From Spartinivicinus marinus (lineage in GTDB: Bacteria > Pseudomonadota > Gammaproteobacteria > Pseudomonadales > Zooshikellaceae): a stretch of 64,000 nt of DNA. Positions 1-64,000 of this stretch are shown one piece after another. The translations under genes and the position numbers were made by a program. The notes under the pieces are model-generated. The model had not been told where the DNA came from. It worked only from the letters and a program-made list of their open reading frames with translations, and ran no database searches. Location: assembly GCF_026309355.1 (NCBI RefSeq), contig NZ_JAPJZK010000001.1, forward strand, positions 2,934,501 through 2,998,500, written 5' to 3'. Numbering within the stretch: the stretch's first letter is position 1; the number at the start of each line of letters is the position of its first letter.

Positions 1-31
1 TAATTTTATGGCTTGGAATGGTGAAGGTTAA
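1..31 (+). CDS. hisH: HisH C-terminus (partial, runs off left edge)
   Basis: Only the last nine codons and the TAA stop are present. They read NFMAWNGEG, which fits the usual C-terminus of the glutamine amidotransferase subunit of imidazole glycerol phosphate synthase. The stop lies 23 bases before hisA, and hisH-hisA-hisF is the normal order in this operon. HisH supplies ammonia to HisF. The call rests on context plus a short tail, so it is inference rather than a domain match. Confidence 0.7.
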
Positions 32-54
32 CTACGAAAGGTATACATAAGCTA

Positions 55-789
55 ATGTTAATTATTCCAGCTATTGATTTAAAAGATGGTGCCTGTGTTC
101 GACTGCGTCAAGGTGATATGGAAGATGCTACCGTGTTTTCTGAAGACCCGGTAGCAATGGCTAGCCATTGGGTAGAGCAAGGTGGGCGCCGGCTACATCT
201 AGTTGACTTAAATGGCGCTTTTGAAGGTGAGCCTGTCAATGGTGAAATTGTTAAACAGATTGCTAAGGTTCATCCTAAACTGCCTATTCAAATAGGTGGC
301 GGCATCCGTAATCTAACCACTATAGAGCATTACCTGAATGCTGGAGTGAGCTATGTGATTATTGGTACTCAAGCGGTGAAGCAACCAGCGTTTGTGAAAG
401 AGGCATGTAAAGCATTCCCTGGTCATATCATTGTTGGTTTGGATGCAAAAGATGGCAAAGTAGCTACTGATGGTTGGGCACAAATATCAGATATTGAAGT
501 AACTGAATTAGCTGGTCAGTTTGAAGGTAATGGAGTCAGTGCCATTGTATACACGGATATTGCTAGAGATGGCATGATGCAAGGGGTGAATGTTATCAGC
601 ACTCACGCATTGGCCAAAGCGATTAATATTCCTGTAATTGCTTCGGGTGGTATCACAAATATAGAAGATATTAAAGCCCTACAAGCTGTAGCTAAGGATG
701 GTATTGAGGGAGCTATCACTGGCCGAGCTATTTATGAAGGAAGCTTAAATGTGGCTGAAGCTCAGCAGTATTGTGATCAAAACAGCTAA
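55..789 (+). CDS. hisA: HisA, phosphoribosylformimino-AICAR ribotide isomerase
   Basis: This cytoplasmic histidine-biosynthesis enzyme catalyses the Amadori-type isomerisation of ProFAR to PRFAR. The 244-residue length is usual. The (beta/alpha)8 barrel half-repeats are visible: [12 protein letters not shown] with the N-terminal catalytic Asp, [30 protein letters not shown] with the second catalytic Asp, and PVIASGGI at the phosphate-binding site. A GAAAGG Shine-Dalgarno precedes the ATG. It lies between hisH and hisF, but a dispersed repeat of about 170 bp now separates it from hisF. Confidence 0.98.
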
Positions 790-805
790 AGAAAAATAGC
801 CAAAG

Positions 806-973
806 TGAATGGTTTTTAGGGGCGGCCGTCGAGCGATGAGGCCCCATGAGTTTATGTATTTTATAAATGATTGGGGCGAAGACAGCTTATTGCTCCTGCA
901 TAAACTGCATTCACACCATCCTTGGTGCTTAGTGACGACAACAAACCCTAAAAATTATTCGAGAAGGGTATAA
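806..973 (+). repeat. Dispersed repeat copy 1 (long form)
   Basis: This sequence between hisA and hisF starts GAATGGTTTTTAGGGGCGGC and ends ATTCGAGAAGGGTATA. It shares both ends and the central GAGTTTATG...TAAATGATTGGGG block with copies at 35511-35642, 55319-55447 and, inverted, 59262-59452. Relative to the 55 kb copy it carries an extra block of about 55 bases after GGGGCGAAGA. The element has no coding capacity and sits inside the his operon, so it must be read through or carry internal promoter activity. Confidence 0.75.
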
Positions 974-989
974 AGCCGTGAGGTAAAAA

Positions 990-1763
990 ATGGGATTAGC
1001 CAAACGAATTATTCCTTGCCTGGATGTAGAAAATGGCCGGGTAGTAAAGGGTGTTCAGTTTGTTGATATTCGTGATGCGGGTGACCCGGTAGAGGTGGCC
1101 AAACGATACAATGAACAGGGGGCGGATGAATTAACTTTTCTGGACATCACGGCCAGCCATGAAGAACGAGATACCACCATTCATACGGTAGAAAAAATTG
1201 CCAGCGAAGTGTTTATCCCATTAACAGTTGGAGGTGGTATCCGTAGCTTGCAAGATATTAGAAACTTGCTTAATGCTGGTGCAGATAAAGTCAGCATTAA
1301 CACAACTGCTGTATTTAACCCAGAATTTGTTGCTGAGGCATCAGCTAAGTTTGGTGCCCAATGTATCGTTATAGCGATTGATGCAAAAAAAGTAAGCAAA
1401 CCTGGTGAGCCAGAAAAATGGGAAGTATTTACCCATGGTGGTAGAAAGCCGACAGGATTAGATGCTATCGAATGGGCCAGAAAAATGGAACAGTATGGTG
1501 CGGGTGAAATTCTCTTAACCAGTATGGACCAGGATGGGGTTAAAAATGGTTATGACATAGGAGTAACTCATGCAATTAGTGATGCACTAATAATTCCAGT
1601 GATTGCATCTGGTGGCGCAGGCAATTTAGATCACTTAGTTGACGGTATCAAACTTGGTAAAGCTGATGCTGTATTGGCTGCTAGTATTTTTCATTTTGGT
1701 GAATATACAATTCCACAAGCTAAGCAGTACCTTAGTGAGCAGGGAATAGAAATGCGCTTATAG
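990..1763 (+). CDS. hisF: HisF, imidazole glycerol phosphate synthase cyclase subunit
   Basis: HisF partners HisH. It converts PRFAR and ammonia to imidazole glycerol phosphate and AICAR, linking histidine and purine synthesis. The 257-residue length is standard. Visible motifs are [16 protein letters not shown] with the catalytic Asp, [24 protein letters not shown] with the second catalytic Asp, and [10 protein letters not shown]. The start ATG follows GTGAGG. HisA and HisF are paralogous barrels and both are intact here. Confidence 0.98.
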
Positions 1764-1851
1764 GGAGCCTATATATACCACTTTATTTTTACACCTAAAA
1801 ATGATTCGTGATAGGTATAGATTAGGTAAAGTGAATACTTGTTTTTTAATG

Positions 1852-1878
1852 AAAGGCCATTTGTATGGTCTTTTTTTA
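1852..1878 (+). terminator. Rho-independent terminator after hisF
   Basis: An AAAGGCCAT / ATGGTCTTT stem with a TTGT loop is followed by a run of T. It lies about 90 bases after the hisF stop on the same strand. Confidence 0.6.
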
Positions 1879-1959
1879 TGACCAAAGAAAATGTAAGTAC
1901 TTAATTTTTACTATTACTGTATCTCATTTATTTTATATTAATAGATACTGTTTCATAAA

Positions 1960-2088
1960 ATGAAATTCTGGCGTACTCTTTAATTACTCTTGAAGAAGTT
2001 GTTCATGAAGGACAGAGTGATGGGCAAACCGTTTCATCACTCACAAAGCGAGCGTTTTTTTGCGGTAACTTTGTTACCGCTTTTTTTA
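1960..2088 (+). ncRNA. Possible small RNA ending in a strong terminator
   Basis: The stretch 1764-2215 has no gene. At 2015-2042 there is a hairpin with 8-bp arms (GAGTGATG / CATCACTC). At 2062-2088 a perfect GCGGTAAC / GTTACCGC hairpin is followed by seven T residues. A second terminator this far after hisF, preceded by its own stem, suggests an independent short transcript. I cannot identify the family or a promoter with certainty, so the 5' end is a guess. Confidence 0.35.
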
Positions 2089-2143
2089 TTGAAATTTTTA
2101 ATAGTTAATACCATGCAACAATTGTATTCTGTTTCTGGTGATT

Positions 2144-2174
2144 AAAAAAGCCAGGACAGCAGAGCCTGGCAAAA
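2144..2174 (-). terminator. Terminator of the DUF2750 gene
   Basis: Read on the minus strand, a GCCAGG...CCTGGC hairpin is followed by six T. It lies about 45 bases downstream of the gene at 2216-2590. Confidence 0.7.
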
Positions 2175-2215
2175 GGGGCGGAGTATCCCTGACCCAACAA
2201 TAAAAAATATTTTTT

Positions 2216-2590
2216 TTACATTAAGTCTAGTAAGTCATCTTTTAGTAACTGAGTATTGATAATTGTGCCTCTGTCAAAAGGCGTTTGAAAAATAGACGGA
2301 AACCATAAGTTATTATCCAATATAGGGATTAGCTCACCCAATACAGTTTTTATATTAAACTGTATTGGGTTAAAATTCTGCCATTGTTTTACAGCACAAA
2401 TAGTGGTAAAAGCTTCGTTGGGCCAAAGAGGAAAAATATGATAACCGTTGGATTGTTCGATAGCCCAATTTTCTCTAAATAAAGCCCAAACTTGATTTGT
2501 GCTAACTGCTTCTTCAAAAAAGTAACAATAACGCTTTAAGCGAGGCCAAGTGATAATAGTGGCAAGGTCGTCGGACAATGGAGACTGCAT
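2216..2590 (-). CDS. DUF2750 family protein
   Basis: This small cytoplasmic protein has no established function. The order of conserved pieces matches the DUF2750 family as I know it: W.LF..NWAIE, FPLWPNEAF, a CAVKQWQNFNP segment, an acidic middle (LGELIPILDNN) and a terminal PFDRG..I motif. The reading frame opens 21 codons earlier with a hydrophobic stretch. The internal ATG giving MQSPLSDD has a GGGG Shine-Dalgarno and yields the usual size of about 124 aa, so I chose it. The upstream extension would otherwise be a membrane anchor. Confidence 0.65.
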   Translation of the reverse strand: MQSPLSDDLATIITWPRLKRYCYFFEEAVSTNQVWALFRENWAIEQSNGYHIFPLWPNEAFTTICAVKQWQNFNPIQFNIKTVLGELIPILDNNLWFPSIFQTPFDRGTIINTQLLKDDLLDLM

Positions 2591-2916
2591 TTTATTAACC
2601 CCATTAATTGTTATTAGTAAAATATAAATAAGAATAAAAAAAATTAGGGGCAATAATGCCCCTTAATCCAGAGGTACATTCCTCTTCTATAGATACACTC
2701 TACACAAGTTGAGAACAGGATAAATAAACGAACCCCAATGCAGGGCTCAGTAGTACGACAGGAAGTGTCAAGAACGGTAACTCTAACAATTAGCGCAGCT
2801 GTCTAACGAAGTGAGTTATTAGTCATGCTGGAGCCTATATTGAATGGAGACAGTACCACTTGACCGCTTCCACTGTCGTATGTCTACTATAAATTGGTAT
2901 GGTGATATTTCTCAAC

Positions 2917-2953
2917 AAATAAAGTTTATGAATTTTACTCATAAACTTTATTT
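2917..2953. repeat. Perfect 15-bp inverted repeat (hairpin)
   Basis: Arms 2917-2931 and 2939-2953 are exact complements around a 7-base loop. The sequence is AT-rich with no gene on either side for several hundred bases. There is no clear U-tract, and its role is unknown. Confidence 0.8.
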
Positions 2954-3123
2954 GATTAATTTAAAGCCTTGCTTGTTGGGAAGAATAGTATTTGATGGCA
3001 ACTCTGTGTTTAAGAAAAATAAATAATTCATGTGATGGGTTTTTGGTGTTGATAGAGAACTAAGATGAAAGCAGTTTGCTTTATAGAGTAGGTGGGGTGG
3101 GTTAGAAGCTGAAGCTTTAAGAG

Positions 3124-3184
3124 CGTAGCACTTCAATATGATAATAATCGTCTGATTGATGACTGTTTAACATGAAGTGCTACG
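3124..3184. repeat. 12-bp inverted repeat flanking a 37-base centre
   Basis: CGTAGCACTTCA at 3124-3135 is exactly complementary to TGAAGTGCTACG at 3173-3184. The layout resembles the ends of a very small non-autonomous element, but no target duplication is obvious. Confidence 0.6.
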
Positions 3185-3210
3185 ACAAAGTTAAAAACTA
3201 AATAATATTT

Positions 3211-3272
3211 GGCTCTATATGGATTCCTGGGGGAGTTATTAGTATAACTCCCCCAGGAATCCATATAGAGCC
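3211..3272. repeat. Perfect 29-bp palindrome with 4-base loop
   Basis: Arm 3211-3239, beginning GGCTCTATAT, is perfectly complementary to 3244-3272 around the loop TAGT. It sits 60 bases beyond the 3' end of the minus-strand binding-protein gene. It may act as a very strong transcript-end structure, but no U-run follows on either strand. The rest of 2654-3332 holds no gene I can support. Confidence 0.9.
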
Positions 3273-3332
3273 TATCCTTTTATGTGCTTGATGAAACAGT
3301 ACAACAGAAGTGTGTGAATTTGAAATAAATCG

Positions 3333-4568
3333 TTACTGTGAGTTATATAGTTTACGTCTTGCTGCTTCCAGTTTATCTGTGATTGACTCCACCTCTGTTG
3401 TTTTTAGAAATTCTGCAAATAATTGGTTAGCCACATCTACCATGGGCTTGGGTGCATCCCTATCAAAAAACTGGGTTATTCCTTTAGCTTGATCGAGTAG
3501 ATCTTTCCCTTTTTTGATAAGTACTTGATCACTTACTTTTGCACCTAAACGAGGTGGTAGAAATTTCATTTTTTGATTTAGAGTAGTTTGCACATCAGGT
3601 TGGGCAACCATTATTAAGAATTGTTCTGCCAGTTTTAGATTTTTGGTATTATGAGGAATGGTAAAGACATCTGTAGGGGCTTCCTCATACTGGGGAATTG
3701 ACGGATTAATTTCTGGAAAAGGAAAAAAATCAAGATCGTTGATCAGATTTTTTGATGCTTTGCTGGTGATAAAATGACCCATTAACATCATAGTTGCACT
3801 TTCTCGGTTGATTTCTGGCAAAACCTCATACCAGTCGTACTCTTCAGGTAATGGGTTAAAACATTTATTTTCAATCAACTCCTTCCAGTGAATAAATACT
3901 TGCTTAACTCGTTTATCTTTATACGAAATAGCTCCGGCTAACAGCGCTTGATGAAATTCTATGCCATTAAGCCTTAAGTTAATATAGTCAAACCAGGACT
4001 CGGCTGGCCATAAGTACTTGTTACCCAAGACGATTGGTGTTTTTTGTTTTTCTCTTATTTTTTTACATAATGAAATAAGTTCACTCCAGTTGGCTGGTGG
4101 GGTAATATTTAATTTCTTGAAAGTGGATTTTTTATAATAAACTGCCCAATGATAATAGCTAAATGGTACAGCATAAAACTCATTATTAAGCTTTACCAGA
4201 TTTTGCATGCCTAGAGAAAATGCATTGTTCCATTTTTGTTGTTGCCACAGTGAGGTTATGGGTTTTAGATAATCTTCTCTCACTAGCTTAAACAAACGTT
4301 CACCTGCTTGCCAATATAAAACATCTACCCCTTTCTCGGCAGATAACCATTCAGCTAATTTTTTTTTGTAATTGGCATCAGATTCTGTATGTAACCTTAC
4401 TTTTACTCCAGGGTGGCGGCGTTGAAACTCAGTGGCTAAATACCGAAATGCAGAGCCCATAGGTCCGCCTAAGTTCAGTACAGAGACATCTAAATAGACT
4501 TTAGGAGGTTGCGCGGTAACATTAAAGGCTACCCCCAAAATTAAAAGAGAAATACTTTTAGACCACAT
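3333..4568 (-). CDS. Extracellular solute-binding protein, family 1 (sugar type)
   Basis: This is a predicted periplasmic ligand-binding protein of a sugar-type ABC importer, about 411 aa. A signal peptide is visible (MWSKSISLLILGVAFNVTAQ, AQ cleavage region), so I took the internal ATG at 4568 rather than the longer frame. The family features are an N-terminal lobe with RHPGVKVRLHTE, then YWQAGERLFKLV, AVPFSYYHWAVYYKKSTF, PANWSELI, and a C-terminal APTDVFTIPHNTKN segment. No permease or ATPase gene is adjacent, so its transporter partner is unknown. It is transcribed away from the TetR gene. Confidence 0.85.
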   Translation of the reverse strand: MWSKSISLLILGVAFNVTAQPPKVYLDVSVLNLGGPMGSAFRYLATEFQRRHPGVKVRLHTESDANYKKKLAEWLSAEKGVDVLYWQAGERLFKLVREDYLKPITSLWQQQKWNNAFSLGMQNLVKLNNEFYAVPFSYYHWAVYYKKSTFKKLNITPPANWSELISLCKKIREKQKTPIVLGNKYLWPAESWFDYINLRLNGIEFHQALLAGAISYKDKRVKQVFIHWKELIENKCFNPLPEEYDWYEVLPEINRESATMMLMGHFITSKASKNLINDLDFFPFPEINPSIPQYEEAPTDVFTIPHNTKNLKLAEQFLIMVAQPDVQTTLNQKMKFLPPRLGAKVSDQVLIKKGKDLLDQAKGITQFFDRDAPKPMVDVANQLFAEFLKTTEVESITDKLEAARRKLYNSQ

Positions 4569-4892
4569 ACTATTAGTTAACAACAAACGCATTACTACAA
4601 TATTAGCAGCGAATATCTCATGTTTAGGGCACCTCTAATAATTGTTGGCCCTTTATGCTTCCTACGTCTTCAATCTTTTGCGGTGTTGAGACGGTTAATG
4701 GCTGTCAGAACCTTTTGCAGTTATTGCTTGGGAGTAGCGACGAGCTTTGATAGGCTAGTCTATAGAGGTTAGGATTTGAGCACAGCTTGCAGTAAGTATA
4801 CCCTAAGTGAATGGTATCACCTCTTAACGAAAGGTTGCTTGTAGAAGCACAGCCTACTTTCTGATTCAATTAACATTTGATGTGGCTAGCTA

Positions 4893-5558
4893 ATGAGTAG
4901 TACTGAGAATATCTTGACAAAAGCGGCGGCTGATAAACAACGCAAGCCTACTGGTAAAATTCGCCAACAAAATGAGCAGCTGATTATCGATGCCGCTGAA
5001 ATTGAGTTTGTAAACCATGGCTTTAAAGGGGCTTCAGTAAGGAAGATTGCAGAACGTGCTGGACTACCAAAAGCAAATGTTCACTATTACTTTAAAAGTA
5101 AGATAGACCTCTATGGTGCTGTATTGCATAACATCATTGAGCTATGGAATTCTGCTTTTAACGATATTAAGCCAGATGATGATCCTGCTGAGGCGTTAGC
5201 AGCTTATATTCATTCAAAGGTTATGTACTCTAAAACAAACCCTCTGGCATCTAGAATTTTTGCTAGTGAAATTATTCATGGTGCTCCTTTTTTAAGCCGA
5301 TATATTGAAACTGACTTTGAAAACTGGGTAGCAGAGAAGGCGAATGTCATAAAGGCATGGATAGCACAAGGCAAAATGGACCCAGTTGATCCTTACCATT
5401 TGTTGTTTTTAATTTGGGCTTCCACTCAGCACTATGCTGACTTTGGTGAGCAAGTGAAAGCTGTATTAGGTAAAGAGAACTTAGCAGATGAAGACTACCA
5501 ACAGGCAGCTGAGCAAATTACCCAAATTATTCTCAAGGGTTGTGGTATCAAGCGTTAG
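4893..5558 (+). CDS. TetR-family regulator, RutR-like
   Basis: This is a DNA-binding one-component regulator of 221 aa. The N-terminal helix-turn-helix is clear: IIDAAEIEFVNHGFKGASVR, then KIAERAGLPKANVHYYF, then K.DLY. The C-terminal half (SRIFASEIIHGAPFL, WIAQGKMDPVDPYHLLFLIW, TQHYADF) resembles the RutR ligand domain, known to bind uracil or thymine in E. coli. It lies next to guanine deaminase in the same direction, so a role in nucleobase catabolism is plausible inference. The 300 bases upstream (4593-4892) are gene-free and hold the divergent promoters. Confidence 0.85.
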   Translation: MSSTENILTKAAADKQRKPTGKIRQQNEQLIIDAAEIEFVNHGFKGASVRKIAERAGLPKANVHYYFKSKIDLYGAVLHNIIELWNSAFNDIKPDDDPAEALAAYIHSKVMYSKTNPLASRIFASEIIHGAPFLSRYIETDFENWVAEKANVIKAWIAQGKMDPVDPYHLLFLIWASTQHYADFGEQVKAVLGKENLADEDYQQAAEQITQIILKGCGIKR

Positions 5559-5794
5559 TCTAAGTACGGCTGGAATGTTGGCTAGCGCTTGAAACGCCAG
5601 AATTAGAGGTTCTACTTCGGTGTTCTGGAAGTATTTACACCGGGTGATATTCGAGCTATGCTCGTTACAGTTTGTCTTTGTGGTCAGGTTTTTGATGTGA
5701 GATCAACATAGCCCAGATTTTTGGTTGGGCTATCAGGCGGCTAGAGCGCTGGATACTGGCTAAGTATAGTACAAACTAACCTCTTGTTATTAGC

Positions 5795-5820
5795 AAAACC
5801 AAGCCATGGGCTTGGTTTTT
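5795..5820 (+). terminator. Rho-independent terminator between the TetR gene and guaD
   Basis: An AAAACCAAG / CTTGGTTTT stem with a CCATGGG-type centre is followed by T residues. It makes read-through from the regulator into guaD unlikely. The rest of 5559-5956 holds a second hairpin (TAGCCCA / TGGGCTA near 5709-5732) and no gene. Confidence 0.8.
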
Positions 5821-5956
5821 GTGCGTATAGTGCAGTGTTTTATGCACTTTGCAGTAGTGCTGAGGTTACGGGGAGTTACTGTTTCAGCAGTTTTTGGTAG
5901 CGTGCTGCCAGCCCCGAAAAGACATCTTTTTAGCAAGAACCTAAGAGAAAGAGTCT

Positions 5957-7258
5957 ATGTCAGACACTATTACCGCTGTTCGTGCAGCTTTGCTGCACTT
6001 CACTGCAGACCCTGCCAGTGCAGGTGATCAGGCTTATCAATATTATCCTGATGGACTGTTAATTATAAAAAATGGGTATATTGATAACGCTGGACCAGCA
6101 GAACAAATGTTGCCACTGTTGCCAGAGTCTGTATCAATTAATCACTATCCCAACTGCTTAATAACGCCTGGGTTTATCGACACCCATATTCATTACCCTC
6201 AAACGGGAATGATTGCCTCTTATGGTGAGCAGCTGCTTGATTGGCTGGAAAAATATACATTTCCCGCAGAAAAGGCTTTTGCTGACCCATCGCATGCAGA
6301 GGAAGTAGCAGAAGTATTTCTAAATGAGCTATTACGCAATGGCACTACCACTGCTTTAGTCTTTGGTACAGTTCACCCCGAGTCGGTAGATGCATTTTTT
6401 AGCCAAGCACAGCGCCGCTGTTTACGGATGATTGCTGGTAAAGTGATGATGGATCGTCAAGCGCCAGAGTATTTGTTGGATACGCCAGAGTCGAGCTACC
6501 AGCAATCTAAAACATTGATCGAGCGCTGGCATCAGCAAGATCGATTGCTTTATGCAGTAACACCGCGCTTTGCTATTACCTCAAGTAAAGAGCAGTTGGC
6601 GAAGGCTGGGCAACTGCTACAAGAATTTCCAGATGTTTATTTGCATACTCACTTATCTGAAAATACTGATGAGATTGAGTTAATTAAACAGCTGTTTCCA
6701 GATGCCAAAGACTATTTGGATGTCTATGATACACATCAACTGTTGGGTAGTCGGTCTGTTTTTGCTCATGGCGTTCATCTTTGTGATCACCAATGCCAGC
6801 GGTTGGCAGAAACTGGGTCTGCTTTGTCCTTTTGTCCTTCTTCCAATTTATTTTTAGGCAGTGGGCTGTTTGATCTAGCAAAAATGGAAAAATATGGTGT
6901 TAAGGTAGGGATGGGCACTGATGTAGGTGGTGGAACCAGTTTTTCATTGTTGCAAACACTGGGGGATGGATATAAAGTCAACCAGTTAAAAGGGCAACAA
7001 CTGTCACCCTTAAAGTCATTTTATTTAGCTACCCTGGGTGGAGCAAAAGCACTTAACCTTGACAGTAAAATTGGTAATTTTACCAAGGGTAAAGAAGCTG
7101 ATTTTGTAGTATTGGATTATCAAGCAACTCCATTGATCAAATATCGCTTACAGCATACGACAGATATAGCTGAAAAATTATTTGTGCTAACAACATTGGG
7201 GGATGATCGAGCAGTAGCTGCTACTTATATTATGGGGCAGTTAGCTTATCAGCGTTAA
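5957..7258 (+). CDS. guaD: Guanine deaminase
   Basis: The enzyme hydrolyses guanine to xanthine and ammonia in purine salvage and catabolism. At 433 aa it has the usual length. Amidohydrolase-fold landmarks are present: PGFIDTHIHYPQ (Zn-binding HxH near residue 75), HTHLSEN (near 232), FAHGVHLCD, and GMGTDVGGGTSFS, which carries the catalytic Asp typical of guanine deaminases. The C-terminus has the amidohydrolase composite tail (GNFTKGKEADFVVLD). The start ATG follows AAGAGAAAGAG. A terminator separates it from the TetR gene, so it has its own promoter. Confidence 0.95.
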   Translation: MSDTITAVRAALLHFTADPASAGDQAYQYYPDGLLIIKNGYIDNAGPAEQMLPLLPESVSINHYPNCLITPGFIDTHIHYPQTGMIASYGEQLLDWLEKYTFPAEKAFADPSHAEEVAEVFLNELLRNGTTTALVFGTVHPESVDAFFSQAQRRCLRMIAGKVMMDRQAPEYLLDTPESSYQQSKTLIERWHQQDRLLYAVTPRFAITSSKEQLAKAGQLLQEFPDVYLHTHLSENTDEIELIKQLFPDAKDYLDVYDTHQLLGSRSVFAHGVHLCDHQCQRLAETGSALSFCPSSNLFLGSGLFDLAKMEKYGVKVGMGTDVGGGTSFSLLQTLGDGYKVNQLKGQQLSPLKSFYLATLGGAKALNLDSKIGNFTKGKEADFVVLDYQATPLIKYRLQHTTDIAEKLFVLTTLGDDRAVAATYIMGQLAYQR

Positions 7259-7283
7259 AATATACATTGTTAATTTTTGATAT

Positions 7284-7324
7284 AAAAAAGCCGCTAACTT
7301 TATTAAGCTAGCGGCTTTTTATTT
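7284..7324. terminator. Bidirectional terminator between guaD and ctpA
   Basis: An A-run, the stem AAGCCGCTA / TAGCGGCTT, and a T-run lie between convergent genes. It works in both directions on paper and overlaps the ctpA stop codon. Confidence 0.9.
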
Positions 7325-8639
7325 ATTTAACGGCTTTATTAGCAATACTTAGGCCTTTAAGAAGGCTTAGCGCTTGCTGTAGCTGGTTATCACTTTCTAG
7401 CTGCTTATCCACTTTCTTTGCTTTGAGAGCATTTGGTTTATCTTTTAAATCATTACCATTATTTAAATGCCCTTGCAGATCAGCTTCTTTATAAGTGACG
7501 CCTTGATCAAGCTTAGTGACTTTGGCTCTATCAACAGTGATATCTGGCTCGATACCTTGAGCCTGAATAGAACGACCATTAGGGGTGTAATACAGAGCTG
7601 TAGTTAACTTTAATGCTCGCTGGTTATTAAGGGGTAATACTGTTTGTACGGAGCCTTTACCAAAACTATCGGTTCCCATAATGATAGCGCGTTTATGGTC
7701 TTGTAAAGCGCCTGCAACAATTTCTGAAGCAGAAGCAGAGCCGCTGTTGATTAATACAACAACAGGCACGCCATTGGATGGGTCTTTTTCATCTGCTTTA
7801 AAACGCAGTTCAGAGTTTGGAATACGACCTTTCGTGTAAACAATGACGCCTTTTTTCAGGAAAGCATCAGAAACATCCACTGCTGCCTGTAATACACCAC
7901 CTGGGTTGTTTCTTAGGTCTAATATCAGTCCGTTCAGTTTACCTTTATTGGCTTTGGCTAGTTTTTTAATTGCACTAACCACTTCATCGCCAGAATCGAT
8001 TTGGAACTGGGTTATTCGAATATAGCCATAACCTTCATCAAGTGCTTTGGATTTGACGCTTTGTACCTTAATGATGTCGCGCTTGATCACAATATCAAAT
8101 GGCTTGCTGCTACCTTCACGTACGATAGTTAATGTAATTGGTTCGCCAGGCTTGCCACGCATCATTTCGACAGCTTCGTTTAGGCCCATGCCTTTTACTG
8201 GCTTTTGGTCAAGCTTGATGATTAGGTCTCCAGCTTCTACTCCAGCACGTTGTGCAGGTGTATCGTCGATAGGGGCAATGACTTTGACAAATCCGTTCTC
8301 CATACCAACCTCAATGCCTAGCCCGCCAAACTCACCAGTGGTGTTGATTTGCAGGTCTTCAAAGTCTTTGGGATCGAGGTAAGCAGAGTGGGGGTCTAGC
8401 CCGGTTAGCATACCTTTGATGGCATTTTCTAGAAGGGTTTTGTCATCAACATTCTCAACGTAAGCCACTTTGATACGGTCAAATACTTCTGCAAAGGTGC
8501 GAAGTTCTTGTAATGGCAAGCGACCTTTTAAGGGCTGATTTGGCTCGGCTTCGGCAAACGCTAGGCTACTAACAAGGGCAGTCACTGCGAAAGCGAGATG
8601 ACGAACTGAAGGGGAAAACTTTAAGCGTTTGCTGATCAT
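7323..8639 (-). CDS. ctpA: C-terminal processing protease, S41 family (CtpA)
   Basis: This is a periplasmic serine protease that trims C-termini of envelope proteins; in related bacteria it often degrades murein hydrolases. A signal peptide (LAFAVTALVSSLAFA) follows the ATG at 8639, which has a GAGAG Shine-Dalgarno, so I prefer it to the longer frame. A PDZ domain (GGLGIEVGMENGFVKV..IDDTPA) precedes the catalytic core. The nucleophile is in NSGSASASEIVAGAL and the general-base Lys in SFGKGSVQT. The gene order ctpA-envC-gpmI on one strand is common in gammaproteobacteria, so regulation of cell-wall hydrolysis is a reasonable role. Confidence 0.95.
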   Translation of the reverse strand: MISKRLKFSPSVRHLAFAVTALVSSLAFAEAEPNQPLKGRLPLQELRTFAEVFDRIKVAYVENVDDKTLLENAIKGMLTGLDPHSAYLDPKDFEDLQINTTGEFGGLGIEVGMENGFVKVIAPIDDTPAQRAGVEAGDLIIKLDQKPVKGMGLNEAVEMMRGKPGEPITLTIVREGSSKPFDIVIKRDIIKVQSVKSKALDEGYGYIRITQFQIDSGDEVVSAIKKLAKANKGKLNGLILDLRNNPGGVLQAAVDVSDAFLKKGVIVYTKGRIPNSELRFKADEKDPSNGVPVVVLINSGSASASEIVAGALQDHKRAIIMGTDSFGKGSVQTVLPLNNQRALKLTTALYYTPNGRSIQAQGIEPDITVDRAKVTKLDQGVTYKEADLQGHLNNGNDLKDKPNALKAKKVDKQLESDNQLQQALSLLKGLSIANKAVK

Positions 8640-8798
8640 TAAAAACTCTCGATTGAATAGCTCTCTATTAAGGTATTTATATCCTATGAGATGCGGTAAA
8701 ACCACTGTCCTGGTAACATCCTCTGTTTAGGCCCTCGCAATTCGTGATCTCTATCTGCTAATTTGTTGCTGGGTTACTTTATCGACATCGACGGGCAA

Positions 8799-9980
8799 CT
8801 ATCTTCCCGCAACGATCCACCCGCTTGGGTTTTGTGGTTGACCTTTGTGTCTTATCTCAAAGTAAAGCCCGGTTTCATTATTTCCGCCTGTATTGCCAGC
8901 TGTTGCAATTGCTTCACCTGCTTTTACCCATTCGCCTGTTTCTTTTAATAGCGTTTGATTATGAGCGTACAGTGACATATAGCCACCGCCATGATCCACA
9001 ATAATTAACAGCCCTGACCCTCTCAGCCAATCTGAGAACACGACCCTGCCATGGTGTACAGCCGATACTGGAGAGCCTTCATTACTTTGAATAAATAGAC
9101 CCTGCCACTTTAATTTAGTTTGTTTTTTCAAACTACCATAGCGGTTTGTCACTTTTCCTTGGATTGGCCAGGGGAGTTTGCCCCGTTGTTTATAAAAAGG
9201 GGTGCCTGGTAGAGGCAGTGGTGTTATTGTTTTTGCTAAGGTTTTGAGGACTTGTTCTAACTCTGACCGCTCTTTCTGCTGTGAGGCCAGTGTTTGGTCT
9301 TTAGCTGCCAGTTCTTGCTCAAGCTGTTTGAGTAATAAGCGTCTTTTTGCTTTCTGAGTTGTAAGTGCCTGCTGCTGTTTAGCTAAAGCAAGCTGCTGCT
9401 GGGTTAGTTTGGTGTTGGTTGCTTCAATCTGTTGACTAACCTGAGTTAACGACTGGATGGTTTGATTAAACTCGGTCACTTTTTGCTGACGGGCCTGAGC
9501 AAGATAGCCAAGATACTTCTGGGTGCGTGCAACATCGGTAGGCTGCTGCTGGTTCAGCAACATTTTTATATTAGAGTTTTGACCTGTATACAGTGCCAGT
9601 AACATCGTTTGTTCTAACTGTTGTTGTTGCTGACGCTTGGCAACACTGAGCTGGTGCTGCCTAGTATGGAGCTTTTTTAATTGTTGCTGGCCCTCCTGCA
9701 ACCGGCTTTCAATTTCCTGCACTTTTTTATGAAGCCGTTCCATTTCCTGCTCACTTGTTTGCAACGATTGTTGTACGTTAGAGCGTTGTTGTTGGATTTT
9801 TTTGAGTAGCTGTTGGGTTTTTTTAATTTCAGCTTGCAATTGTTTTAACTGTTTTTCTTTTTCTTGTAATTCTGGGTTAGCCCAGCTAACGCTGCTGTTA
9901 AGTAAAGCAGTGCCACTTATTAAACAAATACAAATAGGTTTATAAAGTTGTTTTGTCAAAGAAAAGATAAATTTCAACAT
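8799..9980 (-). CDS. envC: EnvC-like murein hydrolase activator (degenerate LytM)
   Basis: This is a periplasmic activator of the septal amidases AmiA/AmiB during cell division. The 393 aa comprise a signal peptide, a long Gln-rich coiled coil (about residues 35-240) and a C-terminal M23/LytM domain. Zinc ligands of active M23 peptidases are missing: the site usually read HxxxD is LKWQGLFIQ, and the last motif is YFEIRHKG rather than HxH. This matches EnvC, an activator rather than an enzyme. It lies between ctpA and gpmI in the same direction. Confidence 0.93.
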   Translation of the reverse strand: MLKFIFSLTKQLYKPICICLISGTALLNSSVSWANPELQEKEKQLKQLQAEIKKTQQLLKKIQQQRSNVQQSLQTSEQEMERLHKKVQEIESRLQEGQQQLKKLHTRQHQLSVAKRQQQQQLEQTMLLALYTGQNSNIKMLLNQQQPTDVARTQKYLGYLAQARQQKVTEFNQTIQSLTQVSQQIEATNTKLTQQQLALAKQQQALTTQKAKRRLLLKQLEQELAAKDQTLASQQKERSELEQVLKTLAKTITPLPLPGTPFYKQRGKLPWPIQGKVTNRYGSLKKQTKLKWQGLFIQSNEGSPVSAVHHGRVVFSDWLRGSGLLIIVDHGGGYMSLYAHNQTLLKETGEWVKAGEAIATAGNTGGNNETGLYFEIRHKGQPQNPSGWIVAGR

Positions 9981-10086
9981 TGATTACAACACTTGTAGTT
10001 GGAAACATTTCAAGAAACACACCAGAAGGTGTTTTTTTAAGTATGCCTGGTAATTGGAGATGTCGCAAAGAAACTTCATGAAAACC

Positions 10087-10115
10087 AAAAACCCAACTTA
10101 TAAATTGGGTTTTTA
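10087..10115 (-). terminator. Terminator downstream of gpmI
   Basis: An AAAAACCCAA / TTGGGTTTTT stem with a CTTATAAA loop lies about 80 bases past the gpmI stop. It is symmetric enough to act on either strand. Confidence 0.75.
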
Positions 10116-10195
10116 GATAAAGAAACAGTGGATTAATTCCGCAAGTTTTTTAACTTGTTTTTTGGCTTATGAGGGAGTAAGTATTTGTGATGAAA

Positions 10196-11746
10196 CTAGT
10201 TTGCTTGCTCCACTAATACTTTTCCTGTCATTTCTTCTGGAATGGGTAGTTCCATTAAGCTAAGTATTGTAGGGGCAATATCTGACAGAATACCGCGATC
10301 TTTAATCTTAATCGCTTTGGGTCCAGCATAGACTAGTGGTACAGGTTCACAAGTATGGGCTGTATGGGCCTGCCCCGTTTCTTCATTACTCATTTGTTCG
10401 ACATTGCCATGGTCAGCGGTAATTAAACATTGACCATTAACTTGTTCTAACGCTTTAAGAATCCGGCCAATACACTCATCAAGACATTCAACCGCTTTCA
10501 CTGCGGCATCAAAAACACCGGTATGGCCTACCATATCGCCATTGGCATAATTGCATACCACTAAGTCGTATTTTCCACTGATAATTGCTTCAACTAACTT
10601 ATCAGTGACTTCGGGGGCACTCATTTCAGGTTTTAGGTCATATGTGGCTACATCGGGTGAGTTAACCAAAATGCGAGTTTCGCCCTTATAAGGAGTTTCT
10701 TCGCCGCCACTGAAGAAAAAGGTTACATGGGCATATTTTTCTGTTTCTGCAATTCGTAACTGAGTTTTGCTAAGTGATGCCAAATATTCGCCGAGGGTGT
10801 TTTTTAATGATGCAGGCGGAAATGCGCAAGGTGCAGGAATATCAGCAGCATACTGAGTGAGCATAACAAAACCCGCTAGATTAGGCCGGCTAATACGTTC
10901 AAAGCCACTAAAGCTGTCTTCTACGAATGCACGTGTTAGCTGTCTAGCGCGGTCTGCACGAAAGTTCATAAACACAACTGCATCACCATCGCCAATAACG
11001 GTAGGCTTCTGATTTGCAGGAGTAACGATGGTTGCCTTAACAAACTCGTCATTTTCACTTCTAGCATAAGCTGCTTGCAAACCAGTAACTGGGTCCTCTG
11101 CAGAAAAATCGCCAGTACCTAAGGTAAGCATGTTATAAGCAGCGGCAACTCGGTCCCAACGGTTGTCGCGATCCATAGCGAAGTAGCGGCCAATCAAGCT
11201 GGCAATTCGGCCTACACCTAGGTCTGAAAGTTTGGCTTCGATGCGTTTTAGTGATGTTTCAGCACTTCGTGGAGGCGTGTCACGACCATCTAAAAATGCA
11301 TGTACATAAACGGCTTGAGCACCACGCTGAGCAGCTAGGTCAATCATGGCTAAAATATGGTCTTCATGACTATGTACTCCGCCGGGAGATAACAAGCCTA
11401 GAATATGAACGGCTTTGTTTTCAGTAATGGCTTTGTCTACAGCTTCTGTCAGGGTTGGGTTGGTAAAAAAAGAGGCATCTGCAATGGCCTTAGTGATGCG
11501 TGTGAAGTCTTGATACACAACCCGACCTGCCCCTAAGTTCATATGGCCAACTTCTGAGTTGCCCATTTGGCCATCAGGCAATCCCACATCTATCCCAGAG
11601 CCTGAAATCAAACTGTGAGGATTTTGTTCCCAGAGCTTATCCCAAACAGGCGTTTCAGCGGCTGCAATAGCATTGGACTCTGATGTTTCGCTATAGCCAA
11701 AACCATCAAGGATAAGTAATGCGGTAGTACGTCGTTGGTTACTCAT
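10196..11746 (-). CDS. gpmI: 2,3-bisphosphoglycerate-independent phosphoglycerate mutase
   Basis: This glycolytic enzyme interconverts 3- and 2-phosphoglycerate with two Mn ions. At 516 aa it has full length. The alkaline-phosphatase-fold metal sites are present: [25 protein letters not shown] with the phosphorylated Ser near residue 64, [25 protein letters not shown], and the C-terminal [13 protein letters not shown] and [11 protein letters not shown]. It is divergent from the rhodanese gene, as is often seen in gammaproteobacteria. The 220-base gap between them (11747-11966) should hold both promoters. Confidence 0.98.
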
Positions 11747-11966
11747 ATGGATTCGTGCTGCTCATAGTAAATGGTACAAAAAGCGGGTAGAGAGATATTA
11801 GCGAGATTCTAAAGGGAGGTCTATTAAGCCTGTGATCCTAGACACTTTGTCCGATCTAAAGCACTGATAGTAGGTGAAGCATGAAGGTTGATAATCTAAC
11901 TGTTTAGCCTGGTAGTTGAAACCTGTATACTTGCCACCCTTATTTAATCGCAAGGTCTGAATACAA

Positions 11967-12380
11967 ATGGAGAAATTGATAGAGTTTGTTGTCAACCATC
12001 CATACTTGGTTACTGCATTTTTAGCTCTACTAGCGGCTTTAATTTATACCGAAGGGCGTAAAGCAGGTGCAACAATAAACACCAGCCAGCTAACTTCTGC
12101 AGTAAACAACAAAGATGCAATAGTGGTAGATGTCCGAGATGGTAAGGAATTTCAAGCGGGGCATATTGTTAATGCTATCAATATTCCATCTACCAAGTTT
12201 GCTGAACGGATGAAAGAGCTAGAAAAGCACAAGGACAAGCCCATTATTATCGTTGATAAAATGGGACAACAAGGTAGTGCCGCTGGTAAAGCGTTGAAAG
12301 CTGCTGGCTTTGAGCAAGTGCTTAGGTTGCAAGGTGGTATGCAAACCTGGACAAGTGAAAACCTGCCTGTAATAAAGTAA
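11967..12380 (+). CDS. Membrane-anchored rhodanese-like protein (YibN type)
   Basis: The protein has 137 aa with one N-terminal membrane helix (PYLVTAFLALLAALIYTEG) and then a rhodanese domain (VVDVRDGKEFQAGHIVNAIN). The usual active-site Cys is replaced: the loop reads IIIVDKMGQQGSAAGKAL, so sulfurtransferase activity is doubtful. It is the first gene of the common rhodanese-grxC-secB cluster. Its role is not established; the cluster suggests redox or secretion support. Confidence 0.9.
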   Translation: MEKLIEFVVNHPYLVTAFLALLAALIYTEGRKAGATINTSQLTSAVNNKDAIVVDVRDGKEFQAGHIVNAINIPSTKFAERMKELEKHKDKPIIIVDKMGQQGSAAGKALKAAGFEQVLRLQGGMQTWTSENLPVIK

Positions 12381-12429
12381 TGTCTGGGTTTTGTTAGTGA
12401 ATATGTGTTGCTGAGGAAGTGAAAGAAAG

Positions 12430-12690
12430 ATGAGTAACATAACCATTTACAGCTCAGCTTATTGCCCTTTTTGCATCCGGGCGCTGCGCTTATTGGATAG
12501 CAAGCAAGTGCCTTATCAACTGGTTAGTGTGGATGGTAAACCGGCGGTACGTAGGAAAATGGCTGAAAAAGCAGGGCGTACCTCAGTACCACAAATTTGG
12601 ATTGGTAAGCGGCATGTGGGTGGTTGTGATGAGCTGTATGCCTTAGAACGTGAAGGTAAGCTTGATCCTCTGATTGCTGAAACCCATTAG
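12430..12690 (+). CDS. grxC: Glutaredoxin 3
   Basis: This small cytoplasmic dithiol glutaredoxin uses glutathione to reduce protein disulfides. It has 86 aa, the usual size. The active site CPFC is at residues 12-15, followed by the cis-Pro motif TSVPQIWIG and the glutathione-binding GGCDEL. It lies 49 bases after the rhodanese gene and is probably co-transcribed with it. Confidence 0.97.
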   Translation: MSNITIYSSAYCPFCIRALRLLDSKQVPYQLVSVDGKPAVRRKMAEKAGRTSVPQIWIGKRHVGGCDELYALEREGKLDPLIAETH

Positions 12691-12905
12691 CACTATATCT
12701 CTATACAAGGTACCTCTAAAAATCACTCGTGCAGGCTATAGTAACCAACAAGTGACGTCTTTATTTTGCGACATCAACATCGATTAGTGCTATGGTTGCT
12801 GTCACAGGCCAACCTGGTGATGCATGACGAAGTGCGTCAGCTGAGTTAGTATTGCTGACCTGCTTAGAGTATTAAATGACATAAATTAATTAAGGAATTA
12901 CATAA

Positions 12906-13391
12906 ATGGCTGAAAATCAACAAAATCAGGCAGCTGGCGAAGAGAACCAACCTCAGTTTGCATTACAGCGGATCTATGTGAAGGACCTTTCATTTGAGTC
13001 GCCCAAAGCGCCTGAGATATTCACGAAAGAATGGCAGCCACAGGTTAACTTAGATCTGAATACCCAGAACACTCAACTTGAAGAAGGGGTATTTGAGGTA
13101 GTTTTATCTCTAACAGTAACTGTTACTAACAATGAAGAAACAGCATTTGTTGTTGAAGTGCAACAAGCTGGCGTCTTTTTAGTAAAAGGCTTAGATGACG
13201 CTTCATTGCATCAAACCTTGGGTGCTTTTTGCCCTAATATTTTGTTCCCTTATGCTCGTGAGTGTATTGATAGCTTGGTCTTACGTGGCAGCTTCCCTCC
13301 AATTATGTTGGCGCCAGTTAATTTTGATGCGCTATATGCTCAAGCTCTGCAACAACGTGAACAACAGCAGCAGCCAGAAACTATTCAATAA
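12906..13391 (+). CDS. secB: Protein-export chaperone SecB
   Basis: This tetrameric chaperone keeps preproteins unfolded and hands them to SecA. At 161 aa it has standard length. Conserved pieces are [16 protein letters not shown], the peptide-binding-groove strand [11 protein letters not shown], and [19 protein letters not shown]. It follows grxC after a 215-base gap; that gap begins with a short sequence (12709-12741) like the end of the dispersed repeat family. Confidence 0.97.
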
Positions 13392-13434
13392 GCTGTCATA
13401 TTCTTTTTATAAGTATTTGTTTGTTATTGAATTA

Positions 13435-13468
13435 AACCAAAAAAGGGCCTTAGCCCCTTTTTTGGTTG
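13435..13468. terminator. Bidirectional terminator between secB and trmL
   Basis: An AACCAAAAAAGGG / CCCTTTTTTGGTT stem with a small loop lies between convergent genes. Confidence 0.85.
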
Positions 13469-13491
13469 TAGCTCAGTTTGTCAGTGATATA

Positions 13492-13959
13492 TTATTCCCC
13501 ACCTTTAAATCCTAGTTGCCGCCAGCTTTCATAAATCATCACTGCAGCACAGTTAGATAAGTTCATACTACGGCTGTTGGGCTTCATGGGTAGTCGTATA
13601 ATATGTTCGGGTTTTACCTCATTTTGTAAAACATTACTGGGTAGTCCACGGGTTTCTGGGCCAAATAATAATGCATCATTAGGCTCATATTGAGCTGAGG
13701 TATGGAGGGTAGAGCCTTTAGTGCTAATAGCAAATAAGCGGTTATAGTTAACCGATTGACAGAATGCAGAGAGAGATTCGTGTACTGCCACTTTTGCAAA
13801 CTCTGAATAATCCAAGCCTGCTCGACGTAGTTTTTTATCATCTAAATCAAACCCTAAAGGTTCTATTAAATGCAACTGATAACCAGTATTCGCACATAGG
13901 CGGATGATATTGCCTGTATTAGGAGGAATTTCAGGCTCAAATAGCACAATATGGAGCAT
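13492..13959 (-). CDS. trmL: tRNA (cytidine/uridine(34)-2'-O)-methyltransferase TrmL
   Basis: This SPOUT methyltransferase modifies the wobble ribose of tRNA-Leu. The family pattern is clear: [20 protein letters not shown] at the N-terminus, [10 protein letters not shown] in the middle, and [20 protein letters not shown] forming the C-terminal knot. I start at the ATG at 13959 because E. coli TrmL begins the same way. An in-frame TTG three codons earlier is possible. Confidence 0.96.
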
Positions 13960-13999
13960 AGAGGTCAATACTCAAAAGCTGGGGTTTTATTTAAAGGTA

Positions 14000-14563
14000 T
14001 TATACCGCTTCTATTTCAGCATGTAATGTGTCAGGAAATAGACCAAACATATAAGAATCGCGTGGTTGGCCTGAAGTTCTACTGCGATGACGTAACCTGC
14101 CTTCAAATTGACCTCCCACCTTTTTAGCCGTTTTAATACTGGCGTGATTATCAATATCAACAACAATTTCTACTCGAATCAAATTAAGCTCTTCAAAGCA
14201 AAACTGGGCAGCAGCAGTAATTATTTCAGAGGCATAACCTTGTTTTAGGTGACTAGCGTTAACCCAATAGCTTAGATTAGCAAAACCATGGGGAAAGTTA
14301 ATACCGCTGATTCTAGCTTCACCAATATATTCTTGGTTTTTTTTGCCAATAAAAGCAAAGTTGAACTCTGTCTTAAGTTGTTGTTGAGCAATACAGAATT
14401 CAACCCACTCTTTGTTAGTGGCTGCAGAGTAATTAGGGTTGCACCAATATAACCATTTACCAACAAGAGGTGCTGACTGCTGAATAGCAGAAAGTCGTTG
14501 GTCAACTAAAGATAAGTTGAGTGGTACTCCTGTCAGGCGTTTGGTATTAAGCTGTTTAAACAT
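14000..14563 (-). CDS. GNAT N-acetyltransferase, RimJ/RimL type
   Basis: This 187-aa predicted acetyl-CoA transferase is of the ribosomal-protein N-acetyltransferase subgroup. The layout is typical: an IGEARISGINF strand, a NLSYWVNASHLKQGYASEII acetyl-CoA loop (variant of Q/RxxGxG/A), LNLIRVEI, and a NHASIKTAKKVGGQFEGRLR segment. The substrate is unknown. It follows trmL on the same strand after a 40-base gap. Confidence 0.88.
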   Translation of the reverse strand: MFKQLNTKRLTGVPLNLSLVDQRLSAIQQSAPLVGKWLYWCNPNYSAATNKEWVEFCIAQQQLKTEFNFAFIGKKNQEYIGEARISGINFPHGFANLSYWVNASHLKQGYASEIITAAAQFCFEELNLIRVEIVVDIDNHASIKTAKKVGGQFEGRLRHRSRTSGQPRDSYMFGLFPDTLHAEIEAV

Positions 14564-14595
14564 ATAAATTTGCTTTACACTTCTCTATAAAAAGA

Positions 14596-14613
14596 TCGTC
14601 ATTTTACTGACAT
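14596..14613 (+). promoter_or_regulatory. Possible Pho box upstream of the alkaline phosphatase gene
   Basis: TCGTCAT, four bases, then CTGACAT gives two seven-base units with an 11-bp repeat. This resembles the PhoB consensus of two CTGTCAT units with a four-base AT spacer (two mismatches in the first unit, one in the second). It lies 111 bases before the phosphatase start. The match is by eye. Confidence 0.45.
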
Positions 14614-14724
14614 AAAAAAGTGGCTCAATATCAATAATAATTAATTTTAATAGTACGTTCGTAATAAGTGTAAGCAGCTTAAACTTTACGACAGTTAAGG
14701 AAGGATGGTTAAAGGAAAGTTATA

Positions 14725-16287
14725 ATGAAATTAACAGTGAAACGGATTATCTGTAAGTACTTACTTTCTGGTTGGTGTTTTATTCCAATGATAACTATTG
14801 CTCAACCAGTTATATCAGATAACTGGTTTGAAGCTGGTCAGCAAGCGGTAGCAAAAGCAGTTCACCAACAACCAAATACTTCAATTGCTCGCAATGTTAT
14901 TTTGTTTGTTGGTGATGGTATGGGCATATCAACAGTCACAGCTGCCAGAATTCTAGATGGCCAATTAAAGGGTAAAACAGGAGAAGAGAACTTATTAGCA
15001 TTTGAAAGGTTGCCTTATGTTGGTTTATCAAAAACCTATAATACCAATCAACAAACGGCTGATTCAGCAGGAACAATGACTGCTATGATGACAGGGGTAA
15101 AAACCCTAGCAGGTGTTATTTCAGTTAATCAACAAGTGGCGCGTGGTGATTGTGAGACAGCTAAAAGAAATAAAGTAATGACTTTATTGGAGCAAGCTGA
15201 GCAAGCAGAAATGGCTACAGGTATTGTGACAACAGCTCGAATTACTCATGCAACACCTGCTGCTACTTATGCCCATAGCCCTGAACGGGGGTGGGAGGAT
15301 GATGACGATATGCCTTCGTCCGCAAAGCGAGCTGGTTGTAAAGATATTGCTAGGCAGTTAATTGAGTTCCCGTATGGTAATGGGTTGGAAGTAGCATTAG
15401 GAGGCGGACGCAGAAGCTTTTTGCCAGATAACCAGGTTGATCCTGAAGAACCAAATAAAACTGGGGCACGAGAAGATGGACGGAATTTAACTGTTGAATG
15501 GTTAACGAAATATAATAATGCCCAGTATGTTTGGAATGAGCAACAGTTTATGTCTATTAAGGCGGCAAATGTCGATCATTTATTAGGGTTATTCAATCGC
15601 TCGCACATGGCTTTTGAAGCAGATAGAAATGATGATAAAGGAGGAGAGCCATCGTTATCAGAAATGACTGCTAAAGCCATTGAAATTTTACAAAAAAATG
15701 AGAATGGCTTTTTTCTAATGGTTGAAGGAGGGCGAATCGACCATGGACATCATGCAGGAAATGCCTACCGCGCATTGCATGACACAATTGAATTTTCAAA
15801 AGCGGTTGCTACAGCCATTAAAATGACTGACGCACGTGAAACTTTGGTAATTGTTACCGCTGATCATAGCCATGTTTTTACCATGGGAGGTTATCCTACA
15901 CGAGGCAATCCAATTTTAGGTAAAGTTGTTGGTAATAATAGCAAAGGGCAGCCTAATAAATCGCCTACTCTAGCCGCAGATGGATTACCCTATACAACAT
16001 TAGGATATTACAGTGGCCAGGGTGCTGCTAACGATCAATCTGGGCAGCGTCAACCTGGTCGAATGAATATTGTTAATGTTAATACTAAATCGAAAAACTA
16101 TTTTCAGGAGGTGCTGTTGCCAATGTCCTCAGAAACCCATGGTGGTGAAGATGTAGCTATATATGCTTCAGGCCCTTGGGCGCATTTATTTCATGGTGTC
16201 CATGAGCAAAATTATATTTACCATGTAATGGCTCATGCAGCTAAGTTGAATGACCAACAGACAGCTCAACAACAGCAGTCTCGTTAA
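14725..16287 (+). CDS. Alkaline phosphatase (PhoA-type)
   Basis: This is a periplasmic or secreted phosphomonoesterase that releases phosphate. The 520 aa begin with a signal peptide (LLSGWCFIPMITIAQP). The nucleophile region reads TADSAGTMTAMMTG with the Ser in DSAG. Metal ligands follow in FVGDGMG, MVEGGRIDHGHH, VTADHSHVFTMGG and SSETHGGEDVAIYASGP. Length and motifs place it in the classical alkaline phosphatase family, of the longer marine type. A candidate Pho box lies upstream. A CCCCC/GGGGG hairpin without a U-run follows at about 16326-16341. Confidence 0.95.
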   Translation: MKLTVKRIICKYLLSGWCFIPMITIAQPVISDNWFEAGQQAVAKAVHQQPNTSIARNVILFVGDGMGISTVTAARILDGQLKGKTGEENLLAFERLPYVGLSKTYNTNQQTADSAGTMTAMMTGVKTLAGVISVNQQVARGDCETAKRNKVMTLLEQAEQAEMATGIVTTARITHATPAATYAHSPERGWEDDDDMPSSAKRAGCKDIARQLIEFPYGNGLEVALGGGRRSFLPDNQVDPEEPNKTGAREDGRNLTVEWLTKYNNAQYVWNEQQFMSIKAANVDHLLGLFNRSHMAFEADRNDDKGGEPSLSEMTAKAIEILQKNENGFFLMVEGGRIDHGHHAGNAYRALHDTIEFSKAVATAIKMTDARETLVIVTADHSHVFTMGGYPTRGNPILGKVVGNNSKGQPNKSPTLAADGLPYTTLGYYSGQGAANDQSGQRQPGRMNIVNVNTKSKNYFQEVLLPMSSETHGGEDVAIYASGPWAHLFHGVHEQNYIYHVMAHAAKLNDQQTAQQQQSR

Positions 16288-16509
16288 ATACTTATCCTGT
16301 GCTGCCCTCCTGCTCTGAGGAATATCCCCCTCTTTGGGGGACGAAAAAGCGAGTGGATATGGGGTAGCAGGTTATTCCATATCAAACACTAAACTTACGT
16401 TATATTTTTTGCGACAGCTAGAATATTCTACATAAATTTATAAAAGCTAAAAATAACTTTTGTTTAAAACGTCGTGTATCTGAATATATAATTAAAACGA
16501 TACAGTTCT

Positions 16510-16980
16510 TCAAGCGCACTCTTTAAATAATAACGAAGGATTCACTTTTCCTATCGCTATTTGACAAATGTCTTCTATATTGGAAAAATCATCTAATAAA
16601 TTTTTTGCATATATGCAAACATCTTTGACTAAGGCGACGACAGGAATTAATGATAGAATATAGTCGACGTTAGTTTTTAGCTGGTTAAATTGCTTTTGTA
16701 ATCGGTTGCTTACTCCTTGCAAGTGGTCTGTTATTTCATCAAATAAATAACTTAGCTTTCTTTTTAACGTTTTATCAGGCAAACAGATACCCACTATACG
16801 GTATTTGGTAATAATCGTTCTACATAGTGGGCAAAACTCTGCTTCTAGCATCTGTACCAACTCCTCTAGTAGTAAAAACTTCTCACTATTGACTTTGTTG
16901 CTTTTGGCTGCGCGTTCATAAAGAGTAACAACTTCTCGGCAGGCTTCTTTTATTTGATTAAAGTAATTGACCAGTTCCAT
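16510..16980 (-). CDS. Uncharacterised helical protein with Cys pairs
   Basis: I do not recognise this 156-aa protein. It is rich in Leu and Lys and looks largely helical. It has a CPLC motif near residue 50 and isolated Cys residues later, with a mildly hydrophobic segment (YILSLIPVVALVKDVCIYA). I chose the ATG at 16980 because GGAGG lies seven bases before it; the longer frame starts with TTG inside that ribosome site. It stands alone between the phosphatase gene and the PilZ gene, with gene-free stretches of 220 and 290 bases on either side. Confidence 0.6.
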   Translation of the reverse strand: MELVNYFNQIKEACREVVTLYERAAKSNKVNSEKFLLLEELVQMLEAEFCPLCRTIITKYRIVGICLPDKTLKRKLSYLFDEITDHLQGVSNRLQKQFNQLKTNVDYILSLIPVVALVKDVCIYAKNLLDDFSNIEDICQIAIGKVNPSLLFKECA

Positions 16981-17269
16981 GGTGACTCCCTCCAATATGT
17001 ATGTGCCTACATGTAATTTGTTATTAATAATTATTTAGTATTCACCATTACTTGCTCAAATAAATACTGGTAGGTACAGAAAGTGTTTTGTGTATTGCTG
17101 ACTTAGGTATAAGTATAATGGGTGCTTTTTGTTATATTTTTTTAATAAACGGGTTCTGCCAAGCTGTTCACATTAAAAAGTGAAAGACTTTGAGCTCACA
17201 GGTCATATGATAGAAATGTCTGTGGTTTGATGAAATATACACGTTTGTAGGCTTTTAGCTTTGTTGCAA

Positions 17270-18022
17270 TTAAATAGGGTGGCTGTCATTTGCAGCCAGA
17301 GATTGCCGTCTTTGTTCACGTTGTAATTTGGCAATAAACCGATCGAGCTTTTTCTGAATAGGAGGTTCCATATTCATAAACCGTCCTCCCACTATAGTGT
17401 GAGTGATTGGCTTACGATTAAACTCTAAATGGGTAACAAAGAGCTTACTTTTAATATGCTCTTCATCTGTTGATTTAAAAATGCAATTACCAACAAGGCC
17501 ATCTCGATGCAAGCCATCAGGAGGTGGACCCATTAATTTTAAACAGATACCACTGCTAGATAAGTCAATAATACGTCCAGAGGCTGTAACAGGCCCAAAC
17601 CCTGTAAGGCTTACACGAATAAAGTCTTCAGCGGGAATACTTACTCTAAAGTTCAATCTTCTCTGCCCATGTTGCAAATCAATAGGCATTGAAAGGCGAT
17701 AAGCAGGCATGTTGTCAAAGTTTTCATAGCCTAAAAAATTCGACTGAAAACGGGTACGAAAGCCTTGGTCATGGCAACTAATGTTTAATAAATTACCTGG
17801 CTCCAGTAATTTCTCTGGAGGATTAGGGTATAGCTCGTCAATTAATAAATAATTTTCTTCAGGGTATAATTGTAGAATTATACTTCGAAAATTTTGGTTA
17901 GTATCTACAGGTTGAACATCGATAAAACTGTGTTCCTGACATAGTTTAGATAGCACCTGTAGATTATTACCATCATATGAAGGAGCTTTTTCCTCTCGTT
18001 GTCTGCGAAGCCACTGAAACAT
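17270..18022 (-). CDS. PilZ-domain protein, YcgR-like
   Basis: This is a predicted cyclic-di-GMP effector of 250 aa. The N-terminal half resembles the YcgR regulatory domain (LYPEENYLLIDELYPNPPE, LNISCHDQGFRTRFQSNFLG). The C-terminal PilZ domain has the arginine motif QRRLNFRVSI and the DLSSSGICLKL motif that binds c-di-GMP. YcgR proteins slow flagellar rotation in enteric bacteria; here the target is not known. It is divergent from a GGDEF response regulator, so maker and reader of the same messenger sit side by side. Confidence 0.88.
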   Translation of the reverse strand: MFQWLRRQREEKAPSYDGNNLQVLSKLCQEHSFIDVQPVDTNQNFRSIILQLYPEENYLLIDELYPNPPEKLLEPGNLLNISCHDQGFRTRFQSNFLGYENFDNMPAYRLSMPIDLQHGQRRLNFRVSIPAEDFIRVSLTGFGPVTASGRIIDLSSSGICLKLMGPPPDGLHRDGLVGNCIFKSTDEEHIKSKLFVTHLEFNRKPITHTIVGGRFMNMEPPIQKKLDRFIAKLQREQRRQSLAANDSHPI

Positions 18023-18190
18023 TTTTATTACGCCTGTTTATGTTACATCGCTAGTCACCTTAAGCCTAGTTAGCTCTTATTGCTGCGGCAAGGTTATGTA
18101 TATTTTATTTATCGGCAGCAATCTCTATAAGTGTATATACTAGTTAATAAAAATACGTCTGCTATGTAATGCCAGGGATAGGTAACGTCT

Positions 18191-19147
18191 TTGAATATTC
18201 TAATTGCTGAAGATACTCCCTCAATTAGACTGCTTTTAGCTAAAGTCGTTAGCAAAGCAGGGCATATTCCTTATTTGGCAGAAAATGGCTGTCAAGTTTT
18301 AGAGTTTATGCAATGTACAGCCATTGATATGGTCTTGATGGATATTAATATGCCCAAAATGGGCGGCTTGGAAACCACACGGCGAATTCGTGAAGAATAT
18401 GACAGCTGGTTACCTATTATTTTCATTACCGCTAGCACAGATGATGATGAGTATGCAGAGGCATTGACGATAGGTGGTGATGGTATATTGGTTAAGCCTA
18501 TTAAGCCCGCTTTGGTTTCTGCACAAGTTAAGGCAATGGAGCGTATTGTTCGTTCCCAGCAAGAACTGAATAAAATTAATGCCAAGCTGGAAGCAATGAG
18601 TAAGCAAGATGTACTTACAGGTGTTGCTAATCGGAGTGGGTTATATGAAGCAGTACAAAGAGAGTTAAAACGATCTAAGCGTCGAAAAAGCCCGTTATGC
18701 TTAATGATGATTGATGTAGACTATTTTAAGCAATATAACGATACCTACGGCCATTTGGCTGGTGATGAATGCTTGCAGCAAGTAGCTCAAACCGTAAAGC
18801 ATCAATTAAAGCGCTCTGTAGACATGATTGCTCGTTTTGGTGGGGAAGAATTTGTAGTGTTGTTGCCTGATACAAACTTAGAGGGTGGCAGGCAAATAGG
18901 AGAAAACTTACTTAATGCTATTCGCCAGGTGAAGATTCCTCATGAAGGCAGCCCAATTGCAGAGTTTTTAACAGTAAGTGCTGGGTTGGTAGCTAATGAA
19001 TGTGCCATTCAAGACTATCAGCTTAATGACCTACTCGACCAGGCAGATGCAGCCCTCTATAAAGCCAAAGCAAAGGGGCGAAACTGTTTGGTGAGTATGG
19101 CGGACAAGCTGAATAGCAAATCTCCTACAACACAAGCTGGCTTTTAG
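18191..19147 (+). CDS. Response regulator with diguanylate cyclase (REC-GGDEF)
   Basis: The 318-aa protein has a receiver domain (LIAEDTPSIRLLL, phospho-acceptor in MVLMDINMPKMGG, FITAS, LVKPIKPA) followed by a GGDEF domain from about residue 150: DVLTGVANRSGL, LMMIDVDYFKQYND, and the signature RFGGEEF. It should make c-di-GMP when phosphorylated, like WspR-type proteins. An RxxD inhibitory site is not obvious before GGEEF. The start codon is TTG, preceded by AGGGATAGG. No cognate kinase is nearby. The three GGA-rich RNAs follow it. Confidence 0.92.
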   Translation: MNILIAEDTPSIRLLLAKVVSKAGHIPYLAENGCQVLEFMQCTAIDMVLMDINMPKMGGLETTRRIREEYDSWLPIIFITASTDDDEYAEALTIGGDGILVKPIKPALVSAQVKAMERIVRSQQELNKINAKLEAMSKQDVLTGVANRSGLYEAVQRELKRSKRRKSPLCLMMIDVDYFKQYNDTYGHLAGDECLQQVAQTVKHQLKRSVDMIARFGGEEFVVLLPDTNLEGGRQIGENLLNAIRQVKIPHEGSPIAEFLTVSAGLVANECAIQDYQLNDLLDQADAALYKAKAKGRNCLVSMADKLNSKSPTTQAGF

Positions 19148-19204
19148 CCGATGAATCCTACTTATTGATACTTCATAATGAAGCCCACTTATGATGATCT
19201 GCAT

Positions 19205-19600
19205 TACTTCAGCAAGGAACGTTGGGGTAGGTGGTCAAGGATGATCGGTGCAAGGACGCACCTCGCAAGGATTGCGCTAGTTAATTGAAAATGGATGTAA
19301 CCAGTATTGTAAAGGAATCAAAGGAACTGGGTTAAGGATAAATTGAGCTAAGGATAGCTGAAAAGGAATTATCGGAAATTGACGCAAAGGAATCGCGTTG
19401 ATGGTCTAAAGCTAAGGATGCTAAAGGAATTCATCAGATCAGGGAAGTAGGAGTTTGCTTGTAGGATCAAGCAAAGGGAATAGGTTAACGGAAGAACTGA
19501 ACAGGAAGTTAACGCAATTGCACAAAGTTTTAGGATTATCAGTTAACAGGACGTTGACTACACATGGAACCTCAAAAAGCCCACTATTTGTGGGCTTTTT
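19205..19600 (+). ncRNA. CsrB/RsmZ-like CsrA-sequestering RNA 1
   Basis: No reading frame is present, but GGA occurs about 23 times in 370 bases. Many copies sit in loops between short complementary arms: GTGCAAGGACGCAC, CGCAAGGATTGCG, AGCTAAGGATAGCT and GCTTGTAGGATCAAGC. This is the hallmark of CsrB/C and RsmX/Y/Z RNAs, which soak up the translational regulator CsrA/RsmA. Size and motif number are close to E. coli CsrB. The transcript ends at a strong terminator (19574-19600, AAAAAGCCCAC / GTGGGCTTTTT). The 5' end is approximate. I see no clear GacA-type upstream site. Confidence 0.8.
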
Positions 19601-19799
19601 GCTTTAAGCCAGCTCAAAAAGCTCAGTTGCTTGAAAGTAGAAAAAGTAGAAAAAGTAGAAATAGAGGCAAGTAAAAACGGCTTTGAAAAGGCAAATGCCC
19701 TTGATTTTCACTTAACAAATAGTCGATATCGCACAGCACTTATAGATCATGGCTAGTGTTATTATCAAGAAAATCAATAATACTTGATAATAACAACGA

Positions 19800-19966
19800 T
19801 GTTGAAGCCTGTTCCAAGCAAGGAAGCACCACAAAGGTCAAGGAAGACCTTAGCTTGTAAGGAATGGCTTATACTCATAGCCTCAAGGAAGAGGTAAAAG
19901 GAAAGCTGGAAGGAATCCAGCATCATGGACGATAACAAAAAGCCCACTCATGTAGTGGGCTTTTTG
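19800..19966 (+). ncRNA. CsrB/RsmZ-like CsrA-sequestering RNA 2
   Basis: This is a shorter unit with about eight GGA motifs in 150 bases. Examples are GGTCAAGGAAGACC, CCTCAAGGAAGAGG and CTGGAAGGAATCCAG, each a hairpin with GGA in its loop. It ends with AAAAAGCCCACT / AGTGGGCTTTTT at 19936-19966, nearly the same terminator as unit 1, which suggests an origin by duplication. AT-rich sequence with TTGATAATAAC lies just before it and may contain the promoter. Size fits RsmY/RsmZ better than CsrB. Confidence 0.75.
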
Positions 19967-20169
19967 TTTGTAATATAGCTTTCGTGAGCCACTCTTAGGC
20001 TTAGGTAGCGCATAGTAGTAACAAGCGAGTCCTGAATAGTCCTTCGCGTTAGATATGCACGGAGGATATGGAATTTTCTGGCTGTTTAGCGCGCAATGGG
20101 TGAATAACTTAACTCGGTATGGCAAATATCCTACAAACCTTTGCTACTTTGCTGAATGACAAAGTAAGT

Positions 20170-20387
20170 AAGCAAAGGCAAAATGGCTATCAGATTCAGC
20201 GACGTAGCAAAGGAATCAAATGGATTAAAGCCATGGGATACTGAAAGGAATTCAGGCCCATTAGTATCAGGAAGATACAAGGACTGTCCTGAATAATAGG
20301 ACTAGATGGAAGCTTTAAGTCAAAGGGAACTTGAATCAAGGATGGCAAGATTTTAAAAGCCTGCTTATTTTATAAGCAGGCTTTTTT
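20170..20387 (+). ncRNA. CsrB/RsmZ-like CsrA-sequestering RNA 3
   Basis: This third unit has about ten GGA motifs: CTGAAAGGAATTCAG, GTATCAGGAAGATAC, ACAAGGACTGT and TTCAAGTC-type pairs around AAGGGAAC. It ends at a strong terminator (20355-20387, AAAAGCCTGCTTA / TAAGCAGGCTTTTTT). The 5' end is uncertain: another GGA cluster lies at about 20058-20075 and could belong to a longer transcript. It is 100 bases before tRNA-Thr. Confidence 0.75.
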
Positions 20388-20484
20388 CGTTGTATTGTAT
20401 CTCTATAATCCATAAAAGCTATTCACGAAGGATATATTGACAGAGGTGTTTCGATTAACTATCATCACCATTCTTTTCTGCAGT

Positions 20485-20560
<76 letters not shown>

Positions 20561-20580
20561 CATTCCCCCTTGCAAATAAT

Positions 20581-22200
20581 CTAATGCTTCAGAATATAGA
20601 AATTTTTTGAATACAATTGATCTGTTGGGTTTTTATTCATATAGCCTCCAACATGGGGCTTAACCAGTCGCACTCTTACATAATGGTAAATTGGTGCAAT
20701 AGGCATGTCTTTCGCTAAAATTGCTTCAGCCTGTTGATAGAATGGTGAAGGGTCTTTTGCTTTTTTTGCATTTAGCATTAACTCGTCATATTCTGGGTTG
20801 TTATATTTACCATCGTTGTTGCCGTGATTACTGATCATTACATCCAGCATAGAAGAGGCCTCGTTATAATCTGCAATCCATGCAGCTCTGGCTACATCAA
20901 AATTACCTTGTCGAGTAGTGCTTAGAAATGACTTCCATTCTTGATTATTAATCCTCACTTTAACCCCTAAATGCTTTTTCCACATGGAAGCAATAGCTAA
21001 AGCAATTTTTTTATGACCTTCACTAGTATTATAAATTAGTTCAAAAGAGAGTGGTTTATCCTTTGAAAAACCTGCCTCTTGGTAGAGCTTTTTCGCTATT
21101 TTTAAGCGTTCTTGCTGAGAAAGTTTTTCGTAAGGATTATCAGGTTTAATAAAACCATTAATGGTAGGTGGTGTAAAGCCAAAAGCTACTTGTTGGCCTT
21201 CACCTAGTACTTTATTAACAATGATATTCCTATCAATCGCCATTGAGAGCGCTTTTCGAATCTTTACATCATTAAATGGCTTACGTTTAGTATTAAAAAC
21301 GTAATAGTATGTAGCTAAGTGAGGTTTAACTTTAAGCTCGTTAGGAGAGTCTTTTTTTAAACGTTGAAAAAAATCAGGTGGAATAGTACTGGTTAAGTCG
21401 AGTTCTCCTGCTTTATAGCGGTTTAACTCAGCATTGTTAGACTCGATAGGTAAGAAAACAACTTTATTAATAACTGTGCTTTGGTTGTCCCAATAGTATG
21501 GGTTACGCACAGCCTCAACCCGTTCATTGACTACCCACTTTGTTAGCTGATAAGCACCATTACTGACCATGTTACCTGGTTGAGTCCACTTATCTTGAAA
21601 TTTTTCTACCGTTTTTTGATGGACTGGAAACATAGTGTAATGGGAAAGCATTTTTATAAAGTAGGGCTTGGGGTTGGCTAGTTTAATTTGTAAGGTATAA
21701 TCATCTAACGCAGTTACCGCTAGTGTATATGGTTTCTTCCTGCCGGCCAAAATTTCTTTAGCATTAATAATATCTGCCATTTCTAAATACCAGGCATACT
21801 CTGAAGCTGTTACTGGGTTTACTGCTCGCTTGAGGCTATAAACAAAATCATGGGCAGTAACAGAGTCACCATTAGACCATTTTGCATTTTTTCTTAAGTG
21901 AAAAGTAAAGGTTTTATTGCTATCTGCTATATTCCAGCGGGTTGCAACGGCTGGAATAATGTCACCATGTTCATTCTGACTAACCAAGCCTTCAAATAAG
22001 TCACCTGTGATACTTCCCCCAACATTGCTTTGTACATGATGTGGGTCTAGGGATGTGGGCTCAGACCCGTTCCCCCTATACAATATTTGTTGTTTAGCCA
22101 GTTTAATCCCTTGTGGAACATCTGCTGCTTGAGAGAGGGAGTTAAACGAAAAGTTAAAGAAGATAAAGGTGGTTAAAATAAGAAAGAATTTTCTTATCAT
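20581..22200 (-). CDS. Oligopeptide-binding protein, OppA-like (copy A)
   Basis: This is a periplasmic binding protein of SBP family 5, 539 aa, with a signal peptide (FFLILTTFIFFNFSFNSLSQA). Family pieces are YRGNGSEPTSLDPH, DLFEGLV, WSNGDSVTAHDFVYSLKRAV, NGAYQLTKWVVNERVE, a KPFNDVKIRKALSMAIDR hinge and PIAPIYHYVRVRLVKP. It should bind short peptides for an Opp-type ABC importer. The neighbouring gene is a close paralogue, and no oppBCDF genes are in the window. Confidence 0.93.
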   Translation of the reverse strand: MIRKFFLILTTFIFFNFSFNSLSQAADVPQGIKLAKQQILYRGNGSEPTSLDPHHVQSNVGGSITGDLFEGLVSQNEHGDIIPAVATRWNIADSNKTFTFHLRKNAKWSNGDSVTAHDFVYSLKRAVNPVTASEYAWYLEMADIINAKEILAGRKKPYTLAVTALDDYTLQIKLANPKPYFIKMLSHYTMFPVHQKTVEKFQDKWTQPGNMVSNGAYQLTKWVVNERVEAVRNPYYWDNQSTVINKVVFLPIESNNAELNRYKAGELDLTSTIPPDFFQRLKKDSPNELKVKPHLATYYYVFNTKRKPFNDVKIRKALSMAIDRNIIVNKVLGEGQQVAFGFTPPTINGFIKPDNPYEKLSQQERLKIAKKLYQEAGFSKDKPLSFELIYNTSEGHKKIALAIASMWKKHLGVKVRINNQEWKSFLSTTRQGNFDVARAAWIADYNEASSMLDVMISNHGNNDGKYNNPEYDELMLNAKKAKDPSPFYQQAEAILAKDMPIAPIYHYVRVRLVKPHVGGYMNKNPTDQLYSKNFYILKH

Positions 22201-22280
22201 GGGTAGGCCTCATTTTTTATTATATTTATTGTATTTTTTATTTCCCTTAAAGAAGATCCATTTCTTTAAGGGTTGAATAG

Positions 22281-23921
22281 TTATTTTTTAGTAATATAAA
22301 GGTTTTTTGAGTATATGTTTTCTAGGGGATTGGCATTAGCATAACCACCTACATTTTGCTTAAGTAAAACATGACTTACATAGAAGTATATGGGCATAAT
22401 TGGCATGTCTCTGGCGATAATCGCTTCAGCCTGCTGATAATACTTATTTGGATCTTTAGCTATAGAAGCCATATCTAGTAGCTTGTCGTACTCAGGGTTT
22501 GAATATTTTCCATCATTCATACCACTGGATGTGCCTAGTATACTTAACATAGTAGATGCTTCATTATAATCACCTATCCAGCCATAACGGGCGACGGTGA
22601 AATTACCTAGCCTTTTATTTTCTAGATAGGTTTTCCATTCTTGATTAACCAACTCTACAGTGACATGCTTTAGATTTTTTTTCCACATAGAGGCGGCAGC
22701 AAGTGCAATTTTTTTATGGGACTCTAATGTGTTATATAAAACTTCAAATTTTAATGGATTATCTTTATTTATTCCTGCTTCAGTTAAGAGTTTCTGAGCT
22801 TCTCTTACTCGTTCAGCTTGGGTCATTTTATTGTAAGGGTTTTCTGGTGCTTTAAAGCCGTCCACATACGGAGGAGTGAGTGAGAAGGTGGGTATTTGCC
22901 CCATACCGAGTAATTTATCTGTTATTATGCTTCGGTCAACTGCTAATGCTAAGGCTTTTCTTACTCTGACATCATCAAAAGGCTTTTTCTTGGTGTTAAA
23001 CACATAAAAGTAGGTAGAGATCATCCCATGGACTTTCACTTCATCTGGAATGGTTTTTTGTAAAACTTTAAAGTGGTCTTCAGGTATAGTGTGAGTTAAG
23101 TGCATTTCACCTGCTTTGTAGCGGTTGAGCTCAGAATTAGATGACTCAATAGGCAGATAAGCAACATGTTCAATAACAGTTTTATTATTATTCCAATAAT
23201 ATTTATTTCTAACTGACTCCATACGCTCGTTAACTATCCATTTGGTTAATTTATATGGGCCATTAGTTACTATATTTTCAGGTTGAGTCCATTTTTCGCC
23301 AAACTTTTCTACCGTTTTTTGGTGTACGGGGTATGTTGTGTAGTGAGCAAGAGTTTTAATAAAATATGGAAGTGGTTTAGCTAAAGTGATTTCGAGGGTT
23401 TTAGGATCAATGGCTTTAACCCCTAACTCAAAAGGTTTGGCTTCACCTTTAATCACTTTGGAGGCATTTTTTACACCCATTAACTCTATATACCAGGCAT
23501 AATTGGAAGCTAGCTTTGGATCGACTGCTCGACGGAACGCAAACACAAAGTCATAAGTGGTTACTGGATCACCATTTGACCATTTCGCACTGTCACGTAG
23601 CTTAAAAGTGTAGACTAATTTATCTTTGCTGACTGTCCAGGACTCTGCTTGACCAGGTATTACTTTACCATATCTGTCTTCTGTCATTAATCCTTCAAAT
23701 AAGTCCCTTACAACATATCCGCCAGGACTACCGGCTACTTTTTGCGGGTCTAATGAGCCAGGCTCAGCACCAATACCTCGAATGAGTGTTTGGTTTTTTG
23801 CAAGCTCGACACCTGCTGGTACTTCTGCTGCTATTGAGGGGAAGCTAAGTCCAGCCCCTGCTGTGATAACTACTGTAGTTATAGCCGTTGCTATTAATTT
23901 AGGTATTGTGTTTAGTTTCAC
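22281..23921 (-). CDS. Oligopeptide-binding protein, OppA-like (copy B)
   Basis: At 546 aa, this is the same family as the next gene downstream, with near-identical segment order: IRGIGAEPGSLDPQ, DLFEGLM, WSNGDPVTTYDFVFAFRRAV, NGPYKLTKWIVNERME, KPFDDVRVRKALALAVDR and PIMPIYFYVSHVLLK. It has a clear signal peptide ending SFPSIAAE. The 80-base gap between the two genes contains an 11-bp inverted repeat (22244-22272). Tandem duplication followed by divergence is the simplest reading, and the two may differ in peptide preference. Confidence 0.93.
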   Translation of the reverse strand: MKLNTIPKLIATAITTVVITAGAGLSFPSIAAEVPAGVELAKNQTLIRGIGAEPGSLDPQKVAGSPGGYVVRDLFEGLMTEDRYGKVIPGQAESWTVSKDKLVYTFKLRDSAKWSNGDPVTTYDFVFAFRRAVDPKLASNYAWYIELMGVKNASKVIKGEAKPFELGVKAIDPKTLEITLAKPLPYFIKTLAHYTTYPVHQKTVEKFGEKWTQPENIVTNGPYKLTKWIVNERMESVRNKYYWNNNKTVIEHVAYLPIESSNSELNRYKAGEMHLTHTIPEDHFKVLQKTIPDEVKVHGMISTYFYVFNTKKKPFDDVRVRKALALAVDRSIITDKLLGMGQIPTFSLTPPYVDGFKAPENPYNKMTQAERVREAQKLLTEAGINKDNPLKFEVLYNTLESHKKIALAAASMWKKNLKHVTVELVNQEWKTYLENKRLGNFTVARYGWIGDYNEASTMLSILGTSSGMNDGKYSNPEYDKLLDMASIAKDPNKYYQQAEAIIARDMPIMPIYFYVSHVLLKQNVGGYANANPLENIYSKNLYITKK

Positions 23922-24181
23922 AGGGTCTACTCTCCTAATGGTAATTTTGGTTAAGCCATTTTTATTTATTTTTCGACTATTCAGTCGTTTTTAATCAAGT
24001 AAAAGCTTGGTAAGCAGTGTTTCGCTTACAGATTCAAACTACTTAAAAACTGTTGTAGAAGCAATAGCTGGTTGATTAGTGACATCACACAGTTGCCAGT
24101 CACTTGAGTGCAGGTCAACATCTATGTAGTGTTGTGAGTATGTTTGATTGTGTGTCAATTATTGAAGGAGGATGCTAAAGA

Positions 24182-24973
24182 CTAAGGCGGTGTGTTCTCT
24201 ATTATATTTTGCTGAAGAATTTTTTCCCATCGATTGATAATCCGCTGATAACGGCCATCTGCTTTAAACTGGCGTAGTGCTTTGGTAAATTGATCACGAA
24301 GCGCGGATAAATCGTGCTGTTTGGTAAATACCATATAACTGGGCGTATCTTCTACATCGGGTTTAAGGCGCTTGATAGCGTGTTTATGCCTGATAAAAGT
24401 ACGTTGGTAAAGATATAAGATGCCATATTTATCACCGATTAATAAATCTATTTCTCCAGTATTTAGCATACGTAATAAATCTTCATTTTTAGTTCGTTTA
24501 ATGATGATTTTAAACTGGTTACTGTCAACTGACTTATCAAAACTTGAGCCATAGCTAAAGTCTTGTCGCATACCTATTTTGTATTGAGCTAGTGATGAAA
24601 AGCCTCTTGTGAACTGAATAGATGACTTGGCCAACACAAAAAAAGAGGCTGTTTCCGGCATTAGCACTTCTTTGGCGTAATCCATATAAGCTTCTCTTTC
24701 TTGCTTCCATAAAACTTCAAAAAAACAATCTATATTTCCTTTTTTTATAGCTCTTAACCCTCTCGACCAAGGAAGCTCTATAAGTTTAAATTCAACTTCC
24801 ATTTCTTTAAAAACGGCTTTAACTATATCAACAGAGATACCAGTAATACCTTCATCCGTTGTGTACTCATAGGGTGGAAAGTGGAAGGTAGCAATTTTGA
24901 ATGGAGCGCTATAGCTTAAACTGCTGGTAGCAAATAAACAGTAGATTAATAAGGCAATGACTTTATAGGGCAC
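24182..24973 (-). CDS. Periplasmic binding protein, SBP family 3
   Basis: The protein has 263 aa with a signal peptide (VIALLIYCLFATSSLSYSA). The amino-acid-binding fold is recognisable: KIATFHFPPYEYTTDEGITG, SVDIVKAVFKEM, LPWSRGLRAIKKGNIDCF, a MLNTGEIDLLIGDK hinge and a C-terminal RYQRIINRWEK helix. Such orphan proteins in marine gammaproteobacteria often lack a linked permease, as here. The ligand is unknown. Confidence 0.85.
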   Translation of the reverse strand: MPYKVIALLIYCLFATSSLSYSAPFKIATFHFPPYEYTTDEGITGISVDIVKAVFKEMEVEFKLIELPWSRGLRAIKKGNIDCFFEVLWKQEREAYMDYAKEVLMPETASFFVLAKSSIQFTRGFSSLAQYKIGMRQDFSYGSSFDKSVDSNQFKIIIKRTKNEDLLRMLNTGEIDLLIGDKYGILYLYQRTFIRHKHAIKRLKPDVEDTPSYMVFTKQHDLSALRDQFTKALRQFKADGRYQRIINRWEKILQQNIIENTPP

Positions 24974-25030
24974 TGTTATTTCAAAGTAATAAGACTGACT
25001 TATCTACAATAATAGCAACAATTAATCTGG

Positions 25031-25852
25031 TTAAATGGCTTGTTGGAAAATCTTATTGAGAACTTCAAAGCTAGAGCCTGTTAGGGTAGTAACCAGGAAA
25101 GGCCCATTAATCAGAGACTCTTGTTGGTTATAGGTAAAGGGCTGGCCTGAGGAGGAAAGCATGATGCCACCTGCTGACTCAACTATTGCTTGGCCTGCGG
25201 CAGTATCCCACTCGGAGGTTGGTGTAAAACGACAGTATAAGTTTGCTTTGCCAGTGACTAACCAAGAAAATTTTATGGCACTACCTGCATGAACCACGTT
25301 CACGGAGAATTCTTGTTTTAAGTTATCCAATAGTTGTTGATCTTTTGCAGATAGATGACTTCGGCTCATTAAAATAGAAAGGGTTTGGCTATCCTGAGAA
25401 TAGGTAGTAAGTGGCTGCCAAGAGAGATTTTCAGGGGTCCAATGCATAGGAGGTAGATTCTCTCCACCGGCATAACATTCACCGGTAACTGGAACATAGA
25501 GCATTCCCAATATGGGGCGGTGATCTTCAATGAGAGCAATATTAATGGTGAACTCATCATTGTGCTTAATAAACTCTTTAGTGCCATCCAGGGGGTCAAC
25601 CAACCAATAGCGTGACCATTGCTGCCTTTGGTTAAAGGGGATGGTTGCAGACTCTTCAGATAATATGGGGTATTGATCAGCAAGTTGTTGTAAGCCTTGA
25701 ATAATAATCTGGTGGGATGCATAGTCTGCAGCAGTGACGGGCGACTGATCTTGTTTCTGCCACTGCTGAAAGTCAGGTTGCTGGTAAACATCCATGATAG
25801 CTTTACCTGCTTGTTGGCAGATTAAAAGTAAAGGCTCAATCAGAAGTTTCAT
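25031..25852 (-). CDS. cysQ: 3'(2'),5'-bisphosphate nucleotidase CysQ
   Basis: This Mg-dependent phosphatase of the inositol monophosphatase fold removes phosphate from PAP, a by-product of sulfate assimilation. At 273 aa it has the expected length. Metal-site motifs are present: SEES, WLVDPLDGTKEF, and the C-terminal WDTAAGQAIVESAGG. It is followed upstream on the same strand by nudE, the standard gammaproteobacterial pairing. Confidence 0.95.
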   Translation of the reverse strand: MKLLIEPLLLICQQAGKAIMDVYQQPDFQQWQKQDQSPVTAADYASHQIIIQGLQQLADQYPILSEESATIPFNQRQQWSRYWLVDPLDGTKEFIKHNDEFTINIALIEDHRPILGMLYVPVTGECYAGGENLPPMHWTPENLSWQPLTTYSQDSQTLSILMSRSHLSAKDQQLLDNLKQEFSVNVVHAGSAIKFSWLVTGKANLYCRFTPTSEWDTAAGQAIVESAGGIMLSSSGQPFTYNQQESLINGPFLVTTLTGSSFEVLNKIFQQAI

Positions 25853-25914
25853 AATTTATCCTTTGCGAAAAGTAACAAGCCATTCACTTTGACTAACAAA
25901 TTGAGTTAGAGCAT

Positions 25915-26466
25915 TTAGCTTTTTGCTAAAAACTCTTTTAAATAAAATAACGCAGCAATTGCTCTTGCTTCGGTAAAATCCGTACGAGTTGTCCATTCGT
26001 ATAACTGCTCTAGAGGGAGCCGGCAAGTGTCCAGTAGTTCAGGTTCATCACCTGGCAGTCGAGAAGGGTAAAGGTCTTGAGCCAGAACCACCTTCATTTT
26101 ATGAGACATATAATTGGGTGAAAGACTAAACTCAGTCAGCTCTTTTAGCTGTCGAGCTGCTAAGCCTGCTTCTTCCTGCAACTCTCGGTTTGCGCCAGCT
26201 AAGAGGTCTTCTCCTGGCTCTACCAGCCCTTTTGGTAAAGACCACTCATACTGGTTAGTGCCTGCTGCATACTCTTGAACTAATACCACTTCATTATCAT
26301 TGACTAATGGAATTACCATCACTGCCTGATGGCCAGTGCCTCGTGGGGCTAGCCGCTCATAAACTCGTTCGGCACCATTACTAAAACGTAAGGCCATTTG
26401 TTCAATACGAAATAGACGGCTTTCGGCGACTATTTTTTGATCTAATATGGTTGGCTTGGTTTTCAT
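25915..26466 (-). CDS. nudE: ADP compounds hydrolase NudE
   Basis: This Nudix hydrolase of 183 aa cleaves ADP-ribose, NADH and Ap3A type substrates. The Nudix box runs from GLVEPGE to REL-QEEAGL with the expected spacing, followed by LKELTEFSLSPNYMSHKM. It is divergent from yrfG and adjacent to cysQ, as in many gammaproteobacteria, which supports the NudE assignment over other Nudix families. Confidence 0.93.
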   Translation of the reverse strand: MKTKPTILDQKIVAESRLFRIEQMALRFSNGAERVYERLAPRGTGHQAVMVIPLVNDNEVVLVQEYAAGTNQYEWSLPKGLVEPGEDLLAGANRELQEEAGLAARQLKELTEFSLSPNYMSHKMKVVLAQDLYPSRLPGDEPELLDTCRLPLEQLYEWTTRTDFTEARAIAALFYLKEFLAKS

Positions 26467-26564
26467 TTTTTTCCCCTTTTAAACAAGCTATCATACTCCT
26501 TGCTTACTTCAACTCAAATGGGCGCATCAACTCAAAAGGGTACAGTATGTCAAAAGGGGATAGT

Positions 26565-27218
26565 ATGTTGGATTGGCAACAAATTGATACAGTGCTTCTC
26601 GATATGGACGGCACCTTATTGGACTTACATTTTGATAATCATTTTTGGCTGGAGCATGTGCCTGTTAAATATGCTGAGAAGCACCAGTTGTCAATTGATG
26701 AAGCAAAACACCATATTTATCCTAAATTTGAGCAAATGATGGGTAAGCTTGAGTGGTATTGTCTTGACTATTGGAATCAAGAGCTAGACTTGAATATGGT
26801 TGAGCTTAAGCAGGAAATAAAACACTTAATTACCCTTCGCCCCGGTGCGGATGAGTTTTTGCGAGCACTTCATCAATCAAATAAACAGGTAGTGCTGATT
26901 ACCAATGCTCACCAAGATAGTTTATCGTTAAAGCTGGAAAGGGTTGAGTTAGCCCAATACTTTGACTTGCTAATTAGTTCCCATGAGTTTGGCTACCCAA
27001 AAGAGGAACAACTGTTTTGGCAGGGGTTGAGTGAGCGTATAGCGTTTGATGGTGGGCGTACACTTTTTATTGATGATAGCTTACCTATTTTAAGATCAGC
27101 AAAAGAATATGGTGTTAAACACCTGCTAGCAATAAAGCAGCCAGATAGTACGAAAGAATTAAGAGATACTGAAGAGTTTGAGGCAGTAACAAATTATCAT
27201 GACTTATTGCCTGTATAA
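26565..27218 (+). CDS. yrfG: GMP/IMP nucleotidase YrfG (HAD family)
   Basis: This HAD-fold 5'-nucleotidase acts on purine nucleotides. Motif I is LLDMDGTLLDLHFDN, with the long DLHFDNHFW extension typical of YrfG. Motif II lies in VLITNAH, motif III at the Lys in GYPKEE, and motif IV reads TLFIDDSLPIL. I start at the ATG before LDWQQID. Another in-frame ATG six codons earlier has an almost identical AAAAGGG ribosome site, so two starts are possible. It forms an operon with hslR, whose start overlaps the end of this gene's frame region. Confidence 0.92.
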   Translation: MLDWQQIDTVLLDMDGTLLDLHFDNHFWLEHVPVKYAEKHQLSIDEAKHHIYPKFEQMMGKLEWYCLDYWNQELDLNMVELKQEIKHLITLRPGADEFLRALHQSNKQVVLITNAHQDSLSLKLERVELAQYFDLLISSHEFGYPKEEQLFWQGLSERIAFDGGRTLFIDDSLPILRSAKEYGVKHLLAIKQPDSTKELRDTEEFEAVTNYHDLLPV

Positions 27219-27234
27219 GAGAGGTTATTTATTA

Positions 27235-27642
27235 ATGGCAAAAAACAGTCAAGGAAGCGATAAAGTTCGTTTAGATAAATGGCTATGGGCAGCACGCTTT
27301 TTTAAAACCCGAAACTTAGCTAAAGAAGCTATTGAGGGAGGAAAGGTTCATTATAATGGCATACGGACCAAACCCAGCAAAGAGCCACAGGTTGGTGATC
27401 AATTAACGATTCGTCAGGGTTGGGATGAGCGTATTATTATCATCAAGGCATTATCTGAGCAGCGTCGTGGAGCACCAGAAGCGCAACTGTTATATGAAGA
27501 AACAGCTGAGAGTATCAGCAAGCGAGAAGCCAAAGTGGCTGAACGAAAGTCGGTGTATGCCAGTCAGTTGTCACCAGATAAACGCCCAACCAAAAAGCAG
27601 CGGCGGGATATTCGACAGTTTAAGGATAAAATGGATCACTAA
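27235..27642 (+). CDS. hslR: Ribosome-associated heat-shock protein Hsp15
   Basis: This S4-domain RNA-binding protein recognises stalled 50S subunits carrying peptidyl-tRNA. The S4 domain reads VRLDKWLWAARFFKTRNLAKEAI, then GGKVHYNG and VGDQLTI. The basic tail (RPTKKQRRDIRQFKDKM) is typical. I start at MAKNSQG, which has AGAGAGG upstream. The length is about 135 aa and it follows yrfG by 16 bases. Confidence 0.95.
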   Translation: MAKNSQGSDKVRLDKWLWAARFFKTRNLAKEAIEGGKVHYNGIRTKPSKEPQVGDQLTIRQGWDERIIIIKALSEQRRGAPEAQLLYEETAESISKREAKVAERKSVYASQLSPDKRPTKKQRRDIRQFKDKMDH

Positions 27643-27650
27643 TATAAAAG

Positions 27651-28190
27651 TTACTCAGGAAGGCTATCACCTTGTCTTGACCAGGCACGGATAGCTTTTA
27701 TTTCTTTTTCATCAATACCTAAACATTCTAAAAAATCCTGATGGCCTTCTGGCATCGCCTTTTCAAATTCAATGTGCCAGCGGGTCATGTCTGCATCAGT
27801 TAACCCTGTGGCCCTTAGTAATTGAACCCACTGTTCTTTGTTGATGTTACGGGATTTTGCGTGTAAAGATTGTTGTTCAATAAGTTGTATTATTACCTGT
27901 TGCTGCTGACGTAATTGATTAATTTCTTTGTTGAGTTGTAGTAGGCGCTGCTCTAAAATCGAGCAGCTTTTGCTTTCATCGCTATCTACAATTTGAGTGA
28001 TCTCTTCCAGAGATAAACCTGTTTGACGGTAGGTGTTGATTAACTCCATTTTCTTTTTATCAGCTTCAGTATATAAGCGATAATTAGCTTCACTACGGGC
28101 GGAAGGTTTTAGCAGGCCTATTTTGTCATAGTACAACAAAGTACTGCGAGACAAATTAAATTGCTTACAAAGTTGACCAATAGTGAACAT
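27651..28190 (-). CDS. MerR-family transcriptional regulator
   Basis: The protein has 179 aa. The N-terminal winged helix reads FTIGQLCKQFNLSRSTLLYYD, then KIGLLKPSARSEANYRLY, followed by a dimer coiled coil (RLLQLNKEINQLRQQQQ). The C-terminal domain ends in a WHIEFEKAMPEGHQDFLECL segment seen in a group of MerR proteins without known ligand. It lies 17 bases after the next gene on the same strand, so the pair is likely co-transcribed. Confidence 0.88.
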   Translation of the reverse strand: MFTIGQLCKQFNLSRSTLLYYDKIGLLKPSARSEANYRLYTEADKKKMELINTYRQTGLSLEEITQIVDSDESKSCSILEQRLLQLNKEINQLRQQQQVIIQLIEQQSLHAKSRNINKEQWVQLLRATGLTDADMTRWHIEFEKAMPEGHQDFLECLGIDEKEIKAIRAWSRQGDSLPE

Positions 28191-28207
28191 AGTTTTAGAG
28201 GAATCCT

Positions 28208-28630
28208 TTAGCTTATTTCTGACTGTCTGTTGTTAAAAGCAAGTTTATCAGGCTCAACAAACAGTTTTTTAGCTTCTGCAGAAAATAAAACTGATGCTGA
28301 GTAATATTGGCCAAGCACATCCTTAGCATTATTCACTAAATCCTGATTGGCTAACAAAAAATCAGAAAAGTTGCTATCAACAATTGCTAAAGTACGATGG
28401 TGGATGATATGGACCAATGCCTCTGTAATTGTATGATGAAATTTATCCTTAACCCCTAAGTGATTAGCATAAGCCTGAATGCCTGTAGTGGTTTTGTTAA
28501 TAGCAGCATTCAGTTCATATTGCTGTAGATACAACCAGGCCAAGCGAAGGTGACCTACATGGTTGAAATATTCTGTAGGTAAGGTTTGTTGCTCAAATTG
28601 TTCTATAAAGTCTTGGTCTGAAAGTGGCAT
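28208..28630 (-). CDS. Conserved protein of unknown function, paired with MerR
   Basis: I recognise the type but not a function: a helical protein of 140 aa with a YFNHVGHLRLAWLYLQQ motif (two His), then KFHHTITEALVHIIHHR rich in His, and LFVEPDKLAF at the end. The many His residues could bind a metal or haem, which is inference only. I chose the ATG with GGAA at correct distance; the upstream ATG four codons earlier lacks one. The co-directional MerR gene may control it. Confidence 0.7.
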   Translation of the reverse strand: MPLSDQDFIEQFEQQTLPTEYFNHVGHLRLAWLYLQQYELNAAINKTTTGIQAYANHLGVKDKFHHTITEALVHIIHHRTLAIVDSNFSDFLLANQDLVNNAKDVLGQYYSASVLFSAEAKKLFVEPDKLAFNNRQSEIS

Positions 28631-28757
28631 ATCACATTCCATCTTGGGTGTAAAAACCTCACCTTAAGGTATAAAGCTATAGACAGGTCAATATATACTC
28701 TTCGTGAATGAATTTTAGGGTATACTTCCCCTGTTTGGTTGGAGAGGAGTAGGCAAA

Positions 28758-29144
28758 GTGCCAGTAACTGTAGAAGTATTGACTAACATTAGTGAGCAAG
28801 ATTACCAGGATATAGATAAAAGCTATCAGCAAATCGTGGCAAGTACACTTATTTCTACTTCGGACTTACCTTCTACATTTGAGCAATTTTGGTTGGGGAT
28901 AGATAAAGCTGTTTTCAACTTATACGGGGCTCGTTTTAATAGTCGCCTGATTGGTTGGGTATTAATAAGCCATGCAGTTATAGAGTGGAATGTAGAGCTG
29001 CTGTGTGTTGGGTTGCCAAATCAAGGCCGGGGAGTGGGTGAGCGAATATTGCAGGTACTGACTAAACAAGCAGCTAAGGCTGGGTGCCAGTTACTGACTG
29101 ATAAACCAATAATATACTTTGAAAAACACGCCACCAAAATATAA
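28758..29144 (+). CDS. PanM/PanZ-like GNAT protein
   Basis: The 128-aa protein has the short GNAT form of PanM, the acetyl-CoA sensor that promotes cleavage of aspartate decarboxylase PanD. The core LYGARFNSRLIGWVLIS and LLCVGLPNQGRGVGERILQVL matches the PanM layout (IYAARFNERLL..., RGVG loop). The start codon is GTG with GGAGAGGAG upstream. A piece like one end of the dispersed repeat (about 28691-28722) lies just before it. The functional assignment is inference. Confidence 0.65.
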   Translation: MPVTVEVLTNISEQDYQDIDKSYQQIVASTLISTSDLPSTFEQFWLGIDKAVFNLYGARFNSRLIGWVLISHAVIEWNVELLCVGLPNQGRGVGERILQVLTKQAAKAGCQLLTDKPIIYFEKHATKI

Positions 29145-29216
29145 TACTTTCTGTATGCTTGACTACACTCAGAAGAAGACATATTGCTGGGTGTAGTTAA
29201 AAGGTATAGTTAAAAA

Positions 29217-30086
29217 ATGGCACAGAAATCATTTCTACTAGTTACTGTTACTATTTGTAACTTATTATTGTCTTCACGTAGTATTGCTGGAGAAATAATT
29301 AAAGTAAAGATAGCTGCACCTGAGTATGTGTATGAGAACTTTCAACATTGGAACACAGCTGTTCCCTGTAAAATGTTAAAAACCTATCACTCGGAGTTTG
29401 CTAATCGAGCGACGGTTGATTTAATGTTAATTTGTCGAGCATTATATGAGAGTGATCTTAAGTTTAATCTTCAGCTTACCCTTTACCCAAACTATTCCAG
29501 AATGCTAGCAGAAGTAAAAAGAGGCAGAGAAAACATTCCGGCAGAAACGATCTGGAAAAACGAAATTGACGAATCTGTACTTTATAAGACAGAGCCAATT
29601 ATTCCAATAGGAGGATTTATTAAGGGTGTCTATGTTAAGGCAGGCAATACCCGATTAGCTAATGTCAAATCCCTAGATGAGTTGAAAAAATTTAAAGGGG
29701 TGATGATAAAAAATTGGGTTATCGACTGGAATACTATGGAAAGCTTTGGGCTAGATACACTTTATGAAACCAATGGTTTGGAATCTATGTATAAGTTAAT
29801 CAATAACAATAGGGCTGATTTTACGCTATTTGAGTTTAGTCAGACTCAACATAAAGTGCAAAAATTAAAAGATATAAACCTTGTGCCAGTAAAAGGCATT
29901 AAAGTCAAACTATTGGGTGAGCGTAGTTTTGTCGTATCGAAAAAATCAAAGAATGCAGATAAAATCTATGCGCACTTGAATAAAGGAATAGCTATTTTAA
30001 GAAAAAATAAAGAAATCGAACGAGCCTATCTAGAGTCAAAATTTATTAATCCTGATGTGGCTGACTGGGTACTATTAAATCCTTAA
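29217..30086 (+). CDS. Periplasmic solute-binding-like protein (SBP3 fold)
   Basis: The 289 aa begin with a signal peptide (FLLVTVTICNLLLSSRSIAG). The body looks like a two-lobe binding protein: LQLTLYPNYSRMLAEVKRGR, GVYVKAGNTRLANVKSLDEL, LYKLINNNRADFTLFEF-type lobe switch, and KNADKIYAHLNKGIAIL near the end. It lacks the strong SBP3 N-terminal signature. No transporter is adjacent and the function is unknown. Confidence 0.7.
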   Translation: MAQKSFLLVTVTICNLLLSSRSIAGEIIKVKIAAPEYVYENFQHWNTAVPCKMLKTYHSEFANRATVDLMLICRALYESDLKFNLQLTLYPNYSRMLAEVKRGRENIPAETIWKNEIDESVLYKTEPIIPIGGFIKGVYVKAGNTRLANVKSLDELKKFKGVMIKNWVIDWNTMESFGLDTLYETNGLESMYKLINNNRADFTLFEFSQTQHKVQKLKDINLVPVKGIKVKLLGERSFVVSKKSKNADKIYAHLNKGIAILRKNKEIERAYLESKFINPDVADWVLLNP

Positions 30087-30088
30087 TC

Positions 30089-30256
30089 AATACCACTGAG
30101 CTACAGCGTATTATCCATGCCCGAAGTAAAGCGGGCGCCGTTTCTTATTCGCTTTTCCTGGCAGCAATGTTGGCTAGCCAAATTGAGCAGGGAGCAGAGA
30201 TATACATCAAAGACAAGTCGGGGGAAACCCATAAGCTATTGTTTACAGGAGTATAG
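30089..30256 (+). pseudogene. Short ORF remnant without a normal start
   Basis: Directly after the previous stop, one frame reads NTTELQRIIHARSKAGAVSY, continues with LFLAAMLASQIEQGAEIYI and ends KLLFTGV-stop. It is protein-like but has no ATG, GTG or TTG near its 5' end. It could be the 3' part of a lost gene or a product started at a rare codon. I cannot name a family. Confidence 0.3.
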
Positions 30257-30291
30257 GTAACCATGTCAATGCCAACTTAAAAAGGATGTTA

Positions 30292-30565
30292 ATGGAAAGT
30301 GAAACGGAAAGCTTAGATTATGAAAACTGGGGAAGTAGCGAAAACAGTAATACACCGCCACCTCCGGTTCCATTAAAAAGGCCTGAGCCTTTAGAAAAAG
30401 ATCGGCATGTTTACCGAACAGCAGTATATGCACTTTCTAGTGGTGTATTTATTGGGCTGATTGGTAGCGTGTGGTTAGCTTCTAATGGAAATACCACAAA
30501 TTCTAGTAGCTATTGCTTCAGCTTGTGCTGGTGCTTTATGAGCCTTAATTGCACCAAAGTCTTGA
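30292..30565 (+). pseudogene. Degraded small membrane-protein gene
   Basis: The frame from 30292 reads MESETESLDYENWG, a Pro-rich stretch, then YALSSGVFIGLIGSVWLAS, a membrane helix. After that its sense fades. The neighbouring frame carries on as IPQILVAIASACAGAL, then a TGA stop, then ALIAPKS. Joining both gives a plausible two-helix protein with a GALxALIAPKS end, so one frameshift (near 30485) and one nonsense codon appear to have broken it. No family is recognised. Confidence 0.45.
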
Positions 30566-30590
30566 TTCTACATATTATAAAAATATATTT

Positions 30591-31337
30591 TTATAATAAC
30601 TGCCAAAGCGTACTAAATGATAACTGCAATGCCTGGCTAATGGCTGCAGATTCAATAACAACCGCAGTTGGATAATTCCCTTCTTGTAAAGAAATCATGG
30701 CACACTTGGGCGGATAAATGGCTACATAACTGGCTTGTCCGCCATTATTGCCATCGTCAATCCACTTCCGTTCTGAGAGAGGTGCCTCTTCGCCACCTTT
30801 GCCAATCGCAATAGCTCGAACACGAATATTACGCTTTACCCGTTGTAGCGTGTAATTAGGGAAAGGTCGATAAAGATATTTTCGGATGGCTTTAGAAGAG
30901 TAAACGTCATAAGTTTTTGATTCACTATTTTCAGCCGTATTTAAAATGTCTTTTAATACTTTTTCTATTCCTTCATCTCCTTCATAGTATTTTACTTGGG
31001 GTGAACCGGTTTCAGATCTGAGTCGATTTAAATCTGGAATAATATCAGTTGTTAGGTGTCGTGTTGCTGACTGTAGTCTTTCCTGTTTTTCAGTCGCCAA
31101 CTCTAATAGCTTATCAGGTGGCTCGGCACAAAAGTGACGGCGTTTACCCTTAGGATAAAAACTGACTAAACCACGTTTTAATAAATGTTTAAGAATCTCA
31201 TGGGTTGTACCACGGTTGACGCCTGACTTTTCCGCAATATCCCTGATAGAGGCTGTGCCAAGGGTCAATAAGGCACAGTAAACATCAACCTCTCGAGGCT
31301 CTAAATCTAACTGGGCTAGCACCTGTTTTATATTCAT
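30591..31337 (-). CDS. TrmB-family transcriptional regulator
   Basis: The 248-aa protein has an N-terminal winged helix (LDLEPREVDVYCALLTLGTA, IRDIAEKSGVNRGTTHEIL, KHLLKRGLVSFYPKGKRRHF) as in TrmB regulators. It continues with a coiled linker and a C-terminal effector domain (VKYYEGDEGIEKVLKDIL, KTYDVYSSKAIRKYLY). TrmB proteins usually sense sugars. It is divergent from a glmS-type gene with 116 bases between, so control of that gene by an amino-sugar phosphate is a reasonable inference. Confidence 0.85.
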   Translation of the reverse strand: MNIKQVLAQLDLEPREVDVYCALLTLGTASIRDIAEKSGVNRGTTHEILKHLLKRGLVSFYPKGKRRHFCAEPPDKLLELATEKQERLQSATRHLTTDIIPDLNRLRSETGSPQVKYYEGDEGIEKVLKDILNTAENSESKTYDVYSSKAIRKYLYRPFPNYTLQRVKRNIRVRAIAIGKGGEEAPLSERKWIDDGNNGGQASYVAIYPPKCAMISLQEGNYPTAVVIESAAISQALQLSFSTLWQLL

Positions 31338-31453
31338 TTGTCAAATTTCTGCTGACAACTAGTCTATTCACCCAAGTATGCTTTATATATGCTGCACTAT
31401 CAATAGGCTAGCCATTCATTAAAACGATAATGTCAGTAGAGGAATGACAAACA

Positions 31454-33286
31454 ATGTGCGGTATATTTGCTTATATTGGTAAAAACAATGCAGTGACGAC
31501 AGTTGTTCAAGGCTTGCAGCGTTTGGAGTATAGAGGGTATGACTCCTGGGGATTAGCAATCCCAATACAGAACAGTATCGAAGTGTATAAAACACTTGAT
31601 CCACTCCAAACAGCGGATATTACGCCTATTGATGTGAAAGGAGCCATGGCACTTGGCCACACTCGTTGGGCTACTCATGGTGCGGTAAACATTACAAACT
31701 GTCATCCCCATGTGTCTAGTTCTAAGCAATTTTCTCTGGTTCATAACGGTATCGTCGAAAATTATCAGGCACTAAAGACCCAGCTTGTTTTACAAGAAGT
31801 TAAATTTGTAAGTGAAACCGATACGGAAGTCATTGTTCGTTTGATTGAAAACGAGTTAAACCAGCTACAACTGAAAGATGAAATTCAAAAAGAAAGCAGG
31901 CTTACCCCAAAGGATTATCAAACAGCTATCAGTCAAGTCTTTAAAAAACTAGAGGGAAGAAACACCCTAGTATTGATTTGTGCTGAACTTCAATTGTTAA
32001 TTGGCATACGTAATGGTTCACCTTTAATTGCAGGGATAAAGCCAAATAATATAACCGCCGACAGTTATGATGAGCTGTTTCTTGCGTCAGATTATTACTC
32101 CTTTGCACAACATACCCATACCTGTTTACTAGTTAATGACTTGCAAATGATTTGTTGTGAACAAAATAGGGTGCAACTCATCGATTTACATACAAATAAA
32201 TCAGTTGAGCCTGATTGGCAAATACTTGAACGTCAGGAGCTGGAGCATTCCCGTGAAGGTTTTTCCCATTTCATGATCAAAGAAATCCAACAGCAGTGGG
32301 AAACTATTCCAAGAGCTGCAGCGGTTGAGCGTCAACAGCTGGAAGCAATGATCAAAGCTATCAATAATGCCAACAATGTATTTATCACAGGGGCCGGTGC
32401 AGCATTTTTTATTGGGGAGCAAATTGCTGCAATGCTACGGGAAATAGCGGGTATTTTTGCCACGCCTATACCGGCTTATGAATCTGAAAGTTATTTGGCA
32501 TCAATAGAACCTAATGATGTACTCATAGCAATCAGTCAAAGTGGCGAAACGGCTGATACATTAAATTTTATCGAGCAAGCCAAACGTAAAAGAGCACTGG
32601 TTGCCAGTGTCGTGAATATGCCGGGAGCCATGTTGTCACGGCTATCTGACTTTGCATTTTTAAGCTATGCAGGTCCTGAAGTGTGTGTACTTTCCACCAA
32701 AAGCAGTACTTCTCAGTTAACTTTTGGTTATTTACTAGCTAAAACAGTTATTCATCAGTATGAATCGGCTAAAGTCGAAATTGAGCAACTTATTCATCAA
32801 CTAAGCCACTATTTTAACGATGAAAACCTACAAATTATAGAAAGCCTGGCTCAAAAGATAACTGGCGATAATGTTTACTTGTTAGGCAACCGCCATTTTA
32901 TTGGTGCAGGTAAAATTGGTGCATTAAATATAAAAGAAGCCAGTTATATCCATGCAGAGGCATTTCCCGCCGGTGAATTAAAACATGGCGTAATAGCGCT
33001 AATCGAAAAAGGTACCCCAGTTATTTGTTTTATGGATGAAACCAATGCTACCTATATGACAGCAATCGCCTCAGAAGTAAAAGCTCGTGGCGGCATGATC
33101 ATCGGTATTAGCCAACAACCAAATGAGTTATTTGATTATATGCTTAAACTTCCTGTGACGGATAATTCAGCAAGCCTTATTACTCATATTATTCCCTGTC
33201 AATTACTTGCTTATTATTTGGCTATTCAAAGAGGGCATAATCCGGATAAGCCGAGAAATCTAGCGAAGAGTGTGACGGTTATATAA
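31454..33286 (+). CDS. glmS: Glutamine-fructose-6-phosphate aminotransferase (GlmS-type)
   Basis: GlmS makes glucosamine 6-phosphate, the first step of UDP-GlcNAc synthesis. The 610-aa frame starts MCGIFAYIG with the catalytic Cys2 of the glutaminase domain, then RLEYRGYDSWGLA, GHTRWATHG, HNGIVENY and SETDTEV. Two SIS domains follow (FITGAGAAFFIGE, AISQSGETADTL, LSTKSSTSQL), ending PRNLAKSVTV with the active-site Lys. A few residues differ from typical GlmS (CGIFAYIG for CGIVGA), so this may be a second, regulated copy. A weak hairpin (33293-33315, AAGCCTTGG / CCAAGGCTT) follows it. Confidence 0.9.
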   Translation: MCGIFAYIGKNNAVTTVVQGLQRLEYRGYDSWGLAIPIQNSIEVYKTLDPLQTADITPIDVKGAMALGHTRWATHGAVNITNCHPHVSSSKQFSLVHNGIVENYQALKTQLVLQEVKFVSETDTEVIVRLIENELNQLQLKDEIQKESRLTPKDYQTAISQVFKKLEGRNTLVLICAELQLLIGIRNGSPLIAGIKPNNITADSYDELFLASDYYSFAQHTHTCLLVNDLQMICCEQNRVQLIDLHTNKSVEPDWQILERQELEHSREGFSHFMIKEIQQQWETIPRAAAVERQQLEAMIKAINNANNVFITGAGAAFFIGEQIAAMLREIAGIFATPIPAYESESYLASIEPNDVLIAISQSGETADTLNFIEQAKRKRALVASVVNMPGAMLSRLSDFAFLSYAGPEVCVLSTKSSTSQLTFGYLLAKTVIHQYESAKVEIEQLIHQLSHYFNDENLQIIESLAQKITGDNVYLLGNRHFIGAGKIGALNIKEASYIHAEAFPAGELKHGVIALIEKGTPVICFMDETNATYMTAIASEVKARGGMIIGISQQPNELFDYMLKLPVTDNSASLITHIIPCQLLAYYLAIQRGHNPDKPRNLAKSVTVI

Positions 33287-33333
33287 GGTATTAAGCCTTG
33301 GGAGTGCCAAGGCTTGGTTTGTGAATAATAAAG

Positions 33334-33789
33334 CTATTTTTCTGTATAACCACTAGGTGGTTTTCTTAGACTATACGAGCTTTTAACTCGATTCTCTTGG
33401 ATATAATAGCTATGATCAGTTTCAGAGGCATCATTATAATCGAATCTCTTGCTTGAAAGATCAAGAATAATATACTTAGTTTCATCATTATCAGTAGAAA
33501 CTTCAGTATAATACCCATCATTCACCTGCCACTGACCTTTTTCTTTGTAGTACTCGTAGGTTTTTTTATTAGGGTCTAAGGTTAGTATTTCTAAGTCATA
33601 TTGCCCATCAGCGTATCGAGTCGCTTTCCAGTAATCTTCGGTACCTGAGTTTTCAACATCATAATCACCATTTCCTTTCCATGTACCTACTAAAGCCTCT
33701 CTTGCCTTTGTATTATCTTTGGGGTCAATAGAGTCACAAGCAGGCAAGAGTAAAATAATAAAAAGGAGTGGGATGATGTTGATTTTCAT
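33334..33789 (-). CDS. Small lipoprotein of unknown function
   Basis: The protein has 151 aa with a lipoprotein signal (INIIPLLFIILLLPAC, lipobox LPAC), so it should be anchored in a membrane by its Cys at about residue 18. The mature part (LVGTWKGNGDYDVENSG, YADGQYDLEIL, KGQWQVNDGYYTEV) looks like a small beta barrel of the lipocalin-like kind that begins GTW. Its function is unknown. It is convergent with glmS. Confidence 0.75.
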   Translation of the reverse strand: MKINIIPLLFIILLLPACDSIDPKDNTKAREALVGTWKGNGDYDVENSGTEDYWKATRYADGQYDLEILTLDPNKKTYEYYKEKGQWQVNDGYYTEVSTDNDETKYIILDLSSKRFDYNDASETDHSYYIQENRVKSSYSLRKPPSGYTEK

Positions 33790-33924
33790 AGTGTATTGAT
33801 AGCTTTAGTTGGCTTAGATAAGCGGTTATTTTAGTATGAAAATTATCAAAAAGCCATTAAGTTTATTTTTTTATAGTTCAAAGCGAGTGATCTTCTATGA
33901 AACCTTTTTAATTGAAGAACTATT

Positions 33925-35100
33925 CTAGTGCCCAACAGCAAGATACATCAATGCAGCCTTTTCATTGGCGCTGCTATTTGAACCTGTTACACGGGTTGCA
34001 AGAAAATCAAACGACTCATTACTCACTCCTCTTATAGCTATGTTTAACTCTTCACCTTCTGTGGGAAGGTCGTTATTGATTCCTGTAGCAACAGCAGCAA
34101 ATATAGACTTTGGAAAAGGCATAGTAAAACTTCCTGTAACAGATACTTTGTTTGAATTAGTTGAACCTGGTGGGCCAATAAAATTTACCTTTCCCCACTG
34201 TAAAATTATCCCACCTAGCCATGATGGAAATGCAATATAGCCATTTTCTTTTAAGGAGCATTTAAATCCAAAGCGTAGTTTCTTAGGAGTAACATACTTA
34301 TTATCAGCTTCACTGCTATTTATTTCTTCATTTGAAGTTGAGTCTGTAATTTTAAGGTACTGCTGATGAGGATCTGGTGCTGCTAAGTGCTGTGAAACCC
34401 TATCATAAACTTTCTTCACCGCTTTAGCCGTAGCCAATTTATCTGAGCTATTATCACTAATGGCATCAGATTTCGCATTAGGTAAATTACCCAGTCCTAC
34501 ATCCACTTTGGTTGGTTTATGTCCTTCATGATACACTTGCTTATCGTGATTTTCCCCTGCATAAATTTCACCGGTTACTCCGATATCGCCGCTAAAAATA
34601 CCGCCAGATTTATTTACAAAGTTGTCATCTACATATTCCCGTGATGCCATTGCAATCGATAAATCTACTTTTAATTCAACATTGCTGGCATTCGCAATTT
34701 GTAAAATAACCTTTAGGTAAAGACTGTTGGATGTACCACTGCTTTGTGGAATTAATGGTTTATAGGTGCTGGGGTATTTGCCAATACAAATCAGGTCGCC
34801 TTCATCATCATACAAACCAAATTCGGTTACATAAAAACCACCGACATCCACAGGAATTAAGGCTTCTGCAATTACCCAATTTTTATTGTATGGGTCAACG
34901 GAGAGGTTGGTTAAATTACCCGTCCAGCGTTCTCTAATCAGGCTGGTAGCTGATTCGTTAGGGAAAGTTTCTTTACCTTCATCAGCACCGCCGTCACCCA
35001 CTTTAATTTTAGTGAGTTTGAGTTTGCCACCCATTAAAGTGGCGTTGGTGAGTTTTGCCTTACCGACTTCAGTAAGTAAGTTATAGTATTGTTTGTTCAT
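33925..35100 (-). CDS. Phage tail-fibre protein
   Basis: The protein has 391 aa. The N-terminus ([65 protein letters not shown]) is the tail-fibre attachment module seen in P2-like phages. A repetitive middle ([20 protein letters not shown]) follows, and then a C-terminal receptor-binding beta region with [17 protein letters not shown]. No baseplate, sheath or chaperone genes are adjacent, so it is a stray phage or tailocin gene. It sits at the border of the defence island. Confidence 0.88.
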
Positions 35101-35183
35101 GGTTTAAGTGTTGAGTTTTCCTGCTTAGAATTTGTTAAGCGCTATTTTCCTCCTTTTCAAGGGCTAGCATCAGGTGAAATATT

Positions 35184-35471
35184 TCACTCATCAAATACAT
35201 CAAAGTAGTCATAGGTATGTAGCATAGCGTCTTGGCCTTCTAGCAGGTACATGTCGAGTTTAAACAGGGGAGGAAGGCGTAATACCGTGGCAATGCGGGG
35301 TACCCAGCCTTGATACATACGGAAAACATCACCGAAAGTCAGTCGAACTGACCATTTTTCGGTGATGGTAAAGCCGCTCTGTTCAATCCGTGATTTAATA
35401 TAGCTTTGCTTTCCTAGCAAGTGAGCTTCAGATTTAAGTAGGCAAAAAGTTTGTTGAATATTTTGAGGCAT
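35184..35471 (-). CDS. Short nucleoside-diphosphate-kinase-like protein, probably truncated
   Basis: The 95 aa resemble the N-terminal part of an NDK fold: QQTFCLLKSEAHLLGKQSY matches the TFxIIKPDA start and KLDMYLLEGQDAMLHTYDY matches the vxLLEGxDAI segment. The histidine active-site region and C-terminal third of an NDK are missing, and the frame ends in VFDE-stop. I start at MPQNIQQ; earlier in-frame ATGs exist. Immediately upstream lies dispersed repeat copy 2. Either a truncated gene or a divergent short family is possible. Confidence 0.4.
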   Translation of the reverse strand: MPQNIQQTFCLLKSEAHLLGKQSYIKSRIEQSGFTITEKWSVRLTFGDVFRMYQGWVPRIATVLRLPPLFKLDMYLLEGQDAMLHTYDYFDVFDE

Positions 35472-35510
35472 ATACCTATTACGGATCATTTTTAGATGCA
35501 AAAGTAAGTG

Positions 35511-35642
35511 GTATATACTCAAAGCGAAGGGTTATCTAGGCGAGGCCACCAAGTGATGAAGCCCCAGGAGTTTAGATAAGCTAAATGACTGGGGTGAAGA
35601 GCGATGGTAACAAAGCCTAATAATCATTCGCGAAGAGTATAT
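35511..35642 (+). repeat. Dispersed repeat copy 2
   Basis: The sequence begins GTATATACTCAAAGCGAAGG and ends CATTCGCGAAGAGTATAT, touching the stop codon of the reverse transcriptase gene. The central part GAAGCCCCAGGAGTTTAG...CTAAATGACTGGGGTGAAGAGCG matches the other copies. It separates the retron operon from the NDK-like gene. Confidence 0.75.
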
Positions 35643-36935
35643 TTACAAAGCGTTGGTTATATCTTTTAACTGAGCCAACATTTTATGTCCTAACGCTGGC
35701 TCTGTCATGCAAATAAATGCGGCCAGCCCTTCAAGGTGCGCTAGGGTCTCGCCTTCCCGTAGTGGTTTGCCGTTTTTAAGATTATGAATTGCGGCCCGTA
35801 ATTCCCGCTTGGTTTTTTGGGGTACACGTGGCGTTTCTTTGCCGTTCACGACCAAGCCTGTGACTTTTTGTCGTCCACCTTTACGAGTGATTCGGGTTTT
35901 TTCAGGGTGAATGATAAAGCCTTCATCTTTGACGATTTGTTTGATTACATGCATCAGCTTGCCTAAGTTTGGTTCTTTATCTTTGCCATCAGGAAGGCTA
36001 AAAGTTAAGTCGTCTGCATATCGGGTATAGCGCCAGCCAAACTTTTCAGCTAAGCCGGTTAACCGTCGGTCAAGCTTTAAACATAATGCATTGGTGATCA
36101 TTGGGCTGGTTGGAGCGCCTTGGGGCAAACAGCGTGGCCCCATTGAAACAAAGTAGGTTTTGTTTTGATCTTCAACGACTTCCCTTGGGGCTTCTGTGAC
36201 TAATAAAGCCAATAAAGTGGCAATTTGCTCGCGGTAGCCTGCTTTGCGGAATAAGCCTTTTACTCGTTTTAAAGTAATAGTGGGGAAAAAGTTTTTCAGA
36301 TCCATTTTTAGCACAATTTTTGCGTTGGTATGCACCTCAGCATTACTTAAAATAGAACGTCCCGCGATAAACCCATGCGCCGCGCCATGTACGACTAACT
36401 GACGGGTGATATTGTCATTAATCCAATATTGCGCTCGTTTTAGCAAGGTTTTAGGTGCCCAGATAGCACGATCACTGCCGTCTTTTTTGGGGATAGTAAA
36501 GCGACGATAATGTAATTCAGTTGCGGCATCTCGATGAAAAGCCAGCCAGCGTAACTGGGGGATGGTAATACCCAGTGCCTGGGCTAACTGTTGTGGTTTG
36601 TCTAATGTTGGTAATTCATTTTCAGCCGCACGTTCTTCTGCGTTATTTAAATCCCAGCGATCAAAATTGTCATGATCATTCCAATAAACACCATCACCTA
36701 AATGCACAATATGATTGGCTTTATAGGCTTGCCAGGCCACTTTCTTTAAACGCCTTTTTTCAGCGGCCTCTGCTTTTAGTTCTTTTTTATACCGGTCTAA
36801 TTCACGCTTAGACATATTATCGGTATCACGACGTTTAACTAAAAAACCGTGTTCTCGTAATTGGCTATCGATATAAGCATTCATGCTGCCGGCTTTTTCG
36901 ATAGCATTCCATAACTGATTTATTTTTTGAGTCAT
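35643..36935 (-). CDS. Retron-type reverse transcriptase
   Basis: The 430-aa RT makes cDNA from the linked non-coding RNA in retrons. It shows all retron marks: NAEVH at 198-202 (the NAxxH motif in the X region), KMDLKNFFPTI with the first catalytic Asp, PQGAPTSP at 271-278, the catalytic YADDL at 306-310, and VTGLVVN at 358-364 (the VTG motif of the Y region, which reads the msr). An N-terminal helical domain (IPQLRWLAFHRDAATELHYR) is usual. There is no fused effector domain. It is the last gene of a four-gene minus-strand operon, 56 bases after the SWIM-WGR gene. Confidence 0.95.
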   Translation of the reverse strand: MTQKINQLWNAIEKAGSMNAYIDSQLREHGFLVKRRDTDNMSKRELDRYKKELKAEAAEKRRLKKVAWQAYKANHIVHLGDGVYWNDHDNFDRWDLNNAEERAAENELPTLDKPQQLAQALGITIPQLRWLAFHRDAATELHYRRFTIPKKDGSDRAIWAPKTLLKRAQYWINDNITRQLVVHGAAHGFIAGRSILSNAEVHTNAKIVLKMDLKNFFPTITLKRVKGLFRKAGYREQIATLLALLVTEAPREVVEDQNKTYFVSMGPRCLPQGAPTSPMITNALCLKLDRRLTGLAEKFGWRYTRYADDLTFSLPDGKDKEPNLGKLMHVIKQIVKDEGFIIHPEKTRITRKGGRQKVTGLVVNGKETPRVPQKTKRELRAAIHNLKNGKPLREGETLAHLEGLAAFICMTEPALGHKMLAQLKDITNAL

Positions 36936-36991
36936 ATTTTTTCACTATTAATTCTTTTTACCCAAAGCATAAAAAGCATTCAAAAAGGGTA

Positions 36992-38869
36992 TTATTCGGC
37001 AGATGCGTCTAAATAGCCTTTACTTATGAGCTTATCGATTCGCGATAAATAATCCGCTCGGGCCATGGCTACGGAATTAAATTGAAAACGTTGTAATCGC
37101 AAATTTGACCCAGCCCGTCCCCATCGGCAATTAACCCGTTTATGATCCAGAGATAGCTGATACACATGCTCCCCTTGTTTATCTCGGCGGCTATAAGTAC
37201 GGGTTTCCATGGTAACCGTATTGCGCGATTTACTGTTGTTTTTACGCTGTATTTCCCGTTTGGCAAAGGCTAGTCGTAAGGCAATTAAATGTTCGCAGGG
37301 ACCGGCTTTTAACCCTTGCTTGCGAAATAGACTGCAACTGCATTCTGCTTTTGAAACAAAGCCTTCTTCCGACATTAAAAATTGGGGGCGATAATCCCGC
37401 TTGTCTTCGTTAACTTCTACTTTGCCCGTTATTTCTGTACCAGTGCCATAAATACGGTTTTCACTGCTAATGGTGATAGCATTTTTTCTTGCTAATAAAT
37501 CATGGGCCTTCCGTTCCCGCTGGTTGCGAAATTCCAATCGCGATAGGTCTAATGGCGTATTAGTCAGTGGGCGCAGTCGATAAACCTGGTGGGCAATATC
37601 ATACATCAGTTGTCCATGTTGGCAGCCAAGTTGTAAGGCTGCAATGAGCTCTGATTGCTTTAATTTTGTTGTAGTGGCGATAGTGTCCCGGCTGGCAAAC
37701 CAGCTGTTACTGAGGTGCTGAATGATTTTTTTCAGCGCTTTATTGCCTGCATCATTTTTATCAGTAGCTGATGCTCTGGGTAGCAGTAAATCAAAAGTAC
37801 ACGCCTGAGACCAGTCATTGGCAGTAAACCCCGTTAATCCCAGGGTTAATGTCATTGGCCCACAATGTAATACCCAAAAGCAGGGCAGGCCGCTACCGGC
37901 AATATGCACATCCACCGACTCAATAAAGGGCAGTAGTCGCTTCAATAACATCAACCGACGTCGCCCCCATAATCGAACCACTTTGGCCTGTTTGCCCTGA
38001 TAAATGCCTGCACTGGATTCAATCACGGTTTCCCAGGGCTCTAACACTAATCGGGGGGCTTCCCCTGGGACTAACTCAACTCGTAAGCCACGACGTTTGC
38101 CTTTTACATCTGCATTCATGCGTAGCTGACGCAGGCAGTTATACAGGTCCATTGGAGCCAGGCTAAAGCTGTCACTGGGCAACATAGCGGCAGATTGTAC
38201 TTGGAGAAAGCCTCGTAACCAGGAGTCTGGCACCTTAATTTGCTTTTCTAGAGTGTTGTCCCCTTCAACCTCTACGGCAACAGTTGCCTGACCCACTCGC
38301 AGGGTGGCATCTCGATAGCTGCGGAATTGCTGAATGCTGTCATTCAGGGCTTCACTAAAATCGATATTGGTGGTGCCACAAGTAGGCGTGCCTTCCAACT
38401 CCAGGGCAGATAGATCTATGGCCAGATTGGCATAGGTGCCTTCATCTTTGGAAAACACTTCCAACATTAGCTGATCTGGCTGCACACTGATGACCGGATC
38501 TAAAATCAGAAAGGCTAGTGGGTCGTTACGTAGCAGCCAACTAAAATAGTCTTGCTGGGCTTGCCAGGCATTCTTGTTAGCTGACTCATTACGCATCCGC
38601 CGATAGGCTTGATACGCCGTACGATCCTTAGGTTTGTAGCGATAATCACTACCAACGATGGCATACAGCGTAGCAAGTGCCTCTCGCAGGGCCATGGGTT
38701 GCTTAACTTTGCCCACCAGACTTACTGGATCACGCTTGATATTGCCAAACAGGCTTAGCTCAGCACTAGCGTCTTTAGTGGTGACCTGGCTTTGCCCTGT
38801 ATACTCAATGGCTATTTCAGTATGGGAAGGGCTGCTTTCCGCTTCCGTTGTTGTTTTATCATTACTCAT
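36992..38869 (-). CDS. SWIM zinc-finger and WGR-domain protein (retron accessory)
   Basis: The protein has 625 aa. A SWIM zinc finger lies at Cys510, Cys512, Cys525 and His527 (AECSCSLFRKQG...GPCEHL). A WGR domain follows at about 557-620 (HVYQLSLDHKRVNCRWGRAG, ending with KLISKGYLDAS), as in PARP and DNA-break sensing proteins, where WGR contacts nucleic-acid ends. The first 450 residues match no domain I can name, though the LKQSELIAALQLGCQHGQLM area could be a winged helix. The start overlaps the end of the HEAT giant by eight bases, so translation is coupled. I infer a role in sensing or using the msDNA. Confidence 0.88.
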   Translation of the reverse strand: MSNDKTTTEAESSPSHTEIAIEYTGQSQVTTKDASAELSLFGNIKRDPVSLVGKVKQPMALREALATLYAIVGSDYRYKPKDRTAYQAYRRMRNESANKNAWQAQQDYFSWLLRNDPLAFLILDPVISVQPDQLMLEVFSKDEGTYANLAIDLSALELEGTPTCGTTNIDFSEALNDSIQQFRSYRDATLRVGQATVAVEVEGDNTLEKQIKVPDSWLRGFLQVQSAAMLPSDSFSLAPMDLYNCLRQLRMNADVKGKRRGLRVELVPGEAPRLVLEPWETVIESSAGIYQGKQAKVVRLWGRRRLMLLKRLLPFIESVDVHIAGSGLPCFWVLHCGPMTLTLGLTGFTANDWSQACTFDLLLPRASATDKNDAGNKALKKIIQHLSNSWFASRDTIATTTKLKQSELIAALQLGCQHGQLMYDIAHQVYRLRPLTNTPLDLSRLEFRNQRERKAHDLLARKNAITISSENRIYGTGTEITGKVEVNEDKRDYRPQFLMSEEGFVSKAECSCSLFRKQGLKAGPCEHLIALRLAFAKREIQRKNNSKSRNTVTMETRTYSRRDKQGEHVYQLSLDHKRVNCRWGRAGSNLRLQRFQFNSVAMARADYLSRIDKLISKGYLDASAE

Positions 38870-41800
38870 AATTTTTTCCTGCTGCCCTTACCCGCTTAGA
38901 TCGACGCAAACAACGCCATGCCATTTTGCGTAAGTCCTCATCCAGCGACTCATTGGTTGCTACCTTAACCAAGGCTGACTCCCCCTTCGTGCTGGCGACC
39001 TGTGCCAGTGCTTCAATAGCCCCTAAGCGAGTGTTTTCAGCCAGCTCGCTATTTAGTGTGGTTGCCAGTAAGGCATCAGTATTTTGGCTGTTAACCACTT
39101 GGGGAAGCACGATCCCTTGTAAGTGAGCATTTGATAGGTTGGCTTCATTCAGTGATTTAGCGTCGAACCGTTGGGTAAGCTGCTGATAAACCAGCCGATC
39201 ACTGACTGCCTGAGCTGCCAAAGCTTCAACGGGAGTTGCTTTTGTGTTGTTGATAACAGCGGCTGCCAAGCTACGGATGCGGCTATCGGTATGGAAGATC
39301 GCTTCCGCCATTAAAGATTGAATAGCGCTGGTGGGCTTGATGGTTGCCAGCGCTGTGTAAACCGCAAACCGAATATCACTGAAGGCAGGGTCATCCTGAT
39401 GAGCATTGGCTAAACTCAGCAAGCTATCAGCGCTACAGTCTGCTACACCCGCTACCCATACCAGCCGTTGCAGGGTTCGAGAGAGGTTTTCGCTTTCATC
39501 AGCGTGGTAATGGCTCATGCCTTTACGTTCTAACTCTCTCATTTCAGCCCATTGAGTGGCCCAGTTAGCCAGTGCGGCTTCGATAGCTTTTATGCCAGCC
39601 TTGGCTGTAGCACTGCTGTAGCCCATTAAGGTTGCGGCTACTTCCACGGTTTCCATATGAGGACTGCTCAGAGCGGTAGTGGCCTCTTTGAGGGGCAATG
39701 GCTCTCGGTTTAGCAAGCTCATGGCCAGTTGAGTACGAACGCCATTAGCGCAGTCAGGCAGAATACGAAATATTTCTTTGGCTTCGCCAGTCTGGCAAAC
39801 CCGCTGTAATGAACGGCTGAAGTCATCATCTGTTCGGTAAGCCTCAGCCCCACAACTTAAAAAGGCATAATCAGGTGCTAAGGCGTCACCCCCAAATAAT
39901 CGTCTGGCACTGTTTAGGGCTATTGCTCCCCAGCCATAGTAATTAGCACCGTCTTCTGCCAGTACCGCCAATAACAGGTCTTGGGTGGCTGGGTCATTGT
40001 TATAGCCCAGTACTTCCAGGGCAGTTTCCCGGCCAAAGAAGTAAGCATCTACGGCTTTTTCTCGGACTAGCTGCCAGCCAGCATGGGTATCAAAGTAACG
40101 CAAGCCATGCAGGCCATTAATCACCAAGCCCCAACGATCACTGGTGACAAAGCGCTGCAACAGCTCAAATATGGTTTCAGCCTGATCAGATTGGCCTAAG
40201 TGACCAATGGCTTCAGCAGCCACTTCTTGTAGAGCATGCTCGTCATCTTTTGCCAGTCGTAAAAGGGTATCCAAGGCACGCTCATCACCCAGTTTGCCTA
40301 ATGCTTGCACCGCATATTGACGCAGTTTTAAGTCAGCCAGGGTGTCGACCCCAGCCAACAAGATGCTGATACCTTGGGCATTACCAGCTAGGGCCAAGCA
40401 GTAAGCTGCCCAAAACTGAGTGATAGGGTGTTGATGGGTAAGGGCGTTAACGACGCCAGTACTAGGGCCGTTACGTTTTCTGATCCGCCAGCCAAGGGCA
40501 TAGACACTGAGTTCTCTTACCTCATTGTCAGCATGGTGAGTCAAGGTGGCTAACACATCGTTTACTGCATCTGTGGGAGACCAGCGTGCGGCATCAATCA
40601 AGCCCAGTATCAGGTTAACTTTGCCTAACTCAACACAACGCTCTAGCAGCTGCTTCAGTAGCTGATCATGGCGGGGGTGTTGCTGCTCAAGCCAGCTTTT
40701 ATCGACCTTTTCATCTTCAGGGTCTTCAATAGGCTGGTCGTAGCCACTGATGCTGAGTAAGGCCAAGTAAGCCCCTTGCTGCCATCCCGGCTTATCCATC
40801 ATGGTTAGCAGCCTGGAAGCAACAGTGGTTTCTCGAAAGTTACCAGCTGCTTCAAACAGGGTGCTGATTTGCTCGCTAGTGGTGTTAGCCAATGGCTCTA
40901 GCTGCTCAATCAGGTCGAGTAGTGCATTGGCTCCTTTGGGGTCACCTAACTTAACCAGGGCTTGAATTGCCCGGCGCTGTTCACGGCTAAAGCCTCTGGC
41001 TGAGTGATCAAGTAGCAGGTTACTTAGCAGGGTAACGAGTGCATCAAAGGCTTTGGTATCTTTCTTAACTGCCAGGGCATAAGTGCTGCTTTCTTGTACT
41101 TCTGGGTGGCGGGAGTTCAGTGCTTTATGCAGCAGCGTCTGGGCTTTTGGGTTGTCATAGTCATCAGCCAGCCAGTCGATGGCTCTTAGCCGGACGGTTC
41201 TGTCCACTGCATCCAGGGCAGGTTTGGCCACGGTGATGGGGTTACTGGTTTTCAGTAGTAACTTAGCGGCTTCCAGTGCCAGGTCATCAGTACGGCTCAC
41301 CATTGCCTGTTGCAGAATGGCCTGGCCTTGCTTCAGGCTTTCCCCTTCGGTCAGCATTTCCAGGGCTTTTACCCCCAGATCATTATGGCCGGTTTCCAGA
41401 CACTCATTGGCAAGCAGGCTAGTGTCAGTACCTAATATTTGTAACTGGTCTAGCGCATATAGCCGCACGGCCTGGTTAGGGTCACCCAATGCCTGCATAA
41501 ACACTGACTCAGCTGCTGCAAGCAGGCTAGTGTCACGCTGACACATAGCGGACAGTAGCGTGAGTGCCGATTGGCGTACGGTGATAATGGAACTATCGGT
41601 ATAAGCCACCTTACGGCGACCGGCTGCTTTGCCTTGCTCACGGACCAAACCACAATAGGTACCAAAGGCCATTTGCTCCAACTCGGTTTGGTCGACTTTT
41701 ATTTTTGCTGACTTGGCTTGGGTTGGCTTAGTTTTGGCCGACTTGGGTTTTCCTACTGCTGCCAGTAGCCCATTGATTTCTGTTTGATAGCGTTGGGTGT

Positions 41801-44800
41801 GGTGCTGCCAGGCGTGGTCCCAGGCATCTTGCTTGTCGGCAAACAGGTGCGCCAATAACTGTAAGGTTTTGCAGCGCAAACGACTGTTACCGGATATCAC
41901 TAGCTCAGCAAACAGCTCAATCACGTCGTTGCTGATCTGCCACTTTTCACCAGACTGAGTATTAAACAGCGCACTTAGCAGAGTGGTATAAGCCTCTTGA
42001 TGGTGAAAGTGCTCAATGGCTTGGGCGGCAATCAGGCGAAACATCGGGTTTTCGACTGATAGCATGGCTAACAGATGAGTAGGAGACTGGCCTTTGTAAC
42101 CTTGCAGCAAATGCACGACCAGCGCAGGAAAGCTCACTAAATGATCTGGATCATCCAGGTAGCTGCTCAGCCTGTCGGGGCACTCATCACCAAAGCCGAT
42201 GAGTGCACCCACACAAAGTAGCTTTTCAGGTTGGCTGCGACTTTGCGCCAGGGCTTGTTGCATGGCCAGCTGATGGGTGTTGTCTAGCAAAACCAGGCCA
42301 TGAGCAGCAGCGAGCTTCACTTCACTATCTTGGTGTTGCAGGGCCTTCTCTAGCACTTCCTGCTGGTTTACATCGCAGCACCAGGTCAATACCTTGGCGG
42401 CAGCCCGGCGAATAGCACTAATGTCACTTGCCAGTAAGGGCGCTACAGCAGGCACACAAGCAGGCGACTGTAACTGACTTAAACCTGTTAATGCCGATTC
42501 AATAGTGGCTTGCCAGCGCTTAGCGTCGTCCTTGTTTTCAGGCTTTGTTAGCGTTACCAGGCTCAATAGTGGTTCAAGCGCTGCGTCATCACCTAATCGG
42601 GCGCAGGCATTGGCAGCTTGTAATACCACATCCTGGTACTCACTGCGCATAGCCTGCTTTAAGGCGGCATTGGCCTTGGCATCCACTAATGCCTGAATAG
42701 CCTGTTTACGAACGTCTCGTTCACTATCATTGATTGCACTGATCAATAGCTGCTGGGACTGTTCGCCAGGTTTTTTGCTCAGTTCGCTAATGGCAGTTAA
42801 GCGCGTATCACGGTAGGGGCTCTTCAGCGCAGCAGCCAGTGGTGCATAGTCGCGGCCTTTGGTCTTCTTTAAGGTGAAGGCTAGGGCCTCATAACGAATG
42901 CCTTGGTCTGGATCACTGAATAACGCTAGTAACAAGGCCCAGGCCCAGCTTTGGCTGGCCTCGGCTATTAGCTCAGTTTGCACTTCACGACGGATATCTG
43001 CATGGGTGCTCTGTAAGGCAAATCGCAATGCTGACTCCTGGCTGCCACCCATGGGTAGATTTAGCACCGCTTTAAAGGCTTCACTACGCACATTGGGGGT
43101 GCCATCGTTTAAGGCGTGCTGGAAAAGCGCTTCATGTACTGTGGAAACCTCATCTTTTTTGGCCACCCTTACCAGGCTTTGCAAAGCACGGCGACGCACA
43201 TCTGCATGCTGGCTGGTTAATCCCAACTGTACAGCGGTGAGTGGTTGACTCTCATGAATAGCTGCAAGCGCAGTAAATGCAGCGTCTCTGACTTCAGTAG
43301 CAGAGTCATTAAGCAGCGTTTGTAGCCGCTGATCGGTTCGTGGGTCATTTAAGTTGGCTAGCGCATGACAAACCCGTACTCGTGCACTGCTGTCTTCTGC
43401 TCGACTTAATTGGAGTAATAAGCCAAAGGCTCGTGGATCATTCAACAAGGCCAGGCAATGTGCACCGAGCAAGCAGCTATCCAAGGATAAACTGGCTGTG
43501 GCTTGCAGTAGCGGTGCATAGTCGGCAGTGGTGAGTGCAAGTTTGGTTTTGCGGGTTTTAGGCAGCTCTTTGGCTTTTTCGGCAGGCTTTGATTCAACAG
43601 GCTTTGGCTTGGCAGATTTGGATTTGGCAGACGTGGACTGGTCTGCCAAGCCGGCTTCTAAGGCAAACTGTTCAATATCAAACTCTTCAATATCAAAGAG
43701 CAATCGGTGGAGATGTTTATCTCGTTCGCGAATAGCTTTAGCTAATGCCGGACGGCTGAATAGACTGACTAAAAACGCGGTTTGCCGCACCTCTGTGTTA
43801 CTGTCATCCAGGCGACGCCGTAGTGTGGATAACACCCGGGGTTGCTCCAGTAACGCTCGCTGAAACAAGCGAATTAACGAGGCTCGACGAACATCAGCAT
43901 GGCTCGCCCCAAGGGCAACGATGTTGGCTTCTGAGTTAACTGATTCTAAGCGGGCCAATGCCAGCATTCTTACGGGGTAGGCCTTTGCATCCAGTGCGTC
44001 AGTTAAGCGCATCATGGCCCGTTCATCCTCAGCAGCTATATTGGCCAGCGCATTCACTGCCAGTTTGCCCACATCCGTCTGGCCGGTTTTTAGGGCTAAG
44101 GTCATTGGGCGTAAGGGCTCGTCTGATCCAAACCTTTCCTGCAATCGAGCAAAGGTGGCCGTTCTAATGGCTTCATCTTTGTGGTTGAGGTACGACTCGA
44201 CTAACCGTTGGGTGTCAGGGTGGTTAGTGGTAGCAATCCGCTCTGCAATCAGTTGACGTAAAGCAAAATCTCGGTCTTGACGAACTTGTTTATCCAGCAA
44301 CTGTAGTGACGCTTTATCCCCATAGCTGGCTAACCGTTCAATAGCGGCTTGACGATGGGTAACTTGAGCGCTGGCTAATTCGTTTTTAGCCAGTGCATAG
44401 GTGTCGTAAATACGGTGGGTGAGTTGGCCAAACTTACCGGCGGCATCAAGGGCAACAACTGCTAATCGTTGATTGCTGGCGACTACCAAATGAGGTCGGT
44501 GATGAATCGCTGCAATGGCTAACCCAGTGACCGAGCCAATCCCTTCACTAAAAGTAGAAGGGCGAGTGGCTCCACTGCGCAGCCAGCTTTTACAAGTTTT
44601 ATCCTGAGCACCAGTGATAAACCGTTCGGCTGTTGTCTGGATGTTTGCCTGGATAGAAGGGTGCACAATTGCTGTGATGGGAGCGGCATGGCCCGCACCT
44701 CGATCGCGGTCTTCTGGCTCTAGCTTGCCGCGGGCGTGGGTCAGCAACAGTTTATTGTCGTTACCGGCGGATAAAAATCGTAATTCAGTGGGGTCAAACG

Positions 44801-45398
44801 CTAAGGCTGTAACAGCCCCTTCATGTAATTTGTCTGACTCACTCAGTTTAAATGCTGTTTGGTCTTCATCTTCATTTTCAAAAACCAAAACGGTGCCTTT
44901 ATTGGTCCCAACAACCAGCCATTGGCCGCTGGCATCCGCTGCGATAGCCGTTCCGGTTTCTGATTTTTCTGGGGACAGTTGATTGGGAGATAGTTCAAGA
45001 GTTTGTAACTGAGTGCCTTTGGTTTGATCGATAATCTCAATTTTGCGACCAATTAACACCCCTAACCGCTGCTGACTTAATGCAACTAAGGCATTGACTG
45101 ACGTATTTTGGTCGTCGGCTAATTGAGTTAACCGTTTACCATTGCAGTAAATACCACCAGCAATGTCACCTATCCACACTTGGTCCTTTTTATTGGATGG
45201 GCTTTTGGAAACTAATAGTGCACTGGCCCTGTTGTTAAGTGGAATTTCGCTGAGGGCTTGAGTTTCTAAATTAAGCTGATAACACGGCGTAAGCTGTTTT
45301 TCTGGGTGCTCAGTAATAAAATAAACGGTATTTTCACTGGCCCCTAACGCTTTAATATCACCACGATAGGGGAGAAACTTTTCTATTATATCGTTCAT
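38862..45398 (-). CDS. Giant WD40 plus HEAT-repeat protein (retron accessory)
   Basis: The protein has 2178 aa. Residues about 1-330 form a WD40-like propeller (GTAIAADASGQWLVVGTNKG, EGAVTALAFDPTELRFLSAG, ITGAQDKTCKSW). The rest is a long solenoid of HEAT/ARM repeats with regular pairs such as ALAKLGDERALDTLLRLAKD and DVRRRALQSLVRVA. Two Lys/Pro/Ser-rich linkers break it, near residues 590-625 and 1215-1240. No catalytic motif is visible, so it looks like a scaffold or sensor. Base composition is clearly richer in G and C than the flanking genes. It overlaps the upstream gene by four bases (ATGA). Confidence 0.9.
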   Translation of the reverse strand: MNDIIEKFLPYRGDIKALGASENTVYFITEHPEKQLTPCYQLNLETQALSEIPLNNRASALLVSKSPSNKKDQVWIGDIAGGIYCNGKRLTQLADDQNTSVNALVALSQQRLGVLIGRKIEIIDQTKGTQLQTLELSPNQLSPEKSETGTAIAADASGQWLVVGTNKGTVLVFENEDEDQTAFKLSESDKLHEGAVTALAFDPTELRFLSAGNDNKLLLTHARGKLEPEDRDRGAGHAAPITAIVHPSIQANIQTTAERFITGAQDKTCKSWLRSGATRPSTFSEGIGSVTGLAIAAIHHRPHLVVASNQRLAVVALDAAGKFGQLTHRIYDTYALAKNELASAQVTHRQAAIERLASYGDKASLQLLDKQVRQDRDFALRQLIAERIATTNHPDTQRLVESYLNHKDEAIRTATFARLQERFGSDEPLRPMTLALKTGQTDVGKLAVNALANIAAEDERAMMRLTDALDAKAYPVRMLALARLESVNSEANIVALGASHADVRRASLIRLFQRALLEQPRVLSTLRRRLDDSNTEVRQTAFLVSLFSRPALAKAIRERDKHLHRLLFDIEEFDIEQFALEAGLADQSTSAKSKSAKPKPVESKPAEKAKELPKTRKTKLALTTADYAPLLQATASLSLDSCLLGAHCLALLNDPRAFGLLLQLSRAEDSSARVRVCHALANLNDPRTDQRLQTLLNDSATEVRDAAFTALAAIHESQPLTAVQLGLTSQHADVRRRALQSLVRVAKKDEVSTVHEALFQHALNDGTPNVRSEAFKAVLNLPMGGSQESALRFALQSTHADIRREVQTELIAEASQSWAWALLLALFSDPDQGIRYEALAFTLKKTKGRDYAPLAAALKSPYRDTRLTAISELSKKPGEQSQQLLISAINDSERDVRKQAIQALVDAKANAALKQAMRSEYQDVVLQAANACARLGDDAALEPLLSLVTLTKPENKDDAKRWQATIESALTGLSQLQSPACVPAVAPLLASDISAIRRAAAKVLTWCCDVNQQEVLEKALQHQDSEVKLAAAHGLVLLDNTHQLAMQQALAQSRSQPEKLLCVGALIGFGDECPDRLSSYLDDPDHLVSFPALVVHLLQGYKGQSPTHLLAMLSVENPMFRLIAAQAIEHFHHQEAYTTLLSALFNTQSGEKWQISNDVIELFAELVISGNSRLRCKTLQLLAHLFADKQDAWDHAWQHHTQRYQTEINGLLAAVGKPKSAKTKPTQAKSAKIKVDQTELEQMAFGTYCGLVREQGKAAGRRKVAYTDSSIITVRQSALTLLSAMCQRDTSLLAAAESVFMQALGDPNQAVRLYALDQLQILGTDTSLLANECLETGHNDLGVKALEMLTEGESLKQGQAILQQAMVSRTDDLALEAAKLLLKTSNPITVAKPALDAVDRTVRLRAIDWLADDYDNPKAQTLLHKALNSRHPEVQESSTYALAVKKDTKAFDALVTLLSNLLLDHSARGFSREQRRAIQALVKLGDPKGANALLDLIEQLEPLANTTSEQISTLFEAAGNFRETTVASRLLTMMDKPGWQQGAYLALLSISGYDQPIEDPEDEKVDKSWLEQQHPRHDQLLKQLLERCVELGKVNLILGLIDAARWSPTDAVNDVLATLTHHADNEVRELSVYALGWRIRKRNGPSTGVVNALTHQHPITQFWAAYCLALAGNAQGISILLAGVDTLADLKLRQYAVQALGKLGDERALDTLLRLAKDDEHALQEVAAEAIGHLGQSDQAETIFELLQRFVTSDRWGLVINGLHGLRYFDTHAGWQLVREKAVDAYFFGRETALEVLGYNNDPATQDLLLAVLAEDGANYYGWGAIALNSARRLFGGDALAPDYAFLSCGAEAYRTDDDFSRSLQRVCQTGEAKEIFRILPDCANGVRTQLAMSLLNREPLPLKEATTALSSPHMETVEVAATLMGYSSATAKAGIKAIEAALANWATQWAEMRELERKGMSHYHADESENLSRTLQRLVWVAGVADCSADSLLSLANAHQDDPAFSDIRFAVYTALATIKPTSAIQSLMAEAIFHTDSRIRSLAAAVINNTKATPVEALAAQAVSDRLVYQQLTQRFDAKSLNEANLSNAHLQGIVLPQVVNSQNTDALLATTLNSELAENTRLGAIEALAQVASTKGESALVKVATNESLDEDLRKMAWRCLRRSKRVRAAGKNYE

Positions 45399-48300
45399 TG
45401 TTCATTCCCCTTTAATTGAGCACCCATTTTTGGAGTAGTCAATACTGATAATTCAGGGTGCTTTGCCGTAATACGTGTAACAGCGACTAAGCAGGCAGCA
45501 TGTTCGCTTTTACCGCGAGAGCCTTTAAATTCTTGCAGTAAGGGCAAAACGTAGCGGGCAAAATCGTTATCTGCTACGGCAATATCCCGTAATGTTTCAA
45601 TTACATTCAATTTAGCCTTGCGGGTCGGCAATGGTTTTAATTTATTAATCATTTCGCCGTTGCCTTTTTTCTTGCTGGTTTTAGCTGTTTTACTGGAAGA
45701 GCTGTTTTTCGCTAGTCGGCCAGGAGCAATTTCAAACAGAATACGGCGTAAGAATTGTTCCAAGCTGTCATGGTCAGCGGGTAGTGCTGTTGGTTTGACA
45801 GGTGCACCAGCGCCTAAATTCTGCTGGTCAGCTTCGGCTTGTTGTTTGGCTTTTGCCCCAAGCGTAGCAACAGACGACAATTGTGGCTTCCAACCTTGGG
45901 TAATGCCTCGGTCCCGATACCAGTGCCAGAAACGTTGAATGACAAAACCGCGAACGGACCGATCGGGGCTTTCGGTAAGCCGGAATAATTCTTGTGGCAA
46001 TTGTAATCGGGGGTGTTTTTCAATTAACACCATGCCCAGCTTGCGCGCTGATTGATCGGCTGCCTCGCAAAAGCTATACACGGCATCTGGCGTAAGAATA
46101 TCTGGGTCCAGTCGGTAACGCTTGTGTTCTGGAGTAGCATCAGCCGTAAGGGCTTTGGCAATAAAGTCCCGTACCGGTTTATAGGGTGATTCACATAACG
46201 CCACAATATTTTCGATGGGGGGTTGCCAGCGAGCAAATTCCCAATGGGCCAGCTCTAAAGCGAAAGCGCGGATATTGATGCGATTATCATTAAATAATGG
46301 TTGTACCCGTTCAAAACTCAGAAAATCAGCTGGGATTTCTGCACCTGGGTCTACAGGCCGATCGGTTTCTTTTAAACAAATATCTGGGTGGTGATGACGA
46401 ATATACGATAGGGCAAATAAAGTGAGCGGTGCATCTTCTTTGCCTGGCGTAGTCATCATTTTCCACAGACGGTTACAACCTGCATCGATAGCATCATCGG
46501 AAAATTCTCGTTGCTCACCTGTCAGCATTTGTAAAAAAGCAGTCTCGGATATAATTTTTAATTCAGCTCCTTCTTCAATTAATGATTCAGCTTTAACTTG
46601 TTTGGAGCCTTTGCGTCCTTCTCCATATAGTGGCGAGCCATCATCACCAATGACGAGCCATTTTAATTTTTTGGTCACACCAGAGGCGTTGCTGCCACCA
46701 GCGGTAGTCACTTTATTTTTCGCCTCAGAGCGAGTCATCTTGGCTAGCTTGCCAGTAAATAAAAAGCTGTCGCCGCCAAAGTCTACATTAATTTCTGTTT
46801 CAGCACTTGTGGCTGTTTTTGATGGTGGTTGCTCGCCTGTGTCGGGGGCAAAATCTGCGGGTAAAAAGGCCCGGTTCATGACATCCACAGCAAAGTCGTG
46901 ATAAAGCGGCTCGCTGCGTTCAACCAAAGTCATTAACCAATCAAAGCTTAATTGCTCTGGCGTAAAATGACGTATATCGGCCAGCCAAGCAAAAATCGTT
47001 TCGGCTAATTCTTGTGAATAAGTCAGTTCTTTTGCCCAAGGCTTAGATTGCTTAAGGGCTGTTAGCCAGGCATCCTGTTCCCAACTGAGGTGGAAAGCAA
47101 TGGCTTTTAAAAAAGTTAACTCTAGTGATTTGGGGCTTAATAACCCTTGATCTACCCAGTGCGCAATATAGCGTTGGGTTTTGGGGTTAATTAAAGTAGC
47201 TTTTAAAAAGTCAGTGGGTAAACTGTTTAAATCAAATTCCGTTAATGCTTCACAAGCAAAACGAATGGTTTTACGTGCCCGCTGTTGTTGATAGTCAAGC
47301 ATTTCTAATAGCTGACTAAAATAGAGAGCACCTAACGATTTATTTGAATGATGCTGAGTAAGGTGTTTAACCGTAAAATCAAACCCGTTGGATGCAGGTT
47401 GCAACAAATGTTGTTGATACCAGTCTGGCGTTAATTCTCGTTTGCTGAAATGTTTAAGTAAGACACTTTCGGCAAATTGATAACCATAGTGGGTTTCTAA
47501 AATAGCACCCCAGTTATCAAGGCCAATGCCTTTGCGTGGCTCGTGAGATTGAATTAAGTCAAACGCTAGCTGACGTACTGTTTCATTACTGTTATCAATT
47601 AAGCGAATTAAGCTTGGAATGGAGAGGTCCCGTGCATGGGTGCGAGCATAGCTGGCAGCATAAACCCGTGCATTATCTGAAGGGGAGTTAAATAATGCTA
47701 ATACGGTGTCGTGTAAGCCTAATGTTTTAAAAGCTGTTTGTTCAAAGCGGGGGACGTTATCCAACACCCAAATAACAAAGTCGTCTATTGTGGCACTTTG
47801 ATTACCGACTAAGCGGCTAATCCATTGCGGCTCTACTTCACGCAGGCTGGCTCGGAAATCGGTTTTTAACGCAGTAGTGGCATAACGGCGAACTTGTTCT
47901 GCTTGTGCTTGCTCTAGTAATGCAAATAATGGCCTGGGAGTTAATCGCCAGCTGTCGGCAAATGCACGATATTTCAGTAAAGTGCTGGGACGAGAACGAA
48001 AGGTAAAGCGGTTGCGGTTATACTGACCATTTTCATGATAAAAAATATGGTTGGCAATCCAGGTGTGTGACCAGTGGGTGTCATCAGTATAATGGGCTAA
48101 TACATCACAGGCTGTATCTGGGTAGCAAGCCGGAAGTTGCTCGCCTTTTCGGCGTAAATAACGCCAAGCACGACGAGTTAAGTACACTAAGGTACTGCGA
48201 TTGATTTTAAAATGACCGCTGGCTAATGCTTGATCAAAACGGGCGGCCAATGCACCATAAATAATGGTATCATTATCAGCTTCGGCTTGTTTGAATATAG

Positions 48301-48688
48301 CTTTTAATGCCCGCCAGGGGCCGTAAGTTAGCTCAATTTCTGGAAAAACGGCCAGCAAACACCAACGACTGAAAGCATCATTTTTTTCGTAAAGGGCAAA
48401 TAATATTTGGTGAAGTTTTAAGCATTCAGTTAATGGGACTTCAGCATCAGCCGTTTCTAAAGCTTTAATTCGCTCTACCCGTAAAGCCCATTGTTCTTCT
48501 TTCGGTTTTTTGCGGAAGGCACTGGTGGAAATTTCAGCAATAAATGAATCAAATGTATCGGCGCCTTGGCGAATGGGTTTTTCAGGGATTTCTATTTGTT
48601 GGGAAAGTTGAATAATGAGTCTTACAAGCTGAGGGTCGCTTACCTGCAATGCCCGATGTAGTTGATCGAGCGTCAATCGTAGTGACAC
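45395..48688 (-). CDS. BRCT-domain, HEAT-like protein (retron accessory)
   Basis: This is the first protein gene of the operon, 1097 aa. The N-terminal 600 residues are helical and repeat-like (ALFNSPSDNARVYAASYART, SLIRLIDNSNETVRQLAFDL). A BRCT domain follows at about 634-715: FGGDSFLFTGKLAKMTRSEA, then KVTTAGGSNASGVTKKLKWL, as in DNA ligase BRCTs. A second helical region comes after, with a Ser/Lys-rich insert (KNSSSSKTAKTSKKKGNG). BRCT domains often bind DNA ends or phosphates. It begins about 100 bases after the end of the proposed msr-msd RNA and is probably on the same transcript. Confidence 0.88.
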   Translation of the reverse strand: MSLRLTLDQLHRALQVSDPQLVRLIIQLSQQIEIPEKPIRQGADTFDSFIAEISTSAFRKKPKEEQWALRVERIKALETADAEVPLTECLKLHQILFALYEKNDAFSRWCLLAVFPEIELTYGPWRALKAIFKQAEADNDTIIYGALAARFDQALASGHFKINRSTLVYLTRRAWRYLRRKGEQLPACYPDTACDVLAHYTDDTHWSHTWIANHIFYHENGQYNRNRFTFRSRPSTLLKYRAFADSWRLTPRPLFALLEQAQAEQVRRYATTALKTDFRASLREVEPQWISRLVGNQSATIDDFVIWVLDNVPRFEQTAFKTLGLHDTVLALFNSPSDNARVYAASYARTHARDLSIPSLIRLIDNSNETVRQLAFDLIQSHEPRKGIGLDNWGAILETHYGYQFAESVLLKHFSKRELTPDWYQQHLLQPASNGFDFTVKHLTQHHSNKSLGALYFSQLLEMLDYQQQRARKTIRFACEALTEFDLNSLPTDFLKATLINPKTQRYIAHWVDQGLLSPKSLELTFLKAIAFHLSWEQDAWLTALKQSKPWAKELTYSQELAETIFAWLADIRHFTPEQLSFDWLMTLVERSEPLYHDFAVDVMNRAFLPADFAPDTGEQPPSKTATSAETEINVDFGGDSFLFTGKLAKMTRSEAKNKVTTAGGSNASGVTKKLKWLVIGDDGSPLYGEGRKGSKQVKAESLIEEGAELKIISETAFLQMLTGEQREFSDDAIDAGCNRLWKMMTTPGKEDAPLTLFALSYIRHHHPDICLKETDRPVDPGAEIPADFLSFERVQPLFNDNRINIRAFALELAHWEFARWQPPIENIVALCESPYKPVRDFIAKALTADATPEHKRYRLDPDILTPDAVYSFCEAADQSARKLGMVLIEKHPRLQLPQELFRLTESPDRSVRGFVIQRFWHWYRDRGITQGWKPQLSSVATLGAKAKQQAEADQQNLGAGAPVKPTALPADHDSLEQFLRRILFEIAPGRLAKNSSSSKTAKTSKKKGNGEMINKLKPLPTRKAKLNVIETLRDIAVADNDFARYVLPLLQEFKGSRGKSEHAACLVAVTRITAKHPELSVLTTPKMGAQLKGNEQ

Positions 48689-48790
48689 AAATCGTCCCCT
48701 TTCCTGTTAGCTTATTTGTATTGGGTATAGAAAGTATTAGGAAGAGTTGGGAAAGTGCTCCCTCAAAATTAAGAGAGCCCAACCCCTATT

Positions 48791-49037
48791 CTGGAAGGGT
48801 TTACTACTAAACCTGGAACATTGACGACTCACTGATCCCACCGACGGTAGTGCACCTACTTGTTGTGCGGAACCCCGATCGGCGTGGTTGTTCCAGACCG
48901 CAACAACAAGTAGGTGCACTACCGTCGAAGTGGGGCTGAAACAGTCGTCATTGTGCTTGAAAGTTGGAGGACTATTCCCCTCGGTCAGCGCAACGCTAAC
49001 CACAGTGCAGAGCACTCAGCTAAACCTGTACTTCCAG
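48791..49037 (-). ncRNA. Candidate retron msr-msd RNA
   Basis: Read on the minus strand, the order is as follows. Arm a1 is CTGGAAG-TACA-GGTTTA (49037-49021). A G at 49020 in UUUAGC is the likely branching guanosine. Three short hairpins follow: 49016-49004 (AGTGC/GCACT), 49001-48983 (GGTTAGCG/CGCTGACC) and 48982-48967 (GAGG/CCTC). Then a long msd stem has arms starting CGACGGTAGTGCACCTACTT (48927-48903 with 48866-48842), extended outward by CCCCAC/GTGGG and GACGACT/AGTCGTC. Arm a2 is TAAACC-CTTCCAG (48803-48791), complementary to a1 with a four-base bulge. This is the textbook msr-msd plan. Exact ends are uncertain. Confidence 0.82.
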
Positions 49038-49064
49038 CAACTGCTTACTAGAAACAGTTATCTT

Positions 49065-49093
49065 TTTATAACAAAGCGATATGAGTGTCGCAA
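49065..49093 (-). promoter_or_regulatory. Candidate sigma70 promoter of the retron RNA and operon
   Basis: On the minus strand TTGCGA (49093-49088) and TATAAA (49070-49065) are spaced by 17 bases. Start of transcription is expected near 49058, about 20 bases before the a1 arm. No other strong promoter is visible before the first protein gene. Confidence 0.6.
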
Positions 49094-49320
49094 CCAAAAA
49101 ATGAATAATTGGTATCTAAAAAACCAGCAAGTGATAAACAGTCGTATTTCAATATCGACAATAGTCGTATTTACAAAAGGTGTACTTTTCTTGCGGTTAA
49201 TTAAGGACAGAAGATGTTCATTTATTCTACAGTTGCTGCTTGATGTGACTTTATTAACGCTTTAGATTAGTCAAAAGCTAATTTAGCAAGACAGGTGTTA
49301 CCAGAACACAAGAGCAAGTC

Positions 49321-49368
49321 CCTTCTCCCCTGTGGGGAGAAGGGCTCATTAGCTACTGCATAATGAGC
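49321..49368. repeat. Two adjacent hairpins
   Basis: CCTTCTCCCC-TGT-GGGGAGAAGG (49321-49343) is directly followed by GCTCATTA / TAATGAGC (49344-49368). Neither has a U-run. They lie in the 600-base gap between the retron promoter and hamA and may insulate the two divergent defence operons. Confidence 0.6.
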
Positions 49369-49456
49369 GATAGCAACACTAATTGTTATAGAAAGTGCTA
49401 GCAGGGGAGGATGAAAGGATAGATAGAGACATAGCATAAAAGGTATTCACGAAGGC

Positions 49457-49564
49457 TATGGAGTAACAGGGTATTCTTCCGCCCCCCTTGAAGGCCCATC
49501 CCTGGACCATCAAGAGTTAAAAAGGCATCCATGCCTTAGCTTCAGAACACCCTGTTACTCCATA
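49457..49564. repeat. 108-bp element with 16-bp terminal inverted repeats
   Basis: TATGGAGTAACAGGGT at 49457-49472 is exactly complementary to ACCCTGTTACTCCATA at 49549-49564. The inside has no coding capacity. A short match to an end of the dispersed repeat (TATTCACGAAGG) lies just outside at the left. It looks like a small non-autonomous mobile element or a folded RNA. The rest of 49265-49717 holds no gene. Confidence 0.65.
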
Positions 49565-49717
49565 TATCTGGCTTATGGTGTTGTTTGTTGGATTTGAAAG
49601 GTAGGTGGTAGGTTGTTTGGGTTGTATTTAATTGGGGTGGTCCAAGGGCGGTAGCGTTAAAAAATAATTCCTAAAAAATACATATTGAGTAGATAATTTA
49701 GATTGTAAAGGTATCAT

Positions 49718-50662
49718 ATGGAAAATGGCCCATTTGGTTCTAGAAGTATAATAGAAAAAAAAATTACAGAAGACACGTTAAGAAGTTTTCTAGTTGGTTT
49801 TGATCTCAATGATCAAGGAGAAAGCCAGTATAGATGGTCGAAATTAGTTCAAAAAATAACTAATGTAATTCATGAGTTCTCATTTGGTTTTCATGAAGGC
49901 ACTACTACACATAATACACAAACACTTGAGAAATTAGTAGAAGCTGCAAATTCAATTTATAAGATTGATTCATTCCAGAAAGTTAGAGATATATATAGTA
50001 AAAATGACCATATTTCTGACGAGCTAGATGATAAGTATCTAAGGAGGGGGGAGTTTGGTGAGTTGATACTACACTTAATATTGCGTGATCATTTAAATAC
50101 AATACCTCTACTATCTAAAATATACTTTAAAGATTCACTTGGGCATACCGTTCATGGGTTTGACTGTGTACATGTTGAGCCTGAAAGTAAAACTATGTGG
50201 CTGGGTGAATCAAAGTTATACATAGATCCAAAAAGAGGTTTGAGTGAACTAATTAGAGATATAGAAGAGCACTTTAAGACTAATTATTTAGACTCAGAGT
50301 TTAGTTTGATTGCGAAAAAAATAAAGCACTTTAATAATATTCCTGGGTCTGATCATTGGAAGAAGTTGTTGTCAAATACTACTAAACTTAAAGATAAGTT
50401 AGATGAAATATATATTCCTTTGCTTTGTACTTATAGTTGTGACTTATTTGAAAAATATGATGATGAAAACAAAGAGGAGTTTGTTAATGAGTATGAGGAT
50501 AAAATCAGAAAATTAAAAAAATATTTTGATGATAGGAATAACCACCCGTTAAGATCTAGGCTGAAAATAATCGTGATGTTGTTGCCTGTCAAGTGTAAAA
50601 AGGAATTAGTAAAAAGGCTTCATAAGAAGTTATCTCTACTTCAGTCAGTAGGTGATGAATGA
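49718..50662 (+). CDS. hamA: Hachiman defence protein HamA (DUF1837)
   Basis: The 314-aa protein fits the DUF1837 family, the nuclease subunit of the Hachiman anti-phage system. The restriction-like core is visible: RRGEFGELILHLILRD, then GHTVHGFDCVHVE with the acidic residue, and MWLGESKLY with the ExK. Its stop overlaps the start of the helicase gene. In the studied system HamA acts on DNA when released by HamB. Both genes are markedly more AT-rich than the chromosome around them, which is a sign of transfer. The start ATG follows AAAGG. Confidence 0.88.
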   Translation: MENGPFGSRSIIEKKITEDTLRSFLVGFDLNDQGESQYRWSKLVQKITNVIHEFSFGFHEGTTTHNTQTLEKLVEAANSIYKIDSFQKVRDIYSKNDHISDELDDKYLRRGEFGELILHLILRDHLNTIPLLSKIYFKDSLGHTVHGFDCVHVEPESKTMWLGESKLYIDPKRGLSELIRDIEEHFKTNYLDSEFSLIAKKIKHFNNIPGSDHWKKLLSNTTKLKDKLDEIYIPLLCTYSCDLFEKYDDENKEEFVNEYEDKIRKLKKYFDDRNNHPLRSRLKIIVMLLPVKCKKELVKRLHKKLSLLQSVGDE

Positions 50663-52853
50663 AATGAATGGAATAGTTAAAGAAATTGTATCAAAAGAAA
50701 CTTTTGACTTTGATAAGACGTTTTATATATATAAAGAATGCTCACGACTTCTAATTGAAGATGAAGAGAAAGGAATCTATTTATTAATAAATATATTAAA
50801 CTATAGAAGAAAATTTTCATCGAAGTTGAATGAAATGTTGGCAGATATAATAGAGTCAATTGGATTTAATCCATATGTTCTAAAGGAAAAGCTAACACTT
50901 TCATCCACAAGTGCAAATATAAGGTTAAACTCTAATATTTCAAATTATATTGAAGGAAGGTATTTTCATGATGAACAAAAAAATATATTAGATTTGATTA
51001 AGGCAAAAATAAATGTAATTATAAGTGCTGCACCTACAAGTTTTGGAAAAAGTCTACTAATAGAAGAAATTGTAGCTTCTTGTATGTATAGCAATATTGT
51101 AGTTATTCAGCCAACATTGGCTCTCTTAGATGAGACTAGAAAAAAACTAACCAAATATAACGATAAGTATAAGTTGATTGTTAGGACTACTCAGGAGCCA
51201 TCAGTTGAAAAAAAGAACCTATTCCTATTGACTTCTGAAAGAGTTAATGAATATAAAAATTTTCCATATATTGACTTTCTGGTTATCGATGAATTCTATA
51301 AACTTAGCTCAAACAGAGAAGATGAAAGGTCAGACTCACTTAATAACGCATTTCAATACATACTTGTAAAATACAGTCCAAATTTTTATCTTTTAGGGCC
51401 AAACATTGATGGAATATCTGAAGGGTTTGCTGAGAAATATAATGCAGTATTTTATAAAACAAAATATAATATGGTTGCTTGTGAGCAAATAGATATATAT
51501 AAAAAACATAAAGGTAAGTTTGGGAGTAAAAATGAAAAGAAAATATATAAAGAAAAAATACTATTTGAGTTGCTGTATCAGTTAAAGGGGCAAAATACGA
51601 TAGTTTACTGCTCTTCACCAAATAGAGCAAGGTACCTATCGAGAGAGTATTATGAATTTCTTTGTGATAAAAAATTCCCTATAAAAAATCTTGATTTGCC
51701 TATAATTGAATGGATTGAAAACTATATTTCAAATGAATGGTCCTTAATTGATTGTTTAAAGTATGGGGTATGTGTACATGATGGCGCTTTACAAAAACAT
51801 ATAACATCAACGTTGATTGATTACTTTAATAAAGGAATAGTAAATATTCTTTTTTGTACCTCTACAATAATCGAAGGTGTCAATACAGTAGCTAAAAATG
51901 TTGTTTTTTTTGATAATAAGAAAGGTGGGAATAAAATTGATTTTTTTGATTACTCAAATATTAAAGGAAGAGCTGGCAGGTTGATGGAGCATTATATAGG
52001 AAGGATATATAATTTTAATGAAATACCAAAAAAAGATCAAATATACATAGATATACCCTTTCATGAACAAAGCCCTGTCTCAGATGAAGTACTAATAAAT
52101 ATTAATGAAGAAAATATTGTAAATAAAGAGAGTGAGCAATATAAATATATATCAAGCTTGCCTAATGAAAAAAGGGAAATGTTTTCAAAAAATTCGTTGT
52201 ATATCAAAGGACAGGATGGACTTGTTGACAAATTAAGAAGTGAAATAGATGAAAATTATAATTTGATCTGTTGGGATAAACTGCCTAAGTACGAGCAACT
52301 AGATTACTGTTTAGGTCTTGCATGGGAGTTCCTTATCAAGCCTAATGAATCAGTGAAACCAATGACAAGAAAGAAACTTGTAAAGGTTACATTTGATTAT
52401 GGGGTATATAAAAATATAAATACGCTAATAAAAAATAACTATGAATATAAGAGAAAAATAAAGTCAAATTTGACAAGTAAAGAAGTTTTTGATGAGGCAA
52501 TATGTGAAGCATTTCAGATACTAAGGCATTGGTTTCAATATAAAGTTCCAAAGTGGCTATTAGTTGTGAATGAAATTCAAAAATTTGTGTGTAATGAAAG
52601 AGGGATAAGGTCTGGTAATTATGTGTTTTATGCTACATCAATAGAAACTGATTTTATACGTGAAAATTTAACTATCTTATCTGAATATGGTATTCCAAAA
52701 ACAGCGATTAATAAAATGTCAAAATATATAAATCCAAGTATAAATCAAGACTTTGTATTAAAAGAGATATTTAATAATAGATTATATGAAAAGCCTGGAT
52801 TGTTAGAATATGAGAGAATAAAAATAATTGAAAATTTAAATAAAAAATATTAA
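50652..52853 (+). CDS. hamB: Hachiman defence helicase HamB
   Basis: This 733-aa superfamily 2 helicase has Walker A in SAAPTSFGKSLLIEEI, motif Ia VVIQPTLALLDETRKKL, DExx box VIDEFYK, motif III region in FYLLGPNID, motif IV TIVYCSSPNRA, motif V LFCTSTIIEGVNTVAKNV and motif VI FSN-type IKGRAGRLMEHYIG. The partner gene hamA overlaps it by 11 bases; the start is GTG at 50652 or the ATG directly after. In Hachiman, HamB surveys DNA and restrains HamA. Confidence 0.9.
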   Translation: MMNEMNGIVKEIVSKETFDFDKTFYIYKECSRLLIEDEEKGIYLLINILNYRRKFSSKLNEMLADIIESIGFNPYVLKEKLTLSSTSANIRLNSNISNYIEGRYFHDEQKNILDLIKAKINVIISAAPTSFGKSLLIEEIVASCMYSNIVVIQPTLALLDETRKKLTKYNDKYKLIVRTTQEPSVEKKNLFLLTSERVNEYKNFPYIDFLVIDEFYKLSSNREDERSDSLNNAFQYILVKYSPNFYLLGPNIDGISEGFAEKYNAVFYKTKYNMVACEQIDIYKKHKGKFGSKNEKKIYKEKILFELLYQLKGQNTIVYCSSPNRARYLSREYYEFLCDKKFPIKNLDLPIIEWIENYISNEWSLIDCLKYGVCVHDGALQKHITSTLIDYFNKGIVNILFCTSTIIEGVNTVAKNVVFFDNKKGGNKIDFFDYSNIKGRAGRLMEHYIGRIYNFNEIPKKDQIYIDIPFHEQSPVSDEVLININEENIVNKESEQYKYISSLPNEKREMFSKNSLYIKGQDGLVDKLRSEIDENYNLICWDKLPKYEQLDYCLGLAWEFLIKPNESVKPMTRKKLVKVTFDYGVYKNINTLIKNNYEYKRKIKSNLTSKEVFDEAICEAFQILRHWFQYKVPKWLLVVNEIQKFVCNERGIRSGNYVFYATSIETDFIRENLTILSEYGIPKTAINKMSKYINPSINQDFVLKEIFNNRLYEKPGLLEYERIKIIENLNKKY

Positions 52854-52904
52854 CTCATAAATGGCTGGTGAATGCATATGAAAATAATTGAGTAGGAAGT
52901 ATAA

Positions 52905-53681
52905 ATGCACATTCTATTCCCCAGTGACTACTTCAAACCATCTCAACCCGATGAAATGTATCAAGCTCAGGCTGAAGCATTCGATAATAAAGGTATTCAG
53001 TATTCAACGATTAGCTTAGACGAGTTAAGCCCATTATCAAGAATAACGCCAGCAGTATCTAATGATGTTATCTACCGTGGTTGGATGTTAAATGAACAAG
53101 AGTACCAAAATTTGTGTGTATCTATTGCAAGCAGTGGTGGTACACCTTATATAAGCGTTGAGTCATATTTAGCTTTACATCACCTACCAAACTGGTATGA
53201 ATTGATAGCTGATCTAACGCCAGAAACGATCATCTTACCTAAAGATTGTAATCTTGAGTTAGAGTTGAAAAATATAGGTTGGGAAAGTTACTTTATCAAA
53301 GACTATGTGAAGTCATTGAAGACATCAGTCGGGTCAATAATCAATGAACCATCACAAGCGGTAACGGTTGCTGATGAAATGAAGAAATTCCGTGGTAAGA
53401 TTGAAGGTGGATTTTGTATTCGAAAAGTTGAAAACTTTTTGCCAGATACTGAAGAGAGATATTTTGTCCTTGATGGTAAGGTATTTGCTTCAGAGAAAAG
53501 CCAGTCTATACCTGAAATAGTGGTAGAGTGTGCCAGCCGAATAGCATCACGATTCTTTTCTATCGATCTCACCGAAACAAAAGAGGGTAAAGAAAGAGTA
53601 GTTGAAGTGGGTGATGGGCAGGTTTCTGACATAGTTGGTTGGTCACCTGAACGCTTTGCTAGGATTTTTGTTGATGGTTAA
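52905..53681 (+). CDS. ATP-grasp protein, R2K type
   Basis: The protein has 258 aa. The C-terminal half has the R2K ATP-grasp pattern: GGFCIRKVENFLPDTEERYF, then FVLDGKVF, a CASRIASRFFSIDLTE segment, and VVEVGDGQVSDI, the metal-binding end. The N-terminal half (ILFPSDYFKPSQPDEMYQAQ, YRGWMLNEQEY) is the usual partner region. Such enzymes join an amino acid or similar group to a carboxylate. Their linkage to bacterial conflict systems is known from family surveys, but the substrate is unknown. It follows hamB by 51 bases and may be co-transcribed. Confidence 0.8.
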   Translation: MHILFPSDYFKPSQPDEMYQAQAEAFDNKGIQYSTISLDELSPLSRITPAVSNDVIYRGWMLNEQEYQNLCVSIASSGGTPYISVESYLALHHLPNWYELIADLTPETIILPKDCNLELELKNIGWESYFIKDYVKSLKTSVGSIINEPSQAVTVADEMKKFRGKIEGGFCIRKVENFLPDTEERYFVLDGKVFASEKSQSIPEIVVECASRIASRFFSIDLTETKEGKERVVEVGDGQVSDIVGWSPERFARIFVDG

Positions 53682-54138
53682 GAAAACTATGAAATCAGGT
53701 AGACCTACAAAAGTAGCTATAAATCATGATAATTATCATGCTGAACATATAGGAAGAACTACAGATGAACTTCAGTTCTTTTTAACTACTCCATTTGAGC
53801 CTGCAACTAATGACTCTGATGGTTGTGAATATATTGCTCTTTTTAAATTTGACTTAAATGGAAATCTTGTTGACTCTTATATCGATTGTTTAGGCCCAAG
53901 AGGATCGTATGATGATGAAGAAAGAACAAAAAAATATGTAGCACTTTTAAGCAGCCTTGGAGAAGTAGATTATTGTCGAATTGAAGTTAAACCATTTTCT
54001 GTAAAATATAATAGTGTAAATATTGGTCTTATTGTAAGAGAGCCAGAATACGAAGAGGATGTATGGGCAGTAGAGTTATTACCTGGTAACTATATGGCAT
54101 TCTTTGAGCCATGGGATAGTGGTGAGTACGATACGTAA
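53674..54138 (+). CDS. Hypothetical protein
   Basis: The 154 aa belong to no family I recognise. It is acidic with a strand-rich look: DELQFFLTTPFEPATNDSDG, CEYIALFKFDLNGNLVDSYI, DDEERTKKYVALLSSLGEV. It resembles small immunity-like proteins only in size and charge. The ATG at 53674 overlaps the stop of the ATP-grasp gene by eight bases; a second ATG at 53689 is possible. Confidence 0.65.
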   Translation: MVKKTMKSGRPTKVAINHDNYHAEHIGRTTDELQFFLTTPFEPATNDSDGCEYIALFKFDLNGNLVDSYIDCLGPRGSYDDEERTKKYVALLSSLGEVDYCRIEVKPFSVKYNSVNIGLIVREPEYEEDVWAVELLPGNYMAFFEPWDSGEYDT

Positions 54139-54140
54139 TC

Positions 54141-54839
54141 ATGAAATTCAACCGAATAGGTATCGCTAAAAGACTAATCCTTGCTGAAAAGTATAAGCAG
54201 GCAAAGAAGTTATTAATTCCTTTGGCTAAACAAGGTAACGCTGAAGCTCAACTTATTCTAGGTTATTTGTATTATGGTGGTGACCCGGAAATGTCTGCCA
54301 AGGAATCTGAGTATTGGCTTAAAAAAAGTGCAAATAATAAACATCCAGAAGCTGTAGCTTTACTTGCGAATACCAATTATAAGAAAGGTTGCTGGTCTTC
54401 TGTACCTAGTACCCAAAAAGCGATTAAACAACTAGAATGGGCTGCAAGGAAGGGTTCAGCTGAAGCACAAAGAAGCCTTGCATGTGCTTATGCACATGGT
54501 GAAGTCGTTCCTTTAGATAACAATAAGGTTATGTATTGGGATGAATTGGCTGCAAAACAAGGATTAGCTGAGTCTCAAAACGACTTAGCGCTGATGCTGC
54601 TTTCTGGAGAAGGTGGTAAAGCTGATATAGAGCAAGCCATTTATTGGTATGAACAATCAGCTAGCAAAGACCATAATGTACCTCATGCACAGTGGGCTGC
54701 TGAAATGCTAGCTAGTATTTATATGGGTGAATTTGATACACAATATCTAAATGAAGAAAAAGCCAGTTATTGGCAGGCTAGAGCTTCTTACTTAAGCACG
54801 CTCAGTTTTCGGTCGCACCCCGATTGGTTTTATAAATGA
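54141..54839 (+). CDS. Sel1-repeat protein
   Basis: The 232 aa form about five Sel1-like repeats (AQLILGYLYYGGDPEMSAKE, AQRSLACAYAHGEVVPLDNN, SQNDLALMLLSGEGGKADIE, with YW/WYEQSA following). There is no signal peptide. Sel1 arrays mediate protein contacts. It begins two bases after the previous stop and overlaps the next gene by four bases, so three genes are coupled. Confidence 0.85.
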   Translation: MKFNRIGIAKRLILAEKYKQAKKLLIPLAKQGNAEAQLILGYLYYGGDPEMSAKESEYWLKKSANNKHPEAVALLANTNYKKGCWSSVPSTQKAIKQLEWAARKGSAEAQRSLACAYAHGEVVPLDNNKVMYWDELAAKQGLAESQNDLALMLLSGEGGKADIEQAIYWYEQSASKDHNVPHAQWAAEMLASIYMGEFDTQYLNEEKASYWQARASYLSTLSFRSHPDWFYK

Positions 54840-55363
54840 AACAACACCCACAAAAGCAACTCTTCAAAACAAAGCTTATACAGTTGTTAGATAACTATAC
54901 AACTGTTGATAAACTTTTCCCTGTATTGAAGTATCTATATGACTTTTTCAATAGCACTTTACTACCAGCCGTCCCGTTTAAGGTTGAACTGATAAAAACA
55001 GCCAGTATTCAATACAGTGTTTTCTATGAAGCTTCACCTGATATGTCTGAACAAGCGATTCAAATTACTAATACACGCTATGATGCTTATTTATGGACTG
55101 AAGGTAATGGTTGGTGCTTAAATGATGATTTTTATTCAGTTGATGAAATTGCTGAAAACGTTGTAATAAGCGTGCCATTTGAGGATGTGCCTGAAAATGT
55201 GAAAGAGCTTGAATGGTTGCTTGCTAATAAGTTTTGGTTGTTGATTTTAGAACAACTGCCTTGTTTTGGTGAAACAGCGCCTGCTGATACCGAAGAACTC
55301 ATATCATGGGATGATAACTATAGCCAAAGCGAATGGTTTTTAGGGGAGGCCGTCAAGAGATGA
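54836..55363 (+). CDS. Hypothetical protein, 3' end replaced by dispersed repeat
   Basis: The 175 aa match no known family. The last residues (SQSEWFLGEAVKR) and the stop come from dispersed repeat copy 3, which starts at 55319, so the native protein ended differently. A frame that reopens after the repeat (55448-55543) could be the lost tail. The main part is acidic with FSVFYEAS-like strands. Confidence 0.6.
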   Translation: MKQHPQKQLFKTKLIQLLDNYTTVDKLFPVLKYLYDFFNSTLLPAVPFKVELIKTASIQYSVFYEASPDMSEQAIQITNTRYDAYLWTEGNGWCLNDDFYSVDEIAENVVISVPFEDVPENVKELEWLLANKFWLLILEQLPCFGETAPADTEELISWDDNYSQSEWFLGEAVKR

Positions 55364-55447
55364 AGCCCCATGAGTTTATGTTTTTATAAATGATTGGGGT
55401 GAAGAGCGAGGACAACAAACCTTAAAAATAATTCGAGAAGGGTATAT
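55319..55447 (+). repeat. Dispersed repeat copy 3
   Basis: The sequence begins TATAGCCAAAGCGAATGG and ends TTCGAGAAGGGTATAT. It matches copy 1 closely without that copy's extra block. It lies across the end of the gene at 54836. Confidence 0.8.
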
Positions 55448-55543
55448 GTGTTAGCTGGTACAAGTCTAGAGAATATGGAGATCTTATCCAGAGCTGAATG
55501 GGATAACCTCTGTAATAGAGAGCAAAGATGGTTTGAAGAGTAA
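55448..55543 (+). pseudogene. Short ORF after the repeat, possible severed gene tail
   Basis: An open frame reads LAGTSLENMEILSRAEWDNL, then CNREQRWFEE-stop. It begins exactly where the dispersed repeat ends and has no ribosome site. It may be the original 3' end of the gene at 54836-55363. This is inference. Confidence 0.35.
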
Positions 55544-55557
55544 TCAATTAACACTGT

Positions 55558-56010
55558 ATGAGTAAAAAAATGTACATACTCCCAAGTAAATTTACAGGAA
55601 TAAATGCTGAACCAATATCATTTGCTAAGTTCAAAGCACTATGTTATTCACTTCAACTGCTTGGGCTAATTCATGTACATAAAGTAGATGGATATAATTA
55701 TCCAAATAACTATTATATGGCTGAAGTCTCTGATAAAGCAGGTAAATTTTACTTTTATCAAAACTGTTTTGCTCCTGTTGGTGGCTTTGGAGTAATAACT
55801 GAACATACAGAAGAATATTTTGATAAAAAAGAGTTAGTCAATGCAATTGCTACAGCAGGTAATGAATTAATTATTCTTTCTGCTAGCGAATTAGATGAAC
55901 AAGTGACGAATGCTCATTTATCTGAACTTAATCAGGAAGAGCTAAAAGTAGTGAAACAATGGTTGCCTAGTTCAGTAGGTAAACTGTTGTTTTCGTGGTA
56001 TTTTGACTAA
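55558..56010 (+). CDS. Hypothetical protein
   Basis: The 150 aa are not recognised. The sequence begins MSKKMYILPSKF and includes YYMAEVSDKAGKFYFYQNCF and a C-terminal LKVVKQWLPSSVGKLLFSWY. There is no signal peptide or clear motif. Orphan small genes like this are common around it. Confidence 0.6.
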   Translation: MSKKMYILPSKFTGINAEPISFAKFKALCYSLQLLGLIHVHKVDGYNYPNNYYMAEVSDKAGKFYFYQNCFAPVGGFGVITEHTEEYFDKKELVNAIATAGNELIILSASELDEQVTNAHLSELNQEELKVVKQWLPSSVGKLLFSWYFD

Positions 56011-56063
56011 GTTAAAGCAACTTTAGTATCGATAGATTTTGAATAGTCTTTAATTAAATAAAA

Positions 56064-56438
56064 ATGACCCTACTAGAATTTTACAATGAAACTAGACAAA
56101 CGTTTCCTGAAATTACTATAAAAGCAGATAAAGAGCATATTAGACTGTGGGATGAAATTGATCCGGAGTTTGCTTACAGTTGGTTTGAGAGCTTGGCTAA
56201 GGCGCTTAATCGTGAAATGACCATGTCTGAGAATGCTGGTAAATATATAGAGTTATTCAACTATATGAGCAGTAATTTCAGAAAGGGAAACAAAGAAGTA
56301 AAAAACTGTATAGATGTTGCCTTTACCGAAAACTTATTCTGGCAAGTACCTAAAGATAAAATCAAACCTTATTGGTTAGCTTTACCTGATGAGTTAAAAA
56401 AGCTTTATATTGACTTTCATAGAAGAGAGCCAATATGA
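56064..56438 (+). CDS. Small conserved protein, immunity-like
   Basis: The 124 aa are helical, with SWFESLAKALNREM, CIDVAFTENLFWQVPKDKI and YWLALPDELKKLYIDFHRRE. The ENLFW...YW..LP..LK.LY motif series occurs in a family of small proteins that I recall as DUF7674; I am not certain of the number. Its function is unknown and it may be a toxin-immunity type gene. Confidence 0.6.
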   Translation: MTLLEFYNETRQTFPEITIKADKEHIRLWDEIDPEFAYSWFESLAKALNREMTMSENAGKYIELFNYMSSNFRKGNKEVKNCIDVAFTENLFWQVPKDKIKPYWLALPDELKKLYIDFHRREPI

Positions 56439-56500
56439 TGAAAAAAGATATTTTATTAGAAACGTTTTAAAGTCATAGGATAGATGTTAAATATTAAATA

Positions 56501-57301
56501 ATGAGTGAGAAAAAAGTTTCTTTTTTATATAGTTGGCCATTCTTAGTTTCATTAGGGGTGCTTTTGGTAAATGATTTATATCTCAAAGAGGCCTTCTCTA
56601 ATTGGGTAACAGGTAAACTATCAGACTTCTCAGGGTTATGCTTGGTTTCGATGATAGTTTTTTACATGTTTCCTCAATATAAGAAGCTATGTGCGGTGCT
56701 TATTGGTTCAGGGTTTGTTTTATGGAAAAGTCAATATTCTCAGTCTTTGATTGATGTGTTTAATAATATTGGCTTTATATACTATGATCGAGTAGTGGAT
56801 TATGCTGATCTAGTTGCCCTGGCAATAATACCTTTAGCAGCATCTTTTGCAAAACAATCATATAAATATAAGACCAAAACTCGGCTAACTAACGTGCTGA
56901 AGATACCTATTGTTCTTTTATCAATATTTGCAATTACAGGTACATCAGTGATGATACCTCGTCATGAGTATACGATACGAAAAAGTAGTGAAAATGAACA
57001 AATTGATATGGTTTTAGCGTTTAACTTGTTAAAAAGAATTGCTGAAAAGCATGAACTAGTCTGTTATCAATGTTTGGCTGGTAAGGAAAATGGTATCTTT
57101 AGAAATGATGACATTAATTTAGAATATTATTTTAACGGTAAAAGAGGGATATTTTTCAAAGTAACTGGTCAACCAGGAGGCGTATTTATTGGTGGTAGCT
57201 CTTATCCTGAGATGGAAAAATTGAAGCATGATCTTCAATCAGCTTTTGGTAAAGAGTTTGACAACATGGAATTTGTTATCAAATTGCAGCACTATAAATA
57301 G
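56501..57301 (+). CDS. Membrane protein of unknown function
   Basis: The 266 aa have about four hydrophobic stretches in the first 160 residues (WPFLVSLGVLLVNDLYL, LCLVSMIVFYMFP, LVALAIIPLAASF, PIVLLSIFAITGTSVM) with a conserved-looking GKLSDFSGL between the first two. The C-terminal 110 residues are soluble. I cannot assign a role. Confidence 0.7.
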   Translation: MSEKKVSFLYSWPFLVSLGVLLVNDLYLKEAFSNWVTGKLSDFSGLCLVSMIVFYMFPQYKKLCAVLIGSGFVLWKSQYSQSLIDVFNNIGFIYYDRVVDYADLVALAIIPLAASFAKQSYKYKTKTRLTNVLKIPIVLLSIFAITGTSVMIPRHEYTIRKSSENEQIDMVLAFNLLKRIAEKHELVCYQCLAGKENGIFRNDDINLEYYFNGKRGIFFKVTGQPGGVFIGGSSYPEMEKLKHDLQSAFGKEFDNMEFVIKLQHYK

Positions 57302-57339
57302 AACTATTATAAAACATATATACAGAAGTAAATAAAAAT

Positions 57340-57698
57340 ATGAAAATACCCAAACAAAATAAACACTGGCTAAAAGAGTGTCAAAAGGCATTATCAGCGG
57401 CTGAGGAAAAAGCCAAAACAGAAGTCACTGACATTCACTACTTATACAGGTGGCTCCTGACTTAGTTATTAAGGAAAGAGAAATCACTAATGATGATATA
57501 ATTTCTGAAATAAAGGAGTTTATAGAGGATGCTGTTAAAAGTGATTGGGACTTAGATGAACGATCTAAAAGTCGTTACAAGTTTCACTTCGTATGGTCTT
57601 ACATATACTCCCACGTCGCTGCTGAGTTGCTTGATGAAATGGTTGCTGATCGTATTATGGAGTATGTCAATGACAATATGCAATTATTTAATAATTGA
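57340..57698 (+). pseudogene. Small gene with probable frameshift
   Basis: A frame from ATG 57340 reads MKIPKQNKHWLKECQKALSA, continues to HYLYR, and stops at 57465. A second frame opens at 57432 and runs from GTG 57450 to 57698 with APDLVIKEREITNDDIISEI and so on. Joining them near 57445 gives one protein of about 118 aa. Two overlapping small genes are the alternative. No family is recognised. Confidence 0.4.
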
Positions 57699-57722
57699 AA
57701 ATATCTGTTTAAAGAATTAATT

Positions 57723-58340
57723 ATGGAAAAAGTAGTACAACTCGCAATAAAAGAGCTTCAAGCAAAGTACAACCCCCATACAGTTATTTTATATGGTTCA
57801 GTGGCTAGAAATGAAGCTACTGACACAAGCGATATTGATATCGCCTGCTTTTGTGATAGAGAAGATGAAGTAAAAGACGCTCGAATTTTTCATGGCATTT
57901 ATCTGGATGCTTGGATTTATCCAACATCAGCATTGGAAGAGGTTCCAGATACTGCTTTGCGTTTTGCTGATGGTATTGCGGTAGTTGATAAACAGGGTTA
58001 TGGAAAGAACTATATTGATAAGGTAAATAAAAAGCTAGCTAAAGGGGTTGATAAAGTTAGTGACTCTGATTTGGCTCATGTAAAAGCATGGCTAAATAAA
58101 ATGCTAACCCGTGCGGCTATTGATGATATGGAAGGCAATTATCGTCGAACATGGCTTCAGTTTGAATTACTAGAAACCTATTTTAAAACGCGTGGCTTGT
58201 GGTTTTTAGGCCATAAAAAGAGTTTTAGTTATCTTGAGAGTAATGATCCAGAGGCTTACGCTTTGTTTAGGCATACTTACCTTAATCCAAAGGATCACCA
58301 GAACTTAGAAAAACTAGTACAGTATATAATGGGTCAATAG
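57723..58340 (+). CDS. Nucleotidyltransferase-domain protein
   Basis: The protein has 205 aa. The N-terminal domain has the polymerase-beta-like signature ILYGSVARNEATDTSDIDIA (GS...DxD) followed by DAWIYP, the third acidic site. The C-terminal helical part (YRRTWLQFELLETYFKTRGL, WFLGHKKSFSYLE) is of the substrate-binding type. It may be a nucleotide-adding enzyme like minimal NTase toxins or antitoxins, but no HEPN partner is adjacent. Confidence 0.8.
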   Translation: MEKVVQLAIKELQAKYNPHTVILYGSVARNEATDTSDIDIACFCDREDEVKDARIFHGIYLDAWIYPTSALEEVPDTALRFADGIAVVDKQGYGKNYIDKVNKKLAKGVDKVSDSDLAHVKAWLNKMLTRAAIDDMEGNYRRTWLQFELLETYFKTRGLWFLGHKKSFSYLESNDPEAYALFRHTYLNPKDHQNLEKLVQYIMGQ

Positions 58341-58367
58341 TGTTTATGTTATGAGTATGGGGAGTAT

Positions 58368-58739
58368 ATGTACAAAGGCAGTTGTCTCTGTGGTGAAGTA
58401 ACCTATCAGTTAAAAAGTGAGCCTAAAAAAGTCACTAATTGCCACTGTAAAATGTGTCAGAAGCAACATGGAGCTGCGTTCGCTACTTACGGAAGTGTGC
58501 TGAAATCTGATTTAGTCTATTTAACAGGTCTCGATAAGTTAGTCTCTTATAACTCTTCAGGATCGATTGCTAGAAAATTTTGTAGTTGTTGTGGTTCAAG
58601 TATTGAATGGAGTGGTAGCAAAGCCTTTTCAGAATGGGTATCGATTGCAATTGCAACATTAGATACTCATTACAAGCCAGAAAAAATTGCTGATATTTAT
58701 ACAGAGACGAAAGCTTGTTGGTTAGTCAAACAGACTTAA
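58368..58739 (+). CDS. GFA-family zinc protein
   Basis: The 123 aa have the zinc pattern of the glutathione-dependent formaldehyde-activating family: SCLCGEV, NCHCKMCQKQHGAAF and KFCSCCGSSIEW. Most members have no proven formaldehyde role. It stands 27 bases after the nucleotidyltransferase gene. Confidence 0.88.
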   Translation: MYKGSCLCGEVTYQLKSEPKKVTNCHCKMCQKQHGAAFATYGSVLKSDLVYLTGLDKLVSYNSSGSIARKFCSCCGSSIEWSGSKAFSEWVSIAIATLDTHYKPEKIADIYTETKACWLVKQT

Positions 58740-58850
58740 TTTTATAGCTTGCTTGTAAACTTTCTGTGCTTTAAGTTGTTATAGCCTGCTACACATATAT
58801 CCAAAAGGCTGAATATTAAACGTTTAAATTGTCAAGGAGACACAACAGAC

Positions 58851-59261
58851 ATGTCAAAAAATAAGTTTAACGGCGTATTTAACCGGTCTCTAGTAAAAGC
58901 AACTGCTTGCTTATCTGTATTGCTGTTTACATCTACTGCGATGGCGATGAATAAAGCAGTTGAAGAAGTCAACAACGACTTAACGAATGATTACCAACCA
59001 GCCATTGAAGATTTGCATGGGTTGCAAGTGACAGAAAAGTTAGCTTCTATTGTAGTAACCAGTACTGGATGTACTAAGAAAGAAGACTTTATTGTTGTAT
59101 CAGATAAGTCAGTACCACCTAAAGTAACATTTATACGTCTAAAGCCGGATTATTGTCGTGCAGCTTCTCGTCCTTATCTAATTAGGTTTTCGTTAGAAGA
59201 GGTCGGTGCTCGTAAGTTTAGTGTAGTGAATCCGGTTATACCTAGTCCGTCTGACTTTTAA
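58851..59261 (+). CDS. Secreted small protein of unknown function
   Basis: The 136 aa begin with a signal peptide (ATACLSVLLFTSTAMA). The mature part has two Cys (TGCTKKED and PDYCRAAS) that could form a disulfide. It carries no domain I know. AAGGAG lies before the ATG. Dispersed repeat copy 4 begins right after the stop. Confidence 0.75.
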   Translation: MSKNKFNGVFNRSLVKATACLSVLLFTSTAMAMNKAVEEVNNDLTNDYQPAIEDLHGLQVTEKLASIVVTSTGCTKKEDFIVVSDKSVPPKVTFIRLKPDYCRAASRPYLIRFSLEEVGARKFSVVNPVIPSPSDF

Positions 59262-59452
59262 TATATACTCTTCGCGAATGATTTTTAGGCTTTGTTACCT
59301 TCTCTCTTCACCCCAGTCATTTAGTTTATCTAAACTCCTGGGGGCAAGTCTGCTACTGTATGACTTGCGGTAGCTACTTTAATTGACATAAAAGTGCTAC
59401 TGGGACTCATCGTTCGGTGGCCGCCCCTAAAAGTCGTTCGCTTTGACTATAC
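59262..59452 (-). repeat. Dispersed repeat copy 4 (inverted, long form)
   Basis: On the plus strand it starts ATATACTCTTCGCGAATGAT and ends TCGTTCGCTTTGACTATA, the reverse complement of the family ends. It carries an insert of about 60 bases at a different place from copy 1. The stretch 59453-59712 after it holds no gene. Confidence 0.75.
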
Positions 59453-59712
59453 TTTTCATCAAGGGTAATTCTGTTAATAATACCTAAAAATAAATCGTGA
59501 TTAGTATAAATAAGTAAAGGTAGTTCAAAAAACATAGTAACCGCTTTCCAAAAAGCACAGTCAGTACGTGTTTTTTGGATTTTGTTTTCGAGTAAAGTAA
59601 ATCGTTAGTGTCTTGCTAAGATTTATACTGTAATACAAAAGATATAGCATTAAATTGATGTTATATACGGTAGTAAATCATGTATAAATGTAATAGGGAG
59701 TTAACAATAGTG

Positions 59713-61080
59713 ATGAATAATTCTTCTAACCTGTATTGGGGACTAACAGCTCAGGATATACCTGGTCTACAGTTAAATAAATTAAAAAATATTGTTGAGT
59801 TTCATTATAGCAATAACAGCATTTACCGTCGGTTATTGGATGATAGTGGTGTTAATCCCTCTCAATTAACTTCACTCGATCAGCTGAGTTTATTACCCAT
59901 TATTGATCCTCAGCAGCTTAAACAAGATAAGTTTCCCAGTTTTTGCTCGTTGCCTTTAAGTGAAATTACTACTTTTATAGAAACGTCTGGTTCTACTGGC
60001 AAACCTAAGCTAATTCCTGTGGCTAACAATGAAGCCTCTCATATTTATAAGCATGTTGCTCAGATGTTAAGTGTTGCTGGTGTAGGTTCACCTTATACTG
60101 ATAACGGTCGCGCTAATAGATCAATATATTGTATGTTTCCCACTGGACCTTGGCCATCCAGTTTTTTTATTCAGAATGGCTGCGAGCAACTTGGACCAAC
60201 GGTGAGAGCGGATGTGCGGATGCCGATTCATTGGCATAAAGATAAGTTAGCGTTACTAAGACCGGCTGATGTAATTACTTATCCATCGTTTCTATCTTAT
60301 TTTTATGATCAGTTAAAAAATGAGCTGGAATTTTCTGAATTAGGTATTCAGCGAATAGTAATTGGTGGTGAACCTTTTACAGAGGCTTTTCGTGAAAAAA
60401 TGGAGGCAGCATTTCATTGTAAGATTTATGATATATATGGCTGTGGTGAAATTGGTGTGGCTTCCATTGAGTGTTCACATAGTCGAGCCACGGGGTACAC
60501 CCATTGGTGTGCACCAGAACTACTGCTAGAAGTAGTAGACCCAGAAACCATGAAGCCTGTTGAGGATGGTGAAGTAGGTACGATGGTGGTGACAAACCTC
60601 TGGCGTAAAAGCACACCAATTATACGGTATGCGATGGGTGACATTATTTGTAAAACGACTAAACAATGTGAATGTGGTAGTAGCTTACCTTTGGTGAGTA
60701 GAATTAAAGGACGTCAAGATGATACATTTTGCTATGGCGCGGCTAACTTGTACCCTGATCAAATAAACCAGGCAGTTACCAGAGCAGGTTATAGTGATAA
60801 ATATGTATTAAAAATTATAGATAAACCCGATGAAATAGCTGCTGAACTTGTTATGCAGTTGGAGTATGAAGGTCCAGAACAACAAGATATTATTGCTAAT
60901 AAAATTAATAATCAACTTGCGTCGCTGTCAATGGAATATAAGACAATAGTCCGACTAGCAAAATTTCGTCCTCCCATTCAAGTGAAGTGTGTTAAGCCTG
61001 GTGCCTTGTTTTCTCAAGGGATGACTAAGCTTAAACGGATTAAACGAGTCAGTGTTTCCAGTGAATATAAATCCAGTTAA
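59713..61080 (+). CDS. Phenylacetate-CoA-ligase-like AMP-binding enzyme
   Basis: The protein has about 455 aa of the ANL adenylating family. Core motifs are ETSGSTGKPKLIPV (P-loop), IVIGGEPFTEAF, DIYGCGEIGVASIEC (A5 region), RYAMGDI, and RIKGRQDD (hinge). A Cys pair in CECGSSLPLVSR could bind zinc as in some PaaK-like proteins. The terminal Lys is likely in MTKLKRIKRV. I chose the ATG at 59713, which has AGGGAG upstream. No thiolation domain or paa genes are nearby, so the acid substrate is unknown. Confidence 0.85.
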   Translation: MNNSSNLYWGLTAQDIPGLQLNKLKNIVEFHYSNNSIYRRLLDDSGVNPSQLTSLDQLSLLPIIDPQQLKQDKFPSFCSLPLSEITTFIETSGSTGKPKLIPVANNEASHIYKHVAQMLSVAGVGSPYTDNGRANRSIYCMFPTGPWPSSFFIQNGCEQLGPTVRADVRMPIHWHKDKLALLRPADVITYPSFLSYFYDQLKNELEFSELGIQRIVIGGEPFTEAFREKMEAAFHCKIYDIYGCGEIGVASIECSHSRATGYTHWCAPELLLEVVDPETMKPVEDGEVGTMVVTNLWRKSTPIIRYAMGDIICKTTKQCECGSSLPLVSRIKGRQDDTFCYGAANLYPDQINQAVTRAGYSDKYVLKIIDKPDEIAAELVMQLEYEGPEQQDIIANKINNQLASLSMEYKTIVRLAKFRPPIQVKCVKPGALFSQGMTKLKRIKRVSVSSEYKSS

Positions 61081-61119
61081 CATACTACTCAGTATTACAT
61101 TTAATAAAAGATTTAACTA

Positions 61120-61907
61120 ATGCGAATATTAGCAGTAGAAAATGACCCTTTTCATCAGATGATGTATCGATCATCAGGAAGAAGGGGAGTAGTAAGAAGC
61201 GTTATTTTGCCGTTCTATAAAGTAAAAGTGGATTCTTTGCCAGAGGGTATTACTGCATTTGTTGCCACATCTGACTTACAAGGTCGAGAAAGGGATAAGC
61301 GATCAAACCGGTTAGTAGGAGAAGCCGTTGCTGAAGAGCTATTATTGCTGCAGAGCTATTATTGCTGCAGCAGCTAGAAGAGATTCCAACAGTGAACTTT
61401 GTAGTGCTAGCGGGCGACTTATATGACTATCCTGATTGCCATAAGTTAGGTGGAACGGGGGATGTAACATCAGTATGGAATGCTTTTGCCCAGTCATTTG
61501 ATTCGGTGGTTGGTGTTCATGGTAATCATGATGCGATAACTGAAGTGGATATGGCTGCTAATACTATTGTATTAGATGGAAATACAACAAATATTAACAG
61601 TATCGCTATTGGCGGTGTGTGTGGCATAATCGGTCGAGTTGAGCGCAACCAGCGTAAAACTGAAGAGCAATTTAAGAAGTCACTTGAAAATATCACTTCA
61701 GATAAAACTGACTTAGTTGTTTTGCATCAAGGGCCTGATGATCCTATTAATAATCAAAAAGGAGAGTCTTTTATAAGAGAGCATCTAGAAAACAATGGTT
61801 CAAGTATTATTATTTTTGGCCATTATCACTGGAATAAACCTTTGATAGAGATAGGTAATAATCAGGTGCTTAATGTTGATAACCAAGTTTATATATTTAC
61901 AGAATGA
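61120..61907 (+). pseudogene. Metallophosphoesterase gene broken by a 17-bp tandem duplication
   Basis: The first frame (61120-61377) reads MRILAVENDPFHQMMYRSSG and reaches TSDLQGRERDKRSN, the first metal motif. Then AGAGCTATTATTGCTGC occurs twice in a row (61335-61351, 61352-61368). Removing one copy joins it in frame to VLAGDLYDYPDC, GVHGNHD and FGHYHWNKPL, the other calcineurin-type metal motifs, giving about 256 aa. As it stands the protein stops after 85 residues. It may be a recent loss or a reversible switch. Confidence 0.85.
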
Positions 61908-61930
61908 GTTAAAATTAAACTAAAATAATT

Positions 61931-62446
61931 ATGTTGCAATTAAAGTTAACGCAGAAAGTCCAAAAAGAACTTGGTTTGAAACCAAAAGACTTGAATGACA
62001 TAGAAGATACAAACACAAAGCTGGGTGATTGGTTTGTAAATATATTTTACATTGATAGAAGAAAATCATTGATTTTTATGAACGAAAAAACATTGTTTTC
62101 ATTCATGCTTTATGGTGTTAAAAAAGATGGTATAAAGAAAATAGAATTGATCTTTAGACATGGGCTTGAGCAAGCATTAGCCTATGAAAGTATAGAAAAG
62201 GATAAGATCAATAAGCTGTTAAGTGATTATGCTCAAACTAAGTTTACAAAAACAGACAGCAAAAAAATGCTAGGGAATATGAATGATATCACTAGTCTTT
62301 ATAAACATATAATTTATTCAGATGGTGGGCTAGAGAGCTGTAATCTGGCAGAAATAATGATGCAAATCAATAGAACGCCACAAAGGAATATAGATTGGTC
62401 TTACTCTATAGATAGAGTTAAAGAGCTAGTTGATCAACTACGTTAA
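61931..62446 (+). CDS. DUF6933-like protein
   Basis: The 171 aa include KLTQKVQKELGLKPKDLNDI, TKLGDWFVNIFYIDRRKSLI and FMNEKTLFSFMLYG, matching a family of small proteins I recall as DUF6933 (TLGDWYAN..., F.NE.TL). The function is unknown. It is 23 bases after the broken phosphoesterase. Confidence 0.7.
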   Translation: MLQLKLTQKVQKELGLKPKDLNDIEDTNTKLGDWFVNIFYIDRRKSLIFMNEKTLFSFMLYGVKKDGIKKIELIFRHGLEQALAYESIEKDKINKLLSDYAQTKFTKTDSKKMLGNMNDITSLYKHIIYSDGGLESCNLAEIMMQINRTPQRNIDWSYSIDRVKELVDQLR

Positions 62447-62506
62447 TTATTTTAATAGTGCTTACTAAATGAGAGCTTTGAATAGCTTTTAAAGGCTAAA
62501 AAGTGA

Positions 62507-63010
62507 ATGAAAATTGAGCATGAGCTAACTAGGTGGGATGGCAAATCAAAAGATGATACCACAAAAATTTACGAAACCTACCACACTAAAGCAGAGTTTG
62601 CAGCAACGATTATTAAACTAATGAATAATCCAAGCTGCCAAAAAGGAGCAACCTGGTTACTGAAAGCTTTTTTGGAATCAAATAATAAGATAGATAAAAA
62701 ACAAATTAAATCTGTTTATGACTCACTACATCAGCTTGATGATTGGGAGTCTAAGCTACACATTCTTCAATCAATTCCCTATATGCCTATTGCGAAAACT
62801 GAGTGTAAAAAGTTGGAGCGATTTCTAAGAGTGACATTGACTGATAAAAATAAGTTTGTAAGAGCCTGGTCGTATAATGGTTTCTATGTGCTGGCTAAAC
62901 AATATCCAGCTTATGCAGAGGAAGTAAAGCAGTTTTTTGAAATGGCTATGAAGGATGAGGCTGCATCAGTTAAGGCTAGAATTAAGAATATTATGAAGAA
63001 AGGGTTTTAA
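62507..63010 (+). CDS. HEAT-like small helical protein
   Basis: The 167 aa are all helical, resembling HEAT repeats: KGATWLLKAFLESNNK, SKLHILQSIPYMPI, NKFVRAWSYNGFYVLAKQYP and SVKARIKNIMKKGF. No catalytic motif is visible. Its role is not known. Confidence 0.7.
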   Translation: MKIEHELTRWDGKSKDDTTKIYETYHTKAEFAATIIKLMNNPSCQKGATWLLKAFLESNNKIDKKQIKSVYDSLHQLDDWESKLHILQSIPYMPIAKTECKKLERFLRVTLTDKNKFVRAWSYNGFYVLAKQYPAYAEEVKQFFEMAMKDEAASVKARIKNIMKKGF

Positions 63011-63041
63011 TTTAAAAAATAAATCAACGGTATAGAGTGTG

Positions 63042-63128
63042 ATGTTAGAGATTAGACCAAACTGTGAGTGTTGTGATAAAGATCTACCCGCTGATTCTGT
63101 TAAGATTATTCAGCCAGAGGATCGTTAA
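63042..63128 (+). pseudogene. Truncated DUF1272 gene
   Basis: The first 18 codons read MLEIRPNCECCDKDLPAD, matching the conserved start of DUF1272 zinc proteins (MLELRPNCECCDxDLPPDS). The second zinc-binding half is missing; instead KIIQPEDR and a stop follow. A short piece like the end of the dispersed repeat begins about 20 bases later. An internal deletion is likely. Confidence 0.7.
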
Positions 63129-63193
63129 CATACCCTCTGTAACAGCTATCAATCATTTGTGAAGAGTATATTGTCAAGGAATGACTAATTATT

Positions 63194-64000
63194 ATGAATG
63201 ATTTACTCAGTGTAGGTTCCGCTGCATTAAAAAAAGCAGCCCTTAATGAAGATGCCAAAGAGTACTTATTAAATAATAAGGTACTTTACCCATTATTGAA
63301 AAAAGCAGCTGATCGATACATTGGCGGAGAAACACTTGACGATGCTGTTGAAAAAGTTAAAGCTGAAAATAACAAAGGGCTCAAGTGTTCACTGGAATTT
63401 ATGGGAGAAAGCACCAGTACTAAACACGAGGCTAATGAAGCAACCAATGAGTTTCTTCGTATTGCCAGTACTATTCAATCACTTGAACTCAATTCAACCA
63501 TATCACTGGATTTATCCCATATTGGCTTAGCAATATCCAAAGCGCTATGTATAGAGAATTTTTCGTTGCTTTGTGATAAAGCCAGACAAGCCAATATTGA
63601 AGTTATTATTAGTGCAGAGGGCATTGATAGGACTGATCATGTCATTGACGTGTACCAATGGGGGATAAAAAAATTCGATAACCTATCTATAACCTTACAA
63701 GCCTACTTACACCGAACTAAAGATGACTTTGCTGATTTAATAAAAGAAAGTGGTCGCATAAGAGTTGTAAAGGGTGCCTTCGATGTACCTGATAATACTG
63801 CCTTACCAAGAGGGGATACGTTAAATGAAGTATACTTGAGTTATGTTGATCAACTGTTGGCAATCAACCACAAGTGCTCAATTGCAACTCACCATGAATT
63901 TATTCAGCAAGAAGCTAAGAAACTAGTTGATTTATATAAGCCCGAAAAAAGCACTTTTGAATTTGAAAGCTTATATGGTATTCAAACAGAACAGCTACTG
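63194..64000 (+). CDS. Proline dehydrogenase family protein (partial)
   Basis: The first 269 codons of a frame run off the right edge. They read MNDLLSVGSAALKKAALNED, then CSLEFMGESTSTKHEANEAT, LDLSHIGLA, RIRVVKGAFDVPDN, and SIATHHEF, matching the FAD-binding barrel of single-domain proline dehydrogenases (the strand with VKGA and the H/ATH motif). The reaction is oxidation of proline to pyrroline-5-carboxylate. The ATG at 63194 lacks a strong ribosome site but starts the similarity. Confidence 0.75.
   Translation, partial: MNDLLSVGSAALKKAALNEDAKEYLLNNKVLYPLLKKAADRYIGGETLDDAVEKVKAENNKGLKCSLEFMGESTSTKHEANEATNEFLRIASTIQSLELNSTISLDLSHIGLAISKALCIENFSLLCDKARQANIEVIISAEGIDRTDHVIDVYQWGIKKFDNLSITLQAYLHRTKDDFADLIKESGRIRVVKGAFDVPDNTALPRGDTLNEVYLSYVDQLLAINHKCSIATHHEFIQQEAKKLVDLYKPEKSTFEFESLYGIQTEQLL

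Follow-up and report, generated by a model that had tools for sequence, protein, structure and literature searches.

The type XIII class of retrons reportedly goes back to Mestre et al. 2020 and is represented in PADLOC-DB by the models RT_XIII, SWIM_XIII and HEAT-ARM_XIII. Better characterised retrons, with Ec86 (Eco1) among them, pair a reverse transcriptase (RT) with an RNA that has complementary a1 and a2 arms, a G directly after a1, msr hairpins and a long msd stem, and this msr-msd RNA usually adjoins the RT gene. The window examined here, the whole 64-kb stretch of the Spartinivicinus marinus genome, holds the type XIII gene set: all four proteins of a minus-strand island match models that label them type XIII retron components (E 0 to 1.8e-170), and the retron type is already known. 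The island shares the RNA elements listed above and RT homology with Ec86 and its characterised relatives. Unlike in those systems, however, the RNA lies 12 kb from the RT gene, in front of three large genes, the msd stem of the family is both perfect and variable, and clamp, BRCT, WGR and HEAT partners replace the usual effectors. Adjacency of msr-msd and RT is typical of retrons rather than defining, and the window proteins match the type XIII models regardless. In the order RNA, HEAT/BRCT, propeller/HEAT, SWIM/WGR and RT, the genes are:

45395-48688, minus strand: HEAT-repeat protein with BRCT domain, 1097 aa (HEAT-ARM_XIII, E = 0)
38862-45398, minus strand: beta-propeller and HEAT-repeat protein, 2178 aa (HEAT-ARM_XIII, E = 0; Pfam)
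36992-38869, minus strand: SWIM/WGR protein, 625 aa (SWIM_XIII, E = 5.6e-196)
35643-36935, minus strand: retron reverse transcriptase, 430 aa (RT_XIII, E = 1.8e-170)

The RT matches that of Ec86 over residues 107-418 (E = 1.6e-39) and has a conserved N-terminal extension of about 100 residues. Its motifs, NAEVH at 198 (NAxxH), YADD at 306 and VTG at 358, are conserved in 12 homologues, with VTG reading ITG in two. The BRCT domain, at residues 637-722 or thereabouts (46523-46780), is a clear match of the LigA/PolIII-epsilon type, and the AF2 model of the protein (pLDDT 83) has a BRCT-like order of elements at 641-722. The SWIM and WGR domains of the third protein are weak in Pfam; its AF2 model (pLDDT 73, pTM 0.65) matches PCNA in Foldseek (best E 3.8e-7, TM-score by target about 0.6), which is suggestive of a sliding-clamp (PCNA/DnaN-like) fold. 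The operon proteins revealed neither a nuclease nor another toxic activity. WGR and BRCT domains in other proteins sense nicks and ends.

A first-pass annotation made from the letters of the window had placed an msr-msd RNA upstream of the BRCT gene. Its parts, as we now read them, are as follows.

48791-49037, minus strand: msr-msd RNA, template of the type XIII retron
49037-49021, minus strand: a1 arm, CTGGAAGTACAGGTTTA, pairing with 48803-48791; core GUUUA/UAAAC covaries
48803-48791, minus strand: a2 arm, TAAACCCTTCCAG, pairing with a1
49020, minus strand: candidate branching G, directly after a1; the same in 29/29 aligned RNAs
49004-49017, minus strand: msr hairpin 1, family-wide; two-sided changes in 5/5 pairs
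48983-49001, minus strand: msr hairpin 2, family-wide; 98% of cells paired, two-sided changes in 5/7 pairs
48967-48982, minus strand: third small hairpin, limited to the window and L011 (its closest relative)
48943-48950, minus strand: 5' side of msd outer helix M1; 99.1% of cells paired, no G.U
48822-48829, minus strand: 3' side of M1, partner of 48943-48950
48930-48934, minus strand: 5' side of msd helix M2, partner of 48841-48837; two-sided changes in 6/6 pairs, no G.U
48898-48927, minus strand: 5' arm of msd stem M3, a variable palindrome with one bulged T
48842-48870, minus strand: 3' arm of M3, partner of 48927-48898
48871-48897, minus strand: apical loop, UCUGGAACAACC..GGGGUU, 27 nt with a small hairpin; conserved across phyla
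49064-49093, minus strand: possible promoter by sequence reading, TTGCGA (49093-49088), 17 nt, TATAAA (49070-49065)
48746-48783, minus strand: imperfect hairpin, possible terminator, between the RNA and the HEAT/BRCT gene

The possible promoter falls below the cut-off of a consensus scan, and the possible terminator has a poor T run and receives no call from a terminator scan. The annotation had given the msd stem as about 25 bp; that perfect part is real, but it belongs to a fuller stem, 48927-48898 with 48870-48842, which has 29 bp and a single bulged T and is closed by the 27-nt loop. Its core, 25 perfect bp around a 36-nt loop, is the top inverted repeat of its kind in the 64 kb, the rest of which holds no inverted repeat above 21 bp except nested versions of M3. 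When folded, as the annotation had proposed, the RNA gave a z-score of -8.0, and its complementary DNA strand one of -10.6. No Rfam family covers the RNA, either at the gathering threshold or at E up to 5, where chance hairpin matches (mir-34-like) were the sole hits. A covariance model search found one such RNA in the window genome; a second match (E 0.116) was dismissed as chance, as it sits at the end of a reading frame with no long msd-type stem in 260 nt.

For comparison, three aligned HEAT/BRCT proteins served as the query that retrieved 25 homologous loci, and further ones came from searches of whole genomes. The hosts include gammaproteobacteria, many Planctomycetes, one member of the Desulfobacterales and others; no homologous loci were found on viral contigs, and a plasmid search by protein returned BRCT-only matches. 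The same kind of RNA stands upstream of the HEAT/BRCT gene in nearly all homologous loci, the exceptions being L030 and L033, where the upstream sequence is present without such a stem. A covariance model built on the msr half of 26 RNAs, with the window and its closest relative left out, found the window RNA at 49030-48927 (57.6 bits, E = 1.1e-13). Across 29 homologous RNAs, with the structure set down on L013, 93.5% of cells were paired, against 26-45% with partners slid; two-sided changes occurred in 23 of the 35 pairs, and the covariation score was 0.432 against 0.193 ± 0.010 after shuffling. The annotation had named absence of covariation as grounds for rejecting its own proposal.

Most of the RNA anatomy first read in the window holds across the family. 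The a1/a2 arms are where they had been placed, with 99.3% of their core cells paired and compensatory changes present: next to the G at 49020, whose position was also correct and which is invariant, the core reads GUCUA/UAGAC, GUUUA/UAAAC, GUCCA/UGGAC or GUUAA/UUAAC. The outer msd helices are borne out as well, M1 by its nearly complete pairing and M2 by two-sided changes in every pair. Of three small hairpins proposed, two (49017-49004 and 49001-48983) are family-wide but the third (48982-48967) is confined to the window and L011. A competing hairpin, GGTTTA-GTAG-TAAACC, is present in the window, but the regulatory role suggested for it is unsupported, the full form occurring in only 5 of the 29 homologues. 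The distance to the RT of about 12 kb (11.9 kb in the window) was right, but it had been called unusual: complete homologous loci keep the gene order of the window with the RT 11-12 kb downstream of the RNA (in L015 the RT match is partial). The gap is a rule of the type XIII family, no oddity of the window. An apical-loop CTGG is accompanied by a CC[AC]GG beyond the msd in 25 of the 29 RNAs, which would allow a loop-tail pairing.

The two halves of the RNA differ in the wobble pairs that they tolerate. Helices of the msr and a1/a2 contain G.U in 61 of 466 standard cells and no A.C, whereas M1, M2 and the apical hairpin contain no G.U in 482 cells and 12 A.C, nine of these in the apical hairpin; the missing G.U spans 18 msd pairs. 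The long stem adds 841 Watson-Crick cells with no G.U and one A.C. The msr-msd contrast is strong (Fisher 1.8e-20), although the sequences are related and the cells phylogenetically non-independent. Copies of the RNA elsewhere in planctomycete genomes, described below, behave in the same way, with 2830 Watson-Crick, two G.U and nine A.C cells in their long stems and 89 G.U against one A.C in msr hairpin 2. An A.C in the RNA sense is a tolerated G.T wobble in the cDNA, and a G.U is an A.C mismatch there; thus, selection on the msd acts on the cDNA. Constraint on the complementary DNA would be expected if the msd is reverse transcribed, and it supports that step indirectly. The switch amounts to a sequence-only test for a part of an RNA that acts as DNA, and may be generally useful.

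Together, a1/a2 covariation beside an invariant G, the covarying helices, synteny with the RT and the change in wobble pattern between msr and msd support the assignment of 48791-49037 as the msr-msd RNA of a type XIII retron, in agreement with the first-pass annotation. The alternative is that the element is no retron template but an inverted repeat at the DNA level or a regulatory RNA for the BRCT gene. It does sit in the 5' region of that gene, and L008 and L009 have clear terminator-like hairpins after the RNA, at the position equivalent to 48746-48783. A regulator of this kind would not, however, account for a1/a2 arms with an invariant G, RT synteny or the restriction of G.U to msr helices, nor for dozens of copies far from the gene and almost only in operon-bearing genomes, and we regard it as extremely improbable.

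What the annotation missed is the main point, which is visible by comparison only: the msd stem is hypervariable, perfectly palindromic and exchangeable. Nearly every locus has a perfect palindrome of 28-31 bp, so that length is constant, but the sequences are unrelated, while the apical loop and all flanks outside the stem are conserved across phyla. The window stem matches that of L011 apart from its loop-proximal end and a compensatory change. Four operons carry tandem RNA pairs, and in the Limnoglobus pair the flanks are 97% and 93% identical and the loop 100%, but the stem 38% (random stems, 42%). Among 34 orthologous pairs with shared outer flanks from three related genomes, 14 stems were at least 93% identical and 20 were 30-67% identical, with none in between. 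The alignment breaks at the stem boundary, where the 5' flanks are 96-97% identical. Conversely, a common stem (86-100%) links five pairs of loci that have no outer flanks in common, and in one of these pairs both loci belong to the same genome. This all-or-none identity indicates that stems are replaced as units and have not drifted.

The arms themselves hold an excess of internal inverted repeats (sum 464 against 373.9 ± 9.5 in dinucleotide shuffles of 90 non-redundant stems, z 9.5), and the enrichment peaks at spacer 0. Self-folding of the arms is disfavoured as the cause, because the dominant spacer-0 dyads are incapable of forming an arm hairpin. The peak at spacer 0 makes the internal palindromes look like dyad-symmetric sites in duplex DNA, though a mutational process instead of selection could be their source.

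In known retrons, the trigger is methylation, degradation or binding of the msDNA by phage factors (methylases, an exonuclease and SSB; PMC12409349, PMC12548924). Stems that are fixed in length, perfect as DNA, rich in dyads, exchanged and multiplied would fit as baits for sequence-specific phage enzymes, with the nick- and end-sensing domains of the operon proteins keeping watch over them. We therefore propose that transcription at the start of the island yields the RNA, which is bound by the RT encoded 12 kb downstream; that DNA synthesis would begin at the 2'-OH of G49020 and copy the msd into single-stranded DNA; and that the main feature of this msDNA would be a fully paired hairpin of 29-30 bp serving as duplex bait. 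Its length and perfect pairing would be kept constant and its sequence left free for exchange, and its dyad-symmetric sites would be of the kind read by dimeric proteins that bind, cut or modify DNA. The RT-msDNA complex would be held by the clamp-like SWIM/WGR, HEAT/BRCT and propeller/HEAT proteins, and binding, modification or cleavage of the bait by a phage enzyme would release or activate the effector. Taken as a whole, with template RNA, duplex bait and effector trigger, we consider this the best explanation and a reasonably likely one.

Its main rival accepts the type XIII msr-msd but holds that the sequence of the stem is irrelevant: a stiff duplex of fixed length suffices, template switching re-perfects it and gene conversion shuffles it. 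Stem length is indeed fixed and sequence free, some hairpins are chimeric, deleted or inverted (L098, L115, L089), and quasi-palindrome correction is an established mutational process. Gradual repair, however, is unlike the pattern in orthologous stems, which are identical or unrelated with nothing between; stems in tandem copies stay unrelated despite near-identical flanks; and it is spacer-free palindromes that are most enriched. We judge that a role for duplex length alone is unlikely, though it deserves to be taken seriously.

A further alternative is that the stems are an acquired memory, invader sequences captured in the manner of CRISPR spacers and made into hairpins by the RT. Constant flanks surround a variable unit of about 29 bp, and close relatives hold unrelated stems at the same locus, as such a memory would have it. 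When a sample of 30 stems was compared with 50,697 phage records, however, none found a match even at E up to 10, a result that weighs against sequenced phages as the source but leaves a bait role untouched. Some stems, moreover, are conserved from genome to genome and reappear at unlinked loci, and captured DNA is not expected to hold internal palindromes. We find memory of this sort very unlikely.

The bait reading gains a further dimension from planctomycete genomes, in which a motif search found many copies of the RNA far from the operon. In a survey of 95 genomes (Gemmataceae as taken from record titles), the motif was present in 30 and the HEAT-ARM gene in 30: 28 had both, two the motif only, two the gene only and 63 neither (Fisher 1.9e-19). 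Fourteen of the 95 genomes carry 8-25 copies, with almost nil for a backward-motif control, and the 25 copies of one single-contig genome, including the one at the operon, are spread across 10 Mb. Stems without mismatch were found in 86 of 98 parsed dispersed copies. Complementarity of a1 with its own a2 scored 9.68, against 6.13 ± 0.18 after arms were swapped between copies, and a promoter-like box (TTG-N16..20-TAnnnY) stands at the equivalent place in 63 of 96 copies, against 5.6 expected. Judged by these sequence features, the dispersed copies look like separate RNA genes and not decaying debris, though a few are deleted, inverted or chimeric. L089, L098 and L115, all dispersed, have respectively an inverted loop, a chimeric hairpin and a deleted stem; such faulty products are rare and may indicate how stems recombine.

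As part of the best explanation given above, a dispersed RNA library would, in some planctomycetes, widen the repertoire of baits, with stem-loops swapped as cassettes. Extended to immunity by repertoire, the proposal is that the msd is a slot for exchangeable palindromes and that a planctomycete RT may serve up to about 25 msr-msd genes in trans, providing many sequence-specific baits per cell that are gained or swapped by recombination, possibly via the msDNA itself. We offer this tentatively, as possible but somewhat short of probable. The idea is drawn from relatives, the window genome having one RNA, and multi-copy genomes give two to six RT_XIII matches, so that more than one RT may serve the RNAs. 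Among the copies of G827, G828 and G830, two RNA subfamilies that differ in the outer msd helix (GAAGG..CCTTC and GA[AC]CG..CGTTC) coexist in one genome, and they are perhaps served by different RTs.

Several other systems resemble this one in part. CRISPR arrays likewise set variable units, each about 29-30 bp long, in a constant frame, and a genome holds several of them, but the retron units are palindromic, dispersed and swapped between loci, and those sampled have no phage match, so the invader-derived units of a CRISPR-like memory were not found. REP/REPIN elements with their RAYT transposases are also palindromes present in numerous dispersed copies and linked to a single family of enzymes; in the retron, by contrast, every copy is a complete structured RNA gene whose a1/a2 arms are private to it, and palindrome sequences vary from copy to copy. 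Diversity-generating retroelements share RT-linked sequence diversity, but the retron stem is replaced whole, with pairing retained. The literature that we searched, which lies outside the original classification papers and leaves an earlier prediction of the RNA possible, held no account of the RNA anatomy, the strand-asymmetric constraint, the exchangeable stem or the dispersed library. The present analysis supplies a template RNA, with covariation, for a retron type whose RNA lies far from its RT, and the variable perfect stem makes the role of msDNA sequence, a long-standing question, directly testable by stem swapping. Dispersed msr-msd libraries, if true, would be a new bacterial way of keeping a diverse innate repertoire and would offer biotechnology natural, stem-exchangeable producers of single-stranded DNA.

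Further RTs matching RT_XIII occur in the same planctomycete genomes. In the compact sister retron of L237 (6318-6730 and 6822-10928), an RT with a long N-terminal extension lies behind a SWIM_XIII protein 34% identical to that of the window, with no HEAT genes nearby. Upstream are two tandem elements with conserved flanks and perfect 25-bp stems that are mutually unrelated, so the habit of variable palindromes reaches beyond the four-gene operon.

In the window, the retron sits in a defence island, as indicated by the Hachiman system beside it (49718-52853, plus strand; HamA 3.8e-133, HamB 1.2e-220). The island is bordered at its RT end, at 31454-35100, by a glmS-like gene (SIS and GATase domains) and a gene for a phage tail-collar fibre, a region that may be an integration hotspot.
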